DNA from: Yoonia vestfoldensis
Lineage (GTDB): Bacteria; Pseudomonadota; Alphaproteobacteria; Rhodobacterales; Rhodobacteraceae
Assembly: GCF_002158905.1 (NCBI RefSeq)
Contig: NZ_CP021431.1
Location: 372,001-436,000 of the forward strand
Length of the DNA: 64,000 nt
Reading direction: 5' to 3'
Part shown: piece by piece, positions 1-64,000 of the stretch
Position numbering within the stretch: position 1 is the stretch's first letter
How the letters are laid out: every line of letters begins with the position of its first letter
The notes under the pieces: model-generated
Told to the model about the DNA's origin: nothing
The model's input: only the letters and a program-made list of their open reading frames with translations
Database searches by the model: none
Position numbers and translations under genes: made by a program

Positions 1-815
1 TGTCTGGCGCGGCGCCGGCCGCATCCACACCGACCGCAGATGACCCGCGTGATCAACCGCCTGTCAGGTGCGCGAATATCCTAGTCGTTGACGATAATGC
101 CATCAATCTTGGGCTGCTTGCGGCGGTGGTCCGCAAGCTTGGCCATAGCGCTGATGAAGCAACCGATGGCAGCATGGCTGTCGGTCTTGCCGCCATGCGC
201 GCCTATGATGTCATCTTGATGGATGTCAGTATGCCGGTCATGGATGGCTATACCGCGTCTCGCATCATCCGCGCGGGTGGCCCGTCCAGCGCGGCAATGA
301 TCGTCGCGGTCACTGCCTATTCCGACATCGAAGACAGCGAGGATGTGCGCGCCGCAGGCATTGACGCCGTCTTGACCAAACCGGCGACACAGGCCGAGAT
401 TGCGGCGGTTCTGGATGGGTATTTCCAGCAGAAAACCGCACCCGCTGGCCTGCCTGCCGCGCCATCTCTGGCTGCTGATCCTGCCGGGACAGAGGTGCAG
501 CGCGCCCTTGTCTCCTTGTCGGAAACGCTTGGGGGGGACAATGCGATCAGGTTGATCAAGGCCGGGCTGACAGAGGTCGCCGATCTGCTGAACATGCTGG
601 ACGCCGATCCCGATGTGGATGATCAGGTCGCGGCCGCGATCCACCGCGTCGTCGGATCAACCGCCGTTCTGGGGCTATCGGAATTGTCGCAGGCGCTCTC
701 TGCGGCAGAGCAGGCCGCCCATCAGCGCGACCGCCAACAGCTGTTGGCCCTGCGCACAACAATCAAGACCAACAGGGACCGGATATCCGGGGCCTTGGCC
801 GCCTATATCGCCTGA
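1..815 (+). CDS. Hybrid histidine kinase, C-terminal receiver + HPt part (partial)
   Basis: The frame is open from the left edge, so only the C-terminal end of a larger signalling protein is present, most likely a hybrid sensor kinase. After a short Pro/Ala linker there is a receiver domain: the acidic pair lies in ILVVDDN, the phosphoacceptor Asp in LMDVSMPVMDG and the conserved Lys in VLTKPA. A second linker leads to a helical HPt-like domain with a candidate phospho-His in AIHRVVGSTAVLG. An internal ATG at 126 would remove the acidic pair and is not the true start. Receiver plus HPt at the C-terminus is the ArcB/BarA-type phosphorelay arrangement. The input and kinase domains lie outside the window, so the signal is unknown. 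Confidence 0.8.
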   Translation, partial: SGAAPAASTPTADDPRDQPPVRCANILVVDDNAINLGLLAAVVRKLGHSADEATDGSMAVGLAAMRAYDVILMDVSMPVMDGYTASRIIRAGGPSSAAMIVAVTAYSDIEDSEDVRAAGIDAVLTKPATQAEIAAVLDGYFQQKTAPAGLPAAPSLAADPAGTEVQRALVSLSETLGGDNAIRLIKAGLTEVADLLNMLDADPDVDDQVAAAIHRVVGSTAVLGLSELSQALSAAEQAAHQRDRQQLLALRTTIKTNRDRISGALAAYIA

Positions 816-838
816 TAAATCGCTGTGAATGCCGGGTC

Positions 839-1426
839 TTAGCGGTAAGTGCCGCCCCGGCTTTTGTTGTTCAAAATCCCGCTTTCGATGGCCAGCGCAA
901 GCGACACATCCGTGCAGGGCAGGCGCAAGGATGCATCCGCGATCGCACGTCTTTGCAGCGAGAAATTGTTTTTTGCGAATGTCCGGCTACAGATGATCAC
1001 CGGCACATCCGGCAAGGCCAGCTTGACCGCGAGCAATTGTTCCACGGCGTCATGCATATCCGCGATCAGGTCGATGTTCAGGACCAAGGCCACATTTTCA
1101 TCGGGATTATCCATCGCGGTTGCGACCGCCGCATCAATGCTGGCAAAGCTTGTGACCGATTTCGCCGTCAGCGCCACATGGCTGACCTTGGCGGATAACG
1201 TCCCGCCGCTCTGATCGACGATATAGATCGCGCTGTCATCAATCAGATCGGGCGCGATCAGATCAAAGCTTGCATGCGTCGCGTCAGAGGACGGATCATC
1301 AAGCCGCGTTTGATTGCAGGTTGCGACCTCGCCATCCACCCAGCGCAGGATATCATGCATGACACCGCGCAGACCGCTGGGCCTGTTCAGCTTTGCGTCC
1401 AAAGAGTTGATGTTGATAAACGACAT
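839..1426 (-). CDS. Hypothetical protein with a degenerate receiver-like domain
   Basis: This 195-residue protein is convergent with the upstream kinase gene. Residues of roughly 65-185 alternate strand and helix like a CheY-type receiver: a strand AIYIVDQSGG, then VALVLNIDL where a phosphoacceptor Asp would sit, then PVIICSRTF. The acidic pair and the conserved Lys of true receivers are not evident, so it is probably a pseudo-receiver. The first 60 residues match nothing I recognise. It lies beside a phosphorelay protein, which suggests a role in the same pathway, but that is inference from position only. It starts at an ATG and ends in TAA. Confidence 0.5.
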   Translation of the reverse strand: MSFININSLDAKLNRPSGLRGVMHDILRWVDGEVATCNQTRLDDPSSDATHASFDLIAPDLIDDSAIYIVDQSGGTLSAKVSHVALTAKSVTSFASIDAAVATAMDNPDENVALVLNIDLIADMHDAVEQLLAVKLALPDVPVIICSRTFAKNNFSLQRRAIADASLRLPCTDVSLALAIESGILNNKSRGGTYR

Positions 1427-1636
1427 GGTCAGATCGGCTCTATCCGTTCATCATCCGCTTTCATTCCGCTGAAAGACACGTTATTTTTACCATCTTACCA
1501 TCGGATACATCATCAATCCGGAAGTATGGTTTTGCTATCTTTCGACATGTATCGCGCCAAAGATCATCTGATTTGCGGTCTGGACCCGTGCCCAGCGTGG
1601 CTTTGCGCAGGCCGCCGCTCATCGCCATGATGGCCC

Positions 1637-1667
1637 TTGACCTTCCATCTGCTGGAACGCCCATGTT
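1637..1667 (+). promoter_or_regulatory. CueR/HmrR-type copper promoter
   Basis: A -35 box TTGACC (1637-1642) and a -10-like CATGTT (1662-1667) are separated by 19 bp, the overlong spacing typical of promoters activated by MerR-family metal regulators. The spacer contains the dyad CCTTCC-N6-TGGAAC, resembling the CueR/HmrR operator (ACCTTCC-N-GGAAGGT) with a degenerate right half. It lies 33 bp before the CopZ-like gene, which fits copper induction. No cueR gene is visible in the window. Confidence 0.55.
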
Positions 1668-1700
1668 GCTGGGAATGATATCAACCGCCTTGGAGGACAG

Positions 1701-1898
1701 ATGCAGTTCCAGATCGACAATATGGGATGCGGCGGCTGCGCCAGATCCATCACCACGACCATTCAGGCGCATGACCCCGCAGCACAGGTCATGATCGACC
1801 TGCCGGCCAAGCGCGTCACGGTGACAACGCAGGCCGATGTCACGGCGATAGAACAGGCGCTGTTGCAGGCCGGTTTCCCACCACAGCGCATCGCATGA
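1701..1898 (+). CDS. copZ: Heavy-metal-associated domain protein, CopZ-like copper chaperone
   Basis: A 65-residue stand-alone HMA domain. The metal-binding motif is MGCGGCARS near residue 8 (a variant of GMTCxxC), and the remainder shows the ferredoxin-like pattern with a KRVTVTTQ strand and a C-terminal QALLQAGF helix. Such proteins carry Cu(I) in the cytoplasm to P-type ATPases or to a regulator. The start ATG follows a good ribosome site (GGAGG, 1691-1695) and a CueR-like promoter. Its stop overlaps the next gene by 4 nt, so the two are translationally coupled. No copper ATPase lies in the window. Confidence 0.85.
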   Translation: MQFQIDNMGCGGCARSITTTIQAHDPAAQVMIDLPAKRVTVTTQADVTAIEQALLQAGFPPQRIA

Positions 1899-2272
1899 CC
1901 CGCATCGCCCCACCCCACGTGATATTGCGGGTGGCGATGCTGCCGGTCTTGTTGCTGGTCGCGCTATGCGTTTGGCTGCCCGCCGAGGCTGCCGCATCAC
2001 CCCGCCATGACCGGGCTTTGCATCTGTCCCATGCGCTGCACCATGATGCTGCTGGCGCAGATAGCCAGCAGGGGCCGTCCGTCGTCGCCGATTGCCCGGG
2101 GGCTGCGTTTTTCTGCGCGATGATGGGCCTGTGCCATCCGGCCCTGTCGCCTTTCGTTTTTGTCATGCCAGAGCGGTCGGATCGCACCGATCCCGCCGCG
2201 CTGGCCGTTGCAGGCAGTTCTGGCCGTGATCCTGCAATCATCACCCCGCCACCCCGGCCTGTGTTCATTTGA
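1895..2272 (+). CDS. Small secreted or membrane-anchored protein of the copper locus, function unknown
   Basis: This 125-residue protein overlaps copZ by 4 nt (ATGA). It has one hydrophobic N-terminal segment (about residues 10-33, ending in PAEAAAS) that could be a signal peptide or anchor. The mature part has several His residues (HLSHALHHD) and a short Cys/Met stretch (CAMMGLCH) that could bind copper, and ends in a Pro-rich tail. I do not recognise a named family. Its place between a copper chaperone and a Met/His-rich DUF305 protein suggests periplasmic copper handling. Confidence 0.6.
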   Translation: MTRIAPPHVILRVAMLPVLLLVALCVWLPAEAAASPRHDRALHLSHALHHDAAGADSQQGPSVVADCPGAAFFCAMMGLCHPALSPFVFVMPERSDRTDPAALAVAGSSGRDPAIITPPPRPVFI

Positions 2273-2307
2273 CCATCCCTGACATTCCGAAACCGAGGAG
2301 AAAACAA

Positions 2308-2829
2308 ATGAACACTTTCAAAACACTGCTGGCGAGCGTCATCGCGGCAACCACATGCGCATCTGTGGCATTCGCGCAGGACGCAGCTTTCCAGCTGCCC
2401 CAAGAATGCACGACCGTCGCTGCGCCGGGTGCTATGGGTCATGGTGCTATGGACCACGGCGCAATGGACCACGGCGCAATGGGTCACGGGGCAATGGACC
2501 ACGGGGCCATGGGACATGGCGCGCCATCCGCTGGCATGATGGGCATGGGCGATGCCGGTCTGTAATCCATGCCCGAACATGTGCAGGACAACATGCGCCG
2601 CATGATGATCAGCATGCCCGCCATGCGGGATGGCATGATGCATGAAAACGCCGATGTGGCCTTTGCCTGCGCGATGATCGCCCATCACCAAGGGGCCATC
2701 GATATGGCACAGGTCTTGATCGCCCATGGCGAAGATCCGCAGATGCTGGCCCTTGCTGATGCGATTATCGCCGCACAGCTGGTCGAGATGGACGAGATGC
2801 GCGATTGGCTGGCTGAAAACGCCAAGTGA
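2308..2829 (+). pseudogene. DUF305 family secreted protein, interrupted by one in-frame stop
   Basis: The start at 2308 follows a strong ribosome site (GAGGAG) and encodes a signal peptide cleaved after ASVAFA. A Met/His-rich repeat follows. The frame stops at TAA (2563-2565) and reopens immediately in the same frame as SMPEHVQDNMRRMM, leading into the DUF305 core with ACAMIAHHQGAIDMAQ and a C-terminal AAQLVEMDEMRDWL helix. DUF305 proteins normally run through both parts; one base change (CAA Gln to TAA) would explain the break. The downstream half could start at ATG 2569 but has neither a convincing ribosome site nor a signal peptide. It is either a recent nonsense allele or a sequencing error. 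Confidence 0.7.
2428..2517 (+). repeat. 15-bp tandem repeat encoding GAM(G/D)H units
   Basis: Six consecutive 15-nt units encode Gly-Ala-Met-(Gly/Asp)-His near the mature N-terminus of the DUF305 protein. Repeated Met and His side chains are classical Cu(I)/Ag(I) ligands. The near-identical units make the copy number prone to slippage. Confidence 0.85.
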
Positions 2830-2838
2830 CGCATCGCG

Positions 2839-2865
2839 CACCGCGCGGCCCCAAACCGCGCGGTG
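2839..2865 (+). terminator. Hairpin after the copper locus
   Basis: A perfect 10-bp stem (CACCGCGCGG at 2839-2848 with CCGCGCGGTG at 2856-2865) and a 7-nt loop lie ten bases after the DUF305 stop. The following bases (TTGCCCC) give only a weak U-run, so termination may be partial. Confidence 0.5.
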
Positions 2866-2986
2866 TTGCCCCGACTGCCACGGGATGCCAAGGGGCGCGC
2901 AAGGCCGGATGCCCGCATTGGCTGCGCGGCAAAAGTAAAGGATCACCGCTGAAAGCCGTTACTGTCACAAAGGAGGCAGCTTTCAC

Positions 2987-4585
2987 TTGGTTGACATCAA
3001 AGCCCATTCCTTGGCCGATGGCGCGCTTTCGGAACGGCGCATGCCGACGGGTCCGTCCGTGCCGGTGCTTTGCGCGGTCGCTGCGGCGGACCGTAATTCC
3101 GCGCTGACAGAGCGGTCGGTTGCCAGCGTGCAAACGGCGATCTCGGTCAAGGCGCAGATCATGCAGGCTTTCAGCGGCCTGAGGGCCTCGCTTGAAACGT
3201 TGGCCAAGGCGGGGCAGTCGCCGTCCGGCACCGCGGCTGCCGCGCCCAGCCAGACGGCGCTGTCGGCAGGCGATGGCGCGCGGCCGCAAGGCACGGCGCA
3301 GATCATTGTCGCCAGATTTGCCCCCCATGTCCGGGCGGATACCCTTTTGCAGCCGCCAACGGGCCCCGTCAAACTGTCCACCGCCCTGTCGGACCATCTG
3401 TTGACGATGGGACCGGGCAAACAGACGCTGACATCTGTGGTCCAGAGCCTGAACAGCATCCCCGGTCTAAAGGCCTGGCTTTTGCCGACACAACAGGGCC
3501 TTGCATTGGTCGTGAAAAGCCTTCCGGGCACGGCAAATGCGCTGCAACCGGCATCACTCCGGACCCTGTGGGGGCTGTTGCAGGCCTTGTCGCCGCAGGA
3601 TCAGCCGCTGGTGGTTGCGATGGACGACATCCCCGCCACGGATCGCAGCCCGGCGACCCTGCAGACCCAATTGCCCGGCAAAGAGACGGTTGCCGCCTTG
3701 CAAGTCAAGGTCGCGGCCTTGATCCGTGAAATGAACGCGATCATCACCTTTCTGGCGAGCTTCGCCAAACGCGGGGCCAGCAACGGCACCCCGATCAGCG
3801 CGCAAGACCGGATATTCGCGCAAGCTCTGCTTGACCGGCTGCGCAAGATCGCGACCCGCCCGGTCTATGGTTTTGCGTCAGATCCTGTCTTGCCCGCCGA
3901 TGTCGGGGTCGATCTTGGCGCGGATGGGTTGCTGGTTTTCAACAAGGCCTGTTTCAACAGCTTTGCCAGCCATCGCCAGGACCTGCTGGCCGCGATGATC
4001 GGCCCGGATGGCGGTCGCGATGATAGGGTCCCATCCCTGACACCCGCAGATCTGCTGGACAAGGGCGTCTATCGGTTGATCTATGACCCGACGCAAAGAC
4101 CTGTCATCGCAACTTTGGGCGGGGCTGCGCTGCCATTCTGCCATGATCCGCAGGGGCGGCCGGTTCTGACCCTTGGCGCGCCGGATCAGGCGCTTGGCAT
4201 CGTGCTGGCCAAGGATGCGCCGATGGCAACAGACCTTGTCTACCGGCTCAGCCTGTTTGATCAGCTGGCCGGTATCGCGGGCGCTGCGCAGGACGGCAGC
4301 CGCGCCTCTGCCCCCAGCGATCACGCCGCATCCGAAAACCTGATCCTGGCTGTTCTGGCGCAAGCCGCCGATACATCCGATATCACCGCGCCGGCCGTGC
4401 AAGACACATTGCCCCCGCAGCTGGCCGAGCTGTTGTTCTACCTGCTGTGGATCGGTCTGTTTGTGCCCCGGGTGGATCGTGACCGGCGCAAGAGGCCGCA
4501 TCGCAGCCGGGGCCCCATGCCCGATGGCGCATCGCTGCCCATGTTCTGGCAGCCGCTGCCGCAGCCGCAGCCCGATGATCCCTAA
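2987..4585 (+). CDS. Divergent FliD-like (hook-associated protein 2-like) protein, tentative
   Basis: A 532-residue protein whose best start is TTG at 2987, about 10 nt after a near-perfect AGGAGG (2971-2976); no ATG fits as well. Three stretches recall FliD: an N-terminal helix (SVKAQIMQAFSGLRASLETL), a middle part patterned like the FliD domain that binds the filament (QSLNSIPGLKAWLL, then GLALVVKSLPGTANAL), and a C-terminal part with DRLRKI followed by LPADVGVDLGADGLLVF, similar to the FliD LADIGI-x-DGTLSL motif. The last 60 residues are unusual, with a hydrophobic stretch (LAELLFYLLWIGLFV) and a basic, Pro-rich tail. No other flagellar gene is present. The similarity is by eye, so function is uncertain. 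Confidence 0.4.
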   Translation: MVDIKAHSLADGALSERRMPTGPSVPVLCAVAAADRNSALTERSVASVQTAISVKAQIMQAFSGLRASLETLAKAGQSPSGTAAAAPSQTALSAGDGARPQGTAQIIVARFAPHVRADTLLQPPTGPVKLSTALSDHLLTMGPGKQTLTSVVQSLNSIPGLKAWLLPTQQGLALVVKSLPGTANALQPASLRTLWGLLQALSPQDQPLVVAMDDIPATDRSPATLQTQLPGKETVAALQVKVAALIREMNAIITFLASFAKRGASNGTPISAQDRIFAQALLDRLRKIATRPVYGFASDPVLPADVGVDLGADGLLVFNKACFNSFASHRQDLLAAMIGPDGGRDDRVPSLTPADLLDKGVYRLIYDPTQRPVIATLGGAALPFCHDPQGRPVLTLGAPDQALGIVLAKDAPMATDLVYRLSLFDQLAGIAGAAQDGSRASAPSDHAASENLILAVLAQAADTSDITAPAVQDTLPPQLAELLFYLLWIGLFVPRVDRDRRKRPHRSRGPMPDGASLPMFWQPLPQPQPDDP

Positions 4586-4616
4586 ACCGCCGAACGCGCG
4601 ATCACAGATGCGGATA

Positions 4617-5339
4617 TCACGCACCAGCCGCCGGTGACGGCGCGGGCAACCCGCAAAGTGCGGCCATATGCCAGGCAAGGCATTGGTTGGAACTCAGCAC
4701 GGGCAGCCCCAATTCCTGCGTCAGCGGATCAAGAATATCGCGCGTGCGCAGATTGGTGCAGGACAAAAAAAGCCCGTCCAGCGGCGTCTGCCGCGCCAGC
4801 GCGCGGGCGGCATCGGCGATGGATGCGGGGGCGATGCGGGCGACCTTGGCCTCGACATCTTCGCCGAATGACAAGGTTGCAGGCACGGCGATGCCCTTTG
4901 CTTCAAAGGCGGCACGGATCGGCGCGGCAACCGATGCGATATAGGGCGAGACAATCCCGATCCGGCCCAGCCCCAGGGCATGGCATTGCGCCAGCGCCGC
5001 TGTCAGCGGGTCGGTGACATGGCGGCTTTGCGTTGCGGGGCTGATCAGATCGCGCACCCTTTGCGCCCCGATCAACGTCGTGCCAGAGGTGCAGGCATAG
5101 CCGACGACATCCAGCCCGCTTGGCAACAGGCTGGCCGCCGCCGGCAGCGCGGTTTCCATCTGGGCAATGCTGTCGGGTGTCAGCTCTGCGCCCGAGGGAA
5201 TCCGGCTGATATGCAGCTTGGTGCTTTGCGGGGGAAAAAGGTGGCGGAAATCCTGCTCGATGGTTTCATCGACCTGCAACACGATCAGCCCAAGGCGCGG
5301 CAGGCTGTCATCCTCCAGCAGATAGGGAAAGGCGGTCAT
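4617..5339 (-). CDS. Asp/Glu racemase superfamily protein (maleate isomerase / arylmalonate decarboxylase type)
   Basis: This 240-residue protein has the two-cysteine layout of the Asp/Glu racemase superfamily: one Cys in GYACTSGTTLIG (about residue 83) and the partner in GLFLSCTNLRT (about residue 193). The SGT and TNL contexts are those of maleate cis-trans isomerase and arylmalonate decarboxylase relatives rather than true glutamate racemase. Members isomerise, racemise or decarboxylate small dicarboxylates and amino acids. Its ATG overlaps the stop of the M24 hydrolase gene by 4 nt, so it is the last gene of a three-gene minus-strand operon. It resembles EutA of ectoine clusters, but the other ectoine genes are missing. 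Confidence 0.75.
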   Translation of the reverse strand: MTAFPYLLEDDSLPRLGLIVLQVDETIEQDFRHLFPPQSTKLHISRIPSGAELTPDSIAQMETALPAAASLLPSGLDVVGYACTSGTTLIGAQRVRDLISPATQSRHVTDPLTAALAQCHALGLGRIGIVSPYIASVAAPIRAAFEAKGIAVPATLSFGEDVEAKVARIAPASIADAARALARQTPLDGLFLSCTNLRTRDILDPLTQELGLPVLSSNQCLAWHMAALCGLPAPSPAAGA

Positions 5340-6502
5340 GCCGCGATCTCTGGCAGGTCAAAAGCGGCGCGGGGGGATAATATTTCCGCGCCCTCTGCAT
5401 GCAGCAGGATGTTTTCCTCATGCACCATGATCCGCCCTTCGGCTGTCACGCAGCCCGGTTCCAGTGTCAGCACCATGCCTGCGCGCAAAATGGTGTGATC
5501 CAGCGGCGTGAATGATGGCCATTCGGTCAGCGTGACCCCAAGACCATGGCCCAATCTGCCGCCCGAGGGTGTCGCGCCATGGCGGCGCAGGCTGTCACAA
5601 AGCAGCCCATGCACATCACTGGCCCGCAAGCCCGGGCGCAGTGCGGCCAGCGTGTCCTCGGTCGCCTGCCACAGCGCGGCATGGTTGCGTTTTGCGATAT
5701 CCGAAGCCGGGCCAATGGCAAAATTGCGGTCGAAATCGCAGAAATAGCCGTCTTTCACCGCGCCCGTGTCCAGCATCAAGACATCACCGCGCCGCAGCGG
5801 CGCTGGCCCTGCGGGCGAGATGACATCGCCATAGCCATCCGGCCCAGCGCCGCCTGCGACATAGCTGACCCATTCCGCGCCCTCGGTCAAAAGCGCGATC
5901 TGGAAGTCGCGGAAAACAGCTGAAAGCGGGCGGCCCTCGGCCACGAAATCGGGCACGCGGGCGAAGGCGCGGCCTGCAATGGCACAGATCTCGCGGATCT
6001 TGGTGACCTCGGCTGCGGATTTGACCTCGCGCACGCGCTGGACACAGGCGGTCGCATCGACAAGCTGACGTGGCGCAAGTGCTGCGCCCAGCCGCGCATA
6101 ATCTGCCAGCGGCATGCGCAGATGCGTCTCTTGTCCCATGGGCAGGCCGATCCGGCCCTTTGCGGGGACATGTTCGGCCAGAACCCCGGCCAAGAGGCTG
6201 ACCCCGTCATCATGCGGGTCGGGCGCATCCCAACTGCGGATATCCTGCAACCATGTCCGGCCCATCAGCTCTGCCCCGATCGCGGGGATCACCGCCACCG
6301 GATCACCGCTTGGCGGGACCACCACGAACCAGGGCCGCGCTGGGCTTTCCCAGAACCGGGTCAGAAAACCGGTGGTATAGAAAACATCTGCGGGCGTTGT
6401 CAGCAAAAGCGCGCCCAGCCCCTGTGCCGCCATCTCTGCTTGCAGCCTGGCCAGGCGGTCCCGGTATTCTTGTGCTGCAAAGATCATCGCGCGGTCAGCC
6501 AT
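5336..6502 (-). CDS. M24 family hydrolase (Xaa-Pro aminopeptidase / creatinase-like)
   Basis: A 388-residue protein with a creatinase N-terminal domain (about 1-135) and a C-terminal pita-bread metallohydrolase domain. The metal ligands are visible: two Asp in MLDTGAVKDGYFCDFD, His in GHGLGVTL, Glu in LTLEPG and Glu in VHEEN. The start chosen is MADRAMIF at 6502, overlapping the previous gene by 8 nt; a longer frame to 6649 would run far into that gene and adds an unrelated Arg/Cys-rich stretch. Family members cleave X-Pro dipeptides or related amide bonds such as creatine or ectoine. With a dipeptide importer nearby, a peptide or amidated amino acid is the likely substrate. Confidence 0.8.
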   Translation of the reverse strand: MADRAMIFAAQEYRDRLARLQAEMAAQGLGALLLTTPADVFYTTGFLTRFWESPARPWFVVVPPSGDPVAVIPAIGAELMGRTWLQDIRSWDAPDPHDDGVSLLAGVLAEHVPAKGRIGLPMGQETHLRMPLADYARLGAALAPRQLVDATACVQRVREVKSAAEVTKIREICAIAGRAFARVPDFVAEGRPLSAVFRDFQIALLTEGAEWVSYVAGGAGPDGYGDVISPAGPAPLRRGDVLMLDTGAVKDGYFCDFDRNFAIGPASDIAKRNHAALWQATEDTLAALRPGLRASDVHGLLCDSLRRHGATPSGGRLGHGLGVTLTEWPSFTPLDHTILRAGMVLTLEPGCVTAEGRIMVHEENILLHAEGAEILSPRAAFDLPEIAA

Positions 6503-7538
6503 CCTCTGGCCCTTCGCTGAGGATGGCCATGACGCGGGCCGTGCGCGGCAGTTCCAGCCCCGCCAGCAAGGCCGCGATGCCCGCCGCGCCAGATGGGGTG
6601 GTGGGCAGATCATGTTGCGCCAAAAGATCAACCGCGCGCTGGGCCTCATCCTCGGACAGCGTCATAAAGCCATCCGCATCATGCGCCAGACCATGCAGCG
6701 CGATCATCGACGGGGTCTTGCAATCCAGCCGTCCCATGCAAGACACGGGGCCGGTGGTCGTCACCAGCGTGCCCGCGCGGATGCTGTCGATCAGGGCAGG
6801 GGCGGCTTGGGGTTCGACCACGATGATCTGCGGGCCATCGCCCCAGATATGGCGGGCATGGGCCGCGACCGCCGCCGCCAGCCCACCGACACCCGCTTGC
6901 AGCAGGATATGGGTCGGGGGCTGGTCGATCTGGGTTGCGGCCTCGGCGGCCAGTTGCAGATAGCCTTCCATCACGCGCAGCGGCAAAGCACTATAGCCCG
7001 GCCAAGAGCTGTCAGACAGCAGCGTCCAGCCATTGGCCTGTGCGGCCTGCGCCGCGGCCTGCATGCTGGCCTCGTAATCGGCGCCGTCACGGATCACCTC
7101 GGCACCTTTGGCCCGCAGACGGGCGGCAAAAGGCTCTGGCACGGCGCGGGCCAGATAGATCACCGCGCGCGCGCCAAAGATCTGCGCCCCCGCCGCCACC
7201 GACAGCCCGTGATTGCCTGCGCTGGCGGTGACATAGACCCGGCCTTGCAGCGCATGGCGCAGGTCGGGCGCCTGTGTCGCCGCCGCTTCGCGGGCAATCG
7301 CATAGGCCGCACCAAGCGCCTTGAAACTGCCCAGGCCCATGCGCCCACGTTCATCCTTCAGCCAGAGCTGGGCGATACCCAGCCGGGCGGCCAGTGCCGG
7401 TTCGTTGCGCAGCGGCGTCGGCATATGGGCCGGACAGCGCTGCAACAGCTGGGCGACATCGCTTGCATCGGCCAGCGGCAAAAGCGCCGTCGCCTCGGGC
7501 GGCTGCCCGCGCCAGTGATTTTTCGCATATTGGCCCAT
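6495..7538 (-). CDS. PLP-dependent diaminopropionate ammonia-lyase-like enzyme
   Basis: A 347-residue fold-type II PLP enzyme. The Schiff-base Lys lies in LWLKDERGRMGLGSFKALG, a form typical of 2,3-diaminopropionate ammonia-lyase rather than plain threonine dehydratase. The phosphate-binding and Asn-His region is TASAGNHGLS, and WPGYSALPLRVMEGY matches a segment also characteristic of that family. Such enzymes convert diaminopropionate to pyruvate and two ammonia. It is the first gene of the operon with the M24 hydrolase and the racemase-like protein, and is divergent from an Lrp regulator. At 347 residues it is slightly shorter than E. coli YgeX. The exact substrate (diaminopropionate, serine or a hydroxy amino acid) is not proven. 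Confidence 0.75.
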   Translation of the reverse strand: MGQYAKNHWRGQPPEATALLPLADASDVAQLLQRCPAHMPTPLRNEPALAARLGIAQLWLKDERGRMGLGSFKALGAAYAIAREAAATQAPDLRHALQGRVYVTASAGNHGLSVAAGAQIFGARAVIYLARAVPEPFAARLRAKGAEVIRDGADYEASMQAAAQAAQANGWTLLSDSSWPGYSALPLRVMEGYLQLAAEAATQIDQPPTHILLQAGVGGLAAAVAAHARHIWGDGPQIIVVEPQAAPALIDSIRAGTLVTTTGPVSCMGRLDCKTPSMIALHGLAHDADGFMTLSEDEAQRAVDLLAQHDLPTTPSGAAGIAALLAGLELPRTARVMAILSEGPEDG

Positions 7539-7696
7539 GCGCGCCCCCTATCCTGCGGCCAGATTAATGCCGATCACAGCCGCGCGGGCATAAATCTTGC
7601 GCCGGTTTGCCCCTGTTTTCCGACAGATCAGCGCCATGCGGGCCGGTTTTCGGACCGGGGGTTAAAATCTGCTTCGCTTTGGGCCGGTTTCGCGCG

Positions 7697-8170
7697 ATGC
7701 CTGTCGGCATGGATAGATTCGATGCCCGCATTCTAGAAGCTTTGCAGCTGAACGCCCGCGCCACGGCCGAGGCTTTGTCGGACCATGTCGGCCTGTCCGC
7801 GGATGCCTGCCGCAAACGTCTGGCACGGCTGCGCGCTTCTGGCGTGATCGAAGCCGAGATCGCGGTGCTGGATCCGGCCTCTGTCGGGCGCGGTCTGATC
7901 CTGATCGTCGAGGTCACGCTGCAACATGAACGCAAGATCGCGCTTGACCGGTTCAAGGCCGCCATGCAGGCCGCGCCGGAGGTGATGCAATGCTATTACG
8001 TCACCGGACATGCCGATTTCATCCTGATACTCTCGGCGCGCGATATGGCCGATTACGAAGATTTCACCCGACGCCATTTCTTTGCCGAAGATAACGTCCT
8101 GCGGTTTCGGACCAGCGCGGTGATGGACCGGGTCAAGACCGGCTTTGCGCTGCCGGTTGATGCGGCATGA
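7697..8170 (+). CDS. Lrp/AsnC family transcriptional regulator
   Basis: About 157 residues with the Lrp layout: an N-terminal helix-turn-helix (MDRFDARILEALQ, then LSADACRKRLARLRASGVI) and a C-terminal RAM ligand-binding domain (VMQCYYVTGHADFILIL). Starts at 7697 (MPVGMD) or 7709 (MDRFDARIL) are both possible; a longer frame from 7607 adds residues unlike the family. It is divergent from the diaminopropionate-lyase-like gene across 158 bp, so it probably controls that operon in response to an amino acid. Confidence 0.85.
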   Translation: MPVGMDRFDARILEALQLNARATAEALSDHVGLSADACRKRLARLRASGVIEAEIAVLDPASVGRGLILIVEVTLQHERKIALDRFKAAMQAAPEVMQCYYVTGHADFILILSARDMADYEDFTRRHFFAEDNVLRFRTSAVMDRVKTGFALPVDAA

Positions 8171-8233
8171 CGGCACGGATCAGCGCTGCGCGGCATCTGG
8201 GGTTCGCGGTCTGAACCGGTCCTGCGGCCGGGG

Positions 8234-9007
8234 TCAGATAATCTCGTTTTCGGGCAGAAAGCGCTGGGTCAGCACCGTTTCCTGCATCAGCATCAGGCGA
8301 TGCGCATTCTGCATATGATCAGACAGTATCTGCCTTGCGGCAATGGCATCACCGGCGCGCAGCGCGGCGATCAGGCGCGACTGGTAATCAAGCCCGCTGG
8401 ACCAAAGCTCGCGGTTGGGCTGGACATACAGGCGGCGTGAAACGGTGATCTCGGCCAGCATATTGGCGGTGAAGCGGATCAGAAACCGCAACAGCGCATT
8501 GCCGGACATTTCGGCCAGCAAGGCATGGAACCGCAGCGAGGCAAGATGCTGTTCGCGTTCTTCCTCGGCGGTGCGGGCGGGGTCGGAATAGCAGGTCATC
8601 ACCTCTTGCAGCGCGGCCAGCTGGGTCTCGCTCAGGCGGCCGGCCAGCGTGGCGGCAAGTTCAGGTTCCAGCGCCTGCCGGATCTGGTAGATATCGTCGA
8701 TGGTCAGATGTTCGAAATAAAAGTAATTGCCCAGCAGGGCGGTTGCGCGTTCCTCGGACACTTGATGCACGAAAACGCCGCCGCCGGGGCCGGTGCGGGA
8801 TTTGACCAGCCCCTGTGCCTCTAAGATGCGGATCGCCTCGCGGATCGTGCCTTTGGCCATGCCAAAGCGGTCGATCAGCTCGGTTTCCGAGGGCAGGCGC
8901 ATACCCGGCCCCCAGCCGTTCTGCATGACCCAGGATTTGATCGCCTCGGCCACCTGTTGCGGCCGGGACAGGCGATCATGGGTCGAGCGGGTGGTGGCAG
9001 GCGGCAA
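8234..9007 (-). CDS. FadR-type GntR transcriptional regulator (FCD domain)
   Basis: A regulator of about 257 residues. The winged helix lies near the N-terminus (LPSETELIDRFGMAKGTIREAIRILEAQGLV), followed by the wing (GPGGGVFV) and an all-helical FCD effector domain with the metal-ligand pattern (FHALLAEMSGN and DHMQNAHRL). The start chosen is TTG at 9007, with AAGGAG five bases upstream; a longer frame to 9085 lies entirely inside the ABC ATPase gene. It overlaps the end of that gene by about 30 nt and is the last gene of the dipeptide-importer operon, which it probably regulates. FCD proteins usually bind carboxylates or amino-acid breakdown products. Confidence 0.85.
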   Translation of the reverse strand: MPPATTRSTHDRLSRPQQVAEAIKSWVMQNGWGPGMRLPSETELIDRFGMAKGTIREAIRILEAQGLVKSRTGPGGGVFVHQVSEERATALLGNYFYFEHLTIDDIYQIRQALEPELAATLAGRLSETQLAALQEVMTCYSDPARTAEEEREQHLASLRFHALLAEMSGNALLRFLIRFTANMLAEITVSRRLYVQPNRELWSSGLDYQSRLIAALRAGDAIAARQILSDHMQNAHRLMLMQETVLTQRFLPENEII

Positions 9008-9929
9008 ATTGGTCTCCTTCAACAACGCGCAATGCGGGCATGACGCTTTTGCACAGATCAGATGCGCGCGGGCATCGTGTGGCAAAGGCGCAGCCCGGCG
9101 GCGGGTTCAGCGGATCGGGCAATTCCCCTGACTGCGCCCCCCCCAGCGGTCGGCCCACGACCGGCGCCGAGTCCGCCAGAAGCTTGGTATAGGGATGGCG
9201 CGGCGAGGCAAAGACTTTTTCCGCAGGGCCGGTTTCCACCAATGAGCCGAAATACAGCACGGCAATGCGGTCGCTGACCGCCTCGACCACGGCAAGGTCA
9301 TGGCTGATGAACAGATAGGTCAGGTTCAGCCGCGCCTTGAGATCCGCCAACAGGTTCAGAACCTGCGCCTGCACCGAGACATCCAGCGCCGAAACAGGTT
9401 CATCCAGGATCAAGATACGCGGGCTGGCTGCCAGCGCCCGGGCGATGCCGATCCGCTGCGCCTGCCCGCCAGAAAATTCATGCGGATAGCGCGTCAGGAA
9501 TTCAGGGCGCAGATTGACCGCGTCAAAAAGCTCCGCAATGCGCGCGTCCAGCGCGGCACCTGTCATCGCATGCAGGTTGCGCAGGGGGGCTTCGATGATC
9601 TGCCGGATGGTCTTGCGCGGGTTCAGGCTGGAAACCGGGTCTTGGAAAACATATTGGATCAGCCGACCAAAGGCCGCAGGATCGGCGCGGTCCAGCGCGC
9701 GGCCTTCAATCTCGATCTGGCCCGATGAGGGCGGCAAAAGCCCGACCAGCATCCGCGCCAGCGTGGATTTGCCGCAACCGGATTCGCCGACGATCCCCAG
9801 CGTCTCGCCTGTGTGCAGCTCGAATGACATCGGGTTGACGGCATGGACCCGCGCGCGGGGCGCGCCGAACAGCCGCTTGCCGATGTCGAATGTCCGGGTC
9901 AGGTCGGTGGTTTTCAGCGCGGGCGTCAT
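8976..9929 (-). CDS. Oligopeptide/dipeptide ABC importer ATPase (DppF/OppF type)
   Basis: A 317-residue ATPase with Walker A GESGCGKST, signature LSGGQAQRIGIARALA, Walker B ILILDEPVSALD and the switch His in LFISHD. The C-terminal oligo-HPY extension is present (GSLVETGPAEKVFASPRHPYT) with a Cys-rich stretch (PPGCAFATRCPRAS) that in some Dpp/Opp ATPases binds a 4Fe-4S cluster. The start is at 9929, overlapping the permease-ATPase fusion by 4 nt; a longer frame to 10229 runs through that gene and is rejected. It pairs with the ATPase half of the upstream fusion protein. Confidence 0.9.
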   Translation of the reverse strand: MTPALKTTDLTRTFDIGKRLFGAPRARVHAVNPMSFELHTGETLGIVGESGCGKSTLARMLVGLLPPSSGQIEIEGRALDRADPAAFGRLIQYVFQDPVSSLNPRKTIRQIIEAPLRNLHAMTGAALDARIAELFDAVNLRPEFLTRYPHEFSGGQAQRIGIARALAASPRILILDEPVSALDVSVQAQVLNLLADLKARLNLTYLFISHDLAVVEAVSDRIAVLYFGSLVETGPAEKVFASPRHPYTKLLADSAPVVGRPLGGAQSGELPDPLNPPPGCAFATRCPRASDLCKSVMPALRVVEGDQFAACHHPLDP

Positions 9930-11784
9930 GGGGCGATCTCCGGGAACAGGCAGCGGACCTGACGATCTGCGCCGGTCAGCGGCACATCCTGCGCGCGGCA
10001 GGCCTCTTGGGCCTTGGTGCAGCGCGGGGCAAAGGCGCAGCCGGTGGGCAAGGCATCGACGGCGGGCGGCAGGCCGGGGATTGCCGCCAGCGCACGACGC
10101 CCGCCGCCCAAGGCGGGAACGCAGGCGATCAGGCGCTTTGTATAAGGATGCGCCGGGGCGGCCAGAACAGCGGCCGTTGGCCCGGTTTCCACGATGCGCC
10201 CGCCATACATCACCGCCACGCGGTCGCATAATTGCGCCACAACGCCGAAATCATGGGTGATGAACAAGATCGCCAGCCCGCGACTGCGGCGCAGATCATC
10301 CAGCAGGGCAAGGATCTGCGCCTGCACCGTCACATCCAGCGCCGTGGTCGGTTCATCCGCGATGATGACGTCAGGATCATTGGCCAGCGCCATGGCGATA
10401 CCCACACGCTGGCGCATCCCGCCCGATAATTCATGCGGAAAAGCCTTTGCGCGCTGCGCGGGATTGGGGATGCGCACATCCTCCAGCAGCTTGATCGCCC
10501 GACGCTCTGCCGCGGCATGGCTGATGGGGTCATGGACGCGGATCGCCTCGATCAGCTGGTCTCCGATGCGGTATAGCGGATGCAGGGTCGATAGCGGGTC
10601 TTGGAAAATATAGGCCACTTTGCGGCCCCGGTAAGCGCGCAGCATGTCATAAGGCGCGCCGATCAGGTCCTGACCGTCAAACCGCACCGCCCCGCCGGCG
10701 ATCACCCCGGGCGGAGAGGCGACCAGCCCCATCACCGATAGCGCTGTCACCGATTTGCCAGAGCCGGATTCGCCGATCAGGCCCAGACATTCGCCGCGAC
10801 CCAGATGCAGCGTTACATCATTGACGGCGCGGTAAATGCGCGGGCCGACATGGAACTGCGTTTCCAGCGCGTCGATCTGCAACAGGCTCTTACCCTGCGC
10901 GGGGGGCACTTTGGACCGGTCCACCCGCGTTGCAGCTTGCGGGCGGGTCAAGGCCCCCGCACGCAGCCGCGGGTCCAGCGCATCGCGGATACCGTCGCCC
11001 AGCAGATTGACCGACATCACGATCAGCAGGATCATCACCCCGGGCACGATGGATGTATGGGGTGCGGAAATCAGCGCCGCGCGGGCCTCGCCCAGCATGG
11101 ACCCAAGATCCGCCTGCGGGGGCTGGCTGCCCAGCCCCAGAAAGGACAGACCCGCCGTTTCAAGGATCATCCAGCCGATGGTGGTGGACATGGCGATCAC
11201 GATCACGGGGATGATATTGGGCACCACCTCGGTCAGCAGGATGCGGGTATTGCCCATGCCCGCCAGCCGCGCGGCATCGATGAATTCGCGATGCGCGATG
11301 CCCACGGTCACACCCCGGATATTGCGCGCAAAGAACGGGATATTGACGACCGCCACCGCCACCAGCGCGTTAAACAGCCCCGGCCCCAGCACGGCGACAA
11401 TGGCCAAGGCCAGCAGGATATAGGGAAAGGCCATCAGCATATCGATGCCGCGCATGGTCACATTATCCGTGCGGCCGCCGTAAAAGCCCGCGATCACCCC
11501 GATCATGGCCCCCAGAAGCCCCGCCACCAATGCGGCGGCGAAGCCCACCGCCAGCGACAGCCGCGTGCCCCACATCAGGCGCGACAACAGATCCCGGCCC
11601 AGATGGTCCGTGCCCAGCCAATGCCCCTCTGACAATGGCCGCAGAAAGCGGTTGGCAGTATTGGTCTCATTCGGCGGATGCAGCGGCAAGAGCGGCGTCA
11701 GCAGTGCCAGAACCACGATCACCCCCAGCACCACGGCACCAAAGCCCGCAAGGCGGTTGCGAAAGACAAGTCGCAGAAACAGGG

Positions 11785-11788
<4 letters not shown>
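9926..11788 (-). CDS. Fused dipeptide ABC permease (DppC) and ATPase (DppD)
   Basis: One 620-residue chain joins two normally separate subunits. Residues 1-275 are a DppC-type permease with about six membrane segments, the N-terminal LGTDHLGRDLLSR motif and the EAA loop (EFIDAARLAGMGNTRILLTEVVPN). After a linker of about 25 residues the DppD-type ATPase has Walker A GESGSGKS, signature LSGGMRQRV, Walker B VIIADEPTTALD, the switch His in LFITHDFG and a C-terminal oligo-HPY region with four cysteines (GCAFAPRCTKAQEAC and RCLF). No stop or frameshift separates the halves. Such fusions occur in some actinobacteria and alphaproteobacteria. Confidence 0.9.
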
Positions 11789-12732
<944 letters not shown>

Positions 12733-12819
12733 TGCGCCTTGATCCCTTTTATTCTCTTTACCAAAGCCGCGCATGGCATGGCCATGGCCATGTCACGGTT
12801 TGGCCATGGCCCAGTTTGG

Positions 12820-12838
12820 CGGGGGCCAGAGGCCCCCG
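12820..12838 (-). terminator. Intercistronic hairpin between the binding-protein and permease genes
   Basis: An 8-bp stem with a 3-nt loop (CGGGGGCC-AGA-GGCCCCCG on the plus strand) lies 11 bases downstream of the dppA-like stop and before dppB. There is no U-run, so it more likely protects the upstream message or attenuates transcription than ends it, giving more binding protein than permease. Repeated CCATGG-type sequence lies just beyond at 12775-12812. Confidence 0.5.
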
Positions 12839-12849
12839 GTCCTGTCAGG

Positions 12850-14427
12850 TCAGTTTTTGACCACATCCTTGAGCAGCAAGAAGAACGACGGCTCTAGCGC
12901 GAAATTCGCCACTGCAGCCGAGGTCACGGCATTCTGTTTCCAGTTTGCCACAAAGACCCAGGGCGCGTCTTCCTGTACGATCACCTGCATTTCCTGGTAA
13001 AGCCGGGCGCGTTCCTCTTGATCGGTGGCCACGCGGGCGGCCTCTAGCAGGGCATCGACCTCTGGATTGGAATAATAGCCAGAGTTGAACCCGCCTTCTT
13101 CGGGCCAGGCTTGGGTGCGCAGCGCAAGAAATGGCAGCGTGTCGGGATCATTCGTCATCCAGGCCATCTGCGCCATATCGGCCTTGCCTTCCATCCCCGG
13201 ATTCACCCGGCCAAGAAAGGTATTCCATTCGTAGGTTTCGATCTTCACGTCAAAGCCGACAGCGGCCAGATCGGCCTGGATCGCCGTGCCCATCGGCACC
13301 GGGTCCAGCATCCCCGATCCGCCTTCGGTGACATAAAAGGTCAGCGTGGCGCCCTCGGCCCCGGCCTCTGCGATCAGGGCGCGGGCGCGGTCAGGGTCAT
13401 AGGGATAGGGTTCCAGCGTCTCGTTATAGGCCCAGGCAAAGGCGGGTGGCGTCGGGCCTGCGGCGATTTCGGCAGTGCCTTCGAGCACGTCATTCACCAA
13501 TGCTTGCTTGTTGATGGCGTAATTGGCCGCCTGGCGCACGCGCTTGTCGGCAAAAGGGCCTTCCTTGGTGTTCAGGATCAGGAACCAGACATGCGGGCCT
13601 GCCTGTTCCACCATCTGATAGCGGGCGTCCTGAAACTGCGACAGCGCCACGGGCGGCACCTCGACCATCATGTCGATCCCGCCGGACAGCATTTCGGCGA
13701 CGCGGGTATTGGCATCGGTGATCGGGCGAAAGACCACGGCCTCGGATGCGGCCACGCCATCCCAGTAATCATCGTTGCGGGTGATGACCACCGCCTCGTT
13801 CGAGCGCCATTCGGCAAAGCGGAACGGCCCGGTGCCCGACGGGTTGCGGCCGAAATCCGCGCCATGCTGCATCACGGCGGCGGGCGACACGATCAGGCCG
13901 GTCGGATAGGCAAGGTTCGACAAAAAGGGCGCATAGGGTTCGTTCAGGGTAAAGCGCACATTGCGCGCATCCAGGGCCTCGACCTGCTGCACCGCGCTAA
14001 AGAAGAACGACAGCGGAAAGGGGCCGGTGTTGTGATATGGGTGATCTTCCTTCAGCATCCGGTCAAAGTTGAACACCACCGCTTCAGCGTCAAAGGCGCT
14101 GCCGTCATGGAAGGTCACACCCTCGCGCAGGGTGAAAGTATAGACCGTGCCATCCTCAGAGATCGTCCAGGATTCCGCCAGGGCGGGTTCGACCTCCAGC
14201 GTGCCAGAGGCATAGCGCACAAGGCCGTCATAGATATTCATCAAGATGCGGAAATCGTTGACCGCTGTCACGGCATGCGGGTCAAGCGCCTGCGGCTCTG
14301 CGATCTGGCCCACGACAAGCACGCCGGCCGGTGTCTGGGCGGCAGCCGGCGTAACCAATGCCGAACTTGCCAGAAGTGCGGCTGTCAGTACCCCAAAGCC
14401 ACGGCGGGTCAGTGATGAAAAGGCCAT
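12850..14427 (-). CDS. Periplasmic peptide-binding protein (SBP_bac_5, DppA/OppA family)
   Basis: A 525-residue binding protein. The N-terminus SSLTRRGFGVLTAALLASS ends in an AAAQ cleavage region; the twin Arg suggests possible Tat export. Family signatures are ALAESWTISEDGTVYTFTLR and GVTFHDGSAFDAEAVVFNFD. It is the first gene of the importer operon (binding protein, DppB, DppCD fusion, DppF, GntR regulator) and is divergent from the DUF1028/M20 pair. Family members bind dipeptides, oligopeptides, nickel complexes, opines or glutathione; the neighbouring amidohydrolases argue for a peptide-like or N-acylated amino acid. Confidence 0.9.
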   Translation of the reverse strand: MAFSSLTRRGFGVLTAALLASSALVTPAAAQTPAGVLVVGQIAEPQALDPHAVTAVNDFRILMNIYDGLVRYASGTLEVEPALAESWTISEDGTVYTFTLREGVTFHDGSAFDAEAVVFNFDRMLKEDHPYHNTGPFPLSFFFSAVQQVEALDARNVRFTLNEPYAPFLSNLAYPTGLIVSPAAVMQHGADFGRNPSGTGPFRFAEWRSNEAVVITRNDDYWDGVAASEAVVFRPITDANTRVAEMLSGGIDMMVEVPPVALSQFQDARYQMVEQAGPHVWFLILNTKEGPFADKRVRQAANYAINKQALVNDVLEGTAEIAAGPTPPAFAWAYNETLEPYPYDPDRARALIAEAGAEGATLTFYVTEGGSGMLDPVPMGTAIQADLAAVGFDVKIETYEWNTFLGRVNPGMEGKADMAQMAWMTNDPDTLPFLALRTQAWPEEGGFNSGYYSNPEVDALLEAARVATDQEERARLYQEMQVIVQEDAPWVFVANWKQNAVTSAAVANFALEPSFFLLLKDVVKN

Positions 14428-14463
14428 ATCCGGCGCTCCCTGTTGGTTTGATTATTCTTGGCT

Positions 14464-14507
14464 ATTTATCATGATAAATTGCATTCGTCAAAATTTTCAT
14501 GATAGAT
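14464..14507. promoter_or_regulatory. Palindromic operator candidates between divergent operons
   Basis: The 105-bp divergent gap holds a perfect 16-bp palindrome ATTTATCATGATAAAT (14464-14479). A second element sharing TCATGATA-RATT lies with its core at 14497-14504, so the two dyad centres are 28 bp apart. The AT-rich dyads stand out from the GC-rich surroundings and face both the importer operon and DUF1028-M20. The FadR-type regulator at 8234-9007 is the natural candidate to bind here, which is inference. Confidence 0.5.
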
Positions 14508-14532
14508 TGGCAAGATAAGGGGAAACAAACAG

Positions 14533-15195
14533 ATGACTTTCTCGATTCTTGCACAAGATTTGAACAGTGGCGCTTTCGGGGGCGCTGCGGCGACCGGGTC
14601 GCTTTGTGTGGGCGGCTGGGTGCTGCGGGGCGATTCGCGCGCCGGGATGTCCGCCTCGCAAGGGGCGGCGCCATCGACGATGTGGGGCGAAGATACGCTG
14701 CTGCGGATGCGCGCAGGGGACAGTGCCGAACAGGCGATTGCGACCGTGACCTGGCCGGATGAAGGGCGCGCCTGGCGACAATTGGCGGCGCTGGACCGCG
14801 CGGGCGGCACGGCCTGCCACACCGGATCTGCCAATACCGCATGGCGCGGGGCGCTGATGGCACCGGGGCTGGTAGTCTCGGGGAATATGCTGGCTGGCCC
14901 ACAGGTGCTAGAGGCGTTGCGCGGCGGTTTCCTGGCCGCGCCCGGCACGCTGGCAGAACGCCTGCTGGCGGCGCTGGCGGCGGCCGAGGCGGCAGGCGGC
15001 GATACCCGCGGCCTGCAATCGGCGGCGCTTTTGGTGGTGTCCGACGATGCGCCCACGCTGACCCTGCGGGTGGATTATTCCGAAAACCCGGTCGCCGCGC
15101 TGGACGATCTGCATAGACGCAGCCAGAGCGGTGATTACGCGGCCTGGCTGCCCAGTGTGCCGACCCGCAACAACCCCTGGCGCGGCCATGATTGA
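14533..15195 (+). CDS. DUF1028 family protein (Ntn-hydrolase-like)
   Basis: A 220-residue protein beginning MTFSILAQDLNSGAFGGAAATG, the usual DUF1028 start; the family folds like N-terminal-nucleophile hydrolases. Other family-like stretches are GWVLRGDSRAGMSASQG, SGNMLAGPQVLEA and LRVDYSENPVAALDDLHR. The function is unproven; members are often found beside peptide importers and amidohydrolases, as here. It is the first gene of a two-gene unit and overlaps the M20 hydrolase by 8 nt. Confidence 0.8.
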   Translation: MTFSILAQDLNSGAFGGAAATGSLCVGGWVLRGDSRAGMSASQGAAPSTMWGEDTLLRMRAGDSAEQAIATVTWPDEGRAWRQLAALDRAGGTACHTGSANTAWRGALMAPGLVVSGNMLAGPQVLEALRGGFLAAPGTLAERLLAALAAAEAAGGDTRGLQSAALLVVSDDAPTLTLRVDYSENPVAALDDLHRRSQSGDYAAWLPSVPTRNNPWRGHD

Positions 15196-16438
15196 GACCG
15201 ATTGGGGCGCGCTGGCGCAGGATTGGCTGGACCGGCTGGCGGGCTGCTCTGAACCCGGCCCCGGCGTGACGCGATTGCCTTTTACCGGCGCACATCGCAG
15301 CGCCTTGGCGCTTTTGACCGCCTTGATGGAACAGGCGGGGCTGGTGGTGCATCTGGATGCCGCCGGAACCTTGATCGGATGCTGCGATGGCCCGGATGAT
15401 GCGCCTGTTCTTTTGATGGGGTCGCATCAGGATTCGGTGCGCGAAGGTGGGGCCTATGACGGGATCATGGGCGTGGTCTTGCCGGTGCTGGCGCTGCAAA
15501 AGCTGCGGCAGGCGGGGGTGACGCTGCCCTTCGCGGTCGAGGTGATGGCCTTCGCCGATGAAGAAGGCGTGCGCTTTCCCACGGCGCTGATGGGGCCGCG
15601 CGCCCTTGCCGGGACGTTCGATATGGCCGCGCTGGACCTGCGCGATCGCGATGGGATCACCCTGCGCCGCGCGATGGCAGATTTCGGTCTGAACCCCGAT
15701 GCCCTGCCGCAATTGCGACGCCACCCGGCACAGGTGCTGGGCTGGGTGGAAATCCATCTTGAACAAGGCCCTGTTCTGGAAACCGCAGCGCAGGATATCG
15801 GGATCGTCACCGCGATCTGCGGGATCGAACGCCATATGGTCACATTGACCGGCAAGGCCGCGCATGCCGGCACCCAGCCCATGGATCTGCGCCGCGATGC
15901 GCTGGTCGGTGCGGCAGAGCTGACGCTGGCCGCCGAAACACTGGCCCGCAAAACCGAGGGGTTGCTGGCCACGGTCGGGGCCTTGCAGGTCCGCCCCGGC
16001 GTGGTGAATGCCGTCCCCGGCGAGGTGACGCTGACCCTTGAAATCCGCGCGCCCGATGATGCGTTGCGCGAACGGGCCGGGGCAGCGCTGACCCAGGCTG
16101 CCCGTGATATCGCCACCCGCCGGGGCCTGACCCTGCAGATCCTGCGCAGCTATGCCCAACCGGCCACGCCCTGTTCGCCGCAGATGATCGCAGCGCTGTC
16201 CAATGCGGCCGCGTCCGATGGGCGTGCTGGGGCGGTGCAAAGATTGGCCTCTGGTGCGACGCATGATAGCTCTGCCATGGCCGCGCTTTGTCCGGTGGGC
16301 ATGGTATTTACGGCCTGTCGGGACGGGGTCAGCCATCACCCCGACGAGCATGTCCCCCCCGCCGCCATGGCCGCAGGTATCCGCACCATCGCGCGGTTTC
16401 TGCAGCAAATGCAGCCAAGCGATCAGGCGGGCGCATAG
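15188..16438 (+). CDS. M20 family metallo-amidohydrolase (N-carbamoyl-amino-acid hydrolase / allantoate amidohydrolase type)
   Basis: A 416-residue Zn-dependent amidohydrolase of the hydantoinase/carbamoylase group. Ligand motifs are GSHQDSVREGG with YDG (His and Asp), FADEEGVRFP (Glu pair), IHLEQGPVLE (His) and a late His in CRDGVSHHPDEH. The inserted dimerisation domain spans about residues 210-325. The start at 15188 overlaps DUF1028; a longer frame from 15131 is not supported. It would release a free amino acid from an N-carbamoyl, N-acyl or ureido derivative. Paired with a diaminopropionate-lyase-like enzyme it recalls the E. coli ygeX-ygeY arrangement. Confidence 0.85.
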   Translation: MIETDWGALAQDWLDRLAGCSEPGPGVTRLPFTGAHRSALALLTALMEQAGLVVHLDAAGTLIGCCDGPDDAPVLLMGSHQDSVREGGAYDGIMGVVLPVLALQKLRQAGVTLPFAVEVMAFADEEGVRFPTALMGPRALAGTFDMAALDLRDRDGITLRRAMADFGLNPDALPQLRRHPAQVLGWVEIHLEQGPVLETAAQDIGIVTAICGIERHMVTLTGKAAHAGTQPMDLRRDALVGAAELTLAAETLARKTEGLLATVGALQVRPGVVNAVPGEVTLTLEIRAPDDALRERAGAALTQAARDIATRRGLTLQILRSYAQPATPCSPQMIAALSNAAASDGRAGAVQRLASGATHDSSAMAALCPVGMVFTACRDGVSHHPDEHVPPAAMAAGIRTIARFLQQMQPSDQAGA

Positions 16439-16582
16439 CCTGCGGCGATGACGGGCGCACGGCGCTGTTTGGCAAAGGTTCAAGCCTCTTGTCGGGCTCT
16501 GCCATGTCACCAGCCCAAGCCAGCCGATTTGTCCGTTGCAAATAATTCATGCGCGCTTTGCGTGATTGTCACACTCACAGGC

Positions 16583-16600
16583 CATTCATTCGGATGACTG
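16583..16600 (+). promoter_or_regulatory. PhnF-type operator, site A
   Basis: The core TCATTCGGATGA (16586-16597) is a near-palindrome lying 19 bp before the PhnD-like start. It is identical to the reverse complement of site B before phnC and differs by one base from site C before phnF. No other feature explains it. It links the plus-strand arm to the PhnF regulon. Confidence 0.7.
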
Positions 16601-16616
16601 ATCACTGGAGGGTGTC

Positions 16617-17486
16617 ATGAGATTGAATTCACTTATTTTGGGGCTCGGCCTGGTGACGGTGTCGGCCCTTGGCGCAGCGGCGGCAGATTGGAAAATTGCC
16701 GTAACCGATGTGGAAGGCATGGAACGCCTGCAATTGGAATGGGGTCCGTTCAGAGACGCGCTTGAAACCGCAACAGGTGACACATTCGCATTCTTTCCGG
16801 TGAATTCGCGCACCGCTGCCGCAGAGGCGCTGCGCGGCGAGACAGTTGATTTCGTCATCTCTGGGCCTGCCGAATATGTGGTCATCAACACGCTGACCGA
16901 TGCGACCCCGCTGATCGGTCTGGGCCGCCCGGATTACCATTGCGCGATCATCGTGCGTGCGGATAGCGGCATCAACACACCATCGGACCTTGTCGGGCGG
17001 CAGGTCGCCTTTGGCGATATCGGCTCGACCTCGAATATGTTGTGCCCGATGCAATTGCTTGCCGATTACGGCATTGATCCCGTCAACGATATCGAAAAGA
17101 TCCACACATCGCGCAACATTGCCCATGAAGCGCTGAAAAGTGGCGATATCGATGCCATCGGGATGAACGCCGGCACTTTCATGGGCATCCGCAGCACCGA
17201 GACAGAGCTGCCTTACGGGTTCTTCAAGATGATCGCGCGCTCTGGCGATCTTCCCAACGACATGATGATGGTTGGCGCCCATGTCCCACAAGACGCGGCA
17301 GTGGCTGTGCGCGACGCAATTCTGGCAAACAAGGCCTTGGTGATCGCGGGGATCACGGCGCATGAGGAGAACGATAAATACATCGGTATGGATCTGGTTG
17401 CGATCGATGACAGCGCCTATGATTACGTCCGGTCGATGTATACCAACGCCGGCTATCCCCAGTTTGACAGCTTTATCGGTGACTGA
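16617..17486 (+). CDS. PhnD-like periplasmic binding protein of the second phosphonate-type importer
   Basis: A 289-residue binding protein with a signal peptide (SALGAAAADWKI cleavage region) and a phosphate/phosphite/phosphonate-family core: FFPVNSRTAAAEALRGETVDFVISGPAEYVV and VGRQVAFGDIGSTSNMLCP. It resembles PhnD/PtxB/HtxB folds but is clearly different from the PhnD at 26483-27397, which suggests another ligand. A ribosome site (GGAGGG) precedes the ATG. It opens a seven-gene operon and lies directly behind PhnF-type site A. The next gene, the ATPase, overlaps its 3' end. Confidence 0.85.
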   Translation: MRLNSLILGLGLVTVSALGAAAADWKIAVTDVEGMERLQLEWGPFRDALETATGDTFAFFPVNSRTAAAEALRGETVDFVISGPAEYVVINTLTDATPLIGLGRPDYHCAIIVRADSGINTPSDLVGRQVAFGDIGSTSNMLCPMQLLADYGIDPVNDIEKIHTSRNIAHEALKSGDIDAIGMNAGTFMGIRSTETELPYGFFKMIARSGDLPNDMMMVGAHVPQDAAVAVRDAILANKALVIAGITAHEENDKYIGMDLVAIDDSAYDYVRSMYTNAGYPQFDSFIGD

Positions 17487-18297
17487 TCTGTCGGTTCAGA
17501 ACGCGGTCGCGCCGATAGCGCGGCCGGACCGGGTTTTGCCACGCAATCTGTCGATTTCGCCGGTGGATATCGAGGCGCGGACCATCGCAAAGACCTATGG
17601 TGACACACCGGTTTTTGCGAATGTCAGCTTTCGTTTGGCGCGTGGCGAAGCCGTGGCACTTGTTGGGGCGAATGGCGCGGGAAAATCGACACTCTTGCGC
17701 TGTCTCATGGGCCTGATCCCGGTCAGTGATGGTCAGATCACGCTGCTTGACGTTGCCGCGCATAGGGCCAGGGGCCGCGAATTGCGGGCGCTTCGGGCCC
17801 GCCTGGGGCTGGTGTCGCAAAAGCATAATCTGGTTCCCCGCATGTCCGTGCTGTCGAATGTGGTGCATGGCTTGCTTGGCAAGGCGCCGGGCCTGCGGCA
17901 CTGGAACCACGGCTTGGCCCCGAAACCTTCGCGCGATGCGGCCATGACCGCGCTTGAAAAGGTCGGGCTGGCGGATGTCGCGCTGCGCCGCGCCGACAGA
18001 TTATCTGGCGGGCAGTCACAACGGGTGGCCATCGCACGGGCCATCGTCAGCGCGCCCGAGATCCTTTTTGCGGACGAGCCTTGCGCCTCGCTGGATCCTG
18101 CGGCCGGCGAAGACGTGATGGAGCTGTTTTTCCGGCTGGCAAAGGACGAGGGCGTGACGGTCATCTTTACGTCGCATAATGTCGATCATGCCCTGCGATA
18201 TGGCGACCGGGTGCTGGGCCTTGCGGGCGGAGCGTTGAAACTCGACGTCACAGCCGCATCGCTGAGCCGCGCCGATCTTCGGGGGCTTTATGACTGA
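17479..18297 (+). CDS. PhnC-like ABC ATPase of the second importer
   Basis: A 272-residue ATPase with Walker A GANGAGKST, signature LSGGQSQRVAIARAI, Walker B ILFADEPCASLD and the switch His in FTSHNVDH. The GTG at 17479 overlaps the binding-protein gene by 8 nt; a later GTG near 17562 is also possible, because the first 28 residues are not typical of the family. Its stop overlaps the permease start by 8 nt. It supplies energy for the PhnD/PhnE-like partners on either side. Confidence 0.85.
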   Translation: MTDLSVQNAVAPIARPDRVLPRNLSISPVDIEARTIAKTYGDTPVFANVSFRLARGEAVALVGANGAGKSTLLRCLMGLIPVSDGQITLLDVAAHRARGRELRALRARLGLVSQKHNLVPRMSVLSNVVHGLLGKAPGLRHWNHGLAPKPSRDAAMTALEKVGLADVALRRADRLSGGQSQRVAIARAIVSAPEILFADEPCASLDPAAGEDVMELFFRLAKDEGVTVIFTSHNVDHALRYGDRVLGLAGGALKLDVTAASLSRADLRGLYD

Positions 18298-19093
18298 TCT
18301 CACCCCGGCACGTTTTGAACGCCCGACGGCGCTCGCTTTTCTGGGATATGCTTTTGGCATCACCATCGTCTTTTGGTGTCTGGCCGGTGCGGGATTTTCG
18401 ATCGACAAGGTCGTGTCTTCGCCACCGCGCTTTGCAGATTTTGCGGCGCGGGCATTTCCGCCCAATCTTGACCCTCAGGTCCTGTCCCGGCTTGGCTGGA
18501 AAATGGTCGAGACCCTGCAAATCGCCGTCGCAGGGGCTGCGATCGGTGTGATCCTTTCCCTGCCGGTCGCTTTGTTGGCTGCGCGCGGCCTGATCGCGGG
18601 GCCTTGGGCGAACCAGATCACCCGGACCCTGCTGAGCTTTATCCGCGCTGTCCCTGATATTGCCTGGGCCTTGGTTTTTGTGGTGGCCGTGGGCCTTGGC
18701 CCCTTTGCCGGCATGCTTGCAATTGTCGTCGATACCATCGGGTTTTGCGGCAGGTTCTTTGCCGACGACATGGAAAGTGCAGAGAAAGGCCCCGCGGAAT
18801 CGCTGACCGCAACGGGGGCACGCAAGATGGATGTGGTCGTCTGCGCGACCATCCCGGCCGCCACACCGGCGTTCATTTCCACCTCGCTTTATGCGCTGGA
18901 AAAGGCGGTGCGGTCATCCACGATCCTTGGCCTGGTGGGCGCGGGCGGGATCGGGATCGAACTGAAGGTCGGGTTTGACCTGTTCGACTATCCGACCGCG
19001 ATGACCGTCATTTTGATGATCGCGGTCGTGGTGATCGGGATCGAACAGGTCAGCGGTTGGGCCCGGACAAGGATCATTGGAGAAGAACGTTGA
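18290..19093 (+). CDS. PhnE-like ABC permease of the second importer
   Basis: A 267-residue permease with about six membrane segments. PhnE-type signatures are FIRAVPDIAWALVFVVAVGLGPFAGMLAI, the EAA-like SLTATGARKMDVVVCATIP and SSTILGLVGAGGIGIELK. A single permease gene is present here, against two in the minus-strand arm, so it presumably works as a homodimer. The stop TGA overlaps the TTG start of the methyltransferase gene. Confidence 0.85.
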   Translation: MTDLTPARFERPTALAFLGYAFGITIVFWCLAGAGFSIDKVVSSPPRFADFAARAFPPNLDPQVLSRLGWKMVETLQIAVAGAAIGVILSLPVALLAARGLIAGPWANQITRTLLSFIRAVPDIAWALVFVVAVGLGPFAGMLAIVVDTIGFCGRFFADDMESAEKGPAESLTATGARKMDVVVCATIPAATPAFISTSLYALEKAVRSSTILGLVGAGGIGIELKVGFDLFDYPTAMTVILMIAVVVIGIEQVSGWARTRIIGEER

Positions 19094-19734
19094 AGACAGA
19101 TACAGCAGACCAGCATTGGAATGACCAATGGGCCGGGATCGCTCCGGACAGCAAATGGTTGATCCCTGAACCCGATGTCACGACCTGGGCCAAAGGGCTG
19201 GCCGCAGGTGCGCGCATCCTTGATCTGGGGGCGGGCGTCGGGCGGCACGCGCTGTGGCTGGCGGGGCAAGGGTTCAATGTGACGGCGCTTGACAGCGCCC
19301 CCGATGGTCTTGCCCAGATCGACAAGACCGGCGGCGTGAAGACCGTGCTGGCGCGGATGGACGCGCTTCCGTTTCCCGATCAGGCGTTTGACCATATCCT
19401 CAGCTGGAACGTCATCTATCATGGCGACGAAGACGTGCTTTTGCGCACCATCGCTGAAATCCGGCGGGTCCTGCGGCCGGGCGGCTCTTATCTTGGGACA
19501 ATGCTGTCCAAACGGCGCCTGCCGCACGAGAAAGCCGCCTATCAAGGCCGCGAGATCAGCCGCAATTCATGGGTGTTCGACGCGCCGGGCACGGACAAGA
19601 TGCACCCGCATTACTTTTGCTCGGCCGCTGAATTGCTCGCGCTGTTCTCGGGTTTCGAACTGCTTGGCCTGAAAGACCTGGAACATGAGACCCCGGGGTC
19701 GTTTCACTGGCACATGATCATGGAACGACTCTGA
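19090..19734 (+). CDS. Class I SAM-dependent methyltransferase
   Basis: A 214-residue Methyltransf_11/25-like enzyme. The SAM-binding motif I is ILDLGAGVGRHALWLA, the acidic end of strand 2 is VTALDSAP, and motif IV/post-IV are seen in DHILSWNVIYHGDE and RVLRPGGSYLG. The best start is TTG at 19090: GGAGAAG lies just upstream and the codon overlaps the permease stop in a TTGA coupling. A methyltransferase between a phosphonate-type importer and a PhnM homologue is unusual. Its acceptor is unknown; the C-terminal half (HPHYFCSAAELLALF) is ordinary for the family. Confidence 0.8.
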   Translation: MKTDTADQHWNDQWAGIAPDSKWLIPEPDVTTWAKGLAAGARILDLGAGVGRHALWLAGQGFNVTALDSAPDGLAQIDKTGGVKTVLARMDALPFPDQAFDHILSWNVIYHGDEDVLLRTIAEIRRVLRPGGSYLGTMLSKRRLPHEKAAYQGREISRNSWVFDAPGTDKMHPHYFCSAAELLALFSGFELLGLKDLEHETPGSFHWHMIMERL

Positions 19735-20942
19735 TGGTGATGACATTCCAAGGGGCGCAGGTGTTCCTGCCCGGCGATATTGTCGAAACGAGCGTGACGG
19801 TTGACGACGGGCTGATCACACAGATCGGCGGCCCGCCGCAGGGGCGGGTGATCGACGCGCGGGGGATGTATCTTGCGCCCGCGATGATCGATGTGCATGG
19901 CGATGCCTTCGAGCGGCAGCTGATGCCACGTCCGGGCGTCTATTTCCCGACAGAGGCCGCCGTGATCGACACCGATCGCCAGCTTGCCTGCAATGGCATC
20001 GCCACCGCCTATCATGCGGTCACGCTCAGCTGGGAACCGGGTTTGCGTGACATCGCCCGCGGGCGTGACATGATGCAGGCCCTGCGCGACCTTGCGCCGC
20101 GATTGCTGGTCGAAAACCGCATGCAGTTGCGCTGGGAAACCTTTGCCTTTGAGGCGCTAGAGACGATTGAATGGGCCCTCGCCGGACCGCTTTTGCCTGC
20201 GCTTGCGTTCAACGACCATACCTCGATGACGATGCGGGCCTTTGACGTCTCCATGCAGGATCGTGCGTTCGAGTTCAGCCCCGATTTCAGCATCGCCGCA
20301 TTGGATGATGCGCGCATGAAAAAGCGCACGGCGTCCAAGGCCCATCGCGCAGGTTTGACCGATGACGCCTATATCGCGCTTTTGGACAAGGTCTGGGACC
20401 GGCGCAGCGCTGTGCCTGACATGATTGAACGGGTTGCCGCCCTGGCCCGCGCCGCAGGGGCGCCGATGCTCAGCCATGACGACACCAAAGCCGAGACCCG
20501 TCACTGGTTTCGGGGGCATGGTGCCCATGTCGCAGAATTTCCCATGGTGATGGAAGCGGCAGAAGCGGCGCGCGCGCATGGCGATCTGATCGTCTTTGGT
20601 GCGCCGAATGCGGCCCGTGGCGGCAGCCATATCGGCTCTTTGTCGGCGGGTGACATGGTCGAGGCCGGGCTATGCGATGCGCTGGCATCCGACTATTTTT
20701 ATCCCGCCATGCTGGCCGCTGTCGCACGGCTCGATCTGGACAGGCGCGCGGAGCGCAGCCGCCTGTGGTCCTTGGTGTCGCAAGGGCCTGCGCAGGCGAT
20801 GGGCCTTGGCGACCGCGGCGAAATTGCCTTGGGCAAGCGCGCCGATCTGGTGCTGATGGACTGGCCAGAGGGTCACATGCCGTCGATCCGTGGAACTTGG
20901 GTCGCGGGGCGGGCCGCCTATCTTGGTTTGCCGCGCGGATGA
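19734..20942 (+). CDS. PhnM-like metal-dependent amidohydrolase, second copy
   Basis: A 402-residue amidohydrolase-superfamily protein of the PhnM branch. Metal and substrate motifs are PAMIDVHGDAFER, FNDHTSMTM, MLSHDDTKAE, FGAPNAARGGSHIGS and ALASDYFYPA, followed by ADLVLMDWP. PhnM hydrolyses ribose-1-phosphonate-5-triphosphate to the 5-monophosphate and pyrophosphate in the C-P lyase route. A second PhnM in one regulon, far from the first in sequence, suggests a related but different phosphonylated or nucleotide-like substrate. The start overlaps the methyltransferase stop by 1 nt and the stop overlaps the MFS gene. Confidence 0.85.
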   Translation: MVMTFQGAQVFLPGDIVETSVTVDDGLITQIGGPPQGRVIDARGMYLAPAMIDVHGDAFERQLMPRPGVYFPTEAAVIDTDRQLACNGIATAYHAVTLSWEPGLRDIARGRDMMQALRDLAPRLLVENRMQLRWETFAFEALETIEWALAGPLLPALAFNDHTSMTMRAFDVSMQDRAFEFSPDFSIAALDDARMKKRTASKAHRAGLTDDAYIALLDKVWDRRSAVPDMIERVAALARAAGAPMLSHDDTKAETRHWFRGHGAHVAEFPMVMEAAEAARAHGDLIVFGAPNAARGGSHIGSLSAGDMVEAGLCDALASDYFYPAMLAAVARLDLDRRAERSRLWSLVSQGPAQAMGLGDRGEIALGKRADLVLMDWPEGHMPSIRGTWVAGRAAYLGLPRG

Positions 20943-22165
20943 TCCACCGCGACTATCTGCCCGCCATCGGTCTGGGGTTCACCCAGATCATGGGCTACGG
21001 CACGCTGATGTATGCCTATGCGATCCTGTTGCCCGCGATGGCCGCAGATCTTGGCCTGTCCTTGTCGAACATCTTTGGAATATTGTCGCTTGGGCTGTTC
21101 TTTGGCGGGCTTGTCGCCCCTCTGGCCGGGGGTCTGGTCGACCGCATCGGTGGCCGTTGGGTAATGACGGTGGGGACCATCGTGGCGGCCTGTGCGATCA
21201 TGTCGCTGAGCGCCGTCAAAAGCGTTGCAGGGCTATGCATGGCCATTTTTCTGGCCGAGGCTGCGGGCATGTTCGTCCTTTATAACGTGGCCTTCGCATC
21301 GGTCGCGCGGCTGGACCTCAGCGTGCCGACGCAAAGATCCATTTCGATCATCACGCTGTTCGGTGGCGTGGCCTCGACGATTTTCTGGCCCGTGACCCTG
21401 GGGCTTTACACGGCATTCGGATGGCAGATGACCTGGGTGTTGCTGGGGGCTGCCTTCCTGATCACATGCACCCCAATCAGCTTTCTATGCTTGCGCGGTG
21501 CAGAGATCACACCTGACAGCCCGCGCCGCGACACAGCGCCGAATTGGCCGGAACTGACCGGTGCCGCGCGGCGACGCGGCATGTTCTGGATGGTGGTGTC
21601 TTTCGTGTTCTCTGGTTATCTGATGGGGGCCGTGATGACGCTTTGGGTGACCAATGTGCAGGACCTGGGCCATTCTGCTGTCATGGCGGCCCTCGCAGGG
21701 GCATTGATTGGGCCATTCAAGACGGTGGGCCGGCTTTTTGAGATGCTGGTCAGCCGGATGATGTATCCGCTCTTTACCTATGCGCTGAGCCTTGGCTTGA
21801 TGTTGACGGGTTTTGCCGTGCTGCTTGGTGCAGGCTTTACGCTGCCCGGTGTCATGATCGCGGCCGCGCTTTACGGGATGGGTGACGGGATCAAGACCAT
21901 CGCGCGTGGCACATTGCCCCTGGCGCTTTTCGGCGCCAAAGGCTACGGCGCGCGGCTTGGCTGGATTTCCTTTGCCCAGATGAGCGTCAACGCCTCGGCC
22001 CCTTTCGCTTTTGCATGGGTGACACAAGCCTACGGCGGCTGGTGGTCCTTTGCGGCGATGAGCTTGTGCCTATGCGCCGCCCTCGCAACCTTCATCTGCA
22101 TTCCAGACCCAAGGAGAGACCAAGATGACACAGCTCAAGATCGGCGCATGTCTGAAAATAGCTGA
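20939..22165 (+). CDS. MFS transporter
   Basis: A 408-residue protein with about twelve hydrophobic segments and MFS signatures: the loop 2-3 motif GLVDRIGGRWVM, and a central hydrophilic loop around residues 180-205 (PDSPRRDTAPNWPELTG). The start at 20939 overlaps the PhnM-like stop in an ATGA; longer frames run back into that gene. It could export a product or intermediate of the pathway, or import a co-substrate. It overlaps the next gene by 41 nt. Confidence 0.8.
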   Translation: MIHRDYLPAIGLGFTQIMGYGTLMYAYAILLPAMAADLGLSLSNIFGILSLGLFFGGLVAPLAGGLVDRIGGRWVMTVGTIVAACAIMSLSAVKSVAGLCMAIFLAEAAGMFVLYNVAFASVARLDLSVPTQRSISIITLFGGVASTIFWPVTLGLYTAFGWQMTWVLLGAAFLITCTPISFLCLRGAEITPDSPRRDTAPNWPELTGAARRRGMFWMVVSFVFSGYLMGAVMTLWVTNVQDLGHSAVMAALAGALIGPFKTVGRLFEMLVSRMMYPLFTYALSLGLMLTGFAVLLGAGFTLPGVMIAAALYGMGDGIKTIARGTLPLALFGAKGYGARLGWISFAQMSVNASAPFAFAWVTQAYGGWWSFAAMSLCLCAALATFICIPDPRRDQDDTAQDRRMSENS

Positions 22166-22940
22166 GATCGGCACATACCGCGACTGGTTGTTCGATACAG
22201 GCCGCGACATCGAATTGCAGGATTTCATGTCGCATGCCGCACTGACCACTGATCTGGAAGACATGATCGTCGCGGCAAGATCTGCGCTTGCGGGCTATGC
22301 GGGGCGGATCGGCATTCACGGCCCCTATGAAGGGCTTGATATCGACAACAAGGATGCGGAATTGCGCCCGCTTATCACGGCGCGGTTCCTGACAGCGCTG
22401 CAAGCCGCAGACCGGATCGGGGCGCGGCAGATGGTGCTGCATTCGCCCTATACGCTCTGGTATCAAAACAATATCTTCAGCTCGCCGGATTATGCCACGT
22501 CCAAGCTGGGCCGGATTCACGACATCCTGGGACCGGTCGTGCGGGCCGCAGAATCGATGGGGATCACGCTTGTCATCGAGAACATCCATGACGTGCGCCC
22601 CGAAACCCGCCGCGCGATGGTCGATAGCTTTGGCTCGAAGGCGATCGCGCTATCCATCGACACCGGCCATGCGCAGCTTGCGCGCGCGATGTCGGGCGCG
22701 CCGCCGGTCGAGGATTTTGTGCGTGACGCGGGCCAGCAGCTTGCCCATGTGCATCTTCAGGATGTGGATGGGCATGCAGATCGTCACTGGGCCCCGGGCC
22801 GAGGTCAGATCGAATGGACCGCCGTTTTCCGTGCGCTGGCCGATTGCGACAACGCCCCGCATCTGGTGTTGGAACTGCGCGACAAGGCTGAGATCCCCAA
22901 GGGTTTTGCCTGGTTGCAAGCTTTGGGACTTGCCGTCTAG
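22125..22940 (+). CDS. Sugar-phosphate isomerase/epimerase family TIM-barrel protein
   Basis: A 271-residue AP_endonuclease_2-type barrel. Likely metal ligands are His in GIHGPYEG, His in VLHSPYTLW, Glu in VIENIHD, Asp and His in SIDTGHAQLA, His in VHLQDVDG, Asp-His in ADRHWAPG and a late Glu in VLELRDK. The family includes isomerases and epimerases of sugars and sugar phosphates. The start has a strong ribosome site (AAGGAGAG) although it lies inside the MFS gene. As last gene of the arm it may process the sugar moiety left after the PhnM-like step; this is inference. Confidence 0.8.
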   Translation: MTQLKIGACLKIAEIGTYRDWLFDTGRDIELQDFMSHAALTTDLEDMIVAARSALAGYAGRIGIHGPYEGLDIDNKDAELRPLITARFLTALQAADRIGARQMVLHSPYTLWYQNNIFSSPDYATSKLGRIHDILGPVVRAAESMGITLVIENIHDVRPETRRAMVDSFGSKAIALSIDTGHAQLARAMSGAPPVEDFVRDAGQQLAHVHLQDVDGHADRHWAPGRGQIEWTAVFRALADCDNAPHLVLELRDKAEIPKGFAWLQALGLAV

Positions 22941-22988
22941 CAAGTGCAGGCGCCCGTCACGACCCCGCGAAACCGGATCGGGCCGCCG

Positions 22989-23471
22989 TCACAGCGCATA
23001 GGCAAATGCTGCGACGACAAACGGCACCGGCAGGCTGATCAGGATGCGGGTCAGCGTGGCCTTGCGCCCCATAAAGGACAATTCATAAGCGAAGATCTTG
23101 GTCATCGAAAAAAGTGACCAAGAGGTGACATAGCCAATTGTCGCCACAGGCGAAGCCCCGGCCTTGAGCGCTGCGGCACCGATTGCAAAACTGACAAAGG
23201 CACCGCCCGGCGTCAGCGGCCCCAGCGCAATAGCCAACACGATCGCAGCGATGCCAGCATCCTCGCCCAGCAGTGCGCGCACCTGGTCTGCGGGCAGCAA
23301 TTCGGCAAAGAAACCTGCGCCCAGCAGGGCCACCAGCACGCGTGGCGCGGTGAACATAAAGGTATCGAGTGCCGCGCGATAAGATGCGCGCCGCCAGGTC
23401 TGATTGGGCAGCCGCCACCACAGCACAAGCGCCGCTCCGCCGATCAGGATGGTGCCGATCAGGATATTCAT
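22989..23471 (-). CDS. Small membrane protein, second of a paralogous permease-like pair
   Basis: A 160-residue protein with about four or five hydrophobic segments. It shares with the gene just upstream the pattern PGG-x-(M/F)-(T/V)-S/F followed by a GW/TSWSL segment and a conserved (W/Y)E-(F/L)SF (here LTPGGAFVSF and TSWSLFSMTKIFAYELSF). The ATG at 23471 overlaps the upstream stop by 4 nt; a longer frame to 23534 is not supported. The pattern recalls the permease families YraQ/DUF318 or Gate-domain proteins, but I cannot place it firmly. It ends the minus-strand phn arm, convergent with the TIM-barrel gene. Confidence 0.65.
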   Translation of the reverse strand: MNILIGTILIGGAALVLWWRLPNQTWRRASYRAALDTFMFTAPRVLVALLGAGFFAELLPADQVRALLGEDAGIAAIVLAIALGPLTPGGAFVSFAIGAAALKAGASPVATIGYVTSWSLFSMTKIFAYELSFMGRKATLTRILISLPVPFVVAAFAYAL

Positions 23472-24031
23472 ACCGGCCGCCTGCGCGTGATGGCCCGCGC
23501 CACAAGCCCCAGCAGGACCGGAACAGGCAGACAAAGCAGATAGCGGGTCCAGACCAGATGGCTTGGCAGAAATGAAAACTCCCAGATCAATGTCCGGTTC
23601 AGGCCCAACAGGCTCCAGCCCGAGACAAAAGCGACCATTGCCCCGAAATCGGCCCCCGCAACGGTCAGGCCCGCCGCAAGGGGAAAGGTCATCATGGGTC
23701 CGCCGGGAATGGCGGCGCCGCAGGCTGCCGCGACGGCAAGACCTCGCAGACCGCTTTCCTGGCCGATCAGACGACCCACCCTGTCACGCAGCAGCAGCAT
23801 CGGTAATGTGGCGGCAATATAGATGCCTGCCGCGATCTTTGGCGCCAGAATGCCCAGCAAACCAAAGGTTTCCGCGATGATATCCAGGGCGCGCGCCACC
23901 CCTGCAATCCACAGGACCGCCGCAGCACCGGCCAGCGTGAACCCCAGCAGCACAAGCAAACTGCCGTCAATGACTTTGCGGGGGTGACGCTCTGCAGGCG
24001 GATCAGCCGCGATATTTTTCAATGAAAGCAT
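23468..24031 (-). CDS. Small membrane protein, first of a paralogous permease-like pair
   Basis: A 187-residue protein with about five hydrophobic segments. The motif [15 protein letters not shown] followed by [20 protein letters not shown] corresponds to the region in its downstream neighbour, so the two probably form a heterodimeric half-transporter pair. The ATG at 24031 overlaps the end of the hexapeptide transferase gene by 29 nt. No such pair belongs to the E. coli phn operon; it may move a phosphonate-pathway metabolite or ion. Confidence 0.65.
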
Positions 24032-24632
24032 CAATTTCAAGCGTCCGGATATCGGGGAGTGCAGCACGATAAGCGTCGCGGGACCAATCCCAGACGGCTA
24101 TTTCCATCAGCGCCTCGGCTTGGGGCGGGGTGAACCCGCGCTTGATAAGCCGGGCCGGCACACCGCCCACAACCGTGTAGGGGGCGACATCGCGCGTCAC
24201 AACGGCCCCCGCACCGATGACGGCACCTGTCCCGATCACAACACCTGCCGTCACCGTCACCCCGTGGCCGATCCAGACATCATGCCCGATGGTCACCCAA
24301 TCAGCCTTGCGCCATGCAAAGAAGTCCTGGTCGTCGTCGCCCAGCCCGTAAGCCTCTGCCCGGTAAACCGAATGATGCTGCACAGCGCGCCAAGTGGGGT
24401 GATTTCCCGGGTTGATCCGCGTTGCATTTGCGATGGAACACATTTTGCCGATGGTCGTCCAGACGATGTGGCAATCCTGGGTGACATATGACCAATCGCC
24501 CATCGTGGTTGCGCGCAATACCGTCCCTTTGCCGACCTCGGTCCATGCGCCCAGCTCACAATCGACGACATGGGCGTCGGGGTGGATAGTGGGGGCGGGG
24601 TTCAGCCGCTTTTTCGGGGCTGCGGCGCTCAT
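24003..24632 (-). CDS. Hexapeptide-repeat acyltransferase associated with phosphonate metabolism
   Basis: A 209-residue left-handed beta-helix protein with hexapeptide repeats ([17 protein letters not shown] and [22 protein letters not shown]), a DVWIGHG catalytic-His region and an N-terminal [15 protein letters not shown]. It matches the group annotated as the phosphonate-metabolism hexapeptide transferase family found in alphaproteobacterial phn operons. A role like PhnO (N-acetylation of aminoalkylphosphonates) is plausible, though PhnO itself is a GNAT protein. The ATG overlaps the phnE2 stop by 4 nt. Confidence 0.8.
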
Positions 24633-25486
24633 CGTGCTTGCTCTGACTTGCCGATCAGGCGTTGACGGATCATCGCGGACAGCCAGTCGATAAGATAGAC
24701 CATGGCGATGATCAGGAAGATGATCGACCATGCCTCGTCCCACCGATAGGCCGAAATGCGGTCCGACAGCAAAAACCCGATGCCGCCTGCGCCGACGATG
24801 CCCAGAATGGTGCCGGATCGGACATTGGATTCAAAATTGTAGAGCAGGATTGACAAGATCACCGGGTTGACCTGCGACATGATTCCAAAACGCACCTGCT
24901 GCAGCCTTGATCCGCCAGAGGCCTTGACCCCTTCGACAGGCTTTTCTGATGTGTTTTCAATGGCCTCGGAAAATAACTTGGCGAAAGTACCGATTTCGCT
25001 GACCGCAATGGCAAGAATCCCCGCCAGCGGCCCCAGCCCGAAGGCGCGGATGAAGATCAGCGCCAGGATCAGCGTCTCGAAGGCGCGGATCACATCGTAA
25101 CCACGGCGCACCCCAAGCCGCAAAAAGTTCAGGCGGTTGATATTCTTGGCCCCCAGAAAGGACAAGGGAAAGGCCACGACAGCCCCCAGCACGGTGCCTA
25201 GAAAAGCGATCGCCAGGGTTTCCCCCAGACCGGTCAGGATCGGCGCGAATTCGGCCCAGCTGGTCCAGATATGGGGTGGAAACATGAAGGCCAAGACAGA
25301 CCCAAGACGCTCTAACCCGACCCAGATGCGCTGTGGCGTGATGTTGAAATCGTAGAGGCACCAAGAAAAGAGCCCAATGAACAAGCTCCATAACGCATAG
25401 CGCCGAAGCCGCACAGGCAGCGGCGCACGAAACGCCAGCGGCACGCGCGCGCGGGCGGCATCAATGTCTTTCGGTGTTGGGGTCAT
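24629..25486 (-). CDS. phnE: Phosphonate ABC importer permease PhnE, second
   Basis: A 285-residue permease with about six membrane segments. PhnE signatures include [24 protein letters not shown], the EAA-like [19 protein letters not shown] and [17 protein letters not shown]. It overlaps the first permease gene by 4 nt. Two different PhnE subunits in tandem are common in alphaproteobacterial phosphonate importers and would form a heterodimeric channel. Confidence 0.9.
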
Positions 25487-26415
25487 GGGTGTTTCTCCAT
25501 TCCGATGACCCGGTGGCGCAGCTTTTCCGACCCATAATCAATCACCATGACAGTGACGAAAATGATGACGAACAGGGCCGAGAGGTCTGTATATTCCTGC
25601 AAGCTCATCGCTGTGCGAAATTCCTGCCCCAGACCGCCGGCACCGACATAGCCGATGATGGACGAGGCACGCACATTGATTTCAAAGCGTAAGAGCGTGT
25701 AGCTGATGATATTGGGCAGAATTTGCGGCACCGCCCCATAGCGGATCTGGTCGAACCATGTGCCACCCGCGGCCTTGACCCCGTCAAGCGGCCGCATGTC
25801 GATGTTTTCGTTCACCTCAGAGTAAAGCTTGCCCAAAGCGCCGGTCGCATGCAGCCCGATCGCAAGGACGCCCGCCATCGGGCCGACAGAAAAGCAAAAG
25901 ACAAAGATCAGCGCCCAGACCAGTTCGGGCACGGTGCGCGCAATTTCGAGATAGCGGCGGCTGATCCAAAGCACCCATTTGTTCGGAGACAGGTTGCGCG
26001 CGGCGGGAAAGGACAGCAAGAACCCGCCAACAACGCCCAGAACGGTCGCCATGAAAGCGATCAGAATGGTTTCGATCAGCAAGACCAGCCAGATACGCCA
26101 CCGCCAGAACCATTCGGCCAGATCGCTGCCCAGGGTCTCCCACCGCAGGGTCGGGATCATGTTGACGAGATAATCACCCAGGCGCGGGATACCCGCAGGG
26201 ATGATCCAGCGCCAGTCGCGTGACCCGTCGGGCAAAGTGACCTGCGTGACCTTAAAGAAATCCCCCAGCCAGGCCGTGATCATGAACAGCACCACAAAGA
26301 TGGCGCTGCCCAAGAACCAGTTCAGCCGCGCGCTGCGCCTTTTCGCGGCGAATTCCGTCTCAAAACGCGAGATCGCATCGCCTTGCACATCGGACGGGTC
26401 GGTCACTGCGGTCAT
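25483..26415 (-). CDS. phnE: Phosphonate ABC importer permease PhnE, first
   Basis: A 310-residue permease beginning MTAVTDPSDVQG at 26415; the longer frame to 26559 would overlap phnD and adds non-family sequence. PhnE signatures are TVPELVWALIFVFCFSVGPMAGVLAI, the EAA-like DGVKAAGGTWFDQIRYGAVP and SSIIGYVGAGGLG. It has an extra soluble stretch after the first membrane segment (about residues 55-90). It is separated from phnD by 67 bp containing a hairpin. Confidence 0.9.
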   Translation of the reverse strand: MTAVTDPSDVQGDAISRFETEFAAKRRSARLNWFLGSAIFVVLFMITAWLGDFFKVTQVTLPDGSRDWRWIIPAGIPRLGDYLVNMIPTLRWETLGSDLAEWFWRWRIWLVLLIETILIAFMATVLGVVGGFLLSFPAARNLSPNKWVLWISRRYLEIARTVPELVWALIFVFCFSVGPMAGVLAIGLHATGALGKLYSEVNENIDMRPLDGVKAAGGTWFDQIRYGAVPQILPNIISYTLLRFEINVRASSIIGYVGAGGLGQEFRTAMSLQEYTDLSALFVIIFVTVMVIDYGSEKLRHRVIGMEKHP

Positions 26416-26440
26416 GGTCTGATCCCCGTGGTTATTGGAT

Positions 26441-26464
26441 GGGGCGCGCTTGTGCACGCGCCCC
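26441..26464 (-). terminator. Intercistronic hairpin between phnD and phnE
   Basis: A perfect 8-bp stem (GGGGCGCG with CGCGCCCC) with an 8-nt loop lies just after the phnD stop. No U-run follows on the minus strand. This placement after a binding-protein gene suits mRNA stabilisation or partial attenuation, so that PhnD exceeds the permease. Confidence 0.55.
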
Positions 26465-26482
26465 TTGATCGACAGCTGCGGT

Positions 26483-27397
26483 CTAGCCGCGGCGCTGCGC
26501 GCGCAGCCAAGCGCGCATGTCGATGATCCACTGATAGCGGTCATGATCGACGCGCACATAGCCCACTGTCGGGTTGTCGTCCTCGGGATCGTAGGAGGTG
26601 TAGAAATTCCATCCCTCGGGATCGGCGCTGGGGAATGCTTCCACCGCGGCGGTAATCTCTTCGATCATCTCTGCGGGCAAGTTGGCGCGCGCGGTCAATG
26701 GGCCCGAGGTGATCTCGGGGGATTGCCAGATGACGCAGACTTGACCGGGCTCGATCATCCCCTTGAGCTCCATCCGCTGATAAACGCCGGACAATGCGGA
26801 ATCTTGCCATGTCGCTGCGGCATCAAAGGTGCCGTTGACGACACCCTGGACACCGGCCTCGTGGCTGCCGGAAAATGGAACCGCCGCGAAATAGGTCGTA
26901 GGATCAAGGTCTTCGCGTTCAACAAGGTTGAAATAGGGGACAGCATAGCCACTGGTGGAATCGGGGTCAGCAAAGGCCAGAACCTTGCCTTGCAGATCGG
27001 CCAAAGAGGTCAGACCGCTGTCACAGCGCGTCGTGATGATCGAGTAATAGCCGGTCGAGCCGTCCTTGTTCTGCGTGGTCAGCAGCGGGATGATGTTGCC
27101 ATCTGTCGCCGTATAGGCCGCCGCATAAGAGGATGAGCCGTGAAACGCGAATTCGATCTGGTCGGCGGCCATGGCCTGGATCACGCCATCATAACTTCCG
27201 GCAAGGAAAATCTCGATCTTCACGCCAAGCGTGCGTTCAAGGTGGTTTTTCAACGGTGCTGTGCGGGTCAGGCGGTCTTGTTCATTTTCGCCAGACAGGA
27301 ACCCGATATTCACAGTCTGGTAATCCTCCTTCCAGCCCTCGGCAAATGCCGGAGCCGCGATCAGCGTTGCAAGAGCAGTCACAGTGATGAAACGCAT
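26483..27397 (-). CDS. phnD: Phosphonate ABC importer binding protein PhnD
   Basis: A 304-residue periplasmic protein starting MRFITVTALATLIAAPAFA, with cleavage near AFAEGW. PhnD signatures are NIGFLSGENEQDRL, AADQIEFAFHGSSSYAAAY and VLAFADPDSTSGYAVP. The N-terminus is set at 27397, behind AAGGGATATCACC; the longer frame to 27445 overlaps phnC. It captures phosphonates or phosphate esters for PhnC and the two PhnE subunits. It follows phnC by 34 bp. Confidence 0.92.
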   Translation of the reverse strand: MRFITVTALATLIAAPAFAEGWKEDYQTVNIGFLSGENEQDRLTRTAPLKNHLERTLGVKIEIFLAGSYDGVIQAMAADQIEFAFHGSSSYAAAYTATDGNIIPLLTTQNKDGSTGYYSIITTRCDSGLTSLADLQGKVLAFADPDSTSGYAVPYFNLVEREDLDPTTYFAAVPFSGSHEAGVQGVVNGTFDAAATWQDSALSGVYQRMELKGMIEPGQVCVIWQSPEITSGPLTARANLPAEMIEEITAAVEAFPSADPEGWNFYTSYDPEDDNPTVGYVRVDHDRYQWIIDMRAWLRAQRRG

Positions 27398-27431
27398 GGT
27401 GATATCCCTTTTGGTTGCGTTGTCAGTTGCT

Positions 27432-28247
27432 TCAAACCGTTTCATTCACGCGCCCCGTGGCGCGCGCGGTGGTCGAGGTGACGGCTTCGTTGAACTCGGC
27501 AAAGCCATCGAGCCCGTAGATGTCGCGCACCACGTCGTCGGTGAGCTGTCTGGCTGTGCCATCGAACATCACGCGTCCGGCGCGCATCGCGATGATGCGG
27601 TCGCAATAGGCGCGGGCGGTATCGAGCGTATGCAGGTTGACCATGACGGTAATGCCGTCGTCGGTATTGATCCGTTTGAGACCATCCATCACGCGCGTGG
27701 CATTGGCCGGGTCAAGCGATGCGATGGGTTCGTCCGCAAGCATGATCTTTGGCCGCTGGACAAGGGCCTTGGCGATTGCGACGCGCTGCTGTTGGCCCCC
27801 TGACAATGTGCCGGCCCGCTGCAGCGCCTGTGGCACAAGGTCGAGCCGGTCCAGCGCCTCGATCGCCATGGTGCGTTCGGCGTCGCTGAATTGCATCGCC
27901 ATCGAACTCAGAAACCCATGTTCGGCCAGCCGCCCGATCAGCACATTGGTCAGCACATCTAGCCGGTCAACAAGATTGAACTGTTGAAAGATCATCGCAC
28001 AGGACCGCCGCCAATCCCGCAGCGCCTTGCCCCGCAGTGCGGTGATCTCTGTCCCATCAAATGACACCGACCCCGAGCTGGGGTCGATCAGCCGATTGAT
28101 CAGGCGCAGCATCGTGGATTTTCCGGCGCCAGAGCGCCCGATCACACCGACAAACTGGCCGGGGTTGATCGTCAGACTTACGTTATCGACCGCCTTTGTT
28201 TCGCCAAAGCTGCGCGACAAGGAGGTCAGGGTCAAAGAGGCTGTCAT
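27432..28247 (-). CDS. phnC: Phosphonate ABC importer ATPase PhnC
   Basis: A 271-residue ATPase with Walker [13 protein letters not shown], signature [15 protein letters not shown], Walker [14 protein letters not shown] and switch His in VNLHTLDTA, all in PhnC form. The ATG at 28247 lies only 3 bp from PhnF-type site B, so the operator overlaps the ribosome-binding region and repression could act at or just after the promoter. It is the first gene of the importer part (phnC-D-E-E-transferase-membrane pair) and is 55 bp downstream of phnM. Confidence 0.92.
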
Positions 28248-28250
28248 GGC

Positions 28251-28267
28251 AATTCATCCGAATGATT
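28251..28267 (-). promoter_or_regulatory. PhnF-type operator, site B
   Basis: Core TCATCCGAATGA at 28254-28265 on the plus strand; its reverse complement TCATTCGGATGA is identical to site A. It sits immediately before the phnC start, in the gap after phnM, so phnC-D-E-E can be controlled separately from phnG-M. Confidence 0.7.
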
Positions 28268-28302
28268 CTGATGCCACCATCGGCCTTGCCGGTAACAGCT
28301 AG

Positions 28303-29496
28303 CTAACTGCTGTATGAAGGTTCCGTGAATGCAGCAGCGTCGCTGTGCGGGTCGAATGAAAGCAGGCCTTTGCTAAAGATCAGCTGCCCGCCGCGCAGGC
28401 TGGCAACGACATGGTGGCCTGCCACAATGGCCAGATCGGCGCGTTTGCCCAGCCCGATCCGTCCGCGGTCTGACAGCCCCAGCGCCTTTGCCGGGTTGGC
28501 GGTGGCCAATCGTGCGGCACCGGCCAAACCCTCTGGGTTGCTCTCGGCCAGAATCCGGATCGCGGGCAAGATCGTGGCCGGATGATAATCCGCCGCCAGA
28601 ATATGCAGCAATCCGGCGGCATGGGCCTCGCGTGCGGATAGATTGCCGGAATAGCTTTGGCCGCGCATCGCATTGGGCGCGCCCATGGCGATCATCATGC
28701 CGCGCGCAGCACAGGCGGCTGCGGCGTCTTTCGTGACCGGAAACTCCGACAGGATCGCGCCAAGGTCTGCCATCAGGTTGGCCTTGTCGGGCGAATCGTC
28801 ATCATGGCTGGCCAATGGCACGCCATGGTCGCGGCACAATTGCGCGACAGTCCGCATATTCGTCAAAAGGTCTTCTTGCGGGCGGCTTCGTTCCGCAATC
28901 GCCGTGCTGATCATCTGGCGGGCTTCGGTTTCGGACACACCGTGAAAGGCGGCCTTGTTCCGGATATGAACTTCGAGGTTGCGGTATTGCCCCTGGCCTG
29001 GCGTGTGGTCCATCAAGGATACCAGATCGACGCTTCCGTCCCCAAGCAGACCAGCCAGCACATTGACGGCATTGTCGAAGGTGATGTCAAATCGTGCATG
29101 GATCCGGTGATCGACACGGGCTTGCCCGCGCGCCTTTGACAGGTCACGGATCACTTGGCTGGTATGTTCGAATGACCGGCGCTCGCCCGCGCGAACACCG
29201 CGCGAGAATGACACCGCCGCATAAGCCGTTGTCACACCCGAGGCGGCCAGCCGCATATCGAGATGGTGCAGCGCGACATCCATCGGAAAATCCACAAGTG
29301 CGCGCGGCTCAAGCTCGACCTCGATCATGTCGCCATGCATGTCGATGAAGCCGGGAAAGATTTCCATTCCCTGCCCCTCGACGCCGCCTTTGACCGGGCC
29401 TTCGACGATGTCGGTGATGATGCCATCCTCGATCCGCAAAGAGCCATGCGGCATCACCCTGTCAGGCAGGACAAGCGCGAAATCAGATAACCACAT
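28303..29496 (-). CDS. phnM: PhnM, ribose-1-phosphonate 5-triphosphate diphosphatase
   Basis: A 397-residue amidohydrolase. Motifs are PGFIDMHGDMIE, SLMDHTPGQGQYR, LASHDDDSPD, GAPNAMRGQSYSGN and ILAADYHPA, with the C-terminal ADLAIV strand. It would remove pyrophosphate from the ribosyl-phosphonate triphosphate made by PhnG-H-L-I. The start is the ATG at 29496, overlapping the phnL stop by 14 nt; a longer frame to 29523 is possible but less typical. HGDM replaces the HTDN commonly seen in PhnM, and the second PhnM in the window also has HGD, so both belong to a divergent branch. Confidence 0.88.
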   Translation of the reverse strand: MWLSDFALVLPDRVMPHGSLRIEDGIITDIVEGPVKGGVEGQGMEIFPGFIDMHGDMIEVELEPRALVDFPMDVALHHLDMRLAASGVTTAYAAVSFSRGVRAGERRSFEHTSQVIRDLSKARGQARVDHRIHARFDITFDNAVNVLAGLLGDGSVDLVSLMDHTPGQGQYRNLEVHIRNKAAFHGVSETEARQMISTAIAERSRPQEDLLTNMRTVAQLCRDHGVPLASHDDDSPDKANLMADLGAILSEFPVTKDAAAACAARGMMIAMGAPNAMRGQSYSGNLSAREAHAAGLLHILAADYHPATILPAIRILAESNPEGLAGAARLATANPAKALGLSDRGRIGLGKRADLAIVAGHHVVASLRGGQLIFSKGLLSFDPHSDAAAFTEPSYSS

Positions 29497-30202
29497 CTTG
29501 CCGGTCCTCGTGGCGTGCCGCATCAGGGGTCAGGTCGATCACGCGATCTATCAGATGCGCGACATCATCAGGGTGGTGAAAAACGCCAATCATCGCCGTG
29601 CCTTGCGCCTTGAGGTCGGCCAGACGCTGCACCAGCGCCGCGCGGGCATTGGCATCCAGCGACGCGGTCGGTTCATCAAGCAAAAGCAACTTTTGCGGGC
29701 GGATCAAGGCACGGGCAAGATTGACCTTTTGCTGTTCACCGCCCGAAAAGGTGGTCGGATAGGCCGGCCAGAGATTTGCCTTGACCCCAAAGGTTTTCAG
29801 CCAGTGCCGGGCCTCGGTCAGGCTTTCGTCGGCATCGACACCGGCCAGCCGCAACGGCTCTGCGACCAATGCTTCGGCGCTGACCCGAGGCCGTGCGACC
29901 AGAAATTGCGTGACAAAGCCGATTTCGGTCTGGCGCAGATAGGTGATATCGACATCCGCGGCGCGGGCCAGATCGATCTGGCCATGATCGGACCGGAACA
30001 GGATCTGTCCGGCCTGCGGCAGATAGCTGCGATAAAGCGTGCGCAGCAGCGTGGATTTGCCCGCGCCATTGGCCCCTTTCAGTAGAACGAATTCCCCCGC
30101 CGCCACAGCAAAGGAAACATCATCGAAGGCCGCGAAACCCTGACCCAGATGATGCATGGTAAAGCCTTTTTGGAGGCCGCGAATGTCCAGAACGGGGGTC
30201 AT
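29483..30202 (-). CDS. phnL: PhnL, C-P lyase-associated ABC-type ATPase
   Basis: A 239-residue ATPase with no permease partner. It starts MTPVLDIRGLQKGFTMHHLG, as PhnL proteins do, with Walker A GANGAGKSTLLR, signature FSGGEQQKVNLARALI and Walker B LLLLDEPTASLD. PhnL is needed with PhnG, H and I to couple the phosphonate to the ribose of ATP. It overlaps phnK by 4 nt. Confidence 0.9.
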   Translation of the reverse strand: MTPVLDIRGLQKGFTMHHLGQGFAAFDDVSFAVAAGEFVLLKGANGAGKSTLLRTLYRSYLPQAGQILFRSDHGQIDLARAADVDITYLRQTEIGFVTQFLVARPRVSAEALVAEPLRLAGVDADESLTEARHWLKTFGVKANLWPAYPTTFSGGEQQKVNLARALIRPQKLLLLDEPTASLDANARAALVQRLADLKAQGTAMIGVFHHPDDVAHLIDRVIDLTPDAARHEDRQDVVI

Positions 30203-30996
30203 AATTTTGCATGCACCAATTGTTGCGTATACGCATGTTGCGGATCCTGAAAGACTTGGTCGGCCAGCCCGGCTTCGACCACTTCGCCGCGCCGCATGAC
30301 CATCACACGATCCGCCAAGGTCCGGATCACGCCCAGATCGTGACTGACGATCACCATGGTGATCTTGCGGTCCTGTTGCAGCCGTTTCAGCGTATCCAGC
30401 ACAAGCGCCTGCACACTGACATCCAGCCCCGTTGTCGGTTCGTCCAGCAACAAGAGTGCGGGTTCAAGGGCGATGGCCTTGGCAAGCTGGACCCGCTGCT
30501 GCATCCCACCCGACAATTCGATCGGCGGCGCATCAAGCCGTTCAAGCGGAAATTCCGATGCCGCCAAGGCGCTTGTCGCCTTTGCCCGCAGCACGGCAAA
30601 GCGTCGCTCGCCCGCCACCAACAGGCGTTCGGCCACATTGCCAGAGCTGGAATGCGTCATCAAAAGCCCAAGATGGGGGTTCTGATAGACAATGCCGATC
30701 CGCGTCGCACAGAGCATGCGGCGCGAAAACCGGTCAAGGTCAAAGAGGTTTCCATCCACATCCGGCAGGTCCAGCGTATAGCTGCCGCTTTGTGGCGTTT
30801 CTTCCAGGTTCATCATGCGCAGAAGGGTGGATTTGCCAGAGCCGCTTTCCCCCACGATGCCCAGCACTTCACCGGGATAGACGGCGACATGCACATCGCG
30901 CAGCGCGACAACCGGCCCGTAGGATTTGTTCACACCGTGCATCTGCACCAAAGGGGCGGCGGTGACGATCCGCGGCGGATCGCGTTCCAAGATCAT
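30199..30996 (-). CDS. phnK: PhnK, C-P lyase-associated ABC-type ATPase
   Basis: A 265-residue ATPase resembling OppF-type domains, with Walker A GESGSGKSTLLR, signature LSGGMQQRVQLAKAIA, Walker B LLLLDEPTTGLDVS, switch His in IVSHDLGV and the PhnK tail HAYTQQLVHAKL. In the E. coli complex PhnK binds the PhnJ surface and gates the active site. It overlaps phnJ by 4 nt, consistent with co-assembly. Since the PhnJ partner lacks most cluster cysteines, whether PhnK still docks is an open question. Confidence 0.9.
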   Translation of the reverse strand: MILERDPPRIVTAAPLVQMHGVNKSYGPVVALRDVHVAVYPGEVLGIVGESGSGKSTLLRMMNLEETPQSGSYTLDLPDVDGNLFDLDRFSRRMLCATRIGIVYQNPHLGLLMTHSSSGNVAERLLVAGERRFAVLRAKATSALAASEFPLERLDAPPIELSGGMQQRVQLAKAIALEPALLLLDEPTTGLDVSVQALVLDTLKRLQQDRKITMVIVSHDLGVIRTLADRVMVMRRGEVVEAGLADQVFQDPQHAYTQQLVHAKL

Positions 30997-31907
30997 TTTG
31001 ACAATTCTCCGTCCTTGTACCAGGTCTCGCCCTGATGTGTCTGTTCGCCCATGCGGTGCTGGATCGCTTTCACGCCGAACTGGCTGTCGGATATCTCAAA
31101 GGTGGATGACCCGTCGGCCTGTGGGATTTCATTCATGAAATAGCCCTTCGCCCCCGAGCGCGCGCAAACCAGCTTGCCGTGGTCTTCGACCCGATAGGGC
31201 ACATCGTCGAAAACCAGCGGTTCGACCCGACAATATGGCGGTACCGCAAAGATGCGCTTTTCGCGGCCAGCAGACAGGATCGTCAGATGCTGCGCCATAT
31301 GCAGCTTGGGCACATCCCAACGCGGGATCGGCGAGGGTGTCATGACATGGCGTCCATTGACCATCGACGGATAGCTTGCGCCCTGCATGACGCGCCCTGA
31401 TCGCACGATCTGTTCATAAAGCTGCAACCACATCCGCCCGTAATCGGCATCGGCATGCATCTGTCGCGCAATCGACATATTGGGCTGCACGCCGCGCAAA
31501 GGTTCGGGGTTGGGCACCTGCAGCACGAGGATCTGATCCTCGCGCAGGATTTCTTCGGGGATGCGGTGCCGCGACTGGATCAGATCAGCCTGCAACGTGT
31601 CCAAGGTCACCGGCGCGCCCGATACCCGTGCCAGAAACCCCCGGATCGAGGCTGCGTTGACGCTGTCATCGGCCCCTTGGTCGATTACTTTCACGCAGGT
31701 CCGCGGGTTGATCAAGGTCAACGAAACCTGCAAGCCACCGGTGCCCCACCCCCGCGCCATCGGCACTTCGCGGCTGGCATAGGGCATCTGGCAGCCGGGC
31801 ACGCAGACCGCCTTTATCATCTTGCGGCGCAATTCACGTTTGGCAGAGGCGTCCAGAAAGCCGTAACTCATCGGCGCCCAAGGCTTTGTCAGGCTGGCAA
31901 GGGTCAT
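30993..31907 (-). CDS. phnJ: PhnJ homologue lacking the iron-sulfur and thiyl-radical cysteines
   Basis: A 304-residue PhnJ by overall sequence: GWGTGGLQ, VIDQGADDSVNA, SRHRIPE, DQILVLQVPNPEPLR, GAGREKRI-like SAGREKRIFAVPP. In E. coli PhnJ the cluster and catalytic cysteines are C241, C244, C266 and C272 (CAICG ... FVCSDTDYC). Here the region reads VCARSG ... FEISDSQFG, so only the first Cys remains (C248); the others are Ser251, Ile272 and Gly278. The glycine used as a radical site in E. coli (Gly32) is kept as Gly38, but flanked by two new cysteines (C35-VPG-C39). The gene is intact and overlaps its neighbours by 4 nt on both sides. It is therefore probably functional but not as a standard C-P lyase. 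The start is 31907; a longer frame to 32135 is rejected. Confidence 0.88.
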   Translation of the reverse strand: MTLASLTKPWAPMSYGFLDASAKRELRRKMIKAVCVPGCQMPYASREVPMARGWGTGGLQVSLTLINPRTCVKVIDQGADDSVNAASIRGFLARVSGAPVTLDTLQADLIQSRHRIPEEILREDQILVLQVPNPEPLRGVQPNMSIARQMHADADYGRMWLQLYEQIVRSGRVMQGASYPSMVNGRHVMTPSPIPRWDVPKLHMAQHLTILSAGREKRIFAVPPYCRVEPLVFDDVPYRVEDHGKLVCARSGAKGYFMNEIPQADGSSTFEISDSQFGVKAIQHRMGEQTHQGETWYKDGELSK

Positions 31908-32959
31908 TCTGCTGGCTCCTGTGCGGCTGCGCGTTTTGCCTTGGCATCCCGCATCGCGTCCAATGATGATTGGAAGGTGACGTAATGGGGCAGTTTGAAG
32001 TGGATGCAAAAGCCCGATGCTTCGACGCCTTCGGTGTGATAAAGAAAGAATTCTTCTTCTGTCGCAGAGCCTTTGGGCGCATCTTTGCTGTTCAGGTCGA
32101 GTGTCGCGGCCGCGATACATTTTACCTCGTTCCACCCAAGTGTCGCCGCAAAACCCAGACGCAGCTTTTCACCTTGCTTGGATACCACTTCGGCTTGGGA
32201 CACTTTGACCCGGCCGGCCGAGAATTTTGTGCCATTGGGATGGGTGACGACGACCTCCGCTTCGGCCAAGCGCAATTCGTTGACCGTCGGATGGGCCTGT
32301 CCGTAACCGCGCATAGCGGCATAGCCCAGCGCCAGCACACCGCCGGTTTCGGCCCGTGCAAGGCTTTGCAATGTATGGGCGCGCTTGGCAGGAAACAGAA
32401 GTGGTTCGCGGGTCAGATCGGCAATCTGCTCTCCTGCGATGGTATCGGGTTTGGGGATATCAACCAGATCGTTTGCCGCCTGCCATGCGCTGACCGACGG
32501 CTGCTGCGCAGGGGCCGGATCGGCCGCCGGTTCCACCTGCGGGGGATCAAATGGGGTGCCGGTCAGAACATCCGTCGCCAGCACCCGGTGCGTGTAATCC
32601 AGCGTCGGCCCAAGCAGCTGGCCCCCCGGAATATCCTTGAATGCCGCTGAAATCCGGCGATGGGTAAACAGGCTGTCTTGTTCCACCGGCGCCGCGACGC
32701 TCAGGCGGGGTTGGGTCGTGCGCCATGCGCGCAAGACCAGCACCGCCTCGTAAAGTTCGCCGCCCGTTTGCGCCAGGGCAAGCGATGCCAGGTCCTCGTC
32801 GTAAAGCGATGCTTCGCCCATGACCCGGTCAACCAGATAGGGCAGTGCCTGTTTGATCTCTGCGACGCGGTCCGCGCTGATCTGTCCCAATGCCGCGCGA
32901 AACAGACGTTCGGATTGTTCGATTGCCCGCTCGCCGCCGCGGGTTGCCACATATGCCAT
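31904..32959 (-). CDS. phnI: PhnI, C-P lyase core subunit
   Basis: A 351-residue PhnI: MAYVATRGGERAI at the start, YLVDRVMGEASLY, RRISAAFKDIPGGQLLGPTLDYTHR and the C-terminal HFKLPHYVTFQ, which keeps the two His that bind metal in the E. coli complex. PhnI is the nucleosidase that with G, H and L transfers the phosphonate to ribose. A segment before the C-terminus (GFAATLGWNEVKCIAAATLD) departs from the AMAMALVD sequence I recall in E. coli PhnI. The start is set at 32959, overlapping phnH; the frame to 33004 is longer than the family. Confidence 0.88.
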   Translation of the reverse strand: MAYVATRGGERAIEQSERLFRAALGQISADRVAEIKQALPYLVDRVMGEASLYDEDLASLALAQTGGELYEAVLVLRAWRTTQPRLSVAAPVEQDSLFTHRRISAAFKDIPGGQLLGPTLDYTHRVLATDVLTGTPFDPPQVEPAADPAPAQQPSVSAWQAANDLVDIPKPDTIAGEQIADLTREPLLFPAKRAHTLQSLARAETGGVLALGYAAMRGYGQAHPTVNELRLAEAEVVVTHPNGTKFSAGRVKVSQAEVVSKQGEKLRLGFAATLGWNEVKCIAAATLDLNSKDAPKGSATEEEFFLYHTEGVEASGFCIHFKLPHYVTFQSSLDAMRDAKAKRAAAQEPAE

Positions 32960-33495
32960 CAGGCGACCTCTACCTTGGTTGATCGCGGCAAACCGACCAG
33001 ACATTCGCCGTCGAGGAAAAAGATGTCGAACCCCATCGGATACCGGATCAGCCTGGCCCGTTCCTGCCAGAAGCCCGCAGGCAAACCGTCAAGCTGGATC
33101 ACCACGGCGCCGTCCACACCGGGGCCGGTCAGGCGTATCCTTGGGCCTTGCGCGAACTTTGCGCGGATCACCAAGGTCGCCCCCTGATCGGGATAGAGGT
33201 CGGATCCGGTCCGGCATTGCCCCAAAAGGGTGATATCCTGAAGCCTGCCCAGAAACGCATGATCCGCCTGACACAGATCGACCAATCCGGCCCCGGTCTG
33301 CGCCAGAACGGGGATCAGCAAAGGATCGCCAGCATAGGCGGCACATTCACGGTCCAGCAAGGCCGCGATCAAGGCAGCTTCGCCCGGTGCTGGCAGCTGT
33401 CGCGGCAGCCCCGGCCGACTGCAAGCCCAAAGGGCGGCCTCGAACGCGGCATTGGCTTGTGTTTCTTCTGCGTCGGGCGCGGGGGTGGTCAGCAT
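32959..33495 (-). CDS. phnH: PhnH, C-P lyase core subunit
   Basis: A 178-residue PhnH: an N-terminal AFEAALWACSRPGLPRQLP resembling the family FR-x-LL-x-AMS-x-PG segment, then QGATLVIRA, RIRLTGPGVDG and the tail GFDIFFLDGECLVGLPRSTKVEVA, which matches E. coli PhnH (GIDL-x-L-x-x-G-E-x-LLAIPRTTHVEV). PhnH is a homodimeric core subunit with a PLP-transferase-like fold but no cofactor. It overlaps phnI and phnG by 1 nt each. Confidence 0.88.
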   Translation of the reverse strand: MLTTPAPDAEETQANAAFEAALWACSRPGLPRQLPAPGEAALIAALLDRECAAYAGDPLLIPVLAQTGAGLVDLCQADHAFLGRLQDITLLGQCRTGSDLYPDQGATLVIRAKFAQGPRIRLTGPGVDGAVVIQLDGLPAGFWQERARLIRYPMGFDIFFLDGECLVGLPRSTKVEVA

Positions 33496-33917
33496 CAGAA
33501 TGTCTCCATATCGACGCGGGTTGCTTGGATGCGGCGCAGCCTGTCGTGGTCATCTTCTGTCTGGCGCGTGGCCTCTTGCTGACAAAAGGCCCTGCATCGT
33601 GTGACCTCGATGCCGCTGGCGATGGCCAGATCGACCAGTGCCATGGCCATCGCCGCCTCTAGATCACGGCCGCGGCGCATCCCGTAGCCGTCAATGCCGT
33701 CACGCGACACATGCGCCTGGCTGACCAGAACCTCGCCAAGGTGGAACGTGGCCCCGCCAGCGGTATCGCGCATCGGCAACATGACCAGGCCGGTACGGCT
33801 TTGCTGCACGTTGATCGGCCCAAGCGGCGCAATCAGGGTTTCGGCAAATTGCTTGATCCGCGCGGCATCTGCACGCGCCAGCGTGGACAAGGTGTGACTG
33901 TCGGTTTTCGGGGTCAT
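33495..33917 (-). CDS. phnG: PhnG, C-P lyase core subunit, divergent
   Basis: A 140-residue PhnG recognised by TGLVMLPMRDTAGGATFHLGEVLVSQAHV and GYGMRRGRD. The usual N-terminal W(M)-x-x-LA signature is absent. The stretch after GRD reads LEAAMAMALVDLA, close to a sequence found in PhnI of E. coli rather than in its PhnG. The assignment rests on position in the operon as well as these motifs. It overlaps phnF by 4 nt. Confidence 0.8.
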   Translation of the reverse strand: MTPKTDSHTLSTLARADAARIKQFAETLIAPLGPINVQQSRTGLVMLPMRDTAGGATFHLGEVLVSQAHVSRDGIDGYGMRRGRDLEAAMAMALVDLAIASGIEVTRCRAFCQQEATRQTEDDHDRLRRIQATRVDMETF

Positions 33918-34630
33918 GCTTGATTACCTGCAACACTGAACCGGACCCGCGACGCGGCCCAGACGACATCGGAAAAAGAAATCGGCGTGCCATCTGGCAG
34001 GGCATCGACGGCACGGATGATCGTGACGGATAAATCAGGATGCTGTTGCAGCAGCCGGGCCTCTTGCTGATCGGCTTGGCGGGAATGAAAGCTGGTCTCG
34101 GCGCGGATGTAATCCGCGATCCCGTAAGAACGGTAGGTTTCCGTTATCGACCCAAAGACCGCACGCCTGTCAAGAAAGGCCGGAAACCGGTCGACCGCGT
34201 GAAAGATTGTGCCGAACGCAATGGGCAGACCATCCGCGAGCGTCAACCGATGCGCGAAATACACCTTTGCATCCGTCGCAAGGCCAAGCGCCTCGCGCAC
34301 CCGTTCAGGTGCAGTGATGATCCCCGACCTCAGCAACTCGCGCGAGATATCGATCGTCTGGGACGCCAGGTTTTGGCGCAGGCGTGTGCGTTTGCCCAAT
34401 TCGTAATGCAGCATTTTCGGCGCGCTCACAAAAGTGCCGCGGCCCTGTTCGACGCGGAGCATGCCCTGTTTGGCCAGTGCCGCGATCGCGCGGCGCAGAC
34501 TATGCCGCCCCGTCCCATATTGCTTGACAAGCTCGGGTTCTGTCCCGATCTGGTCGCCAGGTTGCAGGTGCCCAGCCGCAATATCTTGTGCGATGGCGTC
34601 TCGGACATATGTCCAGTCAATCGTTGTCAC
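33914..34630 (-). CDS. phnF: PhnF, HutC-family GntR regulator
   Basis: A 238-residue regulator starting at GTG 34630, behind GAGG. The winged helix-turn-helix is QIGTEPELVKQYGTGRHSLRRAIAAL with wing QGRGTFVSAPKMLHYELGKRTR, and the C-terminal UTRA domain has YFAHRLTLADGLPIAFGTIFH. This matches PhnF of phosphonate operons. It lies at the head of the phn operon and 14 bp from a perfect palindrome (site C), so it probably represses itself, phnC and the plus-strand arm. Confidence 0.9.
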   Translation of the reverse strand: MTTIDWTYVRDAIAQDIAAGHLQPGDQIGTEPELVKQYGTGRHSLRRAIAALAKQGMLRVEQGRGTFVSAPKMLHYELGKRTRLRQNLASQTIDISRELLRSGIITAPERVREALGLATDAKVYFAHRLTLADGLPIAFGTIFHAVDRFPAFLDRRAVFGSITETYRSYGIADYIRAETSFHSRQADQQEARLLQQHPDLSVTIIRAVDALPDGTPISFSDVVWAASRVRFSVAGNQA

Positions 34631-34640
34631 ATCAGCCTCA

Positions 34641-34658
34641 AATTCATTCGAATGACTT
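34641..34658 (-). promoter_or_regulatory. PhnF-type operator, site C
   Basis: Perfect 12-bp palindrome TCATTCGAATGA (34644-34655) within AATTCATTCGAATGACTT, just upstream of the phnF start. It is the best of the three copies in the window (see 16583 and 28251). Confidence 0.7.
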
Positions 34659-34694
34659 TGCGATATCGCAGGCGTGTAACGCAGGTGTGACGGC

Positions 34695-34712
34695 GTGATG
34701 GCGATTTGACAG
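34695..34712 (-). promoter_or_regulatory. Possible PhoB box upstream of phnF
   Basis: On the minus strand CTGTCAA (34712-34706) and CCATCAC (34701-34695) are spaced 11 bp start to start, like the two 7-bp halves of a Pho box (CTGTCAT-N4-CTGTCAC), about 65-80 bp before the phnF start. The second half is a poor match, so phosphate control is only suggested. Confidence 0.3.
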
Positions 34713-34752
34713 AGATCTGGCCCTATAGAGGCGCTGTGAATGTCACGGGATC

Positions 34753-34797
34753 AAAAAGCAGCGTGATCATTGGACCAGAAACTCTCTGGTAAACCCG
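34753..34797 (+). repeat. Left copy of a 45-bp inverted repeat flanking the catabolic block
   Basis: Positions 34753-34797 match the reverse complement of 56543-56587 with 43 of 45 identities. Read inward from each side the copies are in the orientation of transposon ends. Each contains the small dyad ACCAGA-N5-TCTGGT. No transposase gene is nearby and no target duplication is evident outside the copies. Both copies can be read as a short peptide (LDQKLSGKP), so they may instead be fragments of one coding sequence, such as a transposase end. Confidence 0.7.
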
Positions 34798-34958
34798 TGG
34801 CGGCGACGACTGATGGCGCGACCGACCCGCGGCATTGGCGCGCGCCTGCCGGTCTTGGGGCGCGGCGCGGATCCGGGCGGATTTTTTTGGCTGGCTTCGC
34901 GGGGTGCCCCAACGATATCATGCGAGCGACATTCACGCATCGATGGGGGGCGACGCCG

Positions 34959-35612
34959 ATGGCCAAAAGACAAACAGACGCTGTGACGCAAACGATCCTG
35001 CATCGGATCGAAAACGGATCCCTGATGCCCGGCGATTTGATCGAGGAAAAGGATCTGATCGAGACGTGTAACGTGTCACGCACACCCGTGCGCGAGGCGA
35101 TGATCCAGCTAGAGACAGACGGGCTGATCGTGCGGCACCCCCGCAAGGGTGTGACCCTGTTTCAGCCGAACACGGACCAATTCCTCGCCATTCTTGAGGT
35201 CCACGCCACGCTCGAAGCGCAGGCGGCAGAGCTTGCGGCGGAACGGCTGTCACCGGACACCGAAGCGGTGATCGAAAGTTGCACCCGCGCATGCGAGGCC
35301 TTTGCCGAAACCGCCGACCCCGATCAGCACACGACGTATTACGACCTCAACAGGGTCTATCACGCCGCCATCGCAGAGGCGTCTTGTAACCCCTACCTTC
35401 TTGAAATGATCAAGCTGAATGCGCGAAAGTTGATGGCGCATTACCGTCTGCGCTACCGCACGCCCGGGACGATTGAGCAATCCGCGCAGGAGCATCGTGC
35501 GATCACAGATTCGATCCGTGCCCGCGACAGTGCCGCGGCGCGGACGCAGATGCTTGCGCATTTCAATTACGAACGTGAGACGGTCATGCATATGATCGCG
35601 TCGGTCAGGTAG
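34959..35612 (+). CDS. FadR-type GntR transcriptional regulator (FCD domain)
   Basis: A 217-residue regulator: helix-turn-helix IEEKDLIETCNVSRTPVREAMIQLETDGLI, wing PRKGVTLFQP, then an all-helical FCD domain with the ligand residues in DLNRVYHAAIAEAS and EHRAITDSI. The start chosen is MAKRQTDAVTQ at 34959; ATG 34920 is possible. It is convergent with the amidotransferase gene and probably regulates the divergent amidotransferase/P450 promoter 0.7 kb away. Confidence 0.85.
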   Translation: MAKRQTDAVTQTILHRIENGSLMPGDLIEEKDLIETCNVSRTPVREAMIQLETDGLIVRHPRKGVTLFQPNTDQFLAILEVHATLEAQAAELAAERLSPDTEAVIESCTRACEAFAETADPDQHTTYYDLNRVYHAAIAEASCNPYLLEMIKLNARKLMAHYRLRYRTPGTIEQSAQEHRAITDSIRARDSAAARTQMLAHFNYERETVMHMIASVR

Positions 35613-36327
35613 GCGCGGTCTCTGCGACTGCGGCCTCAAAGAAGGCGGCGATGGATTGCGCGAAAACCTCTGTATCGGCGCGCTGTTTCAAAGAGGCGCG
35701 CGCGCGGCTGATGACGTCGGTGTCCATCTTGGTGGCATATTCCTCGACCAGGGCCGCGACAAACTCCGGTGTCATTTCGGGGTGGTTTTGGGTGGTATAG
35801 ACCCGATCGCCAATCGCAAAGCCCGCCACATCGCAATGGGGTGAGGTGAAGAGGCGGCGCGCGCCCGTGGGTAGTTGCGTGACGTGTTCCACATGGGCGC
35901 CATACTGCAGCAGCCGCGCGTCACCGTCGTACCACGGGGCCTTTTCGACCACCGCCATTTCGATCAGCCCGAACCCCCAGCCGTTCGGATTTTTTTCGAC
36001 CGTGCCGCCAAGGGCCAGTGCAATCGCCTGATGACCAAAGCAGGCCCCGAAAAGCGGCAGCCCGGCTGCGTAGGCGATGCGAATCTCCTCGAGAAGACGC
36101 GCGACCCAAGGCTGGCTGTCCAACACAGAGGCGGGGCTTCCAGTGATCATGACACCATCGAAGGCAAGGAGATCATCCGGGAAGATATTGTCTTTTACGC
36201 GGAAGGACGTAACCGCCCAATCGGGGCGAACACTTTGAATCAACACCTTAAATTTCTCACCATCCTTCGGGTGTTTCTGCGCGAAATCGCTTTCGTCGGT
36301 ATTTGTCATCAGAACGGCAAGGTGCAT
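35605..36327 (-). CDS. Class I glutamine amidotransferase-like gamma-glutamyl hydrolase
   Basis: A 240-residue GATase1 domain protein. The nucleophile Cys lies in FGACFGHQAIA and the His/Glu pair in TTQNHPEM. It stands alone, without a synthetase domain, like AtdA2 of aniline degradation, which hydrolyses gamma-glutamylanilide back to glutamate and amine. A glutamine-synthetase-like gene follows the P450 across the divergent promoter, so an amide-forming and amide-breaking pair is present. The ATG at 36327 has AAGGAAAA upstream; the frame to 36348 is less likely. The 3' end overlaps the GntR gene by 8 nt. Confidence 0.75.
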   Translation of the reverse strand: MHLAVLMTNTDESDFAQKHPKDGEKFKVLIQSVRPDWAVTSFRVKDNIFPDDLLAFDGVMITGSPASVLDSQPWVARLLEEIRIAYAAGLPLFGACFGHQAIALALGGTVEKNPNGWGFGLIEMAVVEKAPWYDGDARLLQYGAHVEHVTQLPTGARRLFTSPHCDVAGFAIGDRVYTTQNHPEMTPEFVAALVEEYATKMDTDVISRARASLKQRADTEVFAQSIAAFFEAAVAETAPT

Positions 36328-36353
36328 TGTTTTTCCTTGGTGGGTCAAATTTT

Positions 36354-36381
36354 TGTATATTTATATATTGCTCAGGTATAC
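36354..36381. promoter_or_regulatory. Possible operator between amidotransferase and P450 genes
   Basis: The 78-bp divergent gap is AT-rich and contains TGTATA (36354-36359) and GTATAC (36376-36381), separated by about 16 bp, in an otherwise GC-rich region. These fit half-sites of GntR-type operators. The nearby GntR regulator is the likely binder, by inference. Confidence 0.3.
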
Positions 36382-36405
36382 ATTACAACAAACAAGGAGA
36401 CCTCC

Positions 36406-37665
36406 ATGACGATTTGGACCCCCACCGACGACGGACATGCCGATCTGACCAGCCACGACACTTTTACCGCCGGCGCACCGCACAACACGTTCAAAAGGCT
36501 GCGTCACGAAGACCCCATTCACTGGACAGAATGGGATCAGGGTAAAGGTTTCTGGTCGATTACGCGGCACGCCGACATCATGGAAATGAACCGCAACACG
36601 GCGGTCTTTTCGTCGGAACACGGCATCCGCATGGAGGATCAATCCCCCGAAGAGGTCATCGCGCGCCGCACCTTTCAGGAGATCGATCCGCCAGAGCATA
36701 TGAAAACCCGCATCAAGCTGGCGAAAGCCTTTTCCAAGGGCGTGATCGAGGGGTTCAACAGCGACATTCGTGACCTCTGCGTCACCATTCTGGACGATGT
36801 GCTGCATGAGCGGGAATTCGACGCCACCAAGCGGATCGCGCGCGTTCTGCCCATGCTGATGCTGGGCCGGATCATCGGCACACCAGAGGATGATCTGCCT
36901 TGGCTGGTCGAAAAGGGTGACGAGCTGATCGCCAACACCGACCCCGATTTCACGGACCACGTCCTCGACAAGATCACAACGGACGAATTCCGCATGATGC
37001 CATTCAACTCCCCCGCAGGTGCAGAGTTATTCGCCTATGCCAAGGAGATGTTGGAGCGTAAAAAGCGCGAGGGCGACACCTCTGGCGTGCTGCACATGAT
37101 CCTGCAACCCGGCCCCGACGGCGATGTGATCTCGGAAACCGAGTTCCGCAATTTCTTTTGCCTGCTGGTCGCTGCGGGCAACGACACGACGCGCTATTCC
37201 ATCGCGGGCGGTATTCAGGCGATGTGTCACCAGCCTGAACTGCTGGCCCAGATGCAAGCAGGCGGTGACATCTGGGAAACAGCACCGGATGAGATCATCC
37301 GGTGGGCCACTCCTGCGCTTTACTTCCGGCGCACGGCGCTGTCGGATTATGAGATCCACGGCAAGACGATCAAGGCGGGGGACAAGGTTCTGTACTGGTT
37401 CTCGTCTGCCAACCGCGATGAGGCGGTGTTTGACGACCCGTTCCGCGTGGACCTGTTCCGCACGCCCAACAAGCACCTGTCCTTTGGGCAGGGCGGCCCG
37501 CACCTGTGCCTTGGCATGTGGCTGGCGCGGCTTGAAGTGCGCGTGCTGTTTCAGGAATTGTCCAAGCGCATCACCCATATCGAGGCCGCAGGCCCCCACC
37601 AATTCCTGCGGTCCAATTTCGTGGGCGGCATCAAATCCCTGCCGGTCCGCGTCACGCTGGCCTGA
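36406..37665 (+). CDS. Cytochrome P450 monooxygenase
   Basis: A 419-residue soluble bacterial P450. The oxygen-binding I-helix motif is AAGNDTTR, the ExxR motif is DEIIRWATPALYFRR, and the haem-ligand loop is LSFGQGGPHLCLG with the axial Cys. It starts at 36406 behind AAGGAGA. It is followed by a glutamine-synthetase-like enzyme and by its likely electron donors, a 2Fe-2S ferredoxin and a ferredoxin reductase, giving a complete class I P450 system. The substrate is probably an amine or its gamma-glutamyl derivative, or an aromatic acid later channelled to homogentisate. Confidence 0.92.
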   Translation: MTIWTPTDDGHADLTSHDTFTAGAPHNTFKRLRHEDPIHWTEWDQGKGFWSITRHADIMEMNRNTAVFSSEHGIRMEDQSPEEVIARRTFQEIDPPEHMKTRIKLAKAFSKGVIEGFNSDIRDLCVTILDDVLHEREFDATKRIARVLPMLMLGRIIGTPEDDLPWLVEKGDELIANTDPDFTDHVLDKITTDEFRMMPFNSPAGAELFAYAKEMLERKKREGDTSGVLHMILQPGPDGDVISETEFRNFFCLLVAAGNDTTRYSIAGGIQAMCHQPELLAQMQAGGDIWETAPDEIIRWATPALYFRRTALSDYEIHGKTIKAGDKVLYWFSSANRDEAVFDDPFRVDLFRTPNKHLSFGQGGPHLCLGMWLARLEVRVLFQELSKRITHIEAAGPHQFLRSNFVGGIKSLPVRVTLA

Positions 37666-37712
37666 GAAAAGAAAATAAAACCACAAAGAACAAACCAACA
37701 CGGAGAGACCCC

Positions 37713-39002
37713 ATGGCCGAACGACTAAGAGCGATGTTCTGCGATCACCTGAGCATCATGCGCGGCAAATACCTGCCCGCCTCAAAAATCCGCGACGACG
37801 AGACACGGTTTTGCCGATCGACCTTCGGGGTCCATTACGACAAGGACTTGCTGCCCGCGCCGGGGTCCATGATGCTCGAAGGTTTGCCGGATATGGCGCT
37901 GCACTGGATCCATGACGAAATCCGCGAAGGCTGGGAACGGGACACGAAAATTGTGTTGGGCGATCTCTATGACCACAACGGCCAGCCGCTGGCGCTATGC
38001 CCACGCGGTGCGCTGAAACGGGCGGTTGCGGCCTGGGGTGCGCGGGGGCTGTCGCCCAAAGTCGGGATCGAGTTGGAGGCTTTCGCCTTCATCCATAACG
38101 AAGACGGCGCGCTGGTCCCTTATAACAGCCGGGGTGCGGTGGTTTATGGCACGGGGCCGTTTACCGACCCGCTGGGGTTCAACGACCAGATCTGGGACAT
38201 GGCGGACAAGCTGGGCTTCCGGCTGGACATGATCACCGCCGAATACGACACGCCGCAGTTCGAATACACGCTGACCTTCGATGACGCCGTGAAGGCTGTC
38301 GATGACATCGTGCTGTTCCGCCAGATGGCGCGGGAAATCGCATTGCAGGCCGGTGTGATCCTGACCTTCATGCCTAAACCGATCCCCCAGGCGGGCGGGT
38401 CGGGCATGCATATCAATTTCTCTTTCGTGGATGAAACGGGTCGCAATGCCGTGGCTGGGCAGGGCGGCGGCGGGCCGGAGCACCTTAACGATTTGGCGAA
38501 GGGCTGCATCTCTGGCCTGTTGACCCACCACAAGGCGCTGGCCGGGCTGATCGCGCCGACGGGCACATCCTACAGGCGTTTGGCGCCTGCATCCTTGTCG
38601 GGCTATTGGCGCAACTGGGGCGGGGACCACCGCAACGTGACCACGCGGATCAGCGCCGAAGGGGGGGCCAAGGCGCGGCTGGAACACCGGATGGCCGATG
38701 CCTCTGCCAATCCCTATACTGCCGTGGCCGCCGTGTTGCAGGCCGCCTTGCTGGGGCAGGACCAGACGGCAGAGCTGCCCCCGATTGAGACCGGCGACGG
38801 GTTCGAGACGACGGATGCCACCGAAGGCACCGCGACTGATCTGGGCGCTGCGATTGCCGATCTTGCGGCTGACACGGCGCTTTGCGGGGCGGTCGGCGAT
38901 CTACTGACGCAGAACCACATCTTCATGAAATCGCAGGAGGTCGAGAAGACCGCCGATCTGGACGATGCGGCGCTGCGCGATTTCTACATTTACTACGTTT
39001 GA
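37713..39002 (+). CDS. Glutamine-synthetase-like gamma-glutamyl-amide synthetase
   Basis: A 429-residue GlnA-fold enzyme. Metal and nucleotide motifs are GIELEAFAFI, ITAEYDTPQFEY, GGSGMHINFSF, SYRRLAPAS, NVTTRI and LEHRMADASANPYTAVAA. It differs from housekeeping GlnA in length (usually about 470) and lacks the adenylylation loop, and resembles gamma-glutamyl-polyamine or gamma-glutamyl-anilide synthetases. It would ligate glutamate to an amine with ATP. Its neighbours (amidotransferase, P450, ferredoxin, reductase) suggest that the amine is masked before or during oxidation. It sits 47 bp after the P450 gene. Confidence 0.82.
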   Translation: MAERLRAMFCDHLSIMRGKYLPASKIRDDETRFCRSTFGVHYDKDLLPAPGSMMLEGLPDMALHWIHDEIREGWERDTKIVLGDLYDHNGQPLALCPRGALKRAVAAWGARGLSPKVGIELEAFAFIHNEDGALVPYNSRGAVVYGTGPFTDPLGFNDQIWDMADKLGFRLDMITAEYDTPQFEYTLTFDDAVKAVDDIVLFRQMAREIALQAGVILTFMPKPIPQAGGSGMHINFSFVDETGRNAVAGQGGGGPEHLNDLAKGCISGLLTHHKALAGLIAPTGTSYRRLAPASLSGYWRNWGGDHRNVTTRISAEGGAKARLEHRMADASANPYTAVAAVLQAALLGQDQTAELPPIETGDGFETTDATEGTATDLGAAIADLAADTALCGAVGDLLTQNHIFMKSQEVEKTADLDDAALRDFYIYYV

Positions 39003-39012
39003 GGAGGCCGCC

Positions 39013-39327
39013 ATGAAAGTCACCTGGACCTTGCAAGACGGCGGGACCCGCACCGCCGACGTCGCCCCCGGCACCAACATGATGGAGGCCGCCGTGGCCA
39101 ATGGCATCAATGGCGTGGTCGGAGAATGCGGCGGCTGCCTGTCTTGTGCCACCTGCCATGTCTATGTCGCCGACGATTGGGCGGATAAGACCGGCGGGCC
39201 GGAGGATTTCGAGGACGCGATGCTGGACGCCACAGAGGCCGAGAGGAAGGCCACCAGCCGGTTGTCCTGCCAGATCGTGGCCGATGACAGCCTTGACGGT
39301 CTGCACCTGATCGTTCCCACACCCTGA
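39013..39327 (+). CDS. 2Fe-2S ferredoxin (putidaredoxin/adrenodoxin type)
   Basis: A 104-residue ferredoxin with the cluster motif ECGGCLSCATCH and the fourth Cys in RLSCQIV, the vertebrate/putidaredoxin-type spacing. It starts at 39013, behind GAGGAGG. It carries electrons from the reductase encoded next to the P450. Confidence 0.92.
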   Translation: MKVTWTLQDGGTRTADVAPGTNMMEAAVANGINGVVGECGGCLSCATCHVYVADDWADKTGGPEDFEDAMLDATEAERKATSRLSCQIVADDSLDGLHLIVPTP

Positions 39328-39344
39328 CCGGACTGGGGCGAGAG

Positions 39345-40550
39345 ATGCAGCGCATTGTCATCATCGGGGCCGGGCAGGCGGGATGTTCCGCCGCCTTCGG
39401 TTTGCGCAAACACGGGTTTGAGGGAGAGGTGATCCTGCTGGGGGCGGAGGCCGATCCCCCCTACCAGCGCCCGCCTTTATCCAAGGCCTATCTGCTGGGC
39501 GACATGGCGCGCGAGAGGCTGTACCTCAAACCACCCGACGCCTATGCCGCCGCGGGGATTGATCTTCGCACGGGCTGCGCCGTGACCGGGATTGATCCGG
39601 CGAATATGCGGGTTGAGACAGCGCAGGGGACGCTCGCGGCCGATGCGATCATCCTCGCCACCGGGTCGGACCCGATCCGCCTGCCTCAGGCAGTGACGGG
39701 CGGTTTGGCGGGCATTCACTCTGTTCGCGGGCTGGCCGATATTGATGCCATTCGCGATCGGGTCGCCACCAGCACCCACGCCGTGATCATCGGCGGCGGC
39801 TACATCGGGCTTGAGGCTGCCGCCGTGGCGACCAAGGTCGGGTTGCGGACGACGGTCGTCGAAATGGCGCCGCGTATCCTGCAACGGGTGGCGAGCGAGC
39901 AAACCTCTGACGCGATCCGCGCCCTGCACCAGCACCACGGGGTGACGATCCGCGAGGGGGTTGGGCTGGCCCGGTTTGAAGGCGACGGTGCGGTGACCAG
40001 GGCGGTGCTGAGCGACGGGACAGCGCTGCCCTGCGATCTGGCCATCGTCGGTGTCGGCATCCGCCCCAATACCGCCCTGGCAGAGGCCGCAGGTCTGCGG
40101 ATCGACAACGGCATCTGGACGGACGCGCGGGGACAGACATCGGCCCCGGGCATCTGGGCGGTGGGCGATTGCGCGTCCTTCCCCCACGGCGGTGCATGGC
40201 TGCGTCTTGAAAGCGTGCCCCATGCGATTGATCACGCGGATACCGTGGCGGCCAATGTGATGGGGCAGGGCAAAGACTATGCCGCGCGGCCCTGGTTCTG
40301 GTCGGACCAGTTTGACGTCAAACTGCAGATCGCGGGGCTGAACAATGGCTATGACGCGGTGGTGACGCGGCGGGGCAACACAAACTGGTCGCTGTCGCAT
40401 TGGTATTTTGGCGCCGGGCGGCTGCTGGCGGTCGATGCCTTGAACGCGCCGCGCGACTATATGACCGGCAAGCGCTGGATCGAGGCGGGGCAGACACCGG
40501 ACCGAGCGGGTCTTGCGGACCCTGCGACGGACCTCAAAACCTTGGTTTAA
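39345..40550 (+). CDS. NAD(P)H-dependent ferredoxin reductase (putidaredoxin reductase type)
   Basis: A 401-residue FAD protein with an FAD-binding Rossmann motif (IIGAGQAGCSAA), a PPYQRPPLSKAYL segment, a second NAD-binding motif (IIGGGYIGLEAAA) and the FAD-contact WAVGDCASF. This is the layout of ferredoxin reductases serving P450s and ring hydroxylases. It completes the electron chain and is the last gene before a bidirectional terminator. Confidence 0.92.
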   Translation: MQRIVIIGAGQAGCSAAFGLRKHGFEGEVILLGAEADPPYQRPPLSKAYLLGDMARERLYLKPPDAYAAAGIDLRTGCAVTGIDPANMRVETAQGTLAADAIILATGSDPIRLPQAVTGGLAGIHSVRGLADIDAIRDRVATSTHAVIIGGGYIGLEAAAVATKVGLRTTVVEMAPRILQRVASEQTSDAIRALHQHHGVTIREGVGLARFEGDGAVTRAVLSDGTALPCDLAIVGVGIRPNTALAEAAGLRIDNGIWTDARGQTSAPGIWAVGDCASFPHGGAWLRLESVPHAIDHADTVAANVMGQGKDYAARPWFWSDQFDVKLQIAGLNNGYDAVVTRRGNTNWSLSHWYFGAGRLLAVDALNAPRDYMTGKRWIEAGQTPDRAGLADPATDLKTLV

Positions 40551-40552
40551 CG

Positions 40553-40581
40553 AAAAAGGGCGCGGCTGGATTGCCGCGCCC
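40553..40581 (-). terminator. Rho-independent terminator between convergent operons
   Basis: A perfect 9-bp stem GGGCGCGGC / GCCGCGCCC with a 6-nt loop (40558-40581). On the minus strand it is followed by TTTTT, giving a classic terminator for the metallo-hydrolase/aminotransferase operon. On the plus strand it follows the reductase stop and may also act there. Confidence 0.8.
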
Positions 40582-40590
40582 TGATCCGTG

Positions 40591-41463
40591 TTAGGGCAGG
40601 CTGATCCGTAGCCCATCCTTGCCGATCCAAAGCGTGCCGGACCAATCGTCCTTCACCGCCGCTGTCCAATCGCTTTCGTTATAAGACGGATCATCCGACG
40701 GGATCAGATGCGACAAGGCGAGCGCTTTGACGCCGGCGGCCGTCGCCGTGCGGGCCGCATCATGGGCAAAGGAATGGGACCGCAGCCAATGGGCGTAAAG
40801 CTTGTCACTGCCGTTGCCGATGCGCGACATCAAGGCGGGCAGCGCGCTTTCGAGCATCGCCTCGTGGATCAGCAGGTCCGCGCCCTTGGCAAAGTCGGCG
40901 AGCCTATCCAGCGGGGCCGTATCGCCCGAGAATACGACATGATGCTCCGCCGTCCGAAACGACAGCGAAAAGCAATCAACCAGCGGCGGGTGGATCGTGC
41001 GGATCGCGGACACGGTCAGGCCGCCCGTTTGCATCACGGTGCCCGCGTCGATGGTGTGGAAGGTGACAAGATCGGCAAGCGGTGGCCGCCCCTCGTCCTC
41101 TGTGCGCAGGTCGATGTCGCATTTCATCGAGGCAAGGAAACCTGTCCAGTAGGCGTCCAACCCCGGCGGGCCGTAGACCGCGACAGGAGTCTTGAGGCCC
41201 GCGGTCCAAGCGGTGTGGATCAGCGGGCCGAGTTCAAGGAAGTGATCCGAATGCAGATGCGTGATGAAGATCAAAGACAGATCCTTCAGCGACATCCCCT
41301 GATCGACCAGCCCCCGCGTCACGCCGAGGCCGCAATCGACCACAATCTGCCGCCCCTTGGTGACGTAGAGGTTTGATGTCGGCATGGACGATCCCGGCCG
41401 GATCGCAGGCCCGCCCTTGGTACCCAGAAGGGCGACAAAGCTGTCTGACGTAGCGGTGCTCAT
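40591..41463 (-). CDS. Metallo-beta-lactamase-fold hydrolase (RNase Z/arylsulfatase-like)
   Basis: A 290-residue MBL-fold enzyme with the dinuclear motif THLHSDHFLE, an Asp in VFSGDTAPLD and a late His in ALSHLIPSD. There is no signal peptide. It overlaps the aminotransferase gene by 4 nt. Members include phosphodiesterases, sulfatases and lactone or ester hydrolases; here it may hydrolyse an amide, ester or thioester in the amine pathway. It is not PhnP-like enough to belong to the phn pathway. Confidence 0.8.
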   Translation of the reverse strand: MSTATSDSFVALLGTKGGPAIRPGSSMPTSNLYVTKGRQIVVDCGLGVTRGLVDQGMSLKDLSLIFITHLHSDHFLELGPLIHTAWTAGLKTPVAVYGPPGLDAYWTGFLASMKCDIDLRTEDEGRPPLADLVTFHTIDAGTVMQTGGLTVSAIRTIHPPLVDCFSLSFRTAEHHVVFSGDTAPLDRLADFAKGADLLIHEAMLESALPALMSRIGNGSDKLYAHWLRSHSFAHDAARTATAAGVKALALSHLIPSDDPSYNESDWTAAVKDDWSGTLWIGKDGLRISLP

Positions 41464-42806
41464 AGCGCGGCGAAGCCTTTGTCCAGTGCGTTGAGGATCG
41501 TGGTGGCGTCGGCCTCTGTCAGCACCAGCGGTGGCGACAGGATCAGGTTCGGGCCAGAGACGCGGACCATCGCGCCGGATTGATAGGCGACCTCTTGCAC
41601 ATTTGTGGCGCTGGCCGCGTCGATGGGTGCTTTGGTGGCGCGGTCACTGACCATTTCGATGGCGGTCATCAGCCCGTGGCCCCCGCGCACGTCTCCGATG
41701 ACGTCGTATTTTTCCTGCAAAGCCAGGCAGCCTTGATACAGCTGATCGCCCCGCGCGGCGGCGTTGTCGACCACGTTAAGGCGCTGCGTTTCCGCCAGAC
41801 AGGCCAGCGCGGCGGCGGCCCCGACCGGGTGGCCGGAATAGGTATAGCCGTGGCCGATCTTGGCGGATGGGTTGTTTTCGAACACCTCCTGCATGCGTTG
41901 GCCGATCATCAGCGCGCCGAAAGGGAAATAGCCGTTGGTGATGGCCTTGGCGGTGCACATCATATCGGGCTGGATGCCCCAGAGCCGCGCGCCAGACCAA
42001 GCACCGGTGCGGCCATAGGCGGTAATGACCTCATCGGTGATCAGCAGGATGCCGTTGCGCGCGCAAACCTCGGCCACCATGGGCGCGAAGCTTTTGTGCG
42101 GTGGGATGACGCCGCCCGCACCAAGGATCGGTTCCATGATCATGGCGGCGATGGTGCTGGCACCCTGAAACGCAATCTCGTCCTCCAAAGCGGCAACGCA
42201 TAAATGCGCCAGCTTTTCGGGATCACTTTCGTTGAACGGGTTGCGGTAGGTGTAGGGCGCGGGGATGTGATGGCAGCCGGGCATCAGCGGCTCATATGCC
42301 GTGCGGAAATTGGCATTGCCGTTCACACTGGCACCGCCGAAATGCGTGCCGTGGTAACCCTTTTTCAGGCTGAGGAACTTGATCCGCCCCGGCTCGCCGC
42401 GCAGCTTGTGATACTGCCGCGCCAGACGCAGTGCGGTTTCGACGGAATCCGATCCGCCGGAGGTAAAGAAGGCGCGGGTCACGCCGTCGGGGGCGAAAAA
42501 CGCGCCCAGCTCATACGCAAGCTCGATCGCGACATCGTTGGAAGACCCGCGGAAGGTGGAATAATAGGGCAGGCGGTCCAGCTGGCTGGCGATGGCCTCT
42601 TTCACGGGGGCGCAGGAATAGCCGAGGTTGACGTTCCACAGCCCGCCGACCGCATCGACGACTTCGTGACCGTCGATGTCGGAAATGCGCACGCCGTTGG
42701 ATCCGGTGATGATCTTCGGCGGGTTCTTGATGCTGTCGTCAGGCGACGTCATCGGGTGCCAAAAGCCGCGCCCGTTGTTTTCCTTTAGGAAGTTTGAATC
42801 CTTCAT
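41460..42806 (-). CDS. Class III (omega) aminotransferase
   Basis: A 448-residue PLP enzyme. It has FFTSGGSDSVETALR, the Asp of LLITDEVITAYGRTG and the PLP Lys in TAKAITNGYFPFGA, all typical of amine:pyruvate and related omega-transaminases. It begins MKDSNFLKENNGRGFWHPM at 42806, overlapping the IclR gene by 4 nt; a longer frame to 42851 is rejected. It would convert a terminal amine to an aldehyde, which the ALDH at 46847-48331 could oxidise to an acid. Confidence 0.9.
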   Translation of the reverse strand: MKDSNFLKENNGRGFWHPMTSPDDSIKNPPKIITGSNGVRISDIDGHEVVDAVGGLWNVNLGYSCAPVKEAIASQLDRLPYYSTFRGSSNDVAIELAYELGAFFAPDGVTRAFFTSGGSDSVETALRLARQYHKLRGEPGRIKFLSLKKGYHGTHFGGASVNGNANFRTAYEPLMPGCHHIPAPYTYRNPFNESDPEKLAHLCVAALEDEIAFQGASTIAAMIMEPILGAGGVIPPHKSFAPMVAEVCARNGILLITDEVITAYGRTGAWSGARLWGIQPDMMCTAKAITNGYFPFGALMIGQRMQEVFENNPSAKIGHGYTYSGHPVGAAAALACLAETQRLNVVDNAAARGDQLYQGCLALQEKYDVIGDVRGGHGLMTAIEMVSDRATKAPIDAASATNVQEVAYQSGAMVRVSGPNLILSPPLVLTEADATTILNALDKGFAAL

Positions 42807-43612
42807 GTGGTCTGCTCCGTCCCTGTTTGGCCGCCAAGGGTGGCGTCCCATCTGTCTATGAGGTGTGGGGGGATGCGTCCGCCCCAGTTTCGGGTGATCT
42901 CCTTGGACGCCGCGACAAGGCCCTCCATGATTGTGCGTTCGAGTGCGTCGTCGAACCGGGTCGCCACGCTGGCGACCGACACAGAGCCGGCAAAGTGGCC
43001 GTCTTGATCAAACAGCGGGGCCGACATGCTGTAGATGTCAGCCTCGAAGGTGCCCATCGACCGGCTGAACCCGGACTGGCGCGCATGGGCCACGGCGCTG
43101 GCCAGCGCCTCCTCGGTCATCGGGGTTGAGGCGGTAAACTGTTTCAGCTCTGCCTGCGCGAGGCCGACGAGATCGGCACTGCCGAACGCGAGCGCGCAGA
43201 GGCCCGATGCGGTGGCGTGCAGCGGAAAGATGGTGATGTCGATGATCGCCCGCGTGCTGTGTTTTTCCGATTCGCAGGAGTCGAGCGCATAGAGCGTGGA
43301 GCCCGACATGACGCTGACGTGGGTCGTTTCCCCCGTGACATTGGCGAGGGTTTGAATGGCGGCGCGGGCGGCGGCCTTGCGCGGGACCGTCTGTTCGCGC
43401 AGCTGTGCCAATTGCAACAGGGCTGGGCCAAGGCGGTAATTCTTCGTCTCTGGGTTTTGTTCAATGAGACCAGCGGACTGTAGCGCCTGAAGGTGGCGGT
43501 AAGTCGTCGCCTTATCCCGCCCGGCAAGGCGGCGCATTTCGGATAATCCGATTTCGGGGCGGGTGGCGGAAAAGAAGGTCATAAGCTCAATCGCATTTGA
43601 AACAGACGACAT
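42803..43612 (-). CDS. IclR family transcriptional regulator
   Basis: A 269-residue regulator with an N-terminal winged helix (LSEMRRLAGRDKATTYRHLQALQSAGLI) and an IclR effector domain (SASGLCALAFGS-like ATASGLCAL, then GFSRSMGTFEADIYSMSAPLFDQDGHFAGSVSVASV in its normal place). It is divergent from the TTT transporter genes and probably controls both directions through the paired palindromes at 43696-43728. Confidence 0.9.
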   Translation of the reverse strand: MSSVSNAIELMTFFSATRPEIGLSEMRRLAGRDKATTYRHLQALQSAGLIEQNPETKNYRLGPALLQLAQLREQTVPRKAAARAAIQTLANVTGETTHVSVMSGSTLYALDSCESEKHSTRAIIDITIFPLHATASGLCALAFGSADLVGLAQAELKQFTASTPMTEEALASAVAHARQSGFSRSMGTFEADIYSMSAPLFDQDGHFAGSVSVASVATRFDDALERTIMEGLVAASKEITRNWGGRIPPHLIDRWDATLGGQTGTEQTT

Positions 43613-43695
43613 TTGTACTCCTCTCTGGCGACCTGATTTGGCCCGATCTTAAAAAAGATTTGACAGGTGAAGCCGCGCAAGGCAAGCTTTTTTAT

Positions 43696-43728
43696 GAACC
43701 GATGGTTCAATATATGAACCGATTGTTC
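43696..43728. promoter_or_regulatory. Paired IclR-type operator palindromes
   Basis: Two dyads, GAACCGATGGTTC (43696-43708) and GAACCGATTGTTC (43716-43728), repeat with a 20-bp period, about two helical turns. Each has GAAC and GTTC arms around a 5-bp centre. They lie between the divergent IclR and TctC-like genes, 35 bp before the latter, and most likely bind two IclR dimers on one face of the DNA. Confidence 0.65.
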
Positions 43729-43762
43729 TACAAGATAAAGAAACCCACAACAGGAAGTTCCA

Positions 43763-44707
43763 ATGTTCAGACTCGCAAAAACAATGACAGCGCTGTCGCT
43801 CTCTCTTGCCGCTTTCGCGGGGCCGGTCCTCGCTGAATATCCCGAAAAGCCCGTTGAATTTGTCGTGCCGTGGCCTCCCGGTGATCTAGAGGACGTGCTG
43901 ACCCGCATGATCGCGAACGACTTTCAAGAAACTTACGGCGTGCCTGCGGCGGTCGTGAACAAGCCCGGCGGCGGCGGTGGCCCCTTCCCCGGTGCCATCG
44001 AAGTGGCGAACGCGCCCGCGGATGGCTACACGATCGGGTCTTTCATCATCGCGGTGCCGGTTGTTGGCCCGACCATCGGTATTCCTGAACTGAACCCCGA
44101 TCCGTTCATCCCGCTGGGCAACTTCCTCACCTATCCTTTCGTGATCGCCGCTGCGGGTGACGCGCCTTATGATGACATGGAAGGTCTGGCGGCCTATGCG
44201 CAGGACAATGACGTTGTTCTGGGCCACTTCGGTGCACCGCTGACACCGACGCAGGTGACCATGGCGCTGGCAGGTGAGCTGGGCTTTTCCTACGCCTCTG
44301 ATGCGCCGTTTGATGCACTGGATTGCAACACGCTGGCCTCTGGCGATGTGGATGTGATCAACACCACGCTTCAGCTGATTTTGCCCTGTCTTGACGACGT
44401 CAAAGTGCTCGCCTCCATCGGGGCAGAGCGGATTTCCCTGACGCCGGATACGCCCACCGTGGCCGAACTTGCCCCCGCTCTGAACGTGGCGCTGTGGAAC
44501 GGTTTGTTCGTGCACAAGGACACGCCCGTTGACGTGCAGGAAAAGATCATCGCCGTCGCCCGTGAGACGGTGATGTCCGAAAAGGCACAGCAGCTGGCCG
44601 CCGAAACCGGCGCGCTGGTCTACTGGCAGGACGCAGAGGCCGCCGCCGCACAGATCGCCCAAGACATCGAGACGATGGCGAACATCGGTCAGATGCTGGG
44701 CAACTGA
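43763..44707 (+). CDS. TctC-type substrate-binding protein of a TTT transporter
   Basis: A 314-residue periplasmic binding protein (Bug family) with a signal peptide ending near PVLAEYPEKPVEF. Family motifs are VPWPPGDLEDVLTR and VNKPGGGGGPF, and CNTLASGDVDV with DTPTVAEL near the C-terminus. It probably binds a carboxylate such as a phenylacetate or a dicarboxylate. A strong hairpin separates it from the small membrane subunit. Confidence 0.88.
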   Translation: MFRLAKTMTALSLSLAAFAGPVLAEYPEKPVEFVVPWPPGDLEDVLTRMIANDFQETYGVPAAVVNKPGGGGGPFPGAIEVANAPADGYTIGSFIIAVPVVGPTIGIPELNPDPFIPLGNFLTYPFVIAAAGDAPYDDMEGLAAYAQDNDVVLGHFGAPLTPTQVTMALAGELGFSYASDAPFDALDCNTLASGDVDVINTTLQLILPCLDDVKVLASIGAERISLTPDTPTVAELAPALNVALWNGLFVHKDTPVDVQEKIIAVARETVMSEKAQQLAAETGALVYWQDAEAAAAQIAQDIETMANIGQMLGN

Positions 44708-44718
44708 TCCAACACGAT

Positions 44719-44746
44719 GCGGGCGACCCCGGTCTGGGTCGCCCGC
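44719..44746 (+). terminator. Strong hairpin between TctC- and TctB-like genes
   Basis: A perfect 11-bp stem (GCGGGCGACCC / GGGTCGCCCGC) with a 6-nt loop, followed by CTTTC, lies 12 bp after the TctC-like stop. It probably attenuates transcription, allowing more binding protein than membrane subunits. Confidence 0.65.
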
Positions 44747-44769
44747 CTTTCACTTGCCAAGGATCGGCC

Positions 44770-45309
44770 ATGCTCAGATTTCAGACGCTTCAGCAAATGT
44801 TTCAGCGCAATCGCCGTCCGGGGGATATCGTCTTTGCCTGGTTCGCGCTGATTGTTGCGTTGTTTTTGCTGTCGCAGCTTTGGGATCAGACCGCCTGGCG
44901 CAATGGGCAAAAGCTGATCGCGCAGCCGCGGTTCTGGCCTGCCGTATCCTTGGGCGGGATGGTCTTTTTCGCAGCCCTGCACCTGATCGGGTCGATGGTA
45001 TCGGAGCGGATTGAAGGTCGCTGGCGTGAGGTGTTCACATGGATCCGCGCGGTGGAATTCGCGCTGTGGTTCATCGCCTACGCCGTTATCGTCCCCTACA
45101 TCGGCTACCTATTGGGGACCGTGGGGTTTGTCGTCTTGCTGAGCTTGCGCATGGGCTATCGCAGCCGGTTTATCCTGATCGCCGCCACCCTATGCGCCGT
45201 GCTGATCGTCGTGGTGTTCAAATCACTTCTCCATGTGAGCCTACCGGGCGGCCAAATCTACGAGGTGCTGCCTGGAGGGCTGCGCCAATTCATGCTGACA
45301 TATTTCTAG
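44770..45309 (+). CDS. TctB-type small membrane subunit of a TTT transporter
   Basis: A 179-residue protein with four predicted membrane segments (DIVFAWFALIVALFLL, PAVSLGGMVFFAALHLI, FALWFIAYAVIVPYIGYLLGTVGFVVLLSL in part, and LIAATLCAVLIVVVF). Length, topology and position between TctC and TctA are those of TctB. It ends 15 bp before the TctA-like gene. Confidence 0.85.
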   Translation: MLRFQTLQQMFQRNRRPGDIVFAWFALIVALFLLSQLWDQTAWRNGQKLIAQPRFWPAVSLGGMVFFAALHLIGSMVSERIEGRWREVFTWIRAVEFALWFIAYAVIVPYIGYLLGTVGFVVLLSLRMGYRSRFILIAATLCAVLIVVVFKSLLHVSLPGGQIYEVLPGGLRQFMLTYF

Positions 45310-45324
45310 GCAGGATCGCTGAGC

Positions 45325-46842
45325 ATGGAAAATCTTTTGGCCGGTGCCGAAATGCTGATGCGCTGGGACGTGGTGCTTGCGCTGTTCATCGGGTCTATCG
45401 GGGGCGTCGTGATCGGCGCGATCCCCGGCGTGGGGCCCGCCGTGGCCATCGCCATCCTCTTGCCCGCAACCTTTTCGCTGGACCCTATCGTGGGGCTGAC
45501 GATGCTTTTGGGGATTTACGGCTCGTCCATGTATGGCGGCGCGATTCCGGCGGTGCTGATCAACACGCCGGGCACGGCGGTCAACGCGCTGACGTCCTAT
45601 GATGGTTTCCCGATGACCCAGAAGGGCGAGGCGCACCGCGCCGTGTCCATCGCCTATTCCGCATCTTTCTGGGGCGGCATTTTCGGCATCCTGTGCCTGA
45701 TCCTGCTGTCACCCGTGCTGGCCTGGATCGCCCCGATGTTCGGCAGCCGAGAGATTTTTCTGGCGGCCCTGCTGGGCATCATCCTCGTGATCTTGGCTCA
45801 CCGGGGGCAGATCATGGTGGCGGGGATGCTGGCGATGTTCGGGATCTTCCTGCAAACGATCGGGCTCGACTCGGTCACTTACACGCAGCGCTACACCTTC
45901 GGGCTGTCGTTCCTGAGTTCGGGGATCAACCTGATCGTTGTGGTCCTTGGCCTTTTTGCGCTGAGCCAGGCGTTCTTTCTGCTAACGATGCCGGACAGCA
46001 CACCCGATGCAAAGCCCGTGACCGGCCGGATGAGCGCAGGCATCAAGGAACTGTTGAAGCACAAGCGCGTCGCCACGGTCGCATCCAGCTTTGGCGTGAT
46101 CCTTGGCATGATCCCCGGCACCGGCGAATTCACCGCGCAATTCATGAGCTATACCTACGCGCAGAAAACATCGAAAACGCCGCAGTTGTTCGGCAAGGGA
46201 TCGCCCGAGGGTTTGATCGCCTCCGAGGCTGCGAATAACGCCGTGCCCGCCGCCGCGATGATCCCACTGCTGGCCCTTGGCATCCCCGGTGAGGCGCTGA
46301 CGGCGATGATGCTGTCGGTGTTCTACGTCCATAACGTCATCCCCGGACCGCAATTGTTTCAGAACAATATCGACCTTGTATATGGCCTTTATATCGCGCT
46401 GATCCTGCTGAACGTGATCGTGTTCGTGTTCCTGCTGTTCTCGACCAACCTGATGACAAAGATCATCCGCGTGCCGACACGGTTTCTGGGCGTGATGATC
46501 CTCGTGCTGTCGTTCGTTGGGGTCTATGCCCTGCGCAATTCCCTGACCGACTGCATGATCGCCGCGGGGTTCGGCGTGCTGGGGCTGGTGCTGAAAAGGC
46601 TGAACCTGCCGATTGTGCCGATCATCCTCGGCATGGTTCTGGGCGGCATCATGGAGGTCAAGCTGCGCTCTGCCATGCCGCGATTGAAGACGCCACTGGA
46701 CATGATCGACCGGCCCATCGCCTTTATTCTGTTCGTGATGATCCTCTTGGTCATTGCGATGCACATCCGGACCCTTCGCCGCGAATATCGCGCGGACCGG
46801 GCCGACGGCGATCATGGCATTCACGACACACACCAAAGGTAG
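45325..46842 (+). CDS. TctA-type large membrane subunit of a TTT transporter
   Basis: A 505-residue permease with about eleven or twelve membrane segments. It has the TctA hallmarks GAIPGVGPAVAIAILLPATF, YGSSMYGGAIPAVLINTPG and the second half repeat GMIPGTGEFTAQFMSY and EAANNAVPAAAMIPLLALGIPGE. With the two preceding genes it forms a complete three-part, ion-driven uptake system. The ALDH gene follows after 4 bp. Confidence 0.92.
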   Translation: MENLLAGAEMLMRWDVVLALFIGSIGGVVIGAIPGVGPAVAIAILLPATFSLDPIVGLTMLLGIYGSSMYGGAIPAVLINTPGTAVNALTSYDGFPMTQKGEAHRAVSIAYSASFWGGIFGILCLILLSPVLAWIAPMFGSREIFLAALLGIILVILAHRGQIMVAGMLAMFGIFLQTIGLDSVTYTQRYTFGLSFLSSGINLIVVVLGLFALSQAFFLLTMPDSTPDAKPVTGRMSAGIKELLKHKRVATVASSFGVILGMIPGTGEFTAQFMSYTYAQKTSKTPQLFGKGSPEGLIASEAANNAVPAAAMIPLLALGIPGEALTAMMLSVFYVHNVIPGPQLFQNNIDLVYGLYIALILLNVIVFVFLLFSTNLMTKIIRVPTRFLGVMILVLSFVGVYALRNSLTDCMIAAGFGVLGLVLKRLNLPIVPIILGMVLGGIMEVKLRSAMPRLKTPLDMIDRPIAFILFVMILLVIAMHIRTLRREYRADRADGDHGIHDTHQR

Positions 46843-46846
46843 ACCA

Positions 46847-48331
46847 ATGGATCAAGCCTCAATCGACGCGCTGCGCACCGCAGCCGTGCCCATGCAAATG
46901 CATATCATCAACGGGCAGTCTGTGCCGGCCTCTGACGGACAGCAGATGGAGGTGCTGTCGCCCCTGAACGGCCAGCGCCTGACGATGGTTGCCAAAGGCA
47001 CAAAGGCAGACATGGACGCCGCCATCGCCGCCGCCCGCGCCGCGTTCGAGGACCGTCGCTGGGCCGGGCAACCGCCCGCCGCCCGCAAGAAGGTGCTGCT
47101 GCGATGGGCCGATCTGGTCGAGGCGCATGCGCTTGAACTGGCGGTCTTGGGCGTGCGCGACAACGGCACCGAGATCGGCATGGCCCTGAAGGCAGAGCCG
47201 GGATCTGCGGCGGCGACCATCCGTTACTACGCCGAGGCCATCGACAAGAACTACGGAGAAATCGCGCCAACCCAAGAGGGCTTTCTGGGCCTGATCCACA
47301 AGGAACCGGTTGGCGTTGTCGGCGCGATCATCCCGTGGAACTTTCCGCTGATGATTGGTGCATGGAAACTCGCGCCCGCGCTGGCGATGGGCAATTCCGT
47401 GGTACTGAAACCGGCCGAGACCGCATCGCTGTCGCTCATGCGTCTGGTTGAGCTTGCCCATGAGGCCGGGTTGCCCGCCGGTGTTTTGAATGCCGTCACG
47501 GGCGAAGGCCCTGTGGTGGGCGAGGCGATGGCGCTGTCGATGGATGTCGACGTCTTGGTCTTTACCGGGTCTGGCGCGACAGGGCGACGGCTGTTGACCT
47601 ATGCCGCGCAGTCCAACCTGAAACGGGTCTATCTGGAACTTGGAGGTAAATCCCCTAACATCGTCTTTGCTGACGCCCCCGATCTGGCAGAGGCCGCGAA
47701 GGTCACGGCCTTTGGCATCTTCCGTAATGCGGGGCAAGTCTGTGTCGCGGGATCGCGGCTTTTGGTTGAGGCGTCTATCCACGACGATTTCGTGGCCGAG
47801 GTCGCCCGAATTGCCGAAGCGATGAAGGTCGGAGACCCGCTCGATTTGTCCACCGCGATTGGCGCGGTCAATTCAGACTCTCAATTGCGCCAGAACCTGC
47901 AATTCGTCAGGGCCGCAGTGGACGAGGGGGGCACGCTCGCCAGTGGGGGCAGCCAACTTTTGCAGGGCACCGGCGGATACTTCATGGCGCCGACCATCGT
48001 CACCGGTGTCGCGCCCAAGGCAACGCTCGCCCAGAAAGAAGTCTTCGGCCCGGTTCTGGCCGTCACCTCGTTTGAGGACGAAGCCGATGCGGTGCGGCTG
48101 GCGAATGATTCCATCTACGGGCTGGCGGGCGGTGTCTGGACGTCGAACCTGTCGCGCGCGCACCGGATGATCGGGGCCGTGCGCACCGGGGTGATGCATG
48201 TCAACACCTACGGCGGACCGGATATGACCGTGCCCTTGGGCGGCGTCGGCCAGTCCGGCAACGGTCACGACAAATCGCTGCACGCGCTGGACAAATACAC
48301 AAATCTAAAGACCGCTTGGATCAAGCTGTAG
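46847..48331 (+). CDS. NAD(P)-dependent aldehyde dehydrogenase
   Basis: A 494-residue ALDH-superfamily enzyme. Motifs are IIPWNFPLMIG, GSGATGRRL (coenzyme Gly motif), the general-base Glu in LELGGKSPN and the catalytic Cys in FRNAGQVCVAGSR. It starts MDQASIDALR at 46847, 4 bp after the TctA-like stop; the frame from 46754 is not used. It would oxidise the aldehyde produced by the class III aminotransferase, for example an arylacetaldehyde to an arylacetate. Confidence 0.92.
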   Translation: MDQASIDALRTAAVPMQMHIINGQSVPASDGQQMEVLSPLNGQRLTMVAKGTKADMDAAIAAARAAFEDRRWAGQPPAARKKVLLRWADLVEAHALELAVLGVRDNGTEIGMALKAEPGSAAATIRYYAEAIDKNYGEIAPTQEGFLGLIHKEPVGVVGAIIPWNFPLMIGAWKLAPALAMGNSVVLKPAETASLSLMRLVELAHEAGLPAGVLNAVTGEGPVVGEAMALSMDVDVLVFTGSGATGRRLLTYAAQSNLKRVYLELGGKSPNIVFADAPDLAEAAKVTAFGIFRNAGQVCVAGSRLLVEASIHDDFVAEVARIAEAMKVGDPLDLSTAIGAVNSDSQLRQNLQFVRAAVDEGGTLASGGSQLLQGTGGYFMAPTIVTGVAPKATLAQKEVFGPVLAVTSFEDEADAVRLANDSIYGLAGGVWTSNLSRAHRMIGAVRTGVMHVNTYGGPDMTVPLGGVGQSGNGHDKSLHALDKYTNLKTAWIKL

Positions 48332-48349
48332 CGCCTGAGGAGGCACCAC

Positions 48350-49585
48350 ATGTCTGACAAAACCATTCTTGTGATCGGCACCTACGACACCAAGGACGAT
48401 GAGTTGGGATATCTTGCACAGGTCCTGCGCGATCAGGGCGGGCAGGTCGTGACGATGGATGTGTCGGTTCTGGGCGATCCGTCCAGCCCCACGGATTATT
48501 CAAAACACGCGGTGGCTGAAGAAGGCGGCAGCAGTATTCAGGCGGCGGTTGACGCAGGCGATGAAAACCACGCCATGCAGATCATGGCAAAGGGTGCCGC
48601 GATGATGACCGCGCGGCTTTATGCCGAAGGCCGCTTTGACGGGATGATCGTGTTGGGTGGCACAATGGGCACCGATCTGGCGCTTGATGTCTGCACGGCG
48701 CTGCCCTTGGGCGTGCCGAAATACGTGGTCTCGACCGTGTCCTTCTCTCCGCTGATCCCGGCGGAACGTCTGGCGGCGGATACGCAAATGATCCTGTGGG
48801 CGGGCGGGCTTTATGGGTTGAACTCGGTCTGCAAAGCCTCTCTCAGCCAAGCCGCCGGGGCGGTGTTGGGGGCGGCCCGCGCGGTGGATGCTCCCGATCT
48901 GTCCAAGCCTCTGATCGGCATGACATCCTTGGGCAAATCGGCGTTGAAATATATGGTCCCGCTGAAGCCTGCGCTGGAAGAGCGCGGCTATGAGGTGGCC
49001 GTGTTTCACGCCACGGGCATGGGCGGGCGCGCGTTTGAAAGCCTTGCGTCGCAGGGGGCCTTTGCCTGTGTCTTTGATTTTTGCACGCAGGAACTGGGCA
49101 ATCACCTGCATGGGTCGAACATCTCTGCCGGGGCGGACCGCCTGACGAACGCGGGCAAGGCGGGCATCCCGCAGATCGTCGCGCCGGGGTGCTATGATCT
49201 GGTCGATATCGTGGGCTGGCAGGACGTGCCGGACAAATGGTCGGACCACATGATGCACGCGCATAACCGCCTGCTGACCTCGATCGTTCTGAACACGTCC
49301 GAACGCCAAGAGGTCGCCCGCGCCCACGCCAGACAATTGGCAACAGCGCAAGGACCGGTCGCGATGATCCTGCCCGACCGGGGCTTGGGAGAATGGGACC
49401 GAGAAGGGGAACATCTGCATGACAAAGCAGGGCTCGACGCGTTCCTGACCGAGCTGCGCAAGACACTGCCCGCCAATGTCACGCGTCACGACCTTGACGC
49501 GCATATCAATGACGCCGCCTTCGCGGATAAAGCGCTAGAGATATTTGATGTCTGGCGGGCGAAGGGGATCGTGCCATCCGCCTGA
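48350..49585 (+). CDS. Tm-1-like / UPF0261 family protein
   Basis: A 411-residue protein beginning TILVIGTYDTKDDELGYL, the signature of the UPF0261/Tm-1-like ATP-binding family. Other typical stretches are GMIVLGGTMGTDLAL, GMTSLGKSALKYM and VFHATGMGGRAFE. The plant relative Tm-1 binds ATP; bacterial members are poorly understood and often lie in catabolic operons. It follows the ALDH gene closely (18 bp, GGAGG upstream). Its role in this pathway is unknown. Confidence 0.85.
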   Translation: MSDKTILVIGTYDTKDDELGYLAQVLRDQGGQVVTMDVSVLGDPSSPTDYSKHAVAEEGGSSIQAAVDAGDENHAMQIMAKGAAMMTARLYAEGRFDGMIVLGGTMGTDLALDVCTALPLGVPKYVVSTVSFSPLIPAERLAADTQMILWAGGLYGLNSVCKASLSQAAGAVLGAARAVDAPDLSKPLIGMTSLGKSALKYMVPLKPALEERGYEVAVFHATGMGGRAFESLASQGAFACVFDFCTQELGNHLHGSNISAGADRLTNAGKAGIPQIVAPGCYDLVDIVGWQDVPDKWSDHMMHAHNRLLTSIVLNTSERQEVARAHARQLATAQGPVAMILPDRGLGEWDREGEHLHDKAGLDAFLTELRKTLPANVTRHDLDAHINDAAFADKALEIFDVWRAKGIVPSA

Positions 49586-49686
49586 TAGCGGCTCTGCCAT
49601 ATCGCCACGCCGGCCCGCGCCAGACCCGGTGGCAGCCTGCGCCTGCGCGGCAGGGGGAAGGATCGCCAACGCAAAGGGCTGATCGC

Positions 49687-50136
49687 CTAGATCTGGTCCT
49701 TCAGCAAGGCTTCCAGACCAACCTCCAGTTTGCGAAAGGCCAAGCCGAGCCTGTTTTCAAGATCCTGTTGATGCGCCTTGGCCATTGGCAGCAGGTCGGC
49801 CATCATCGCGTGCCCCTTGGGCGTCAGCGACATAATCACAAGTCGCCGGTCGGCGGGGTTTTCCCGGCGTTCGATCAGCCCCTCTTCGCGCAGGCGTTTC
49901 GCGGCGCGGCTGACCTCATATTTCTCCATCGCGACGCGGGCTTCAATGTCACGGACGGACACTTCGCCCGAATGGGCCAGATGCACCAGCACGCGCCATT
50001 CGGGGATCGAGATGCCGAACCGGTCCCGGTACTGGCGGGCCAGCTCCTCGCTCGTGCGTTTGGCCGCGACCGCCAGCCGATAGGGCGTAAATCCGTATAG
50101 ATCAAACTCGGGCAGGGGGGGCATGTCCGTGGTCAT
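49687..50136 (-). CDS. MarR family regulator of the homogentisate operon
   Basis: A 149-residue MarR protein with the winged helix SVRDIEARVAMEKYEVSRAAKRLREEGLI and wing RRENPADRRLVIM. It resembles regulators of aromatic-acid degradation such as HpaR/HmgR-type MarR proteins. It is divergent from hmgA across 169 bp that contains a perfect inverted repeat overlapping a consensus -35 box, so repression of hmgA is very likely. Confidence 0.88.
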   Translation of the reverse strand: MTTDMPPLPEFDLYGFTPYRLAVAAKRTSEELARQYRDRFGISIPEWRVLVHLAHSGEVSVRDIEARVAMEKYEVSRAAKRLREEGLIERRENPADRRLVIMSLTPKGHAMMADLLPMAKAHQQDLENRLGLAFRKLEVGLEALLKDQI

Positions 50137-50195
50137 CGCGCGTCCTTTCGCATCTGCCCATTATCCCCGCCTGGGCGGTTCTTCGCAAGCCTTCA

Positions 50196-50244
50196 TTGCA
50201 AATGCTACGAGTCTCTTGACATCGTAGCATTTGCAACGTTTAGT
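50196..50244 (+). promoter_or_regulatory. MarR operator overlapping the hmgA promoter
   Basis: A perfect 15-bp inverted repeat, TTGCAAATGCTACGA (50196-50210) and TCGTAGCATTTGCAA (50222-50236), brackets an 11-bp centre that carries the consensus -35 box TTGACA (50216-50221). A -10-like TTTAGT (50239-50244) follows at 17 bp. The dyad thus covers the -35 region and spacer, and a bound MarR dimer would block polymerase. Confidence 0.75.
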
Positions 50245-50305
50245 CACATCAAAGATTGAAGCGCCCGTTTTCACGCGCTGGGCGTCACATTCAGGAGGTT
50301 TTGAC

Positions 50306-51661
50306 ATGACCAAACACGCGCTTCCACAGGACATGATCCGCGCAACCGGCACCACGGGCCCGCATGAGGGGTATATGCCCGGTTTCGGCAACGATTTTGA
50401 ATCAGAGGCGCTGCCCGGCGCGCTGCCGCAAGGCATGAACTCTCCCCAGAAATGCAACTACGGGCTTTATGGTGAACAGCTGTCCGGCACCGCCTTTACC
50501 GCCCATCCGCCAGAGCGGACGTGGACCTATCGCATCCGGCCATCTGTCAAACACTCTGCCCGCTATGAACGCATCGACCTGCCGTATTGGAAATCCGCAC
50601 CGCATCTGCCCGAAGGGGTTACGTCGCTGGGCCAGTACCGCTGGGATCCGGTAGAACCCGTGGGCGCGGATCTGACATGGCTTACCGGGATGCGCACCAT
50701 GACGACGGCGGGCGATGTGAACACGCAGATCGGCATGGCGGCCCATGTCTATCTGGTGAATGCCTCGATGGAGGACAGTTATTTCTATTCCGCCGATAGT
50801 GAATTGCTGGTCGTGCCCCAGCAAGGCATGCTGCGCTTTGCCACGGAACTGGGCGTGATCGATGTCGCCCCGCAGGAAATCGCGATCATCCCGCGTGGGC
50901 TGGTTTACCGCGTCGAAGTGCTGGACGGCCCGTGTCGCGGTTTTGTCTGCGAAAACTATGGCCAGAAATTCGAACTCCCCGCCCGTGGCCCGATCGGCGC
51001 AAATGCGATGGCGAACCCCCGTGACTTCAAGGCGCCCGTCGCCGCCTTCGAGGACCGTGAGGTGCCCTCGACCCTGACGATCAAATGGTGCGGGCAATTC
51101 CATGCGACCAAGATCGCCCAATCGCCGCTGGATGTCGTCGCGTGGCACGGCAATTACGCGCCCTACAAATACGACCTGAAAACCTATTGCCCCGTGGGTG
51201 CGATCCTGTTCGATCACCCGGATCCGTCGATCTTTACCGTGCTGACCGCCCCGTCTGGCGTGCCGGGCACCGCGAACATCGATTTCGTGCTGTTCCGTGA
51301 CCGCTGGATGGTGGCCGAAAACACTTTCCGCCCGCCGTGGTACCACAAGAACATCATGTCCGAACTGATGGGCAACATTCACGGTCAGTACGACGCCAAG
51401 CCTCAGGGCTTTGTGCCCGGCGGCATGAGCCTGCACAACATGATGCTGCCCCACGGGCCGGATAAACAGGCGTTCGAGGGGGCGTCGAATTCCAACCTCG
51501 GGCCGGAGAAATTGGAAAACACGATGTCCTTCATGTTCGAAACCCGTTTCCCCCAGCATCTGACGGAATATGCCGGCAAAGAGGCCCCCTTGCAGGACGA
51601 TTACATTGACTGCTGGGACAGCCTCGAGAAAAAATTCGACGGCACGCCGGGGTTGAAATGA
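50306..51661 (+). CDS. hmgA: Homogentisate 1,2-dioxygenase
   Basis: A 451-residue dioxygenase opening the homogentisate ring to maleylacetoacetate. Family stretches are [19 protein letters not shown] and [14 protein letters not shown], and the Fe(II) ligands are seen as His in FRPPWYHKN, Glu in IMSELMGN and His in MMLPHGPD. The start at 50306 follows AGGAGG; an earlier frame from 50231 lies in the untranslated leader. It heads an operon with maiA, fahA, an MBL-fold protein, a flavin hydroxylase and DUF2783. Confidence 0.96.
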
Positions 51662-51682
51662 TCGCGCGCGGGCGGGTCTGAC

Positions 51683-52321
51683 ATGGCGCTGACGCTCTAT
51701 TCCTACTGGCGGTCCACGACGTCGCTGCGCGTGCGCGCGGCGTTGAACCTGAAGGGCATCGCCCATGACATCCGGCCGGTCGATCTGTTGAAGGGTGACC
51801 AGCATGGTGAGGATTTTCGCCAGATTAACCCGCTCGCGGGCGTTCCCGTGCTTGTGCTGGAGGATGGCACGGTGCTGACGCAGTCCATGGCGATCCTCGA
51901 CTGGATCGAAGAGACCTATCCCGACCCAAAGCTTCTGCCCGCAGACACAACCGACCGCGCCCGCGTGCGTGCAGCTGCACAGGTCATCGCGATGGACGTC
52001 CATCCGGTGAATAACCTGAAGGTTCTGCGCCGGTTGAAAGCCATAGGGCAGACGCAGGACGATTGCACAGCCTGGATGCAGCACTGGATGCAGGACGGTT
52101 TTGCCGCCTATCAGGCGATGCTGCCAGAGGGCACCAAATACAGCTTTGGCGACACGATCACCCAGGCCGACCTGTGCCTTGTGGGGCAGATGGTGAACGC
52201 CCGCCGCTGGGGGCTGGACCTTGCGCCTTTCGACCGCCTCGTCGCCCTTGATGCGGCCGCCCGCGTCCTCCCCGAAATCGCCGCAGCGCTGCCAGAGGCG
52301 CAGCCCGACGCCACATTCTGA
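51683..52321 (+). CDS. maiA: Maleylacetoacetate isomerase (zeta-class GST)
   Basis: A 212-residue GST-fold protein. The active-site loop YSYWRSTTSLRVRAALNLKGI is the zeta-class SSxSWRVRIAL motif with Thr in place of the usual Cys. It continues with INPLAGVPVLVLEDG, LTQSMAILDWIEE and the C-terminal FGDTITQADLCLVGQ. It isomerises maleylacetoacetate to fumarylacetoacetate. It follows hmgA by 21 bp. Confidence 0.92.
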   Translation: MALTLYSYWRSTTSLRVRAALNLKGIAHDIRPVDLLKGDQHGEDFRQINPLAGVPVLVLEDGTVLTQSMAILDWIEETYPDPKLLPADTTDRARVRAAAQVIAMDVHPVNNLKVLRRLKAIGQTQDDCTAWMQHWMQDGFAAYQAMLPEGTKYSFGDTITQADLCLVGQMVNARRWGLDLAPFDRLVALDAAARVLPEIAAALPEAQPDATF

Positions 52322-52338
52322 CCAAAAGGATAAACACC

Positions 52339-53586
52339 TTGGCCTTGATGAAAAGCTGGGTTGCCAGCGCCAATTCTCCCAACACCGATTTTCCGCTGAA
52401 CAACCTGCCCTACGGCGTGTTTTCCTGCGGCAATGACACGATGCCCCGCTGCGGAGTGGCCATCGGCGACATGATCTTCGATCTGTTCAAAGCCGAAAGC
52501 GACGGCCTGCTGGGCGACCTCGCCCCGGTGTTCGACGTGCCCTACTGGAACGACTTCATGGCGCTTGGGCCGGACGCCTGGGCCGGCCTGCGCGCCACGC
52601 TGATGGACCTGTTGAAAGACGGGGCAGAGGAACGCCCCGACTATCTGGTCGCGCAATCGGATGTGCGGATGGTGCTGCCGTTTCAGGTTGCCGAATACAC
52701 CGATTTCTACGCCAGCAAGGACCACGCGACCAATGTCGGCACGATGTTCCGAGGGCCGGAAAACGCGCTGCCGCCGAACTGGCTGTCGATCCCCATTGGC
52801 TACAACGGGCGGGCGTCCTCGGTCGTTGTCTCCGGCACGGATGTGCGTCGCCCTTGGGGCCAGATCAAAGGGCCGGATGATGATCTGCCCCGGTTTGAAC
52901 CCTGCAAGCGGTTCGATCTGGAACTGGAATTCGGCGCCATCGTGGGCCAGCCGTCGGACGGACCTGTCACAGTGGCAGAGGCCGACGCGATGATCTTTGG
53001 CTATGTCCTTTTGAACGACTGGTCCGCGCGGGACATTCAGGCCTGGGAATACCAACCACTCGGGCCCTTTCAGGCCAAGGCGACGGCCACGACGATCAGC
53101 CCGTGGATCGTGACCAAAGAGGCTTTAGAGCCGTTCCGCACCGCGACCCCCGACCGTGAACGGGATCTGCTGCCCTATCTGCAAGAACCCGGCCCGATGC
53201 TCTATGATATTGATCTGGACGTCGCGCTGGCCCCCGATGGTGGGCCGGAAACGGTGCTGAGCCGGACGAACTACAGCGTCATGTATTATTCCTCTGCCCA
53301 ACAGCTGGCGCACCACACGACGTCCGGCTGTCCAATGCGGGTGGGCGATTTGCTCGGCTCTGGCACGATTTCCGGGCCGCAAAAACACCAGCGCGGCGCG
53401 CTGCTTGAACTGACCTGGGGCGGAAAAGAGCCTGTGACGCTCGACGGCGGGGAAATCCGCACCTTCCTTGAAGACGGCGACACCCTGACCCTGCGCGGCG
53501 CGGCCAAAGGCGACGGATACCGCGTGGGCTTCGGCGATTGTGCGGGCAAGGTTCTGGCCGCATTTGCCGCCCCCTACAGCCGCTAA
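52339..53586 (+). CDS. fahA: Fumarylacetoacetase
   Basis: A 415-residue hydrolase that splits fumarylacetoacetate to fumarate and acetoacetate. Metal ligands and catalytic residues are visible: TDFYASKDHATNVGTMFRG, DLELEFGAIVG, LLNDWSARDIQAWEYQPLGPF. The TTG at 52339 lies 9 nt after AAAGGA; ATG 52348 is an alternative. The gene completes the lower homogentisate pathway. Confidence 0.95.
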   Translation: MALMKSWVASANSPNTDFPLNNLPYGVFSCGNDTMPRCGVAIGDMIFDLFKAESDGLLGDLAPVFDVPYWNDFMALGPDAWAGLRATLMDLLKDGAEERPDYLVAQSDVRMVLPFQVAEYTDFYASKDHATNVGTMFRGPENALPPNWLSIPIGYNGRASSVVVSGTDVRRPWGQIKGPDDDLPRFEPCKRFDLELEFGAIVGQPSDGPVTVAEADAMIFGYVLLNDWSARDIQAWEYQPLGPFQAKATATTISPWIVTKEALEPFRTATPDRERDLLPYLQEPGPMLYDIDLDVALAPDGGPETVLSRTNYSVMYYSSAQQLAHHTTSGCPMRVGDLLGSGTISGPQKHQRGALLELTWGGKEPVTLDGGEIRTFLEDGDTLTLRGAAKGDGYRVGFGDCAGKVLAAFAAPYSR

Positions 53587-53643
53587 CACATAGGCGCCGC
53601 CAACCGCGCGGCGCAAGAGCAGACAGATTTGAAAGGACACAAC

Positions 53644-54594
53644 ATGGCCAAGGCATTCGCATCCGCAGGCGATATGGAAGAAAAGAAGATCAGCTTCACC
53701 CAGGTGGGCGAGGGGCTTTATGCCTTCACCGCAGAGGGCGATCCCAACACCGGCGTGATTATCGGCGACGACAGCGTGATGATCGTCGAGGCGCAGGCAA
53801 CCCCGCGTCTGGCCCGCATGGTGATCGAAAAGGTCCGCGAGGTAACGGACAAGCCGATCAGCCATCTGGTGCTGACCCATTACCACGCCGTCCGCGTGCT
53901 GGGCGCCAGCGCCTATGGCGCGCGCGAAATCATCATGTCCGACGTCGCCGCCGCCATGGTCGAAGAACGCGGACAGGAAGACTGGGACAGCGAATTCGAC
54001 CGCTTCCCGCGCCTGTTTCAGGGGCACGAGGAAATCCCCGGCCTGACACGGCCCACCACAACATTTTCCGACAGCATGACCGTCTATCTGGGCAAGCGCC
54101 GCGTCGACATCATGAAGCTGGGTCGCGCCCACACCGCGGGCGATGCGGTCGTCTGGGTGCCCAATCAAGAGGTCATGTTCACCGGCGATATCGTGGAATA
54201 CCATTCTGCATGCTACTGCGGCGACGGGCATTTCAACGACTGGGAAGAGACGCTCCAAAACATCGCGGCCTTTGAACCCAAATCCATCGCGCCGGGCCGT
54301 GGCGATGCATTGCTGGGCGAAGAGATGGTCGCCAAGGCGCTGGAAAGCACAGCTGATTTCGTCCGCTCCACCTATCAGCCCATCGCGAAGGTCGTGGCGC
54401 GGGGTGGCACCATGAAAGAAGCCTGGGACGCCTGCCGCGCGGCTTGCGACCCGAAGTTCAGCGATTACGCGATCTATGAACATTGCCTGCCGTTCAACGT
54501 GGCGCGCGCCTACGACGAAGCGCGCGGGATCGACACGCCCCGCGTCTGGACCGCAGAGCGGGACAAGGAGATGTGGAACGCCTTTCAGGGCTGA
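53644..54594 (+). CDS. Metallo-beta-lactamase-fold protein with a variant metal motif
   Basis: A 316-residue MBL-fold protein of the SoxH/quinoprotein-relay type. The usual HxHxDH motif reads THYHAVRVLG, keeping only the first two His; later elements GRAHTAGDAVVW (His) and FTGDIVEYH (Asp) are present. The loss of the Asp-His pair predicts a mononuclear or altered site. It starts at 53644 behind AAAGGA. Proteins of this group recur beside homogentisate or gentisate genes in alphaproteobacteria; the reaction is unknown. Confidence 0.8.
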   Translation: MAKAFASAGDMEEKKISFTQVGEGLYAFTAEGDPNTGVIIGDDSVMIVEAQATPRLARMVIEKVREVTDKPISHLVLTHYHAVRVLGASAYGAREIIMSDVAAAMVEERGQEDWDSEFDRFPRLFQGHEEIPGLTRPTTTFSDSMTVYLGKRRVDIMKLGRAHTAGDAVVWVPNQEVMFTGDIVEYHSACYCGDGHFNDWEETLQNIAAFEPKSIAPGRGDALLGEEMVAKALESTADFVRSTYQPIAKVVARGGTMKEAWDACRAACDPKFSDYAIYEHCLPFNVARAYDEARGIDTPRVWTAERDKEMWNAFQG

Positions 54595-54672
54595 ACCACG
54601 CGCGAACGGCCTGACCGGTGCAATCCCGGTCGGGCAGGGGCCCCTAGGCCCTAATCTGATGAGGAGAGACCG

Positions 54673-56301
54673 ATGCCGCTTGACGACCGATACCAACTCG
54701 CATTCAAACTCTATCCCTACGCGCGGTCTGCCGATCAGGACGCCAAGACGCCCGTGCGCCATCCGGTCGTCGTGGTGGGCGGTGGTCCCGTCGGGCTGGC
54801 AACAGCGCTGGATCTTGGGTTGCAGGGCGTTCCGGTCGTGGTGCTGGATGATCACGAAGGCATCGGGCAGGGTAGTCGCGCCATCTGCTTTGCCAAGCGC
54901 AGCCTTGAGATTGCCGACCGCTACGGCTGTGCCGGCCCGATGCTGGACAAGGGCGTTGTCTGGAACCTCGGCAAGGTGTTCCATGAGGACCGCAAGGTAT
55001 TCGAATTCAACCTGTTGCCAGAGGACGGACACAAGTTTCCCGCCTTCATAAACCTTCAACAGCCCTATTTCGAAAAGTTCCTGTTCGAACGCATCCAGGC
55101 CGCGCAAGCCGAAGGTGCGCCGATCGAAGTGCGCGGCAAGAACCGCGTGGCCAGCGTTGAAATCCACGACGACCACAGCGTGCTCAGCATCCAGACACCA
55201 GAGCAGGACTACACCCTGCACGCCGACTGGCTGATCGCCGCAGACGGTGCGGGGTCTCCGCTACGTGGCATGATGGGCCTCGATTTTGACGGGCGCGTGT
55301 TCAAGGACAGTTTCCTGATCGCCGACATCAAGATGCTCAGCGGCAACTTTCCCACCGAACGCTGGTTCTGGTTCGAACCCAGCCACAAGGCCGGGGCATC
55401 GACACTGCTGCACAAACAGCCCGACGACATCTGGCGCGTCGATTTTCAGATCGGCTGGGACGTGGACCGCAAGGAAGAGCTGAAGGAAGAAAACGTGCGC
55501 AAACGGCTCGACGCGATGCTGGGGGCAGAGGTGGACTACGACATTGTCTGGTCGTCGATCTATACGTTCCAGTGCCGTCGGATGGACAAATTCCGCCACG
55601 GCCGGGTGCTGTTTGTCGGGGATAGCGCCCATCAGGTCAGCCCCTTTGGCGCACGCGGGGCCAATTCGGGCATGCAGGACGCCGACAACCTGGGCTGGAA
55701 ACTGGGCATGGTGGTGCGGGGCGAAGCGCCTGACACGCTGCTCGACAGCTACCATGACGAACGGGCCTACGGGGCGGATGAAAATATCCTCAACTCGACC
55801 CGCGCGACGGATTTCATCACGCCAAAATCCAAGGTCAGCCATATCTTCCGCAACGCGGTGCTGGAACTGGCAGAGCAGTTCGAATTCGCCCGCCCGCTGG
55901 TCAATTCCGGCCGCCTGTCGATGCCCTGCACCTACGACGGCCTGCCATTGTTCGGGGAGGACAGGCTGGACGGCGGCCCGGACCGCACCCGCCCCGGCAG
56001 CCCGTGCCCGGATGCGCCGCTTGGCGATGGGTTTCTTCTCGATGCTCTCGGAAGTGGCTTCACGATCCTGACCCTCAATACAGATGCGCCGACCACCGTG
56101 ACCGAAGGAGGCGTGACCGCCGCAGCCGTGGCGCTCTCTACTGATGACGACGCAACCGGCGCGCTCTTCGCGCGGTATCTGGGCGATGCGGACAGTGCCG
56201 TCTACCTTATCCGGCCCGACCAACATGTGGTTGCCCGTTGGCCTCATTTCGATGAAACCGCCCTGCGCGCCGCCCTGCGCCGCGCCTGCGGCATGGAGTG
56301 A
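54673..56301 (+). CDS. FAD-dependent aromatic hydroxylase (PHBH/MhpA fold)
   Basis: A 542-residue class A flavoprotein monooxygenase: dinucleotide motif VVVGGGPVGLATALDLG, the DG motif in LIAADGAGSPLR and the GD motif VLFVGDSAHQVSPFGARGANSGMQDADNL. A C-terminal thioredoxin-like domain (about residue 430 on) is typical of the MhpA/phenol-hydroxylase branch. In this operon it most plausibly makes homogentisate from a hydroxyphenylacetate, as MhaA does, though a related substrate cannot be excluded. The start follows GAGGAGAG. Confidence 0.88.
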   Translation: MPLDDRYQLAFKLYPYARSADQDAKTPVRHPVVVVGGGPVGLATALDLGLQGVPVVVLDDHEGIGQGSRAICFAKRSLEIADRYGCAGPMLDKGVVWNLGKVFHEDRKVFEFNLLPEDGHKFPAFINLQQPYFEKFLFERIQAAQAEGAPIEVRGKNRVASVEIHDDHSVLSIQTPEQDYTLHADWLIAADGAGSPLRGMMGLDFDGRVFKDSFLIADIKMLSGNFPTERWFWFEPSHKAGASTLLHKQPDDIWRVDFQIGWDVDRKEELKEENVRKRLDAMLGAEVDYDIVWSSIYTFQCRRMDKFRHGRVLFVGDSAHQVSPFGARGANSGMQDADNLGWKLGMVVRGEAPDTLLDSYHDERAYGADENILNSTRATDFITPKSKVSHIFRNAVLELAEQFEFARPLVNSGRLSMPCTYDGLPLFGEDRLDGGPDRTRPGSPCPDAPLGDGFLLDALGSGFTILTLNTDAPTTVTEGGVTAAAVALSTDDDATGALFARYLGDADSAVYLIRPDQHVVARWPHFDETALRAALRRACGME

Positions 56302-56504
56302 CCGCCATGACCCTGAACACCAAACCCAACATCTCTGGCCCCGATGAATTCTACGCGGACCTGATCCAGTGCCACGACGGATTGTCCGACGACGAAAGCG
56401 CCGCCTTCAACGCGCGGCTGGTGCTGCTGCTGGCCAACCACGTCGGCGACCGCGCAGTTTTGTCCCGCGCATTGGTGGCGGCGAAAGCCCCCCGGCGGTC
56501 GTGA
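56298..56504 (+). CDS. DUF2783 family small protein
   Basis: A 68-residue protein with the DUF2783 pattern PDEFYADLIQCHDGLSDDES followed by NARLVLLLANHVGD. It starts at GTG 56298 (overlapping the hydroxylase stop in GTGA) or ATG 56307. DUF2783 genes commonly follow flavin monooxygenases of this type, so it may assist the hydroxylase, but its function is not known. It is the last gene of the block, 39 bp before the right 45-bp repeat. Confidence 0.8.
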   Translation: MTAMTLNTKPNISGPDEFYADLIQCHDGLSDDESAAFNARLVLLLANHVGDRAVLSRALVAAKAPRRS

Positions 56505-56898
56505 CGCCAGCGGGATAGCCGAAGAGCAGCAGTGAACTGATGCGGGTTTACCAGAGAGCTTCTGGTCCAATGATGACGCTGCTTTTTCGTCAAGGTTCAA
56601 CTTTGCGTAGCCTGGCAGGCCGCCCTCGCATCAGTTCGCGGCGTGTAAAGCTGGCAGCTACGATCTGCCGCGTCATGGCTAAGTTACACTTGAATCACAT
56701 CCGTAAGTCATTGAAATTATTATATCAAAATATTGTTCGACATCCCAGGCGCTTCAAATGCGACTGCAGTCCAACTCTGCCACTGGGTGGTATCCTTTGC
56801 CTCTCAAGACGCTTCGAGAAGAAACGCGCAGGCTTCTGCCAAACTAGCGGAAAAACCCGGCCGCGGCGGGATCGCGAGAACGCTTTCTCAAGGGCAAG
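56505..56898. other. 394-bp region without a recognisable gene
   Basis: Holds the right 45-bp repeat and then AT-richer sequence (around 56680-56750) unlike the surrounding coding DNA. Open frames here have no family resemblance or ribosome site. It may be a remnant of the element that brought in the block. Confidence 0.5.
56543..56587 (-). repeat. Right copy of the 45-bp inverted repeat flanking the catabolic block
   Basis: Reverse-complement match (43/45) to 34753-34797, 21.8 kb away. It lies 38 bp after the DUF2783 stop and about 310 bp from the tRNA-Ser gene. The two differences are at inner positions 13 and 29 of the repeat. Confidence 0.7.
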
Positions 56899-56988
56899 TG
56901 GCGGAGACGAAGGGATTCGAACCCTCGAGACGGTTTCCCGCCTACTCCCTTAGCAGGGGAGCGCCTTCGACCACTCGGCCACATCTCC
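56899..56988 (-). tRNA. tRNA-Ser (anticodon GCT)
   Basis: A 90-nt class II tRNA on the minus strand. The acceptor stem pairs GGAGATG with CGTCTCC, the D-arm contains GTGGCCGAG, the anticodon loop is CTGCTAA in CTCCCCTGCTAAGGGAG, a long variable arm (GGCGGGAAACCGTC) follows, and the T-arm is GGGTTCGAATCCC. CCA is encoded after the discriminator G. Its 3' end points toward the catabolic block. Confidence 0.95.
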
Positions 56989-57181
56989 GCCGCGGGGTCT
57001 AGCAGGTATGAAGCGCCAAGAACAAGCGGAAATTGTCGCGGCGCGCGTTTGTTTCACTCCGGCGCAACAAGGCTTTCGCCTGCGGCATTGCGTGGCACTG
57101 GTGGCGGGCGGATTGTCAGAATCAATGTGATGAAATAGAACAAAGCATGAACATTTTGATCACAAATTAGGTGCATCGTGT
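56989..57181. other. Intergenic region upstream of imuA
   Basis: 193 bp between the tRNA-Ser and imuA. Apart from the LexA box at 57138-57152 and presumed promoters for the two divergent genes I see no further feature. Confidence 0.5.
57138..57152 (+). promoter_or_regulatory. LexA (SOS) box upstream of imuA
   Basis: GAAC-AAAGCAT-GAAC is the alphaproteobacterial LexA motif GTTC-N7-GTTC read on the other strand. It ends 29 bp before the imuA start, as expected for a DNA-damage-inducible imuA-imuB-dnaE2 operon. Confidence 0.85.
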
Positions 57182-57859
57182 ATGGCGTTGCTTCATATGC
57201 AGAAAACCGCGACAGGCCAGCTGCCCCCGCCGGGGCTGTCCCGCCTGACCCTGTCCGAAATATTTGTCGAAACGGCGGCGGATGCGGCCGCTTTGGGCTT
57301 TGCGCTGGCGCGGTTGCCGCAGGGTCAGCGGCCTGTCCTATGGGTGCAGGATCGCCTGTCGCGCAAGCAAACCGGATTTCCCAGCCTGGCAGGGGCAGGC
57401 CCGCGGCGCCCGATCATCTTGGTCAGCCTGTCACGCGCTGTCGATGTGCTTTGGGCGCTGGAGGAAGGTCTGCGCTGCCGCAGCCTTGGTGGTGTGATCG
57501 GCGAGATCTGGGGCGATCCGGCGGCGCTGGATTTCACCGCGACCAAGCGGCTGGCCTTGCGGTCCGAGGCCGCCGCCGTGCCTTGCTGGCTGATCCGGCG
57601 CGCGGCGCATCCCAATCTGAGTGCCGCGCGCGACCGCTGGCGCATTGGCGCGCGCCCCTCCGCGCCGCATCCGCACGACCGCCAAGCGCCCGGTGCGCCG
57701 CGCTGGGCGGTGGAATTGTTCCGCTCGCGCGATGCAAGGCCGGGCCAATGGGTGGCCAGCTATGACCGGGCGGCGGATCGTGTCGATCTGGTTGCCGCAA
57801 TTTCCGATGGAACGCTGGACGCGGGTGATGGAAAGGCAGGGCAACGCGCCGCCGGATGA
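57182..57859 (+). CDS. imuA: ImuA, SOS mutasome RecA/SulA-like protein
   Basis: A 225-residue protein of the ImuA family: AADAAALGFALARLPQGQRPVLWVQD, PIILVSLSRAVDVLWALEEGLRC and IGEIWGDPAALDFTATKRLALRSEAA are typical. It is RecA-like in fold but lacks a clear Walker A. It works with ImuB and DnaE2 in translesion synthesis. The imuB start lies 98 nt before its end. Confidence 0.9.
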   Translation: MALLHMQKTATGQLPPPGLSRLTLSEIFVETAADAAALGFALARLPQGQRPVLWVQDRLSRKQTGFPSLAGAGPRRPIILVSLSRAVDVLWALEEGLRCRSLGGVIGEIWGDPAALDFTATKRLALRSEAAAVPCWLIRRAAHPNLSAARDRWRIGARPSAPHPHDRQAPGAPRWAVELFRSRDARPGQWVASYDRAADRVDLVAAISDGTLDAGDGKAGQRAAG

Positions 57860-59294
57860 CATCGCGCTGGTGCTGGCGCGCGAGGGACATCACGGCCCTG
57901 TCGTGCATGCCGCCAACCGCCCGGCACGGCTGGCGGGGATCAGGGCGGGGTCGCGCCTGGTGGATATGCGCGCGATCTGCCCTGATTTGCAGGTCGCCTA
58001 TGCCGATCAGGCGGGGGATCTTGCCGCGCTCGACCGGCTGGTGCTTTGGGCGCGGCGCTGGTGTCCGTGGACCGTGCGCGACGGCGAGGACGGGCTGATC
58101 CTTGACACCACGGGGTCCGATCACCTGCTGGGCGGCGAGGCGGCGATGCTGGTCAAGATGGAAACGCAATTGGCCTTGCTGGGTCTGGGCGCGCGTTTGG
58201 CCGTGGCCCCTACCTGGGGGGCGGCCTGGGCGCTTGCGCGGTTTGGTCCGGTGCGCGCGATCTGTGGTGCGGATGATCTGGCGGTGAAACTGGGGACTTT
58301 GCCTGTCACCGGATTGCGGCTGGATGGTGCGACGGTGCTGCTGTTGCGCCGTCTGGGGTTGAAAACCATCGGCGCGGTGATGGATGTGCCGCGCCTGTCG
58401 CTGACCCGCCGTTTCGCCAAGGCCGCCTTGCCCGCCAATCCGCTGCTGCGGCTGGATCAGGCTTTGGGTCAGCTGGCGGAACCTGTGTCCAGCGTCGATC
58501 CCGCGCCCCGATTCATGGCGCAAAGCCGCCTGGCAGAGCCGATTTTCGACCCAAGCCCCTATCTGCCCGCGCTTTGCGCCGATCTCTGCGACCAGTTGGA
58601 TCAGGCGGGCCAAGGCTGCCGGCGACTGCATCTGACCATCTATCGCAGCGATGGCGATATCAGCCATCTCTCGGTGGCTATATCCGCGCTGTCGCGTGAT
58701 CCTGTGCATCTGCACGGGCTGTTTCGCGACAAACTGGACCGGATCAACCCCGGTTACGGCTTTGATCTGATCACGCTCGCGGCCGCCGATCTGGGCGCGA
58801 TGCCGCAGGTCCAAAGCCGCCTTGATGGTGGTGCGGATGATGATCTGCAATTGGCGCATCTGCTGGACCGGCTGACCGCGCGTTTCGGGGATCGTGCCGT
58901 GACCCGCCCCGTCCTGCGCGCCAGCCACATCCCCGAACGGGCCGAGGCGCGCCTGCCCGCCATGGCCGATATGCCCGCCGATATGCCTGTGCCCGCCAGC
59001 GAACGCCCGCTGCGCCTGCTGGACCAGCCCGAAGAGGTGCGCGTGCTTTACGCCGTCCCCGAAGGCCCGCCCGCGCAATTCATCTGGCGCCGCCAGACCC
59101 ACCGCGTGACCCGGTATGCTGGCCCCGAACGTATCGCGCCCGAATGGTGGCGCGACCGCCCCGGCACCCGCCTGCGCGATTATTTCAAGGTCGAGGATCA
59201 GGCGGGCCGCCGCTTGTGGCTTTACCGCGAAGGGCTGCACACGGACGGGCGCGGCGGTGATCCGCGCTGGTTTATCCACGGGGTCTTCGTGTGA
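57762..59294 (+). CDS. imuB: ImuB, Y-family polymerase-like mutasome hub
   Basis: A 510-residue Y-family-like protein starting MTGRRIVSIWLPQFPMERW at 57762. ImuB proteins lack the catalytic acidic triad of true Pol IV, consistent with the altered N-terminal motif here, and act as adaptors binding the clamp, ImuA and DnaE2. Recognisable stretches are GLILDTTGSDHLLGGEAAM, GARLAVAPTWGAAWALARF and ERIAPEWWRDRPGTRLRDYFKVED near the C-terminus. The longer frame from 57621 lies within imuA. Confidence 0.9.
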   Translation: MTGRRIVSIWLPQFPMERWTRVMERQGNAPPDDIALVLAREGHHGPVVHAANRPARLAGIRAGSRLVDMRAICPDLQVAYADQAGDLAALDRLVLWARRWCPWTVRDGEDGLILDTTGSDHLLGGEAAMLVKMETQLALLGLGARLAVAPTWGAAWALARFGPVRAICGADDLAVKLGTLPVTGLRLDGATVLLLRRLGLKTIGAVMDVPRLSLTRRFAKAALPANPLLRLDQALGQLAEPVSSVDPAPRFMAQSRLAEPIFDPSPYLPALCADLCDQLDQAGQGCRRLHLTIYRSDGDISHLSVAISALSRDPVHLHGLFRDKLDRINPGYGFDLITLAAADLGAMPQVQSRLDGGADDDLQLAHLLDRLTARFGDRAVTRPVLRASHIPERAEARLPAMADMPADMPVPASERPLRLLDQPEEVRVLYAVPEGPPAQFIWRRQTHRVTRYAGPERIAPEWWRDRPGTRLRDYFKVEDQAGRRLWLYREGLHTDGRGGDPRWFIHGVFV

Positions 59295-59311
59295 TGGGCA
59301 CGGGTTGCGCT

Positions 59312-59330
59312 GCCTCCGGCGGGAGTATTT
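59312..59330 (+). repeat. Intergenic GCCTCCGGCGGGAGTATTT motif
   Basis: A short motif with a CTCC-GGC-GGGAG hairpin followed by TATTTCTGGAAAAAAGAAG, between imuB and dnaE2. From memory, very similar sequences are scattered between genes in many Rhodobacteraceae genomes. I see only this copy in the window, so calling it a dispersed repeat rests on general knowledge. Confidence 0.4.
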
Positions 59331-59354
59331 CTGGAAAAAAGAAGTTGCTGTGTC

Positions 59355-62300
59355 ATGCCGCAGAATGACCACCAGCATCCCAGACGGGAATTGGAAGGCG
59401 GCGGTTTTGCCCCCAATCCGCGCGCGGATTTCGTCGAACTGGGGGTGACGACCTGCTTTTCGTTCCTGCGCGGGGCCTCTGATGCCGTGGATCTGGCGAC
59501 GACCGCGCATGGCTTGGGCTATGACAAGCTGGGCTGTGCTGATCTTAATACCATGGCCGGGGTCGTGCGCCTGCATGCGGCGGCGCGCAAGGCGGGGATC
59601 ACCCCTGTGATCGGTTGTCGTTTGGCATTGGTCACGGGCGAGGTATTTCTGGCCTATCCGCGCGATCGCGCCGCTTATGGGCGGCTGTGCCGGTTGTTGT
59701 CCAAAGGCAAGATGCAGGATGCGGGCGGCGATTGGCAGGCCAAGGGGGTCTGCGATATCAGCCTTGATGATCTGGCCGCCCATGGTGCAGGCGTCCAGCT
59801 GATCGCCGTGCCGGGGGCGGATCTGGGGCATTTCGCTGCCCTGCTGCCGCGTCTGGCGCGCGCCTTGCCGGGGCTGCGCCATATCGCGGCCAGTTATCTG
59901 TATCGCGGCGATGACCGCGCGCGGATCAACCGTCTGGATGCTTTGGCGCGCAGGCATGGTCTGTCCATTCTGGCGACCAATGATGTGCATTATCACGCGC
60001 CCGACCGTCGCCCTTTGCAGGATGTGATGACCTGCATCCGCCACAAGACCACGATTGCCAAGGCGGGGTTCCTGCTGGATGCCAATGCCGAACGCCATCT
60101 GAAATCGCCCGCGCAGATGGTCCGGCTTTTCGCCGATTGGCCCCATGCGATCCGTGCGACCCGTGATGTGGCTGATGCCTGCACCTTTGATCTGCGCGAT
60201 CTGGCCTATGAATATCCGCATGAAACCGTCCCCGAAGGGCGCAGCGCGCAGGAATATCTGGAGGAATTGACATGGCGGGGGGCGGCGGCGCGCTATCCGG
60301 GCGGGGTGCCTGCGGCTTTGCAGGCGACGTTGCGCAAGGAACTGGCGCTGATCGCCAAGCTTGATATCCCGCAGTATTTCCTGACCATCCACGAGATCAT
60401 CGATTTCGCCCGCAACCAATGCAAGCCGCCGATCCTGTGTCAGGGGCGCGGGTCTGCCGCCAATTCCGCCGTCTGCTATATGCTGGGCATCACCGCCGTG
60501 GACCCCGCCAAGAACGACCTGCTGTTTGAACGTTTCATCAGCGAGGAACGCAAGGAACCCCCCGATATCGACGTGGATTTCGAACATGAACGCCGCGAGG
60601 AGGTGATCCAGCATATCTATGCCAAATACGGCCGCAACCGTGCCGCATTATGCGCCACCGTGATCCATTACCGCCCGCGCATGGCCGTGCGCGAGGTGGG
60701 CCGCGTCATGGGCCTGTCCGAGGATGTCACAACTGCGCTGGCCAAGACGATCTGGGGGTCATGGGGCCGCGAGATCGGGGCCGCGCAGGCCGCCGAGGCG
60801 GGGATCGATCTGCGCGATCCGCTGATGGCGCGCACGATCAAGCTGGCCGATCAGATGATCGGCATGCCGCGCCATCTGGGCCAGCATGTGGGCGGGTTCA
60901 TTCTGACCGAAAAGGCGCTGACCGAAACCGTGCCCATCGGCAATGGCGCCATGCCGGATCGCAGTTTCATCGAATGGGACAAGGATGATATCGACGAATT
61001 GCGCATATTGAAGGTCGATGTGCTGGCTTTGGGCATGTTGACCTGCATCCGCAAGGCGTTCGATCTGATCGCCGCGCATCACGGCCAGCGGTTCGATCTG
61101 GCAAGCGTCCCGCAGGAGGACGCGGCCGTCTATGACATGCTGTGCAAGGGTGACAGCCTTGGCACGTTTCAGGTCGAAAGCCGCGCGCAGATGAACATGC
61201 TGCCGCGTCTGCGTCCGCGCCAGTTTTACGATTTGGTCATTCAGGTCGCCATCGTCCGCCCCGGCCCGATCCAAGGCGATATGGTGCATCCTTACCTGCG
61301 CCGCCGCAGCGGGGCCGAACTGGTGGAATATCCCAGCCCCGGCCCGCAGCATGACCCTGACGAGCTGAAAAAGGTGCTGGGCCGCACGCTGGGTGTGCCG
61401 ATCTTTCAGGAACAGGCGATGAAGATCGCCATGGTCGCCGCCGAATTTTCCACCAAGGAAGCCAATGAACTGCGCAAGGCCATGGCCACCTTCCGGTCGC
61501 ATGGCACCATCGGCGCGCTAGAGGAAAAGATGGTCGGCCGCATGATCAGGCGCGGCTATGATCCCGAATTCGCGGCGCGTTGTTTCAACCAGATCAAGGG
61601 CTTCGGCGATTACGGCTTTCCCGAAAGCCATGCCGCCAGTTTCGCGCTGCTGGTCTATATCTCTGCTTGGATCAAATGCCATTATCCGGATGTCTTTTGT
61701 GCCGCGCTGCTGAATTCCCAGCCGATGGGCTTTTACGCCCCCGCCCAGATCGTGCGTGATGCCCGCGCACATGGGGTGATCCTGCGCGCGGCGGATGTGA
61801 ATTATTCCGATTGGGACAACAGCCTTGAACCGCTGGCGCCCGGTGTCTTTGCCGTGCGGCTGGGTCTGCGCCAGATCGACGGGATGCGCCGCGATATGGC
61901 GCAGCGGATCATGGATGCGCGCGGGCGGCCTTTTGATGATCTGAAAGATATGAAAACCCGCGCGAAACTGGATGCAGGCACGGTGCAAAGGCTGGCGGCG
62001 GCGGATGCGCTGCGCTCGATGAAGCTGGACCGCAGGCAGGCGTTATGGGAGGCGCGGGCCCTGCGCGATGCGCCCGATCTGCCGCTTTTTGCCGATACCC
62101 GCGACGAAGGGGCAGAGGTCCGGTTCGATCTGCCGCAGATGCCCATCTGCGAACAGGTGGTCGCTGATTACCAGACCCTGCGCCTGTCGCTGAAGGCGCA
62201 TCCTTTGTCCTTCTTGCGCCGCAGCATGACGCGACAGGGCTATCGTCCGGCGGCCGATCTGGCGCAGATGCGCAGCGGGCAGCCGGTGAAACTGGCGGGC

Positions 62301-62660
62301 GTCGTGCTGATCCGCCAGCGCCCCGGCAGCGCCAATGGCGTCTGCTTCATCACGCTGGAGGATGAAACCGGTGTCGCCAATCTGGTCGTCTGGCCCAAGG
62401 TGATGGAGGCCAACCGCAAGACCGTGATGCAGGCGCGCCTGATCGATGTGCATGGCGTGGTGCAGCGCGATGGTGACGTGATCCATGTGGTCGCCCATGT
62501 GTTGACCGACCGCAGCGATGCGCTGGAACGGCTGTCCGAGGATCGCATGAACCCGCCCCTGGCCCATGCCGATGAGGTGCGCCGCCCCATCGGGGGTGAT
62601 CCGCGCGCAAGCCATCCGCGCGATCTGCGGGTGATCCCCAAATCGCGGGATTTCCACTAG
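59355..62660 (+). CDS. dnaE2: Error-prone DNA polymerase DnaE2 (ImuC)
   Basis: A 1101-residue C-family polymerase: PHP domain at the N-terminus ([20 protein letters not shown]), palm with the catalytic Asp in [15 protein letters not shown] and [74 protein letters not shown], and a C-terminal OB fold ([29 protein letters not shown]). The length and lack of the DnaE1 C-terminal clamp/tau region identify DnaE2. It is the polymerase of the mutasome. Confidence 0.95.
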   Translation: [1101 protein letters not shown]

Positions 62661-62662
62661 GC

Positions 62663-63109
62663 TCAGATGCCGCGGTTCTGGTCCAGATAGGCCCTGATCT
62701 TTTCCAGCTGCGGGATCAGATCGCTGATCATGTCATCGCCCAGATCATCGGTGATCTTGCGGATCGGGTCGGCCATGCTGGCAATCGCTTCGGCATGCAG
62801 CTTGCGGCCAGCCTCGGTCAGAAAGACGATCTTGCTGCGCCCGTCGCTGGGATGCGGGGCCAGCCGGATCGCGGCGCGCTTTTCCAGCACGGCGATCGTA
62901 TGGGTCATCGTCGTTTTGGGCACCTGAAAGGCCGAGGCCAGCGCCAGCGGGGTCTTTGCATCGCCCAGCCGGACCAGATGGTTTAGCAGGGCGAAATGCG
63001 ACACATGCAACCCGCCGGGTAGCCGGGCCGCAAAGATCGCCCCGGCCAACTGGTTGATGATCCCGATTTCATTGAAGAACCGGAATACGCCTCTGCCTTT
63101 TTCGTTCAT
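62663..63109 (-). CDS. MarR family transcriptional regulator
   Basis: A 148-residue MarR protein: HTH PLALASAFQVPKTTMTHTIAVLEKRAAI and wing APHPSDGRSKIVFLTEAG. It is 7 bp downstream of the nitroreductase gene on the same strand and convergent with dnaE2 (2-bp gap), so it probably regulates the nitroreductase operon. Confidence 0.88.
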   Translation of the reverse strand: MNEKGRGVFRFFNEIGIINQLAGAIFAARLPGGLHVSHFALLNHLVRLGDAKTPLALASAFQVPKTTMTHTIAVLEKRAAIRLAPHPSDGRSKIVFLTEAGRKLHAEAIASMADPIRKITDDLGDDMISDLIPQLEKIRAYLDQNRGI

Positions 63110-63116
63110 GTCGCCC

Positions 63117-64000
63117 TCAGATCAGCTTGGCCTCCAGCGGCCAACGCGGGCTGGGGGCGATGGTCGGACCATAGCCCAGACGGCACAGCATCTGAAGGGT
63201 TTCCCCGTCCTGCGCCAGCAGCGCATGTGCGGCGCTGTAATGCAGGGCCATTTCGGGGAATTCCTGCAAGGCCTGGCTGAGCGGTTGCATATCCACGCCC
63301 ACAGCCGTGGCCGCAAGGTTCAGCCGCAGCCAATCGCGCCCCGCGATGATCTGGTCGGCGCGGCTATTGCCACGGGTTGCCTGCCACAGATGGCCCATGG
63401 CGGTTTGGGTATTGGCCAGCACGGCCGCCTTGCCTTGGGCGAACATGCTGGTGGTGGGGTCCGCCATCGCTTCGCGGGTCATCAGGCCGAAAGTGCCCAA
63501 AGTCTCGAACAGGGGGCCGGAAAAGTCGATGCCGTCGGGGTTCGCCTCGACCTCGGCCTTGCCGATGCGGAACAGGTCCACACTTTCCTGAAAGGTGTGC
63601 GGCGTGTCGATCTCGACGATCATCGCGTCGGTGGTCAATTGGCGCAGCATGGCGATGCTCGGCTCTGATGCATCGCCTGTGACCCGGCTGCCATGGATCG
63701 CGGCGCTGGCGATCTGGGCAATCGTCTCGGGCGCGACAGGGCGATTGGTGTCGAAAGGGTCCTTGTTTGACCGGCGCGTCATGACATGGGCGAACAGCGG
63801 ATCGGGCATTGCGGCACCGGCGCGGAAGGTCGCGATGGCGACAGGGCGGTCGTCCAGCGCCAGATCGTCAGAGCCTTGCGGGAACACCTCAAGGTCCACG
63901 GCGAATCCGTCCTGCGCCGCGGCCATGACCAACAATTCCAGAAAACAGCCCAGCCCCACCGTGATCTGGCGGTTGAACGGATCGGTATCGGGCAGCAGGC
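63117..64000 (-). CDS. Acg-like nitroreductase family protein (partial)
   Basis: The frame stays open past the GTG at 63959 to the right edge, with family-like sequence (DTDPFNRQITVGLGCFLELL) continuing upstream, so the N-terminus lies outside the window. The visible part shows a tandem nitroreductase-like fold of the Acg type: HVMTRRSNKDPFDTNRPV (FMN-phosphate contacts), then GHLWQATRGNSRADQI-like QATRGNSRADQIIAGRDWLRLNLAATAVG and PLSQALQEFPEM, ending with MLCRLGYGP. Such proteins bind FMN and are often periplasmic or Tat-exported; the function is poorly defined. Confidence 0.8.
   Translation of the reverse strand, partial: LLPDTDPFNRQITVGLGCFLELLVMAAAQDGFAVDLEVFPQGSDDLALDDRPVAIATFRAGAAMPDPLFAHVMTRRSNKDPFDTNRPVAPETIAQIASAAIHGSRVTGDASEPSIAMLRQLTTDAMIVEIDTPHTFQESVDLFRIGKAEVEANPDGIDFSGPLFETLGTFGLMTREAMADPTTSMFAQGKAAVLANTQTAMGHLWQATRGNSRADQIIAGRDWLRLNLAATAVGVDMQPLSQALQEFPEMALHYSAAHALLAQDGETLQMLCRLGYGPTIAPSPRWPLEAKLI

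Follow-up and report, generated by a model that had tools for sequence, protein, structure and literature searches.

A C-P lyase complex whose PhnJ lacks three of four C-P lyase cysteines, found in several bacterial phyla

A C-P lyase complex whose PhnJ subunit lacks three of the four cysteines of the radical enzyme (hereafter the Cys-less type) is found in several bacterial phyla, and where the two were compared it shows the same degree of conservation as the normal version. In E. coli PhnJ, residues C241, C244 and C266 ligate an Fe4S4 cluster, C272 is the thiyl-radical residue and Gly32 is the radical site. The Cys-less complex may act on a phosphorus bond other than C-P.

Results

The window operon and its PhnJ

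The window (the whole stretch of DNA analysed, 64,000 nucleotides from Yoonia vestfoldensis) carries on its minus strand, from 34630 down to 24003, an operon with the order phnF-G-H-I-J-K-L-M-C-D-E-E, followed by a gene for a hexapeptide acetyltransferase (Table 1). An earlier note, made from the letters of the sequence, had described this as an intact phn operon; this stands for the genes of the complex and of the importer, all of which are intact, and fails for phnN, for which no match was found in the operon, nor was there a match to the PhnP model. As the note had stated, phnJ overlaps both phnI and phnK by 4 nt and has no frameshift, and its translation is an undamaged 304-residue frame containing VCARSG...FEISDSQFG.

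This translation and the alignments bear out the central claim, that three of the four C-P lyase cysteines are lost. HMMER alignment to the E. coli PhnJ chains 7z15_D and 4xb6_D pairs C241 with C248, C244 with S251 and C266 with I272, leaving C241 as the one cluster ligand that is kept. C272 lies one residue beyond the end of this alignment, and its pairing with G278 is taken from the family alignments. A sequencing error is excluded, as all 200 sequences of the close-relative set show the same three losses. The same genome (3.99 Mb, 100% complete) possesses two more PhnJ genes elsewhere, 47% and 42% identical, both with the four cysteines.

Both profile (PF06007) and fold place the window protein in the PhnJ family. 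Its AlphaFold model (mean pLDDT 75.6; five models ranging from 56.6 to 75.6) matches E. coli PhnJ (7z19_D) with TM-scores of 0.77/0.84, with the PhnK-binding insert poorly modelled (42–55 in the blocks of residues 131–160) and the C-terminal domain at 84–91. An NCBIfam scan returned no match for the window PhnJ or PhnI, which carries little weight because canonical PhnJ is outside that scan. A P450, a ferredoxin and a reductase encoded nearby were considered as an electron supply and rejected, since they are found near 0 of 80 loci.

Table 1. Features of the phn operon in the window, with the PhnJ codons discussed in the text.
Feature	Position	Strand	Basis
phnF, regulator	33914..34630	-	
phnG	33495..33917	-	
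phnH	32959..33495	-	
phnI; HFKLPH zinc motif and MAYVA retained; start probably at M16	31904..33004	-	
phnJ, Cys-less type (304 aa)	30993..31907	-	Pfam PhnJ (PF06007), 380 bits against a cut-off of 25; AlphaFold match to E. coli PhnJ
PhnJ codons G38 (= radical Gly32) and C39	31791..31796	-	alignment
PhnJ codons R113-H114 (= E. coli R107, H108, cyclic-phosphate contacts)	31566..31571	-	contacts from the available part of PMC9947105
PhnJ codon C248 (= E. coli C241), sole one of the four Cys kept	31164..31166	-	alignment
PhnJ codon S251 (= E. coli C244)	31155..31157	-	alignment
PhnJ codon I272 (= E. coli C266)	31092..31094	-	alignment
PhnJ codon G278 (= E. coli C272, thiyl-radical Cys)	31074..31076	-	family alignments
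phnK, ABC ATPase, motifs intact	30199..30996	-	
phnL, ABC ATPase, motifs intact	29483..30202	-	
phnM, ribosyl-triphosphate diphosphatase	28303..29523	-	above NCBIfam cut-off (NF011988)
phnC, importer ATPase	27432..28247	-	named by position and relatives
phnD, binding protein	26483..27445	-	
phnE1, permease	25483..26559	-	named by position and relatives
phnE2, permease	24629..25486	-	named by position and relatives
hexapeptide acetyltransferase of phn operons	24003..24743	-	TIGR03308

Extent and phylogeny of the Cys-less type

The close relatives form a set of 200 (120 proteins listed of 7783 matches, the query included, and 80 genome loci kept of 102) with 189 distinct sequences. All 200 have C248, a serine at position 251 and a glycine at position 278, with position 272 occupied by V, I, L, A or M. 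A tblastn search of plasmids, from which nine loci were read, added named relatives: Cys-less PhnJ is present in Rhizobiales and one Haematobacter (70–79% identity), and in Thermus thermophilus (57–59%). A more distant set was then defined using the Thermus protein as query, with 120 relatives listed of 8000 scored. All 120, of the Thermus/Chloroflexota type, lack C244, C266 and C272, and ten also lack C241: the residue equivalent to C248 is kept in 110 and is Ser or Asp in the other ten. Names among those listed include Thermus, Meiothermus, Deinococcus, groups of the Chloroflexota and one Synechococcus. The counterpart of the radical Gly32, G38 in the window, is a glycine in 200/200 close and 120/120 distant Cys-less sequences; being invariant in both types of PhnJ, it could be structural.

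A relocated cysteine site, one of the possibilities raised in the earlier note, was rejected. Only C39 and C248 are invariant cysteines among the 200 close relatives, with C35 present in 12, C71 in 26 and C226 in 5. C39 is itself mostly lineage-limited: it is Cys in 214 of 214 sequences of the Rhodobacterales-type set and mostly Tyr outside the alphaproteobacterial crown, namely in seven of the nine named plasmid copies and in 101 of the 120 distant relatives, where Cys occurs in 11 and Tyr, His or Ala together account for 109.

In an alignment of 508 PhnJ sequences (494 distinct), 165 possess all four cysteines and 343 (329 distinct) lack all three; partial cases number 0, which speaks for this set, drawn by similarity to three queries from the matches listed, and not for all PhnJ. 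Nineteen PhnJ loci fetched later, and one locus left out of the alignments (L148, later found to have four cysteines), show the same two states, except for a decayed frame in G765. At 28 positions the 214 Rhodobacterales-type Cys-less sequences are separated from 164 canonical ones. In a tree of 98 rows the Cys-less sequences make up one side of a single branch with support 100/99, and a first tree of 104 rows gives the same split; both trees are midpoint-rooted and drew long-branch warnings, and one very long row (canonB) was omitted from the second. Members of the Cys-less branch come from Rhodobacterales, Rhizobiales, Thermus/Meiothermus/Deinococcus and Chloroflexota. The coherent clade in phnGHIJKLM operons that the earlier note had anticipated was hence recovered.

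Constraint and retained functional residues

In 20 genomes possessing both types, the mean pairwise identity is 82.5% for the Cys-less and 82.4% for the canonical PhnJ, and in 98 of the 190 genome pairs the Cys-less protein is the more similar of the two. The median dN/dS is 0.10 for the Cys-less type (159 of 190 pairs with dS<2) and 0.11 for the canonical one (169 of 190). The Cys-less PhnJ is under purifying selection in the genomes compared. One decayed copy was identified, in G765, with a broken phnJ and no match to phnG, I, K, L or M in 12 kb.

The available part of the E. coli structural study (PMC9947105) locates a cyclic phosphate, PRcP, at the zinc site where PhnI and PhnJ meet, in contact with R107, Q124, H108 and loop 47–50 of PhnJ; the cluster site is given as 30 angstroms from Gly32, and PhnK as docking on E149 and Y158. 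The equivalents of R107, H108, Q124, G47, W48, G49 and T50 are kept in 200/200 close, 120/120 distant and 9/9 named plasmid Cys-less sequences. At the PhnK dock, Y158 is Tyr in all 200 close relatives and Tyr or Phe in 119 of the 120 distant ones, and E149 is Asp in 200/200, as it also is in the canonical copies of the window's genome. The PhnK dock on the PhnJ insert and the ABC motifs of the core complex are therefore present, although D226 is Val in all 200 close relatives and D228 varies. The PhnI zinc ligands (H328/H333, H219) are conserved as HFKLPH, which the earlier note had pointed out in the window, and the His of QAHPTV, in 80/80 (the window and 79 loci). The Walker A Lys, the signature and the Walker B Asp-Glu are found in 81/81 PhnK and 80/80 PhnL, and PhnM has HGD and SHD in 79/79. 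Within Cys-less PhnJ, conservation as judged by column entropy is strongest in the PhnK-binding insert (mean 0.15) and weakest in the C-terminal domain minus its tail (0.75), with 46% of C-terminal domain columns below 0.1 bit.

Co-occurrence with canonical PhnJ

In Rhodobacterales the Cys-less type is nearly always accompanied by a canonical PhnJ, as seen in three overlapping genome samples. Among 246 evenly drawn genomes of the family, canonical PhnJ occurs in 14 of 15 Cys-less carriers versus 104 of 231 non-carriers (Fisher p 2e-4, kinship ignored). In 390 genomes of the order, 246 of them with any PhnJ, 16 carry the Cys-less type intact, 15 of which have at least two PhnJ matches. For the 79 named genomes behind the 80 loci, a second PhnJ was found in 77, as a fragment in G276 and in pieces in G685 and G701. 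Nineteen of 20 second copies show four Cys in the visible tail, and the 20th ends before the CxxC. In 10 of the 79 genomes, the matches listed place the two phnJ genes no more than 25 kb apart.

The two of the 79 without a second PhnJ are metagenome-assembled genomes (MAGs). In one (G693), PhnN and TIGR03223 lie where a contig begins, which looks like a break through a canonical operon; the other (G689) has neither above cut-off. The exception among nearly complete genomes is G068 (99% complete), where the Cys-less operon is flanked by TIGR03223 and PhnN; canonical PhnJ was not found in this genome, nor any PhnJ in two genus mates. Taken alone G068 is weak evidence, since one genus mate (G708) has kept phnN, TIGR03223, phnM and phnF without GHIJKL, showing that such genes can outlive the complex. 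Eight Thermus plasmid records matched at 1e-60 have one PhnJ place each, at 57–59% identity. In Marivita SBSPR1, also a MAG, the sole full-length PhnJ found is Cys-less and the canonical one is a fragment, for which the assembly may be at fault. This organism has been published as having the full pathway.

Gene neighbourhood

Neighbourhoods were compared by tblastn for the 57 of the 80 loci with full flanks, and for 20 canonical controls hand-picked from the 104 family genomes that have canonical PhnJ and lack the Cys-less type. The genes of the complex, phnM and phnF are present in 57/57 Cys-less loci, and phnD, encoding a phosphonate-type binding protein, is near 53/57. The operon of a complete pathway was not found at these loci: phnN is near 0/57 loci versus 20/20 controls, and TIGR03223 near 0/57 versus 15/20. 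Of three other neighbours compared, a TIM-barrel gene is the sole clear difference (20/57 versus 1/20, p 0.009); an SpdA-like phosphoesterase (9/57 versus 0/20, p 0.1) and a UgpB-like binding protein (7/57 versus 0/20, p 0.18) are less distinct.

A TIM-barrel gene homologous to that of the Cys-less loci (31%, E 4e-18) is found in the Thermus operon, and a second Thermus plasmid encodes a sugar-type binding protein homologous to one from Shimia (29%, E about 1e-47). In Thermus pVV8, the Cys-less GHIJKLM genes adjoin a YmdB-type phosphoesterase and a sugar-type ABC importer. In Rhizobium AB2/73 a sugar-type importer and a PfkB kinase are directly upstream, and no PhnCDE match was found within the stretch covered. 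Among the nine named plasmid loci, phnN is absent from the stretch covered in seven and present in two: the Mesorhizobium AR07 operon, with the order GHIJKLM-DUF1045-phnN and IS6 transposases on both sides, and that of Microvirga VF16, which also carries phnN and DUF1045. The TIGR03223/DUF1045 protein matches PF13563 and PF02834, which I take to be 2H-superfamily (cyclic-phosphodiesterase-type) families, and the G068 copy has two HxT motifs, HGTL and HLTL.

At the level of whole genomes, PhnN is above cut-off in all 43 Cys-less carriers tested. It is also above cut-off in 3 of 41 genomes without PhnJ (G007, G708, G721), so PhnN alone is weak evidence. The TIGR03307 model for PhnP is uninformative here, with 0/15 genomes above cut-off and a general metallo-beta-lactamase signal.

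Discussion

Loss of the cysteines throughout a coherent clade suggests, as the earlier note held, that the complex would be unable to perform standard SAM-radical cleavage. The cysteine loss, the kept motifs, the single tree branch, the purifying selection in the genomes compared and the gene content are read directly from sequence; the reaction, substrate class and product are my inference. The reading I favour, tentatively and at somewhat less than an even chance, is that this C-P-lyase-type complex uses neither SAM nor radicals and cleaves some phosphorus bond that is not C-P, at the zinc site predicted between PhnI and PhnJ. PhnCDE would import a phosphoryl compound, PhnI with PhnG, H, K and L would couple it to the ribose of ATP, and PhnM would trim the triphosphate. 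ATP hydrolysis by PhnK/PhnL would open and close the PhnI-PhnJ cleft, in which the ribose 2'-OH could attack the phosphorus, aided by zinc and PhnJ His114, expelling an alcohol or other group. The product would be 5-phosphoribosyl 1,2-cyclic phosphate, to be recycled first by TIGR03223 or a phosphodiesterase resembling PhnP and next by PhnN; in Rhodobacterales these enzymes would be supplied by the canonical operon. A P-O or other P-X bond is preferred to C-P on chemical grounds, because a heteroatom leaving group would let the 2'-OH attack proceed without a radical. Phosphorus would probably be released without methane.

Cleavage of a P-X bond is consistent with the retention of the cyclic-phosphate contacts, the PhnK dock, the PhnI zinc ligands and the ABC and PhnM motifs, with the two-state split of the cysteines, and with the equal constraint on both types. 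The neighbouring genes lend it circumstantial support, notably the phosphoesterase and sugar importer in Thermus pVV8 and the sugar importer and PfkB in Rhizobium AB2/73; a PhnD-type protein of marine bacteria (GpxB) can also bind glycerol phosphates, according to the excerpted text of PMC12718374. The P-X reading leaves unexplained the conservation of C248 and of much of the C-terminal domain, and sits less easily with the phosphonate-type PhnD kept at most loci. The near-constant company of canonical PhnJ in Rhodobacterales and the lack of phnN, at all 57 loci as at most of the named plasmid ones, are more simply explained if the complex only couples a second class of phosphonates to ribose, with its own PhnM, and passes the resulting ribosyl-phosphonate on to the cell's canonical, radical PhnJ, while the Cys-less PhnJ serves as PhnK dock and cleft wall. 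The four cysteines of the second copies, the operon's content of pre-cleavage genes without phnN or TIGR03223, the closeness of the two phnJ genes in some genomes and the higher conservation of the PhnK-binding insert than of the C-terminal domain all agree with such a feeding role, which fits best in Rhodobacterales. As a general account I consider it unlikely, because it misfits the Mesorhizobium AR07 and Microvirga VF16 operons (two of the nine named plasmid loci), with their post-cleavage genes, as well as G068, where no canonical PhnJ was found; the single PhnJ place in each matched Thermus plasmid record and the near-invariant columns of the C-terminal domain also count against it. The G068 argument is itself weakened by the remnants in G708 and by PhnN in PhnJ-free genomes. 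The Rhodobacterales, the AR07 and VF16 operons and G068 would all fit were this same cyclic phosphate also the product of the Cys-less complex, because what is needed is then PhnN and a cyclic phosphodiesterase, supplied in Rhodobacterales by the canonical operon. The earlier note's two further options divide: AR07, VF16 and G068 favour another bond, and co-occurrence, together with the absence of phnN from loci of the Rhodobacterales type, favours ribosylation only.

Three other explanations carry less probability. A radical-free enzyme might still break the C-P bond of activated phosphonates (for instance with a carbanion-stabilising group) by two-electron chemistry, as the PhnD-type importer and the conserved pocket residues would allow; however, in Rhizobium AB2/73 and Thermus an importer of the sugar type stands in for PhnCDE or alongside it, and I know of no radical-free C-P lyase of such kind, which makes this improbable. 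A non-catalytic regulator or a decaying C-P lyase copy is less probable still: G765 is one such decaying copy, but the low dN/dS, the spread over several phyla and the intact catalytic motifs of PhnI, K, L and M in the window and 78–80 loci argue otherwise. Least probable, to the point of being hard to credit, is that canonical PhnJ acts as an activase installing a glycyl radical on Gly38, with Cys39 as the new thiyl. The invariance of G38, the presence of C39 throughout the Rhodobacterales-type set and the co-occurring canonical PhnJ are compatible with this, but most distant members have Tyr, His or Ala in place of C39, the glycine does not vary within either type and may have a structural role, and G068 and the matched Thermus plasmids have no canonical PhnJ in the sequence searched.

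Returning to the reading that I favour, a wider version of it is possible, though I would sooner doubt it than assert it: the Cys-less proteins may represent an ancient, multi-phylum branch of C-P lyase with no cluster, SAM or radical, in which the zinc site and a dual ABC motor make the cyclic phosphate by two-electron chemistry. The radical site might then have been added later, for in the tree a single branch separates the two types without showing which of them is the older.

The available part of PMC9947105 describes two candidate active sites of C-P lyase, distant from each other, and leaves it unclear which step is served by the zinc site and by the pair of ABC ATPases. The Cys-less type has lost one candidate site and kept the other, so that the role of each becomes directly testable. 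Databases label the Cys-less copies 'C-P lyase PhnJ'. In the parts available of PMC6852614 and PMC8774927, the abundance of phnJ is taken to indicate methane formed from methylphosphonate and the number of C-P lyase copies in a cell, the former reporting more than one phnJ copy per genome in several taxa and the latter counting phnJ by KO; such counts as methane markers may be inflated by Cys-less copies. No prior description of Cys-less PhnJ was found in the open PMC literature, as represented mostly by titles, abstract openings and excerpts; the excerpt of PMC11978286 has the four Cys checked in that study's own PhnJ.

Comparison with known systems

The E. coli C-P lyase Phn(GHIJKL)2 (PDB 7Z15-7Z19, 4XB6; PMC9947105, in part) resembles the window system in fold, subunits, zinc ligands, cyclic-phosphate contacts, PhnK dock, ABC ATPases and PhnM, and differs from it in that the window PhnJ lacks the equivalents of C244, C266 and C272 and the window operon has no phnN or PhnP-model match. 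The canonical alphaproteobacterial phn operon, exemplified in the same genome (L004), shares the complex genes, phnM, the importer and the hexapeptide acetyltransferase, but has a four-Cys PhnJ, with phnN and TIGR03223 near all and most controls respectively. The phn operon of Thermus thermophilus pVV8, annotated as C-P lyase, encodes a PhnJ on the same Cys-less branch, 59% identical to that of the window, with Tyr at C39 and its own phosphoesterase and sugar importer beside it. GpxB is comparable as a PhnD-type binding protein for phosphate esters, although it belongs to a transporter and not a lyase. A further parallel is the system cited by title in PMC5649143, likewise an additional C-P lyase operon that serves another purpose.

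Canonical phn operons

In the Marivita SBSPR1 MAG (G276), the Cys-less operon is full length, whereas the phnJ of the canonical operon (stretch L151) is a fragment, matched over residues 102–209 only, and PhnH, PhnK and PhnL had no match in that operon. No match to the canonical GHIJKL genes was identified in the stretch read from G708 (L193), where phnF, phnN, the TIGR03223 gene and phnM are still present.

The PhnJ of the third phn operon in the genome of the window (L005) is divergent, but of the four-Cys type; it possesses a glutamine at the position of His108, the cyclic-phosphate contact, and its end branch was the longest in the first PhnJ tree. Frames resembling an integrase and a resolvase, as judged by eye, adjoin this operon. 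In another four-Cys PhnJ (stretch L112), Tyr33 is replaced by a cysteine, and this position is therefore variable in canonical PhnJ too.

Genes near the Cys-less operon

Location of the genes and operon discussed
Feature	Location	Remark
Cytochrome P450, glutamine-synthetase-like gene, 2Fe-2S ferredoxin, ferredoxin reductase	window 36403-40550	adjoining phn operon; named by eye
Third phn operon, G000	L005 = G000:C1:3793000-3812900	phnJ at 9684-10631 within L005
Xylose-isomerase-like TIM-barrel gene	L072:12634-13587	relatives at other loci

Among the 80 related loci, the P450, ferredoxin and reductase flanking the operon in the window matched none, and the glutamine-synthetase-like gene matched one. 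On the Rhizobium AB2/73 plasmid, the genes upstream of the Cys-less GHIJKLM encode a PfkB kinase and an ABC importer of the sugar type, and PhnCDE had no match within this stretch (L203). The TIM-barrel gene or a relative is found near 20 of the 57 Cys-less loci with full flanks. Its similarity to the model for CbiR, a cobamide phosphodiesterase, is weak, at 40.5 bits against a cut-off of 105.
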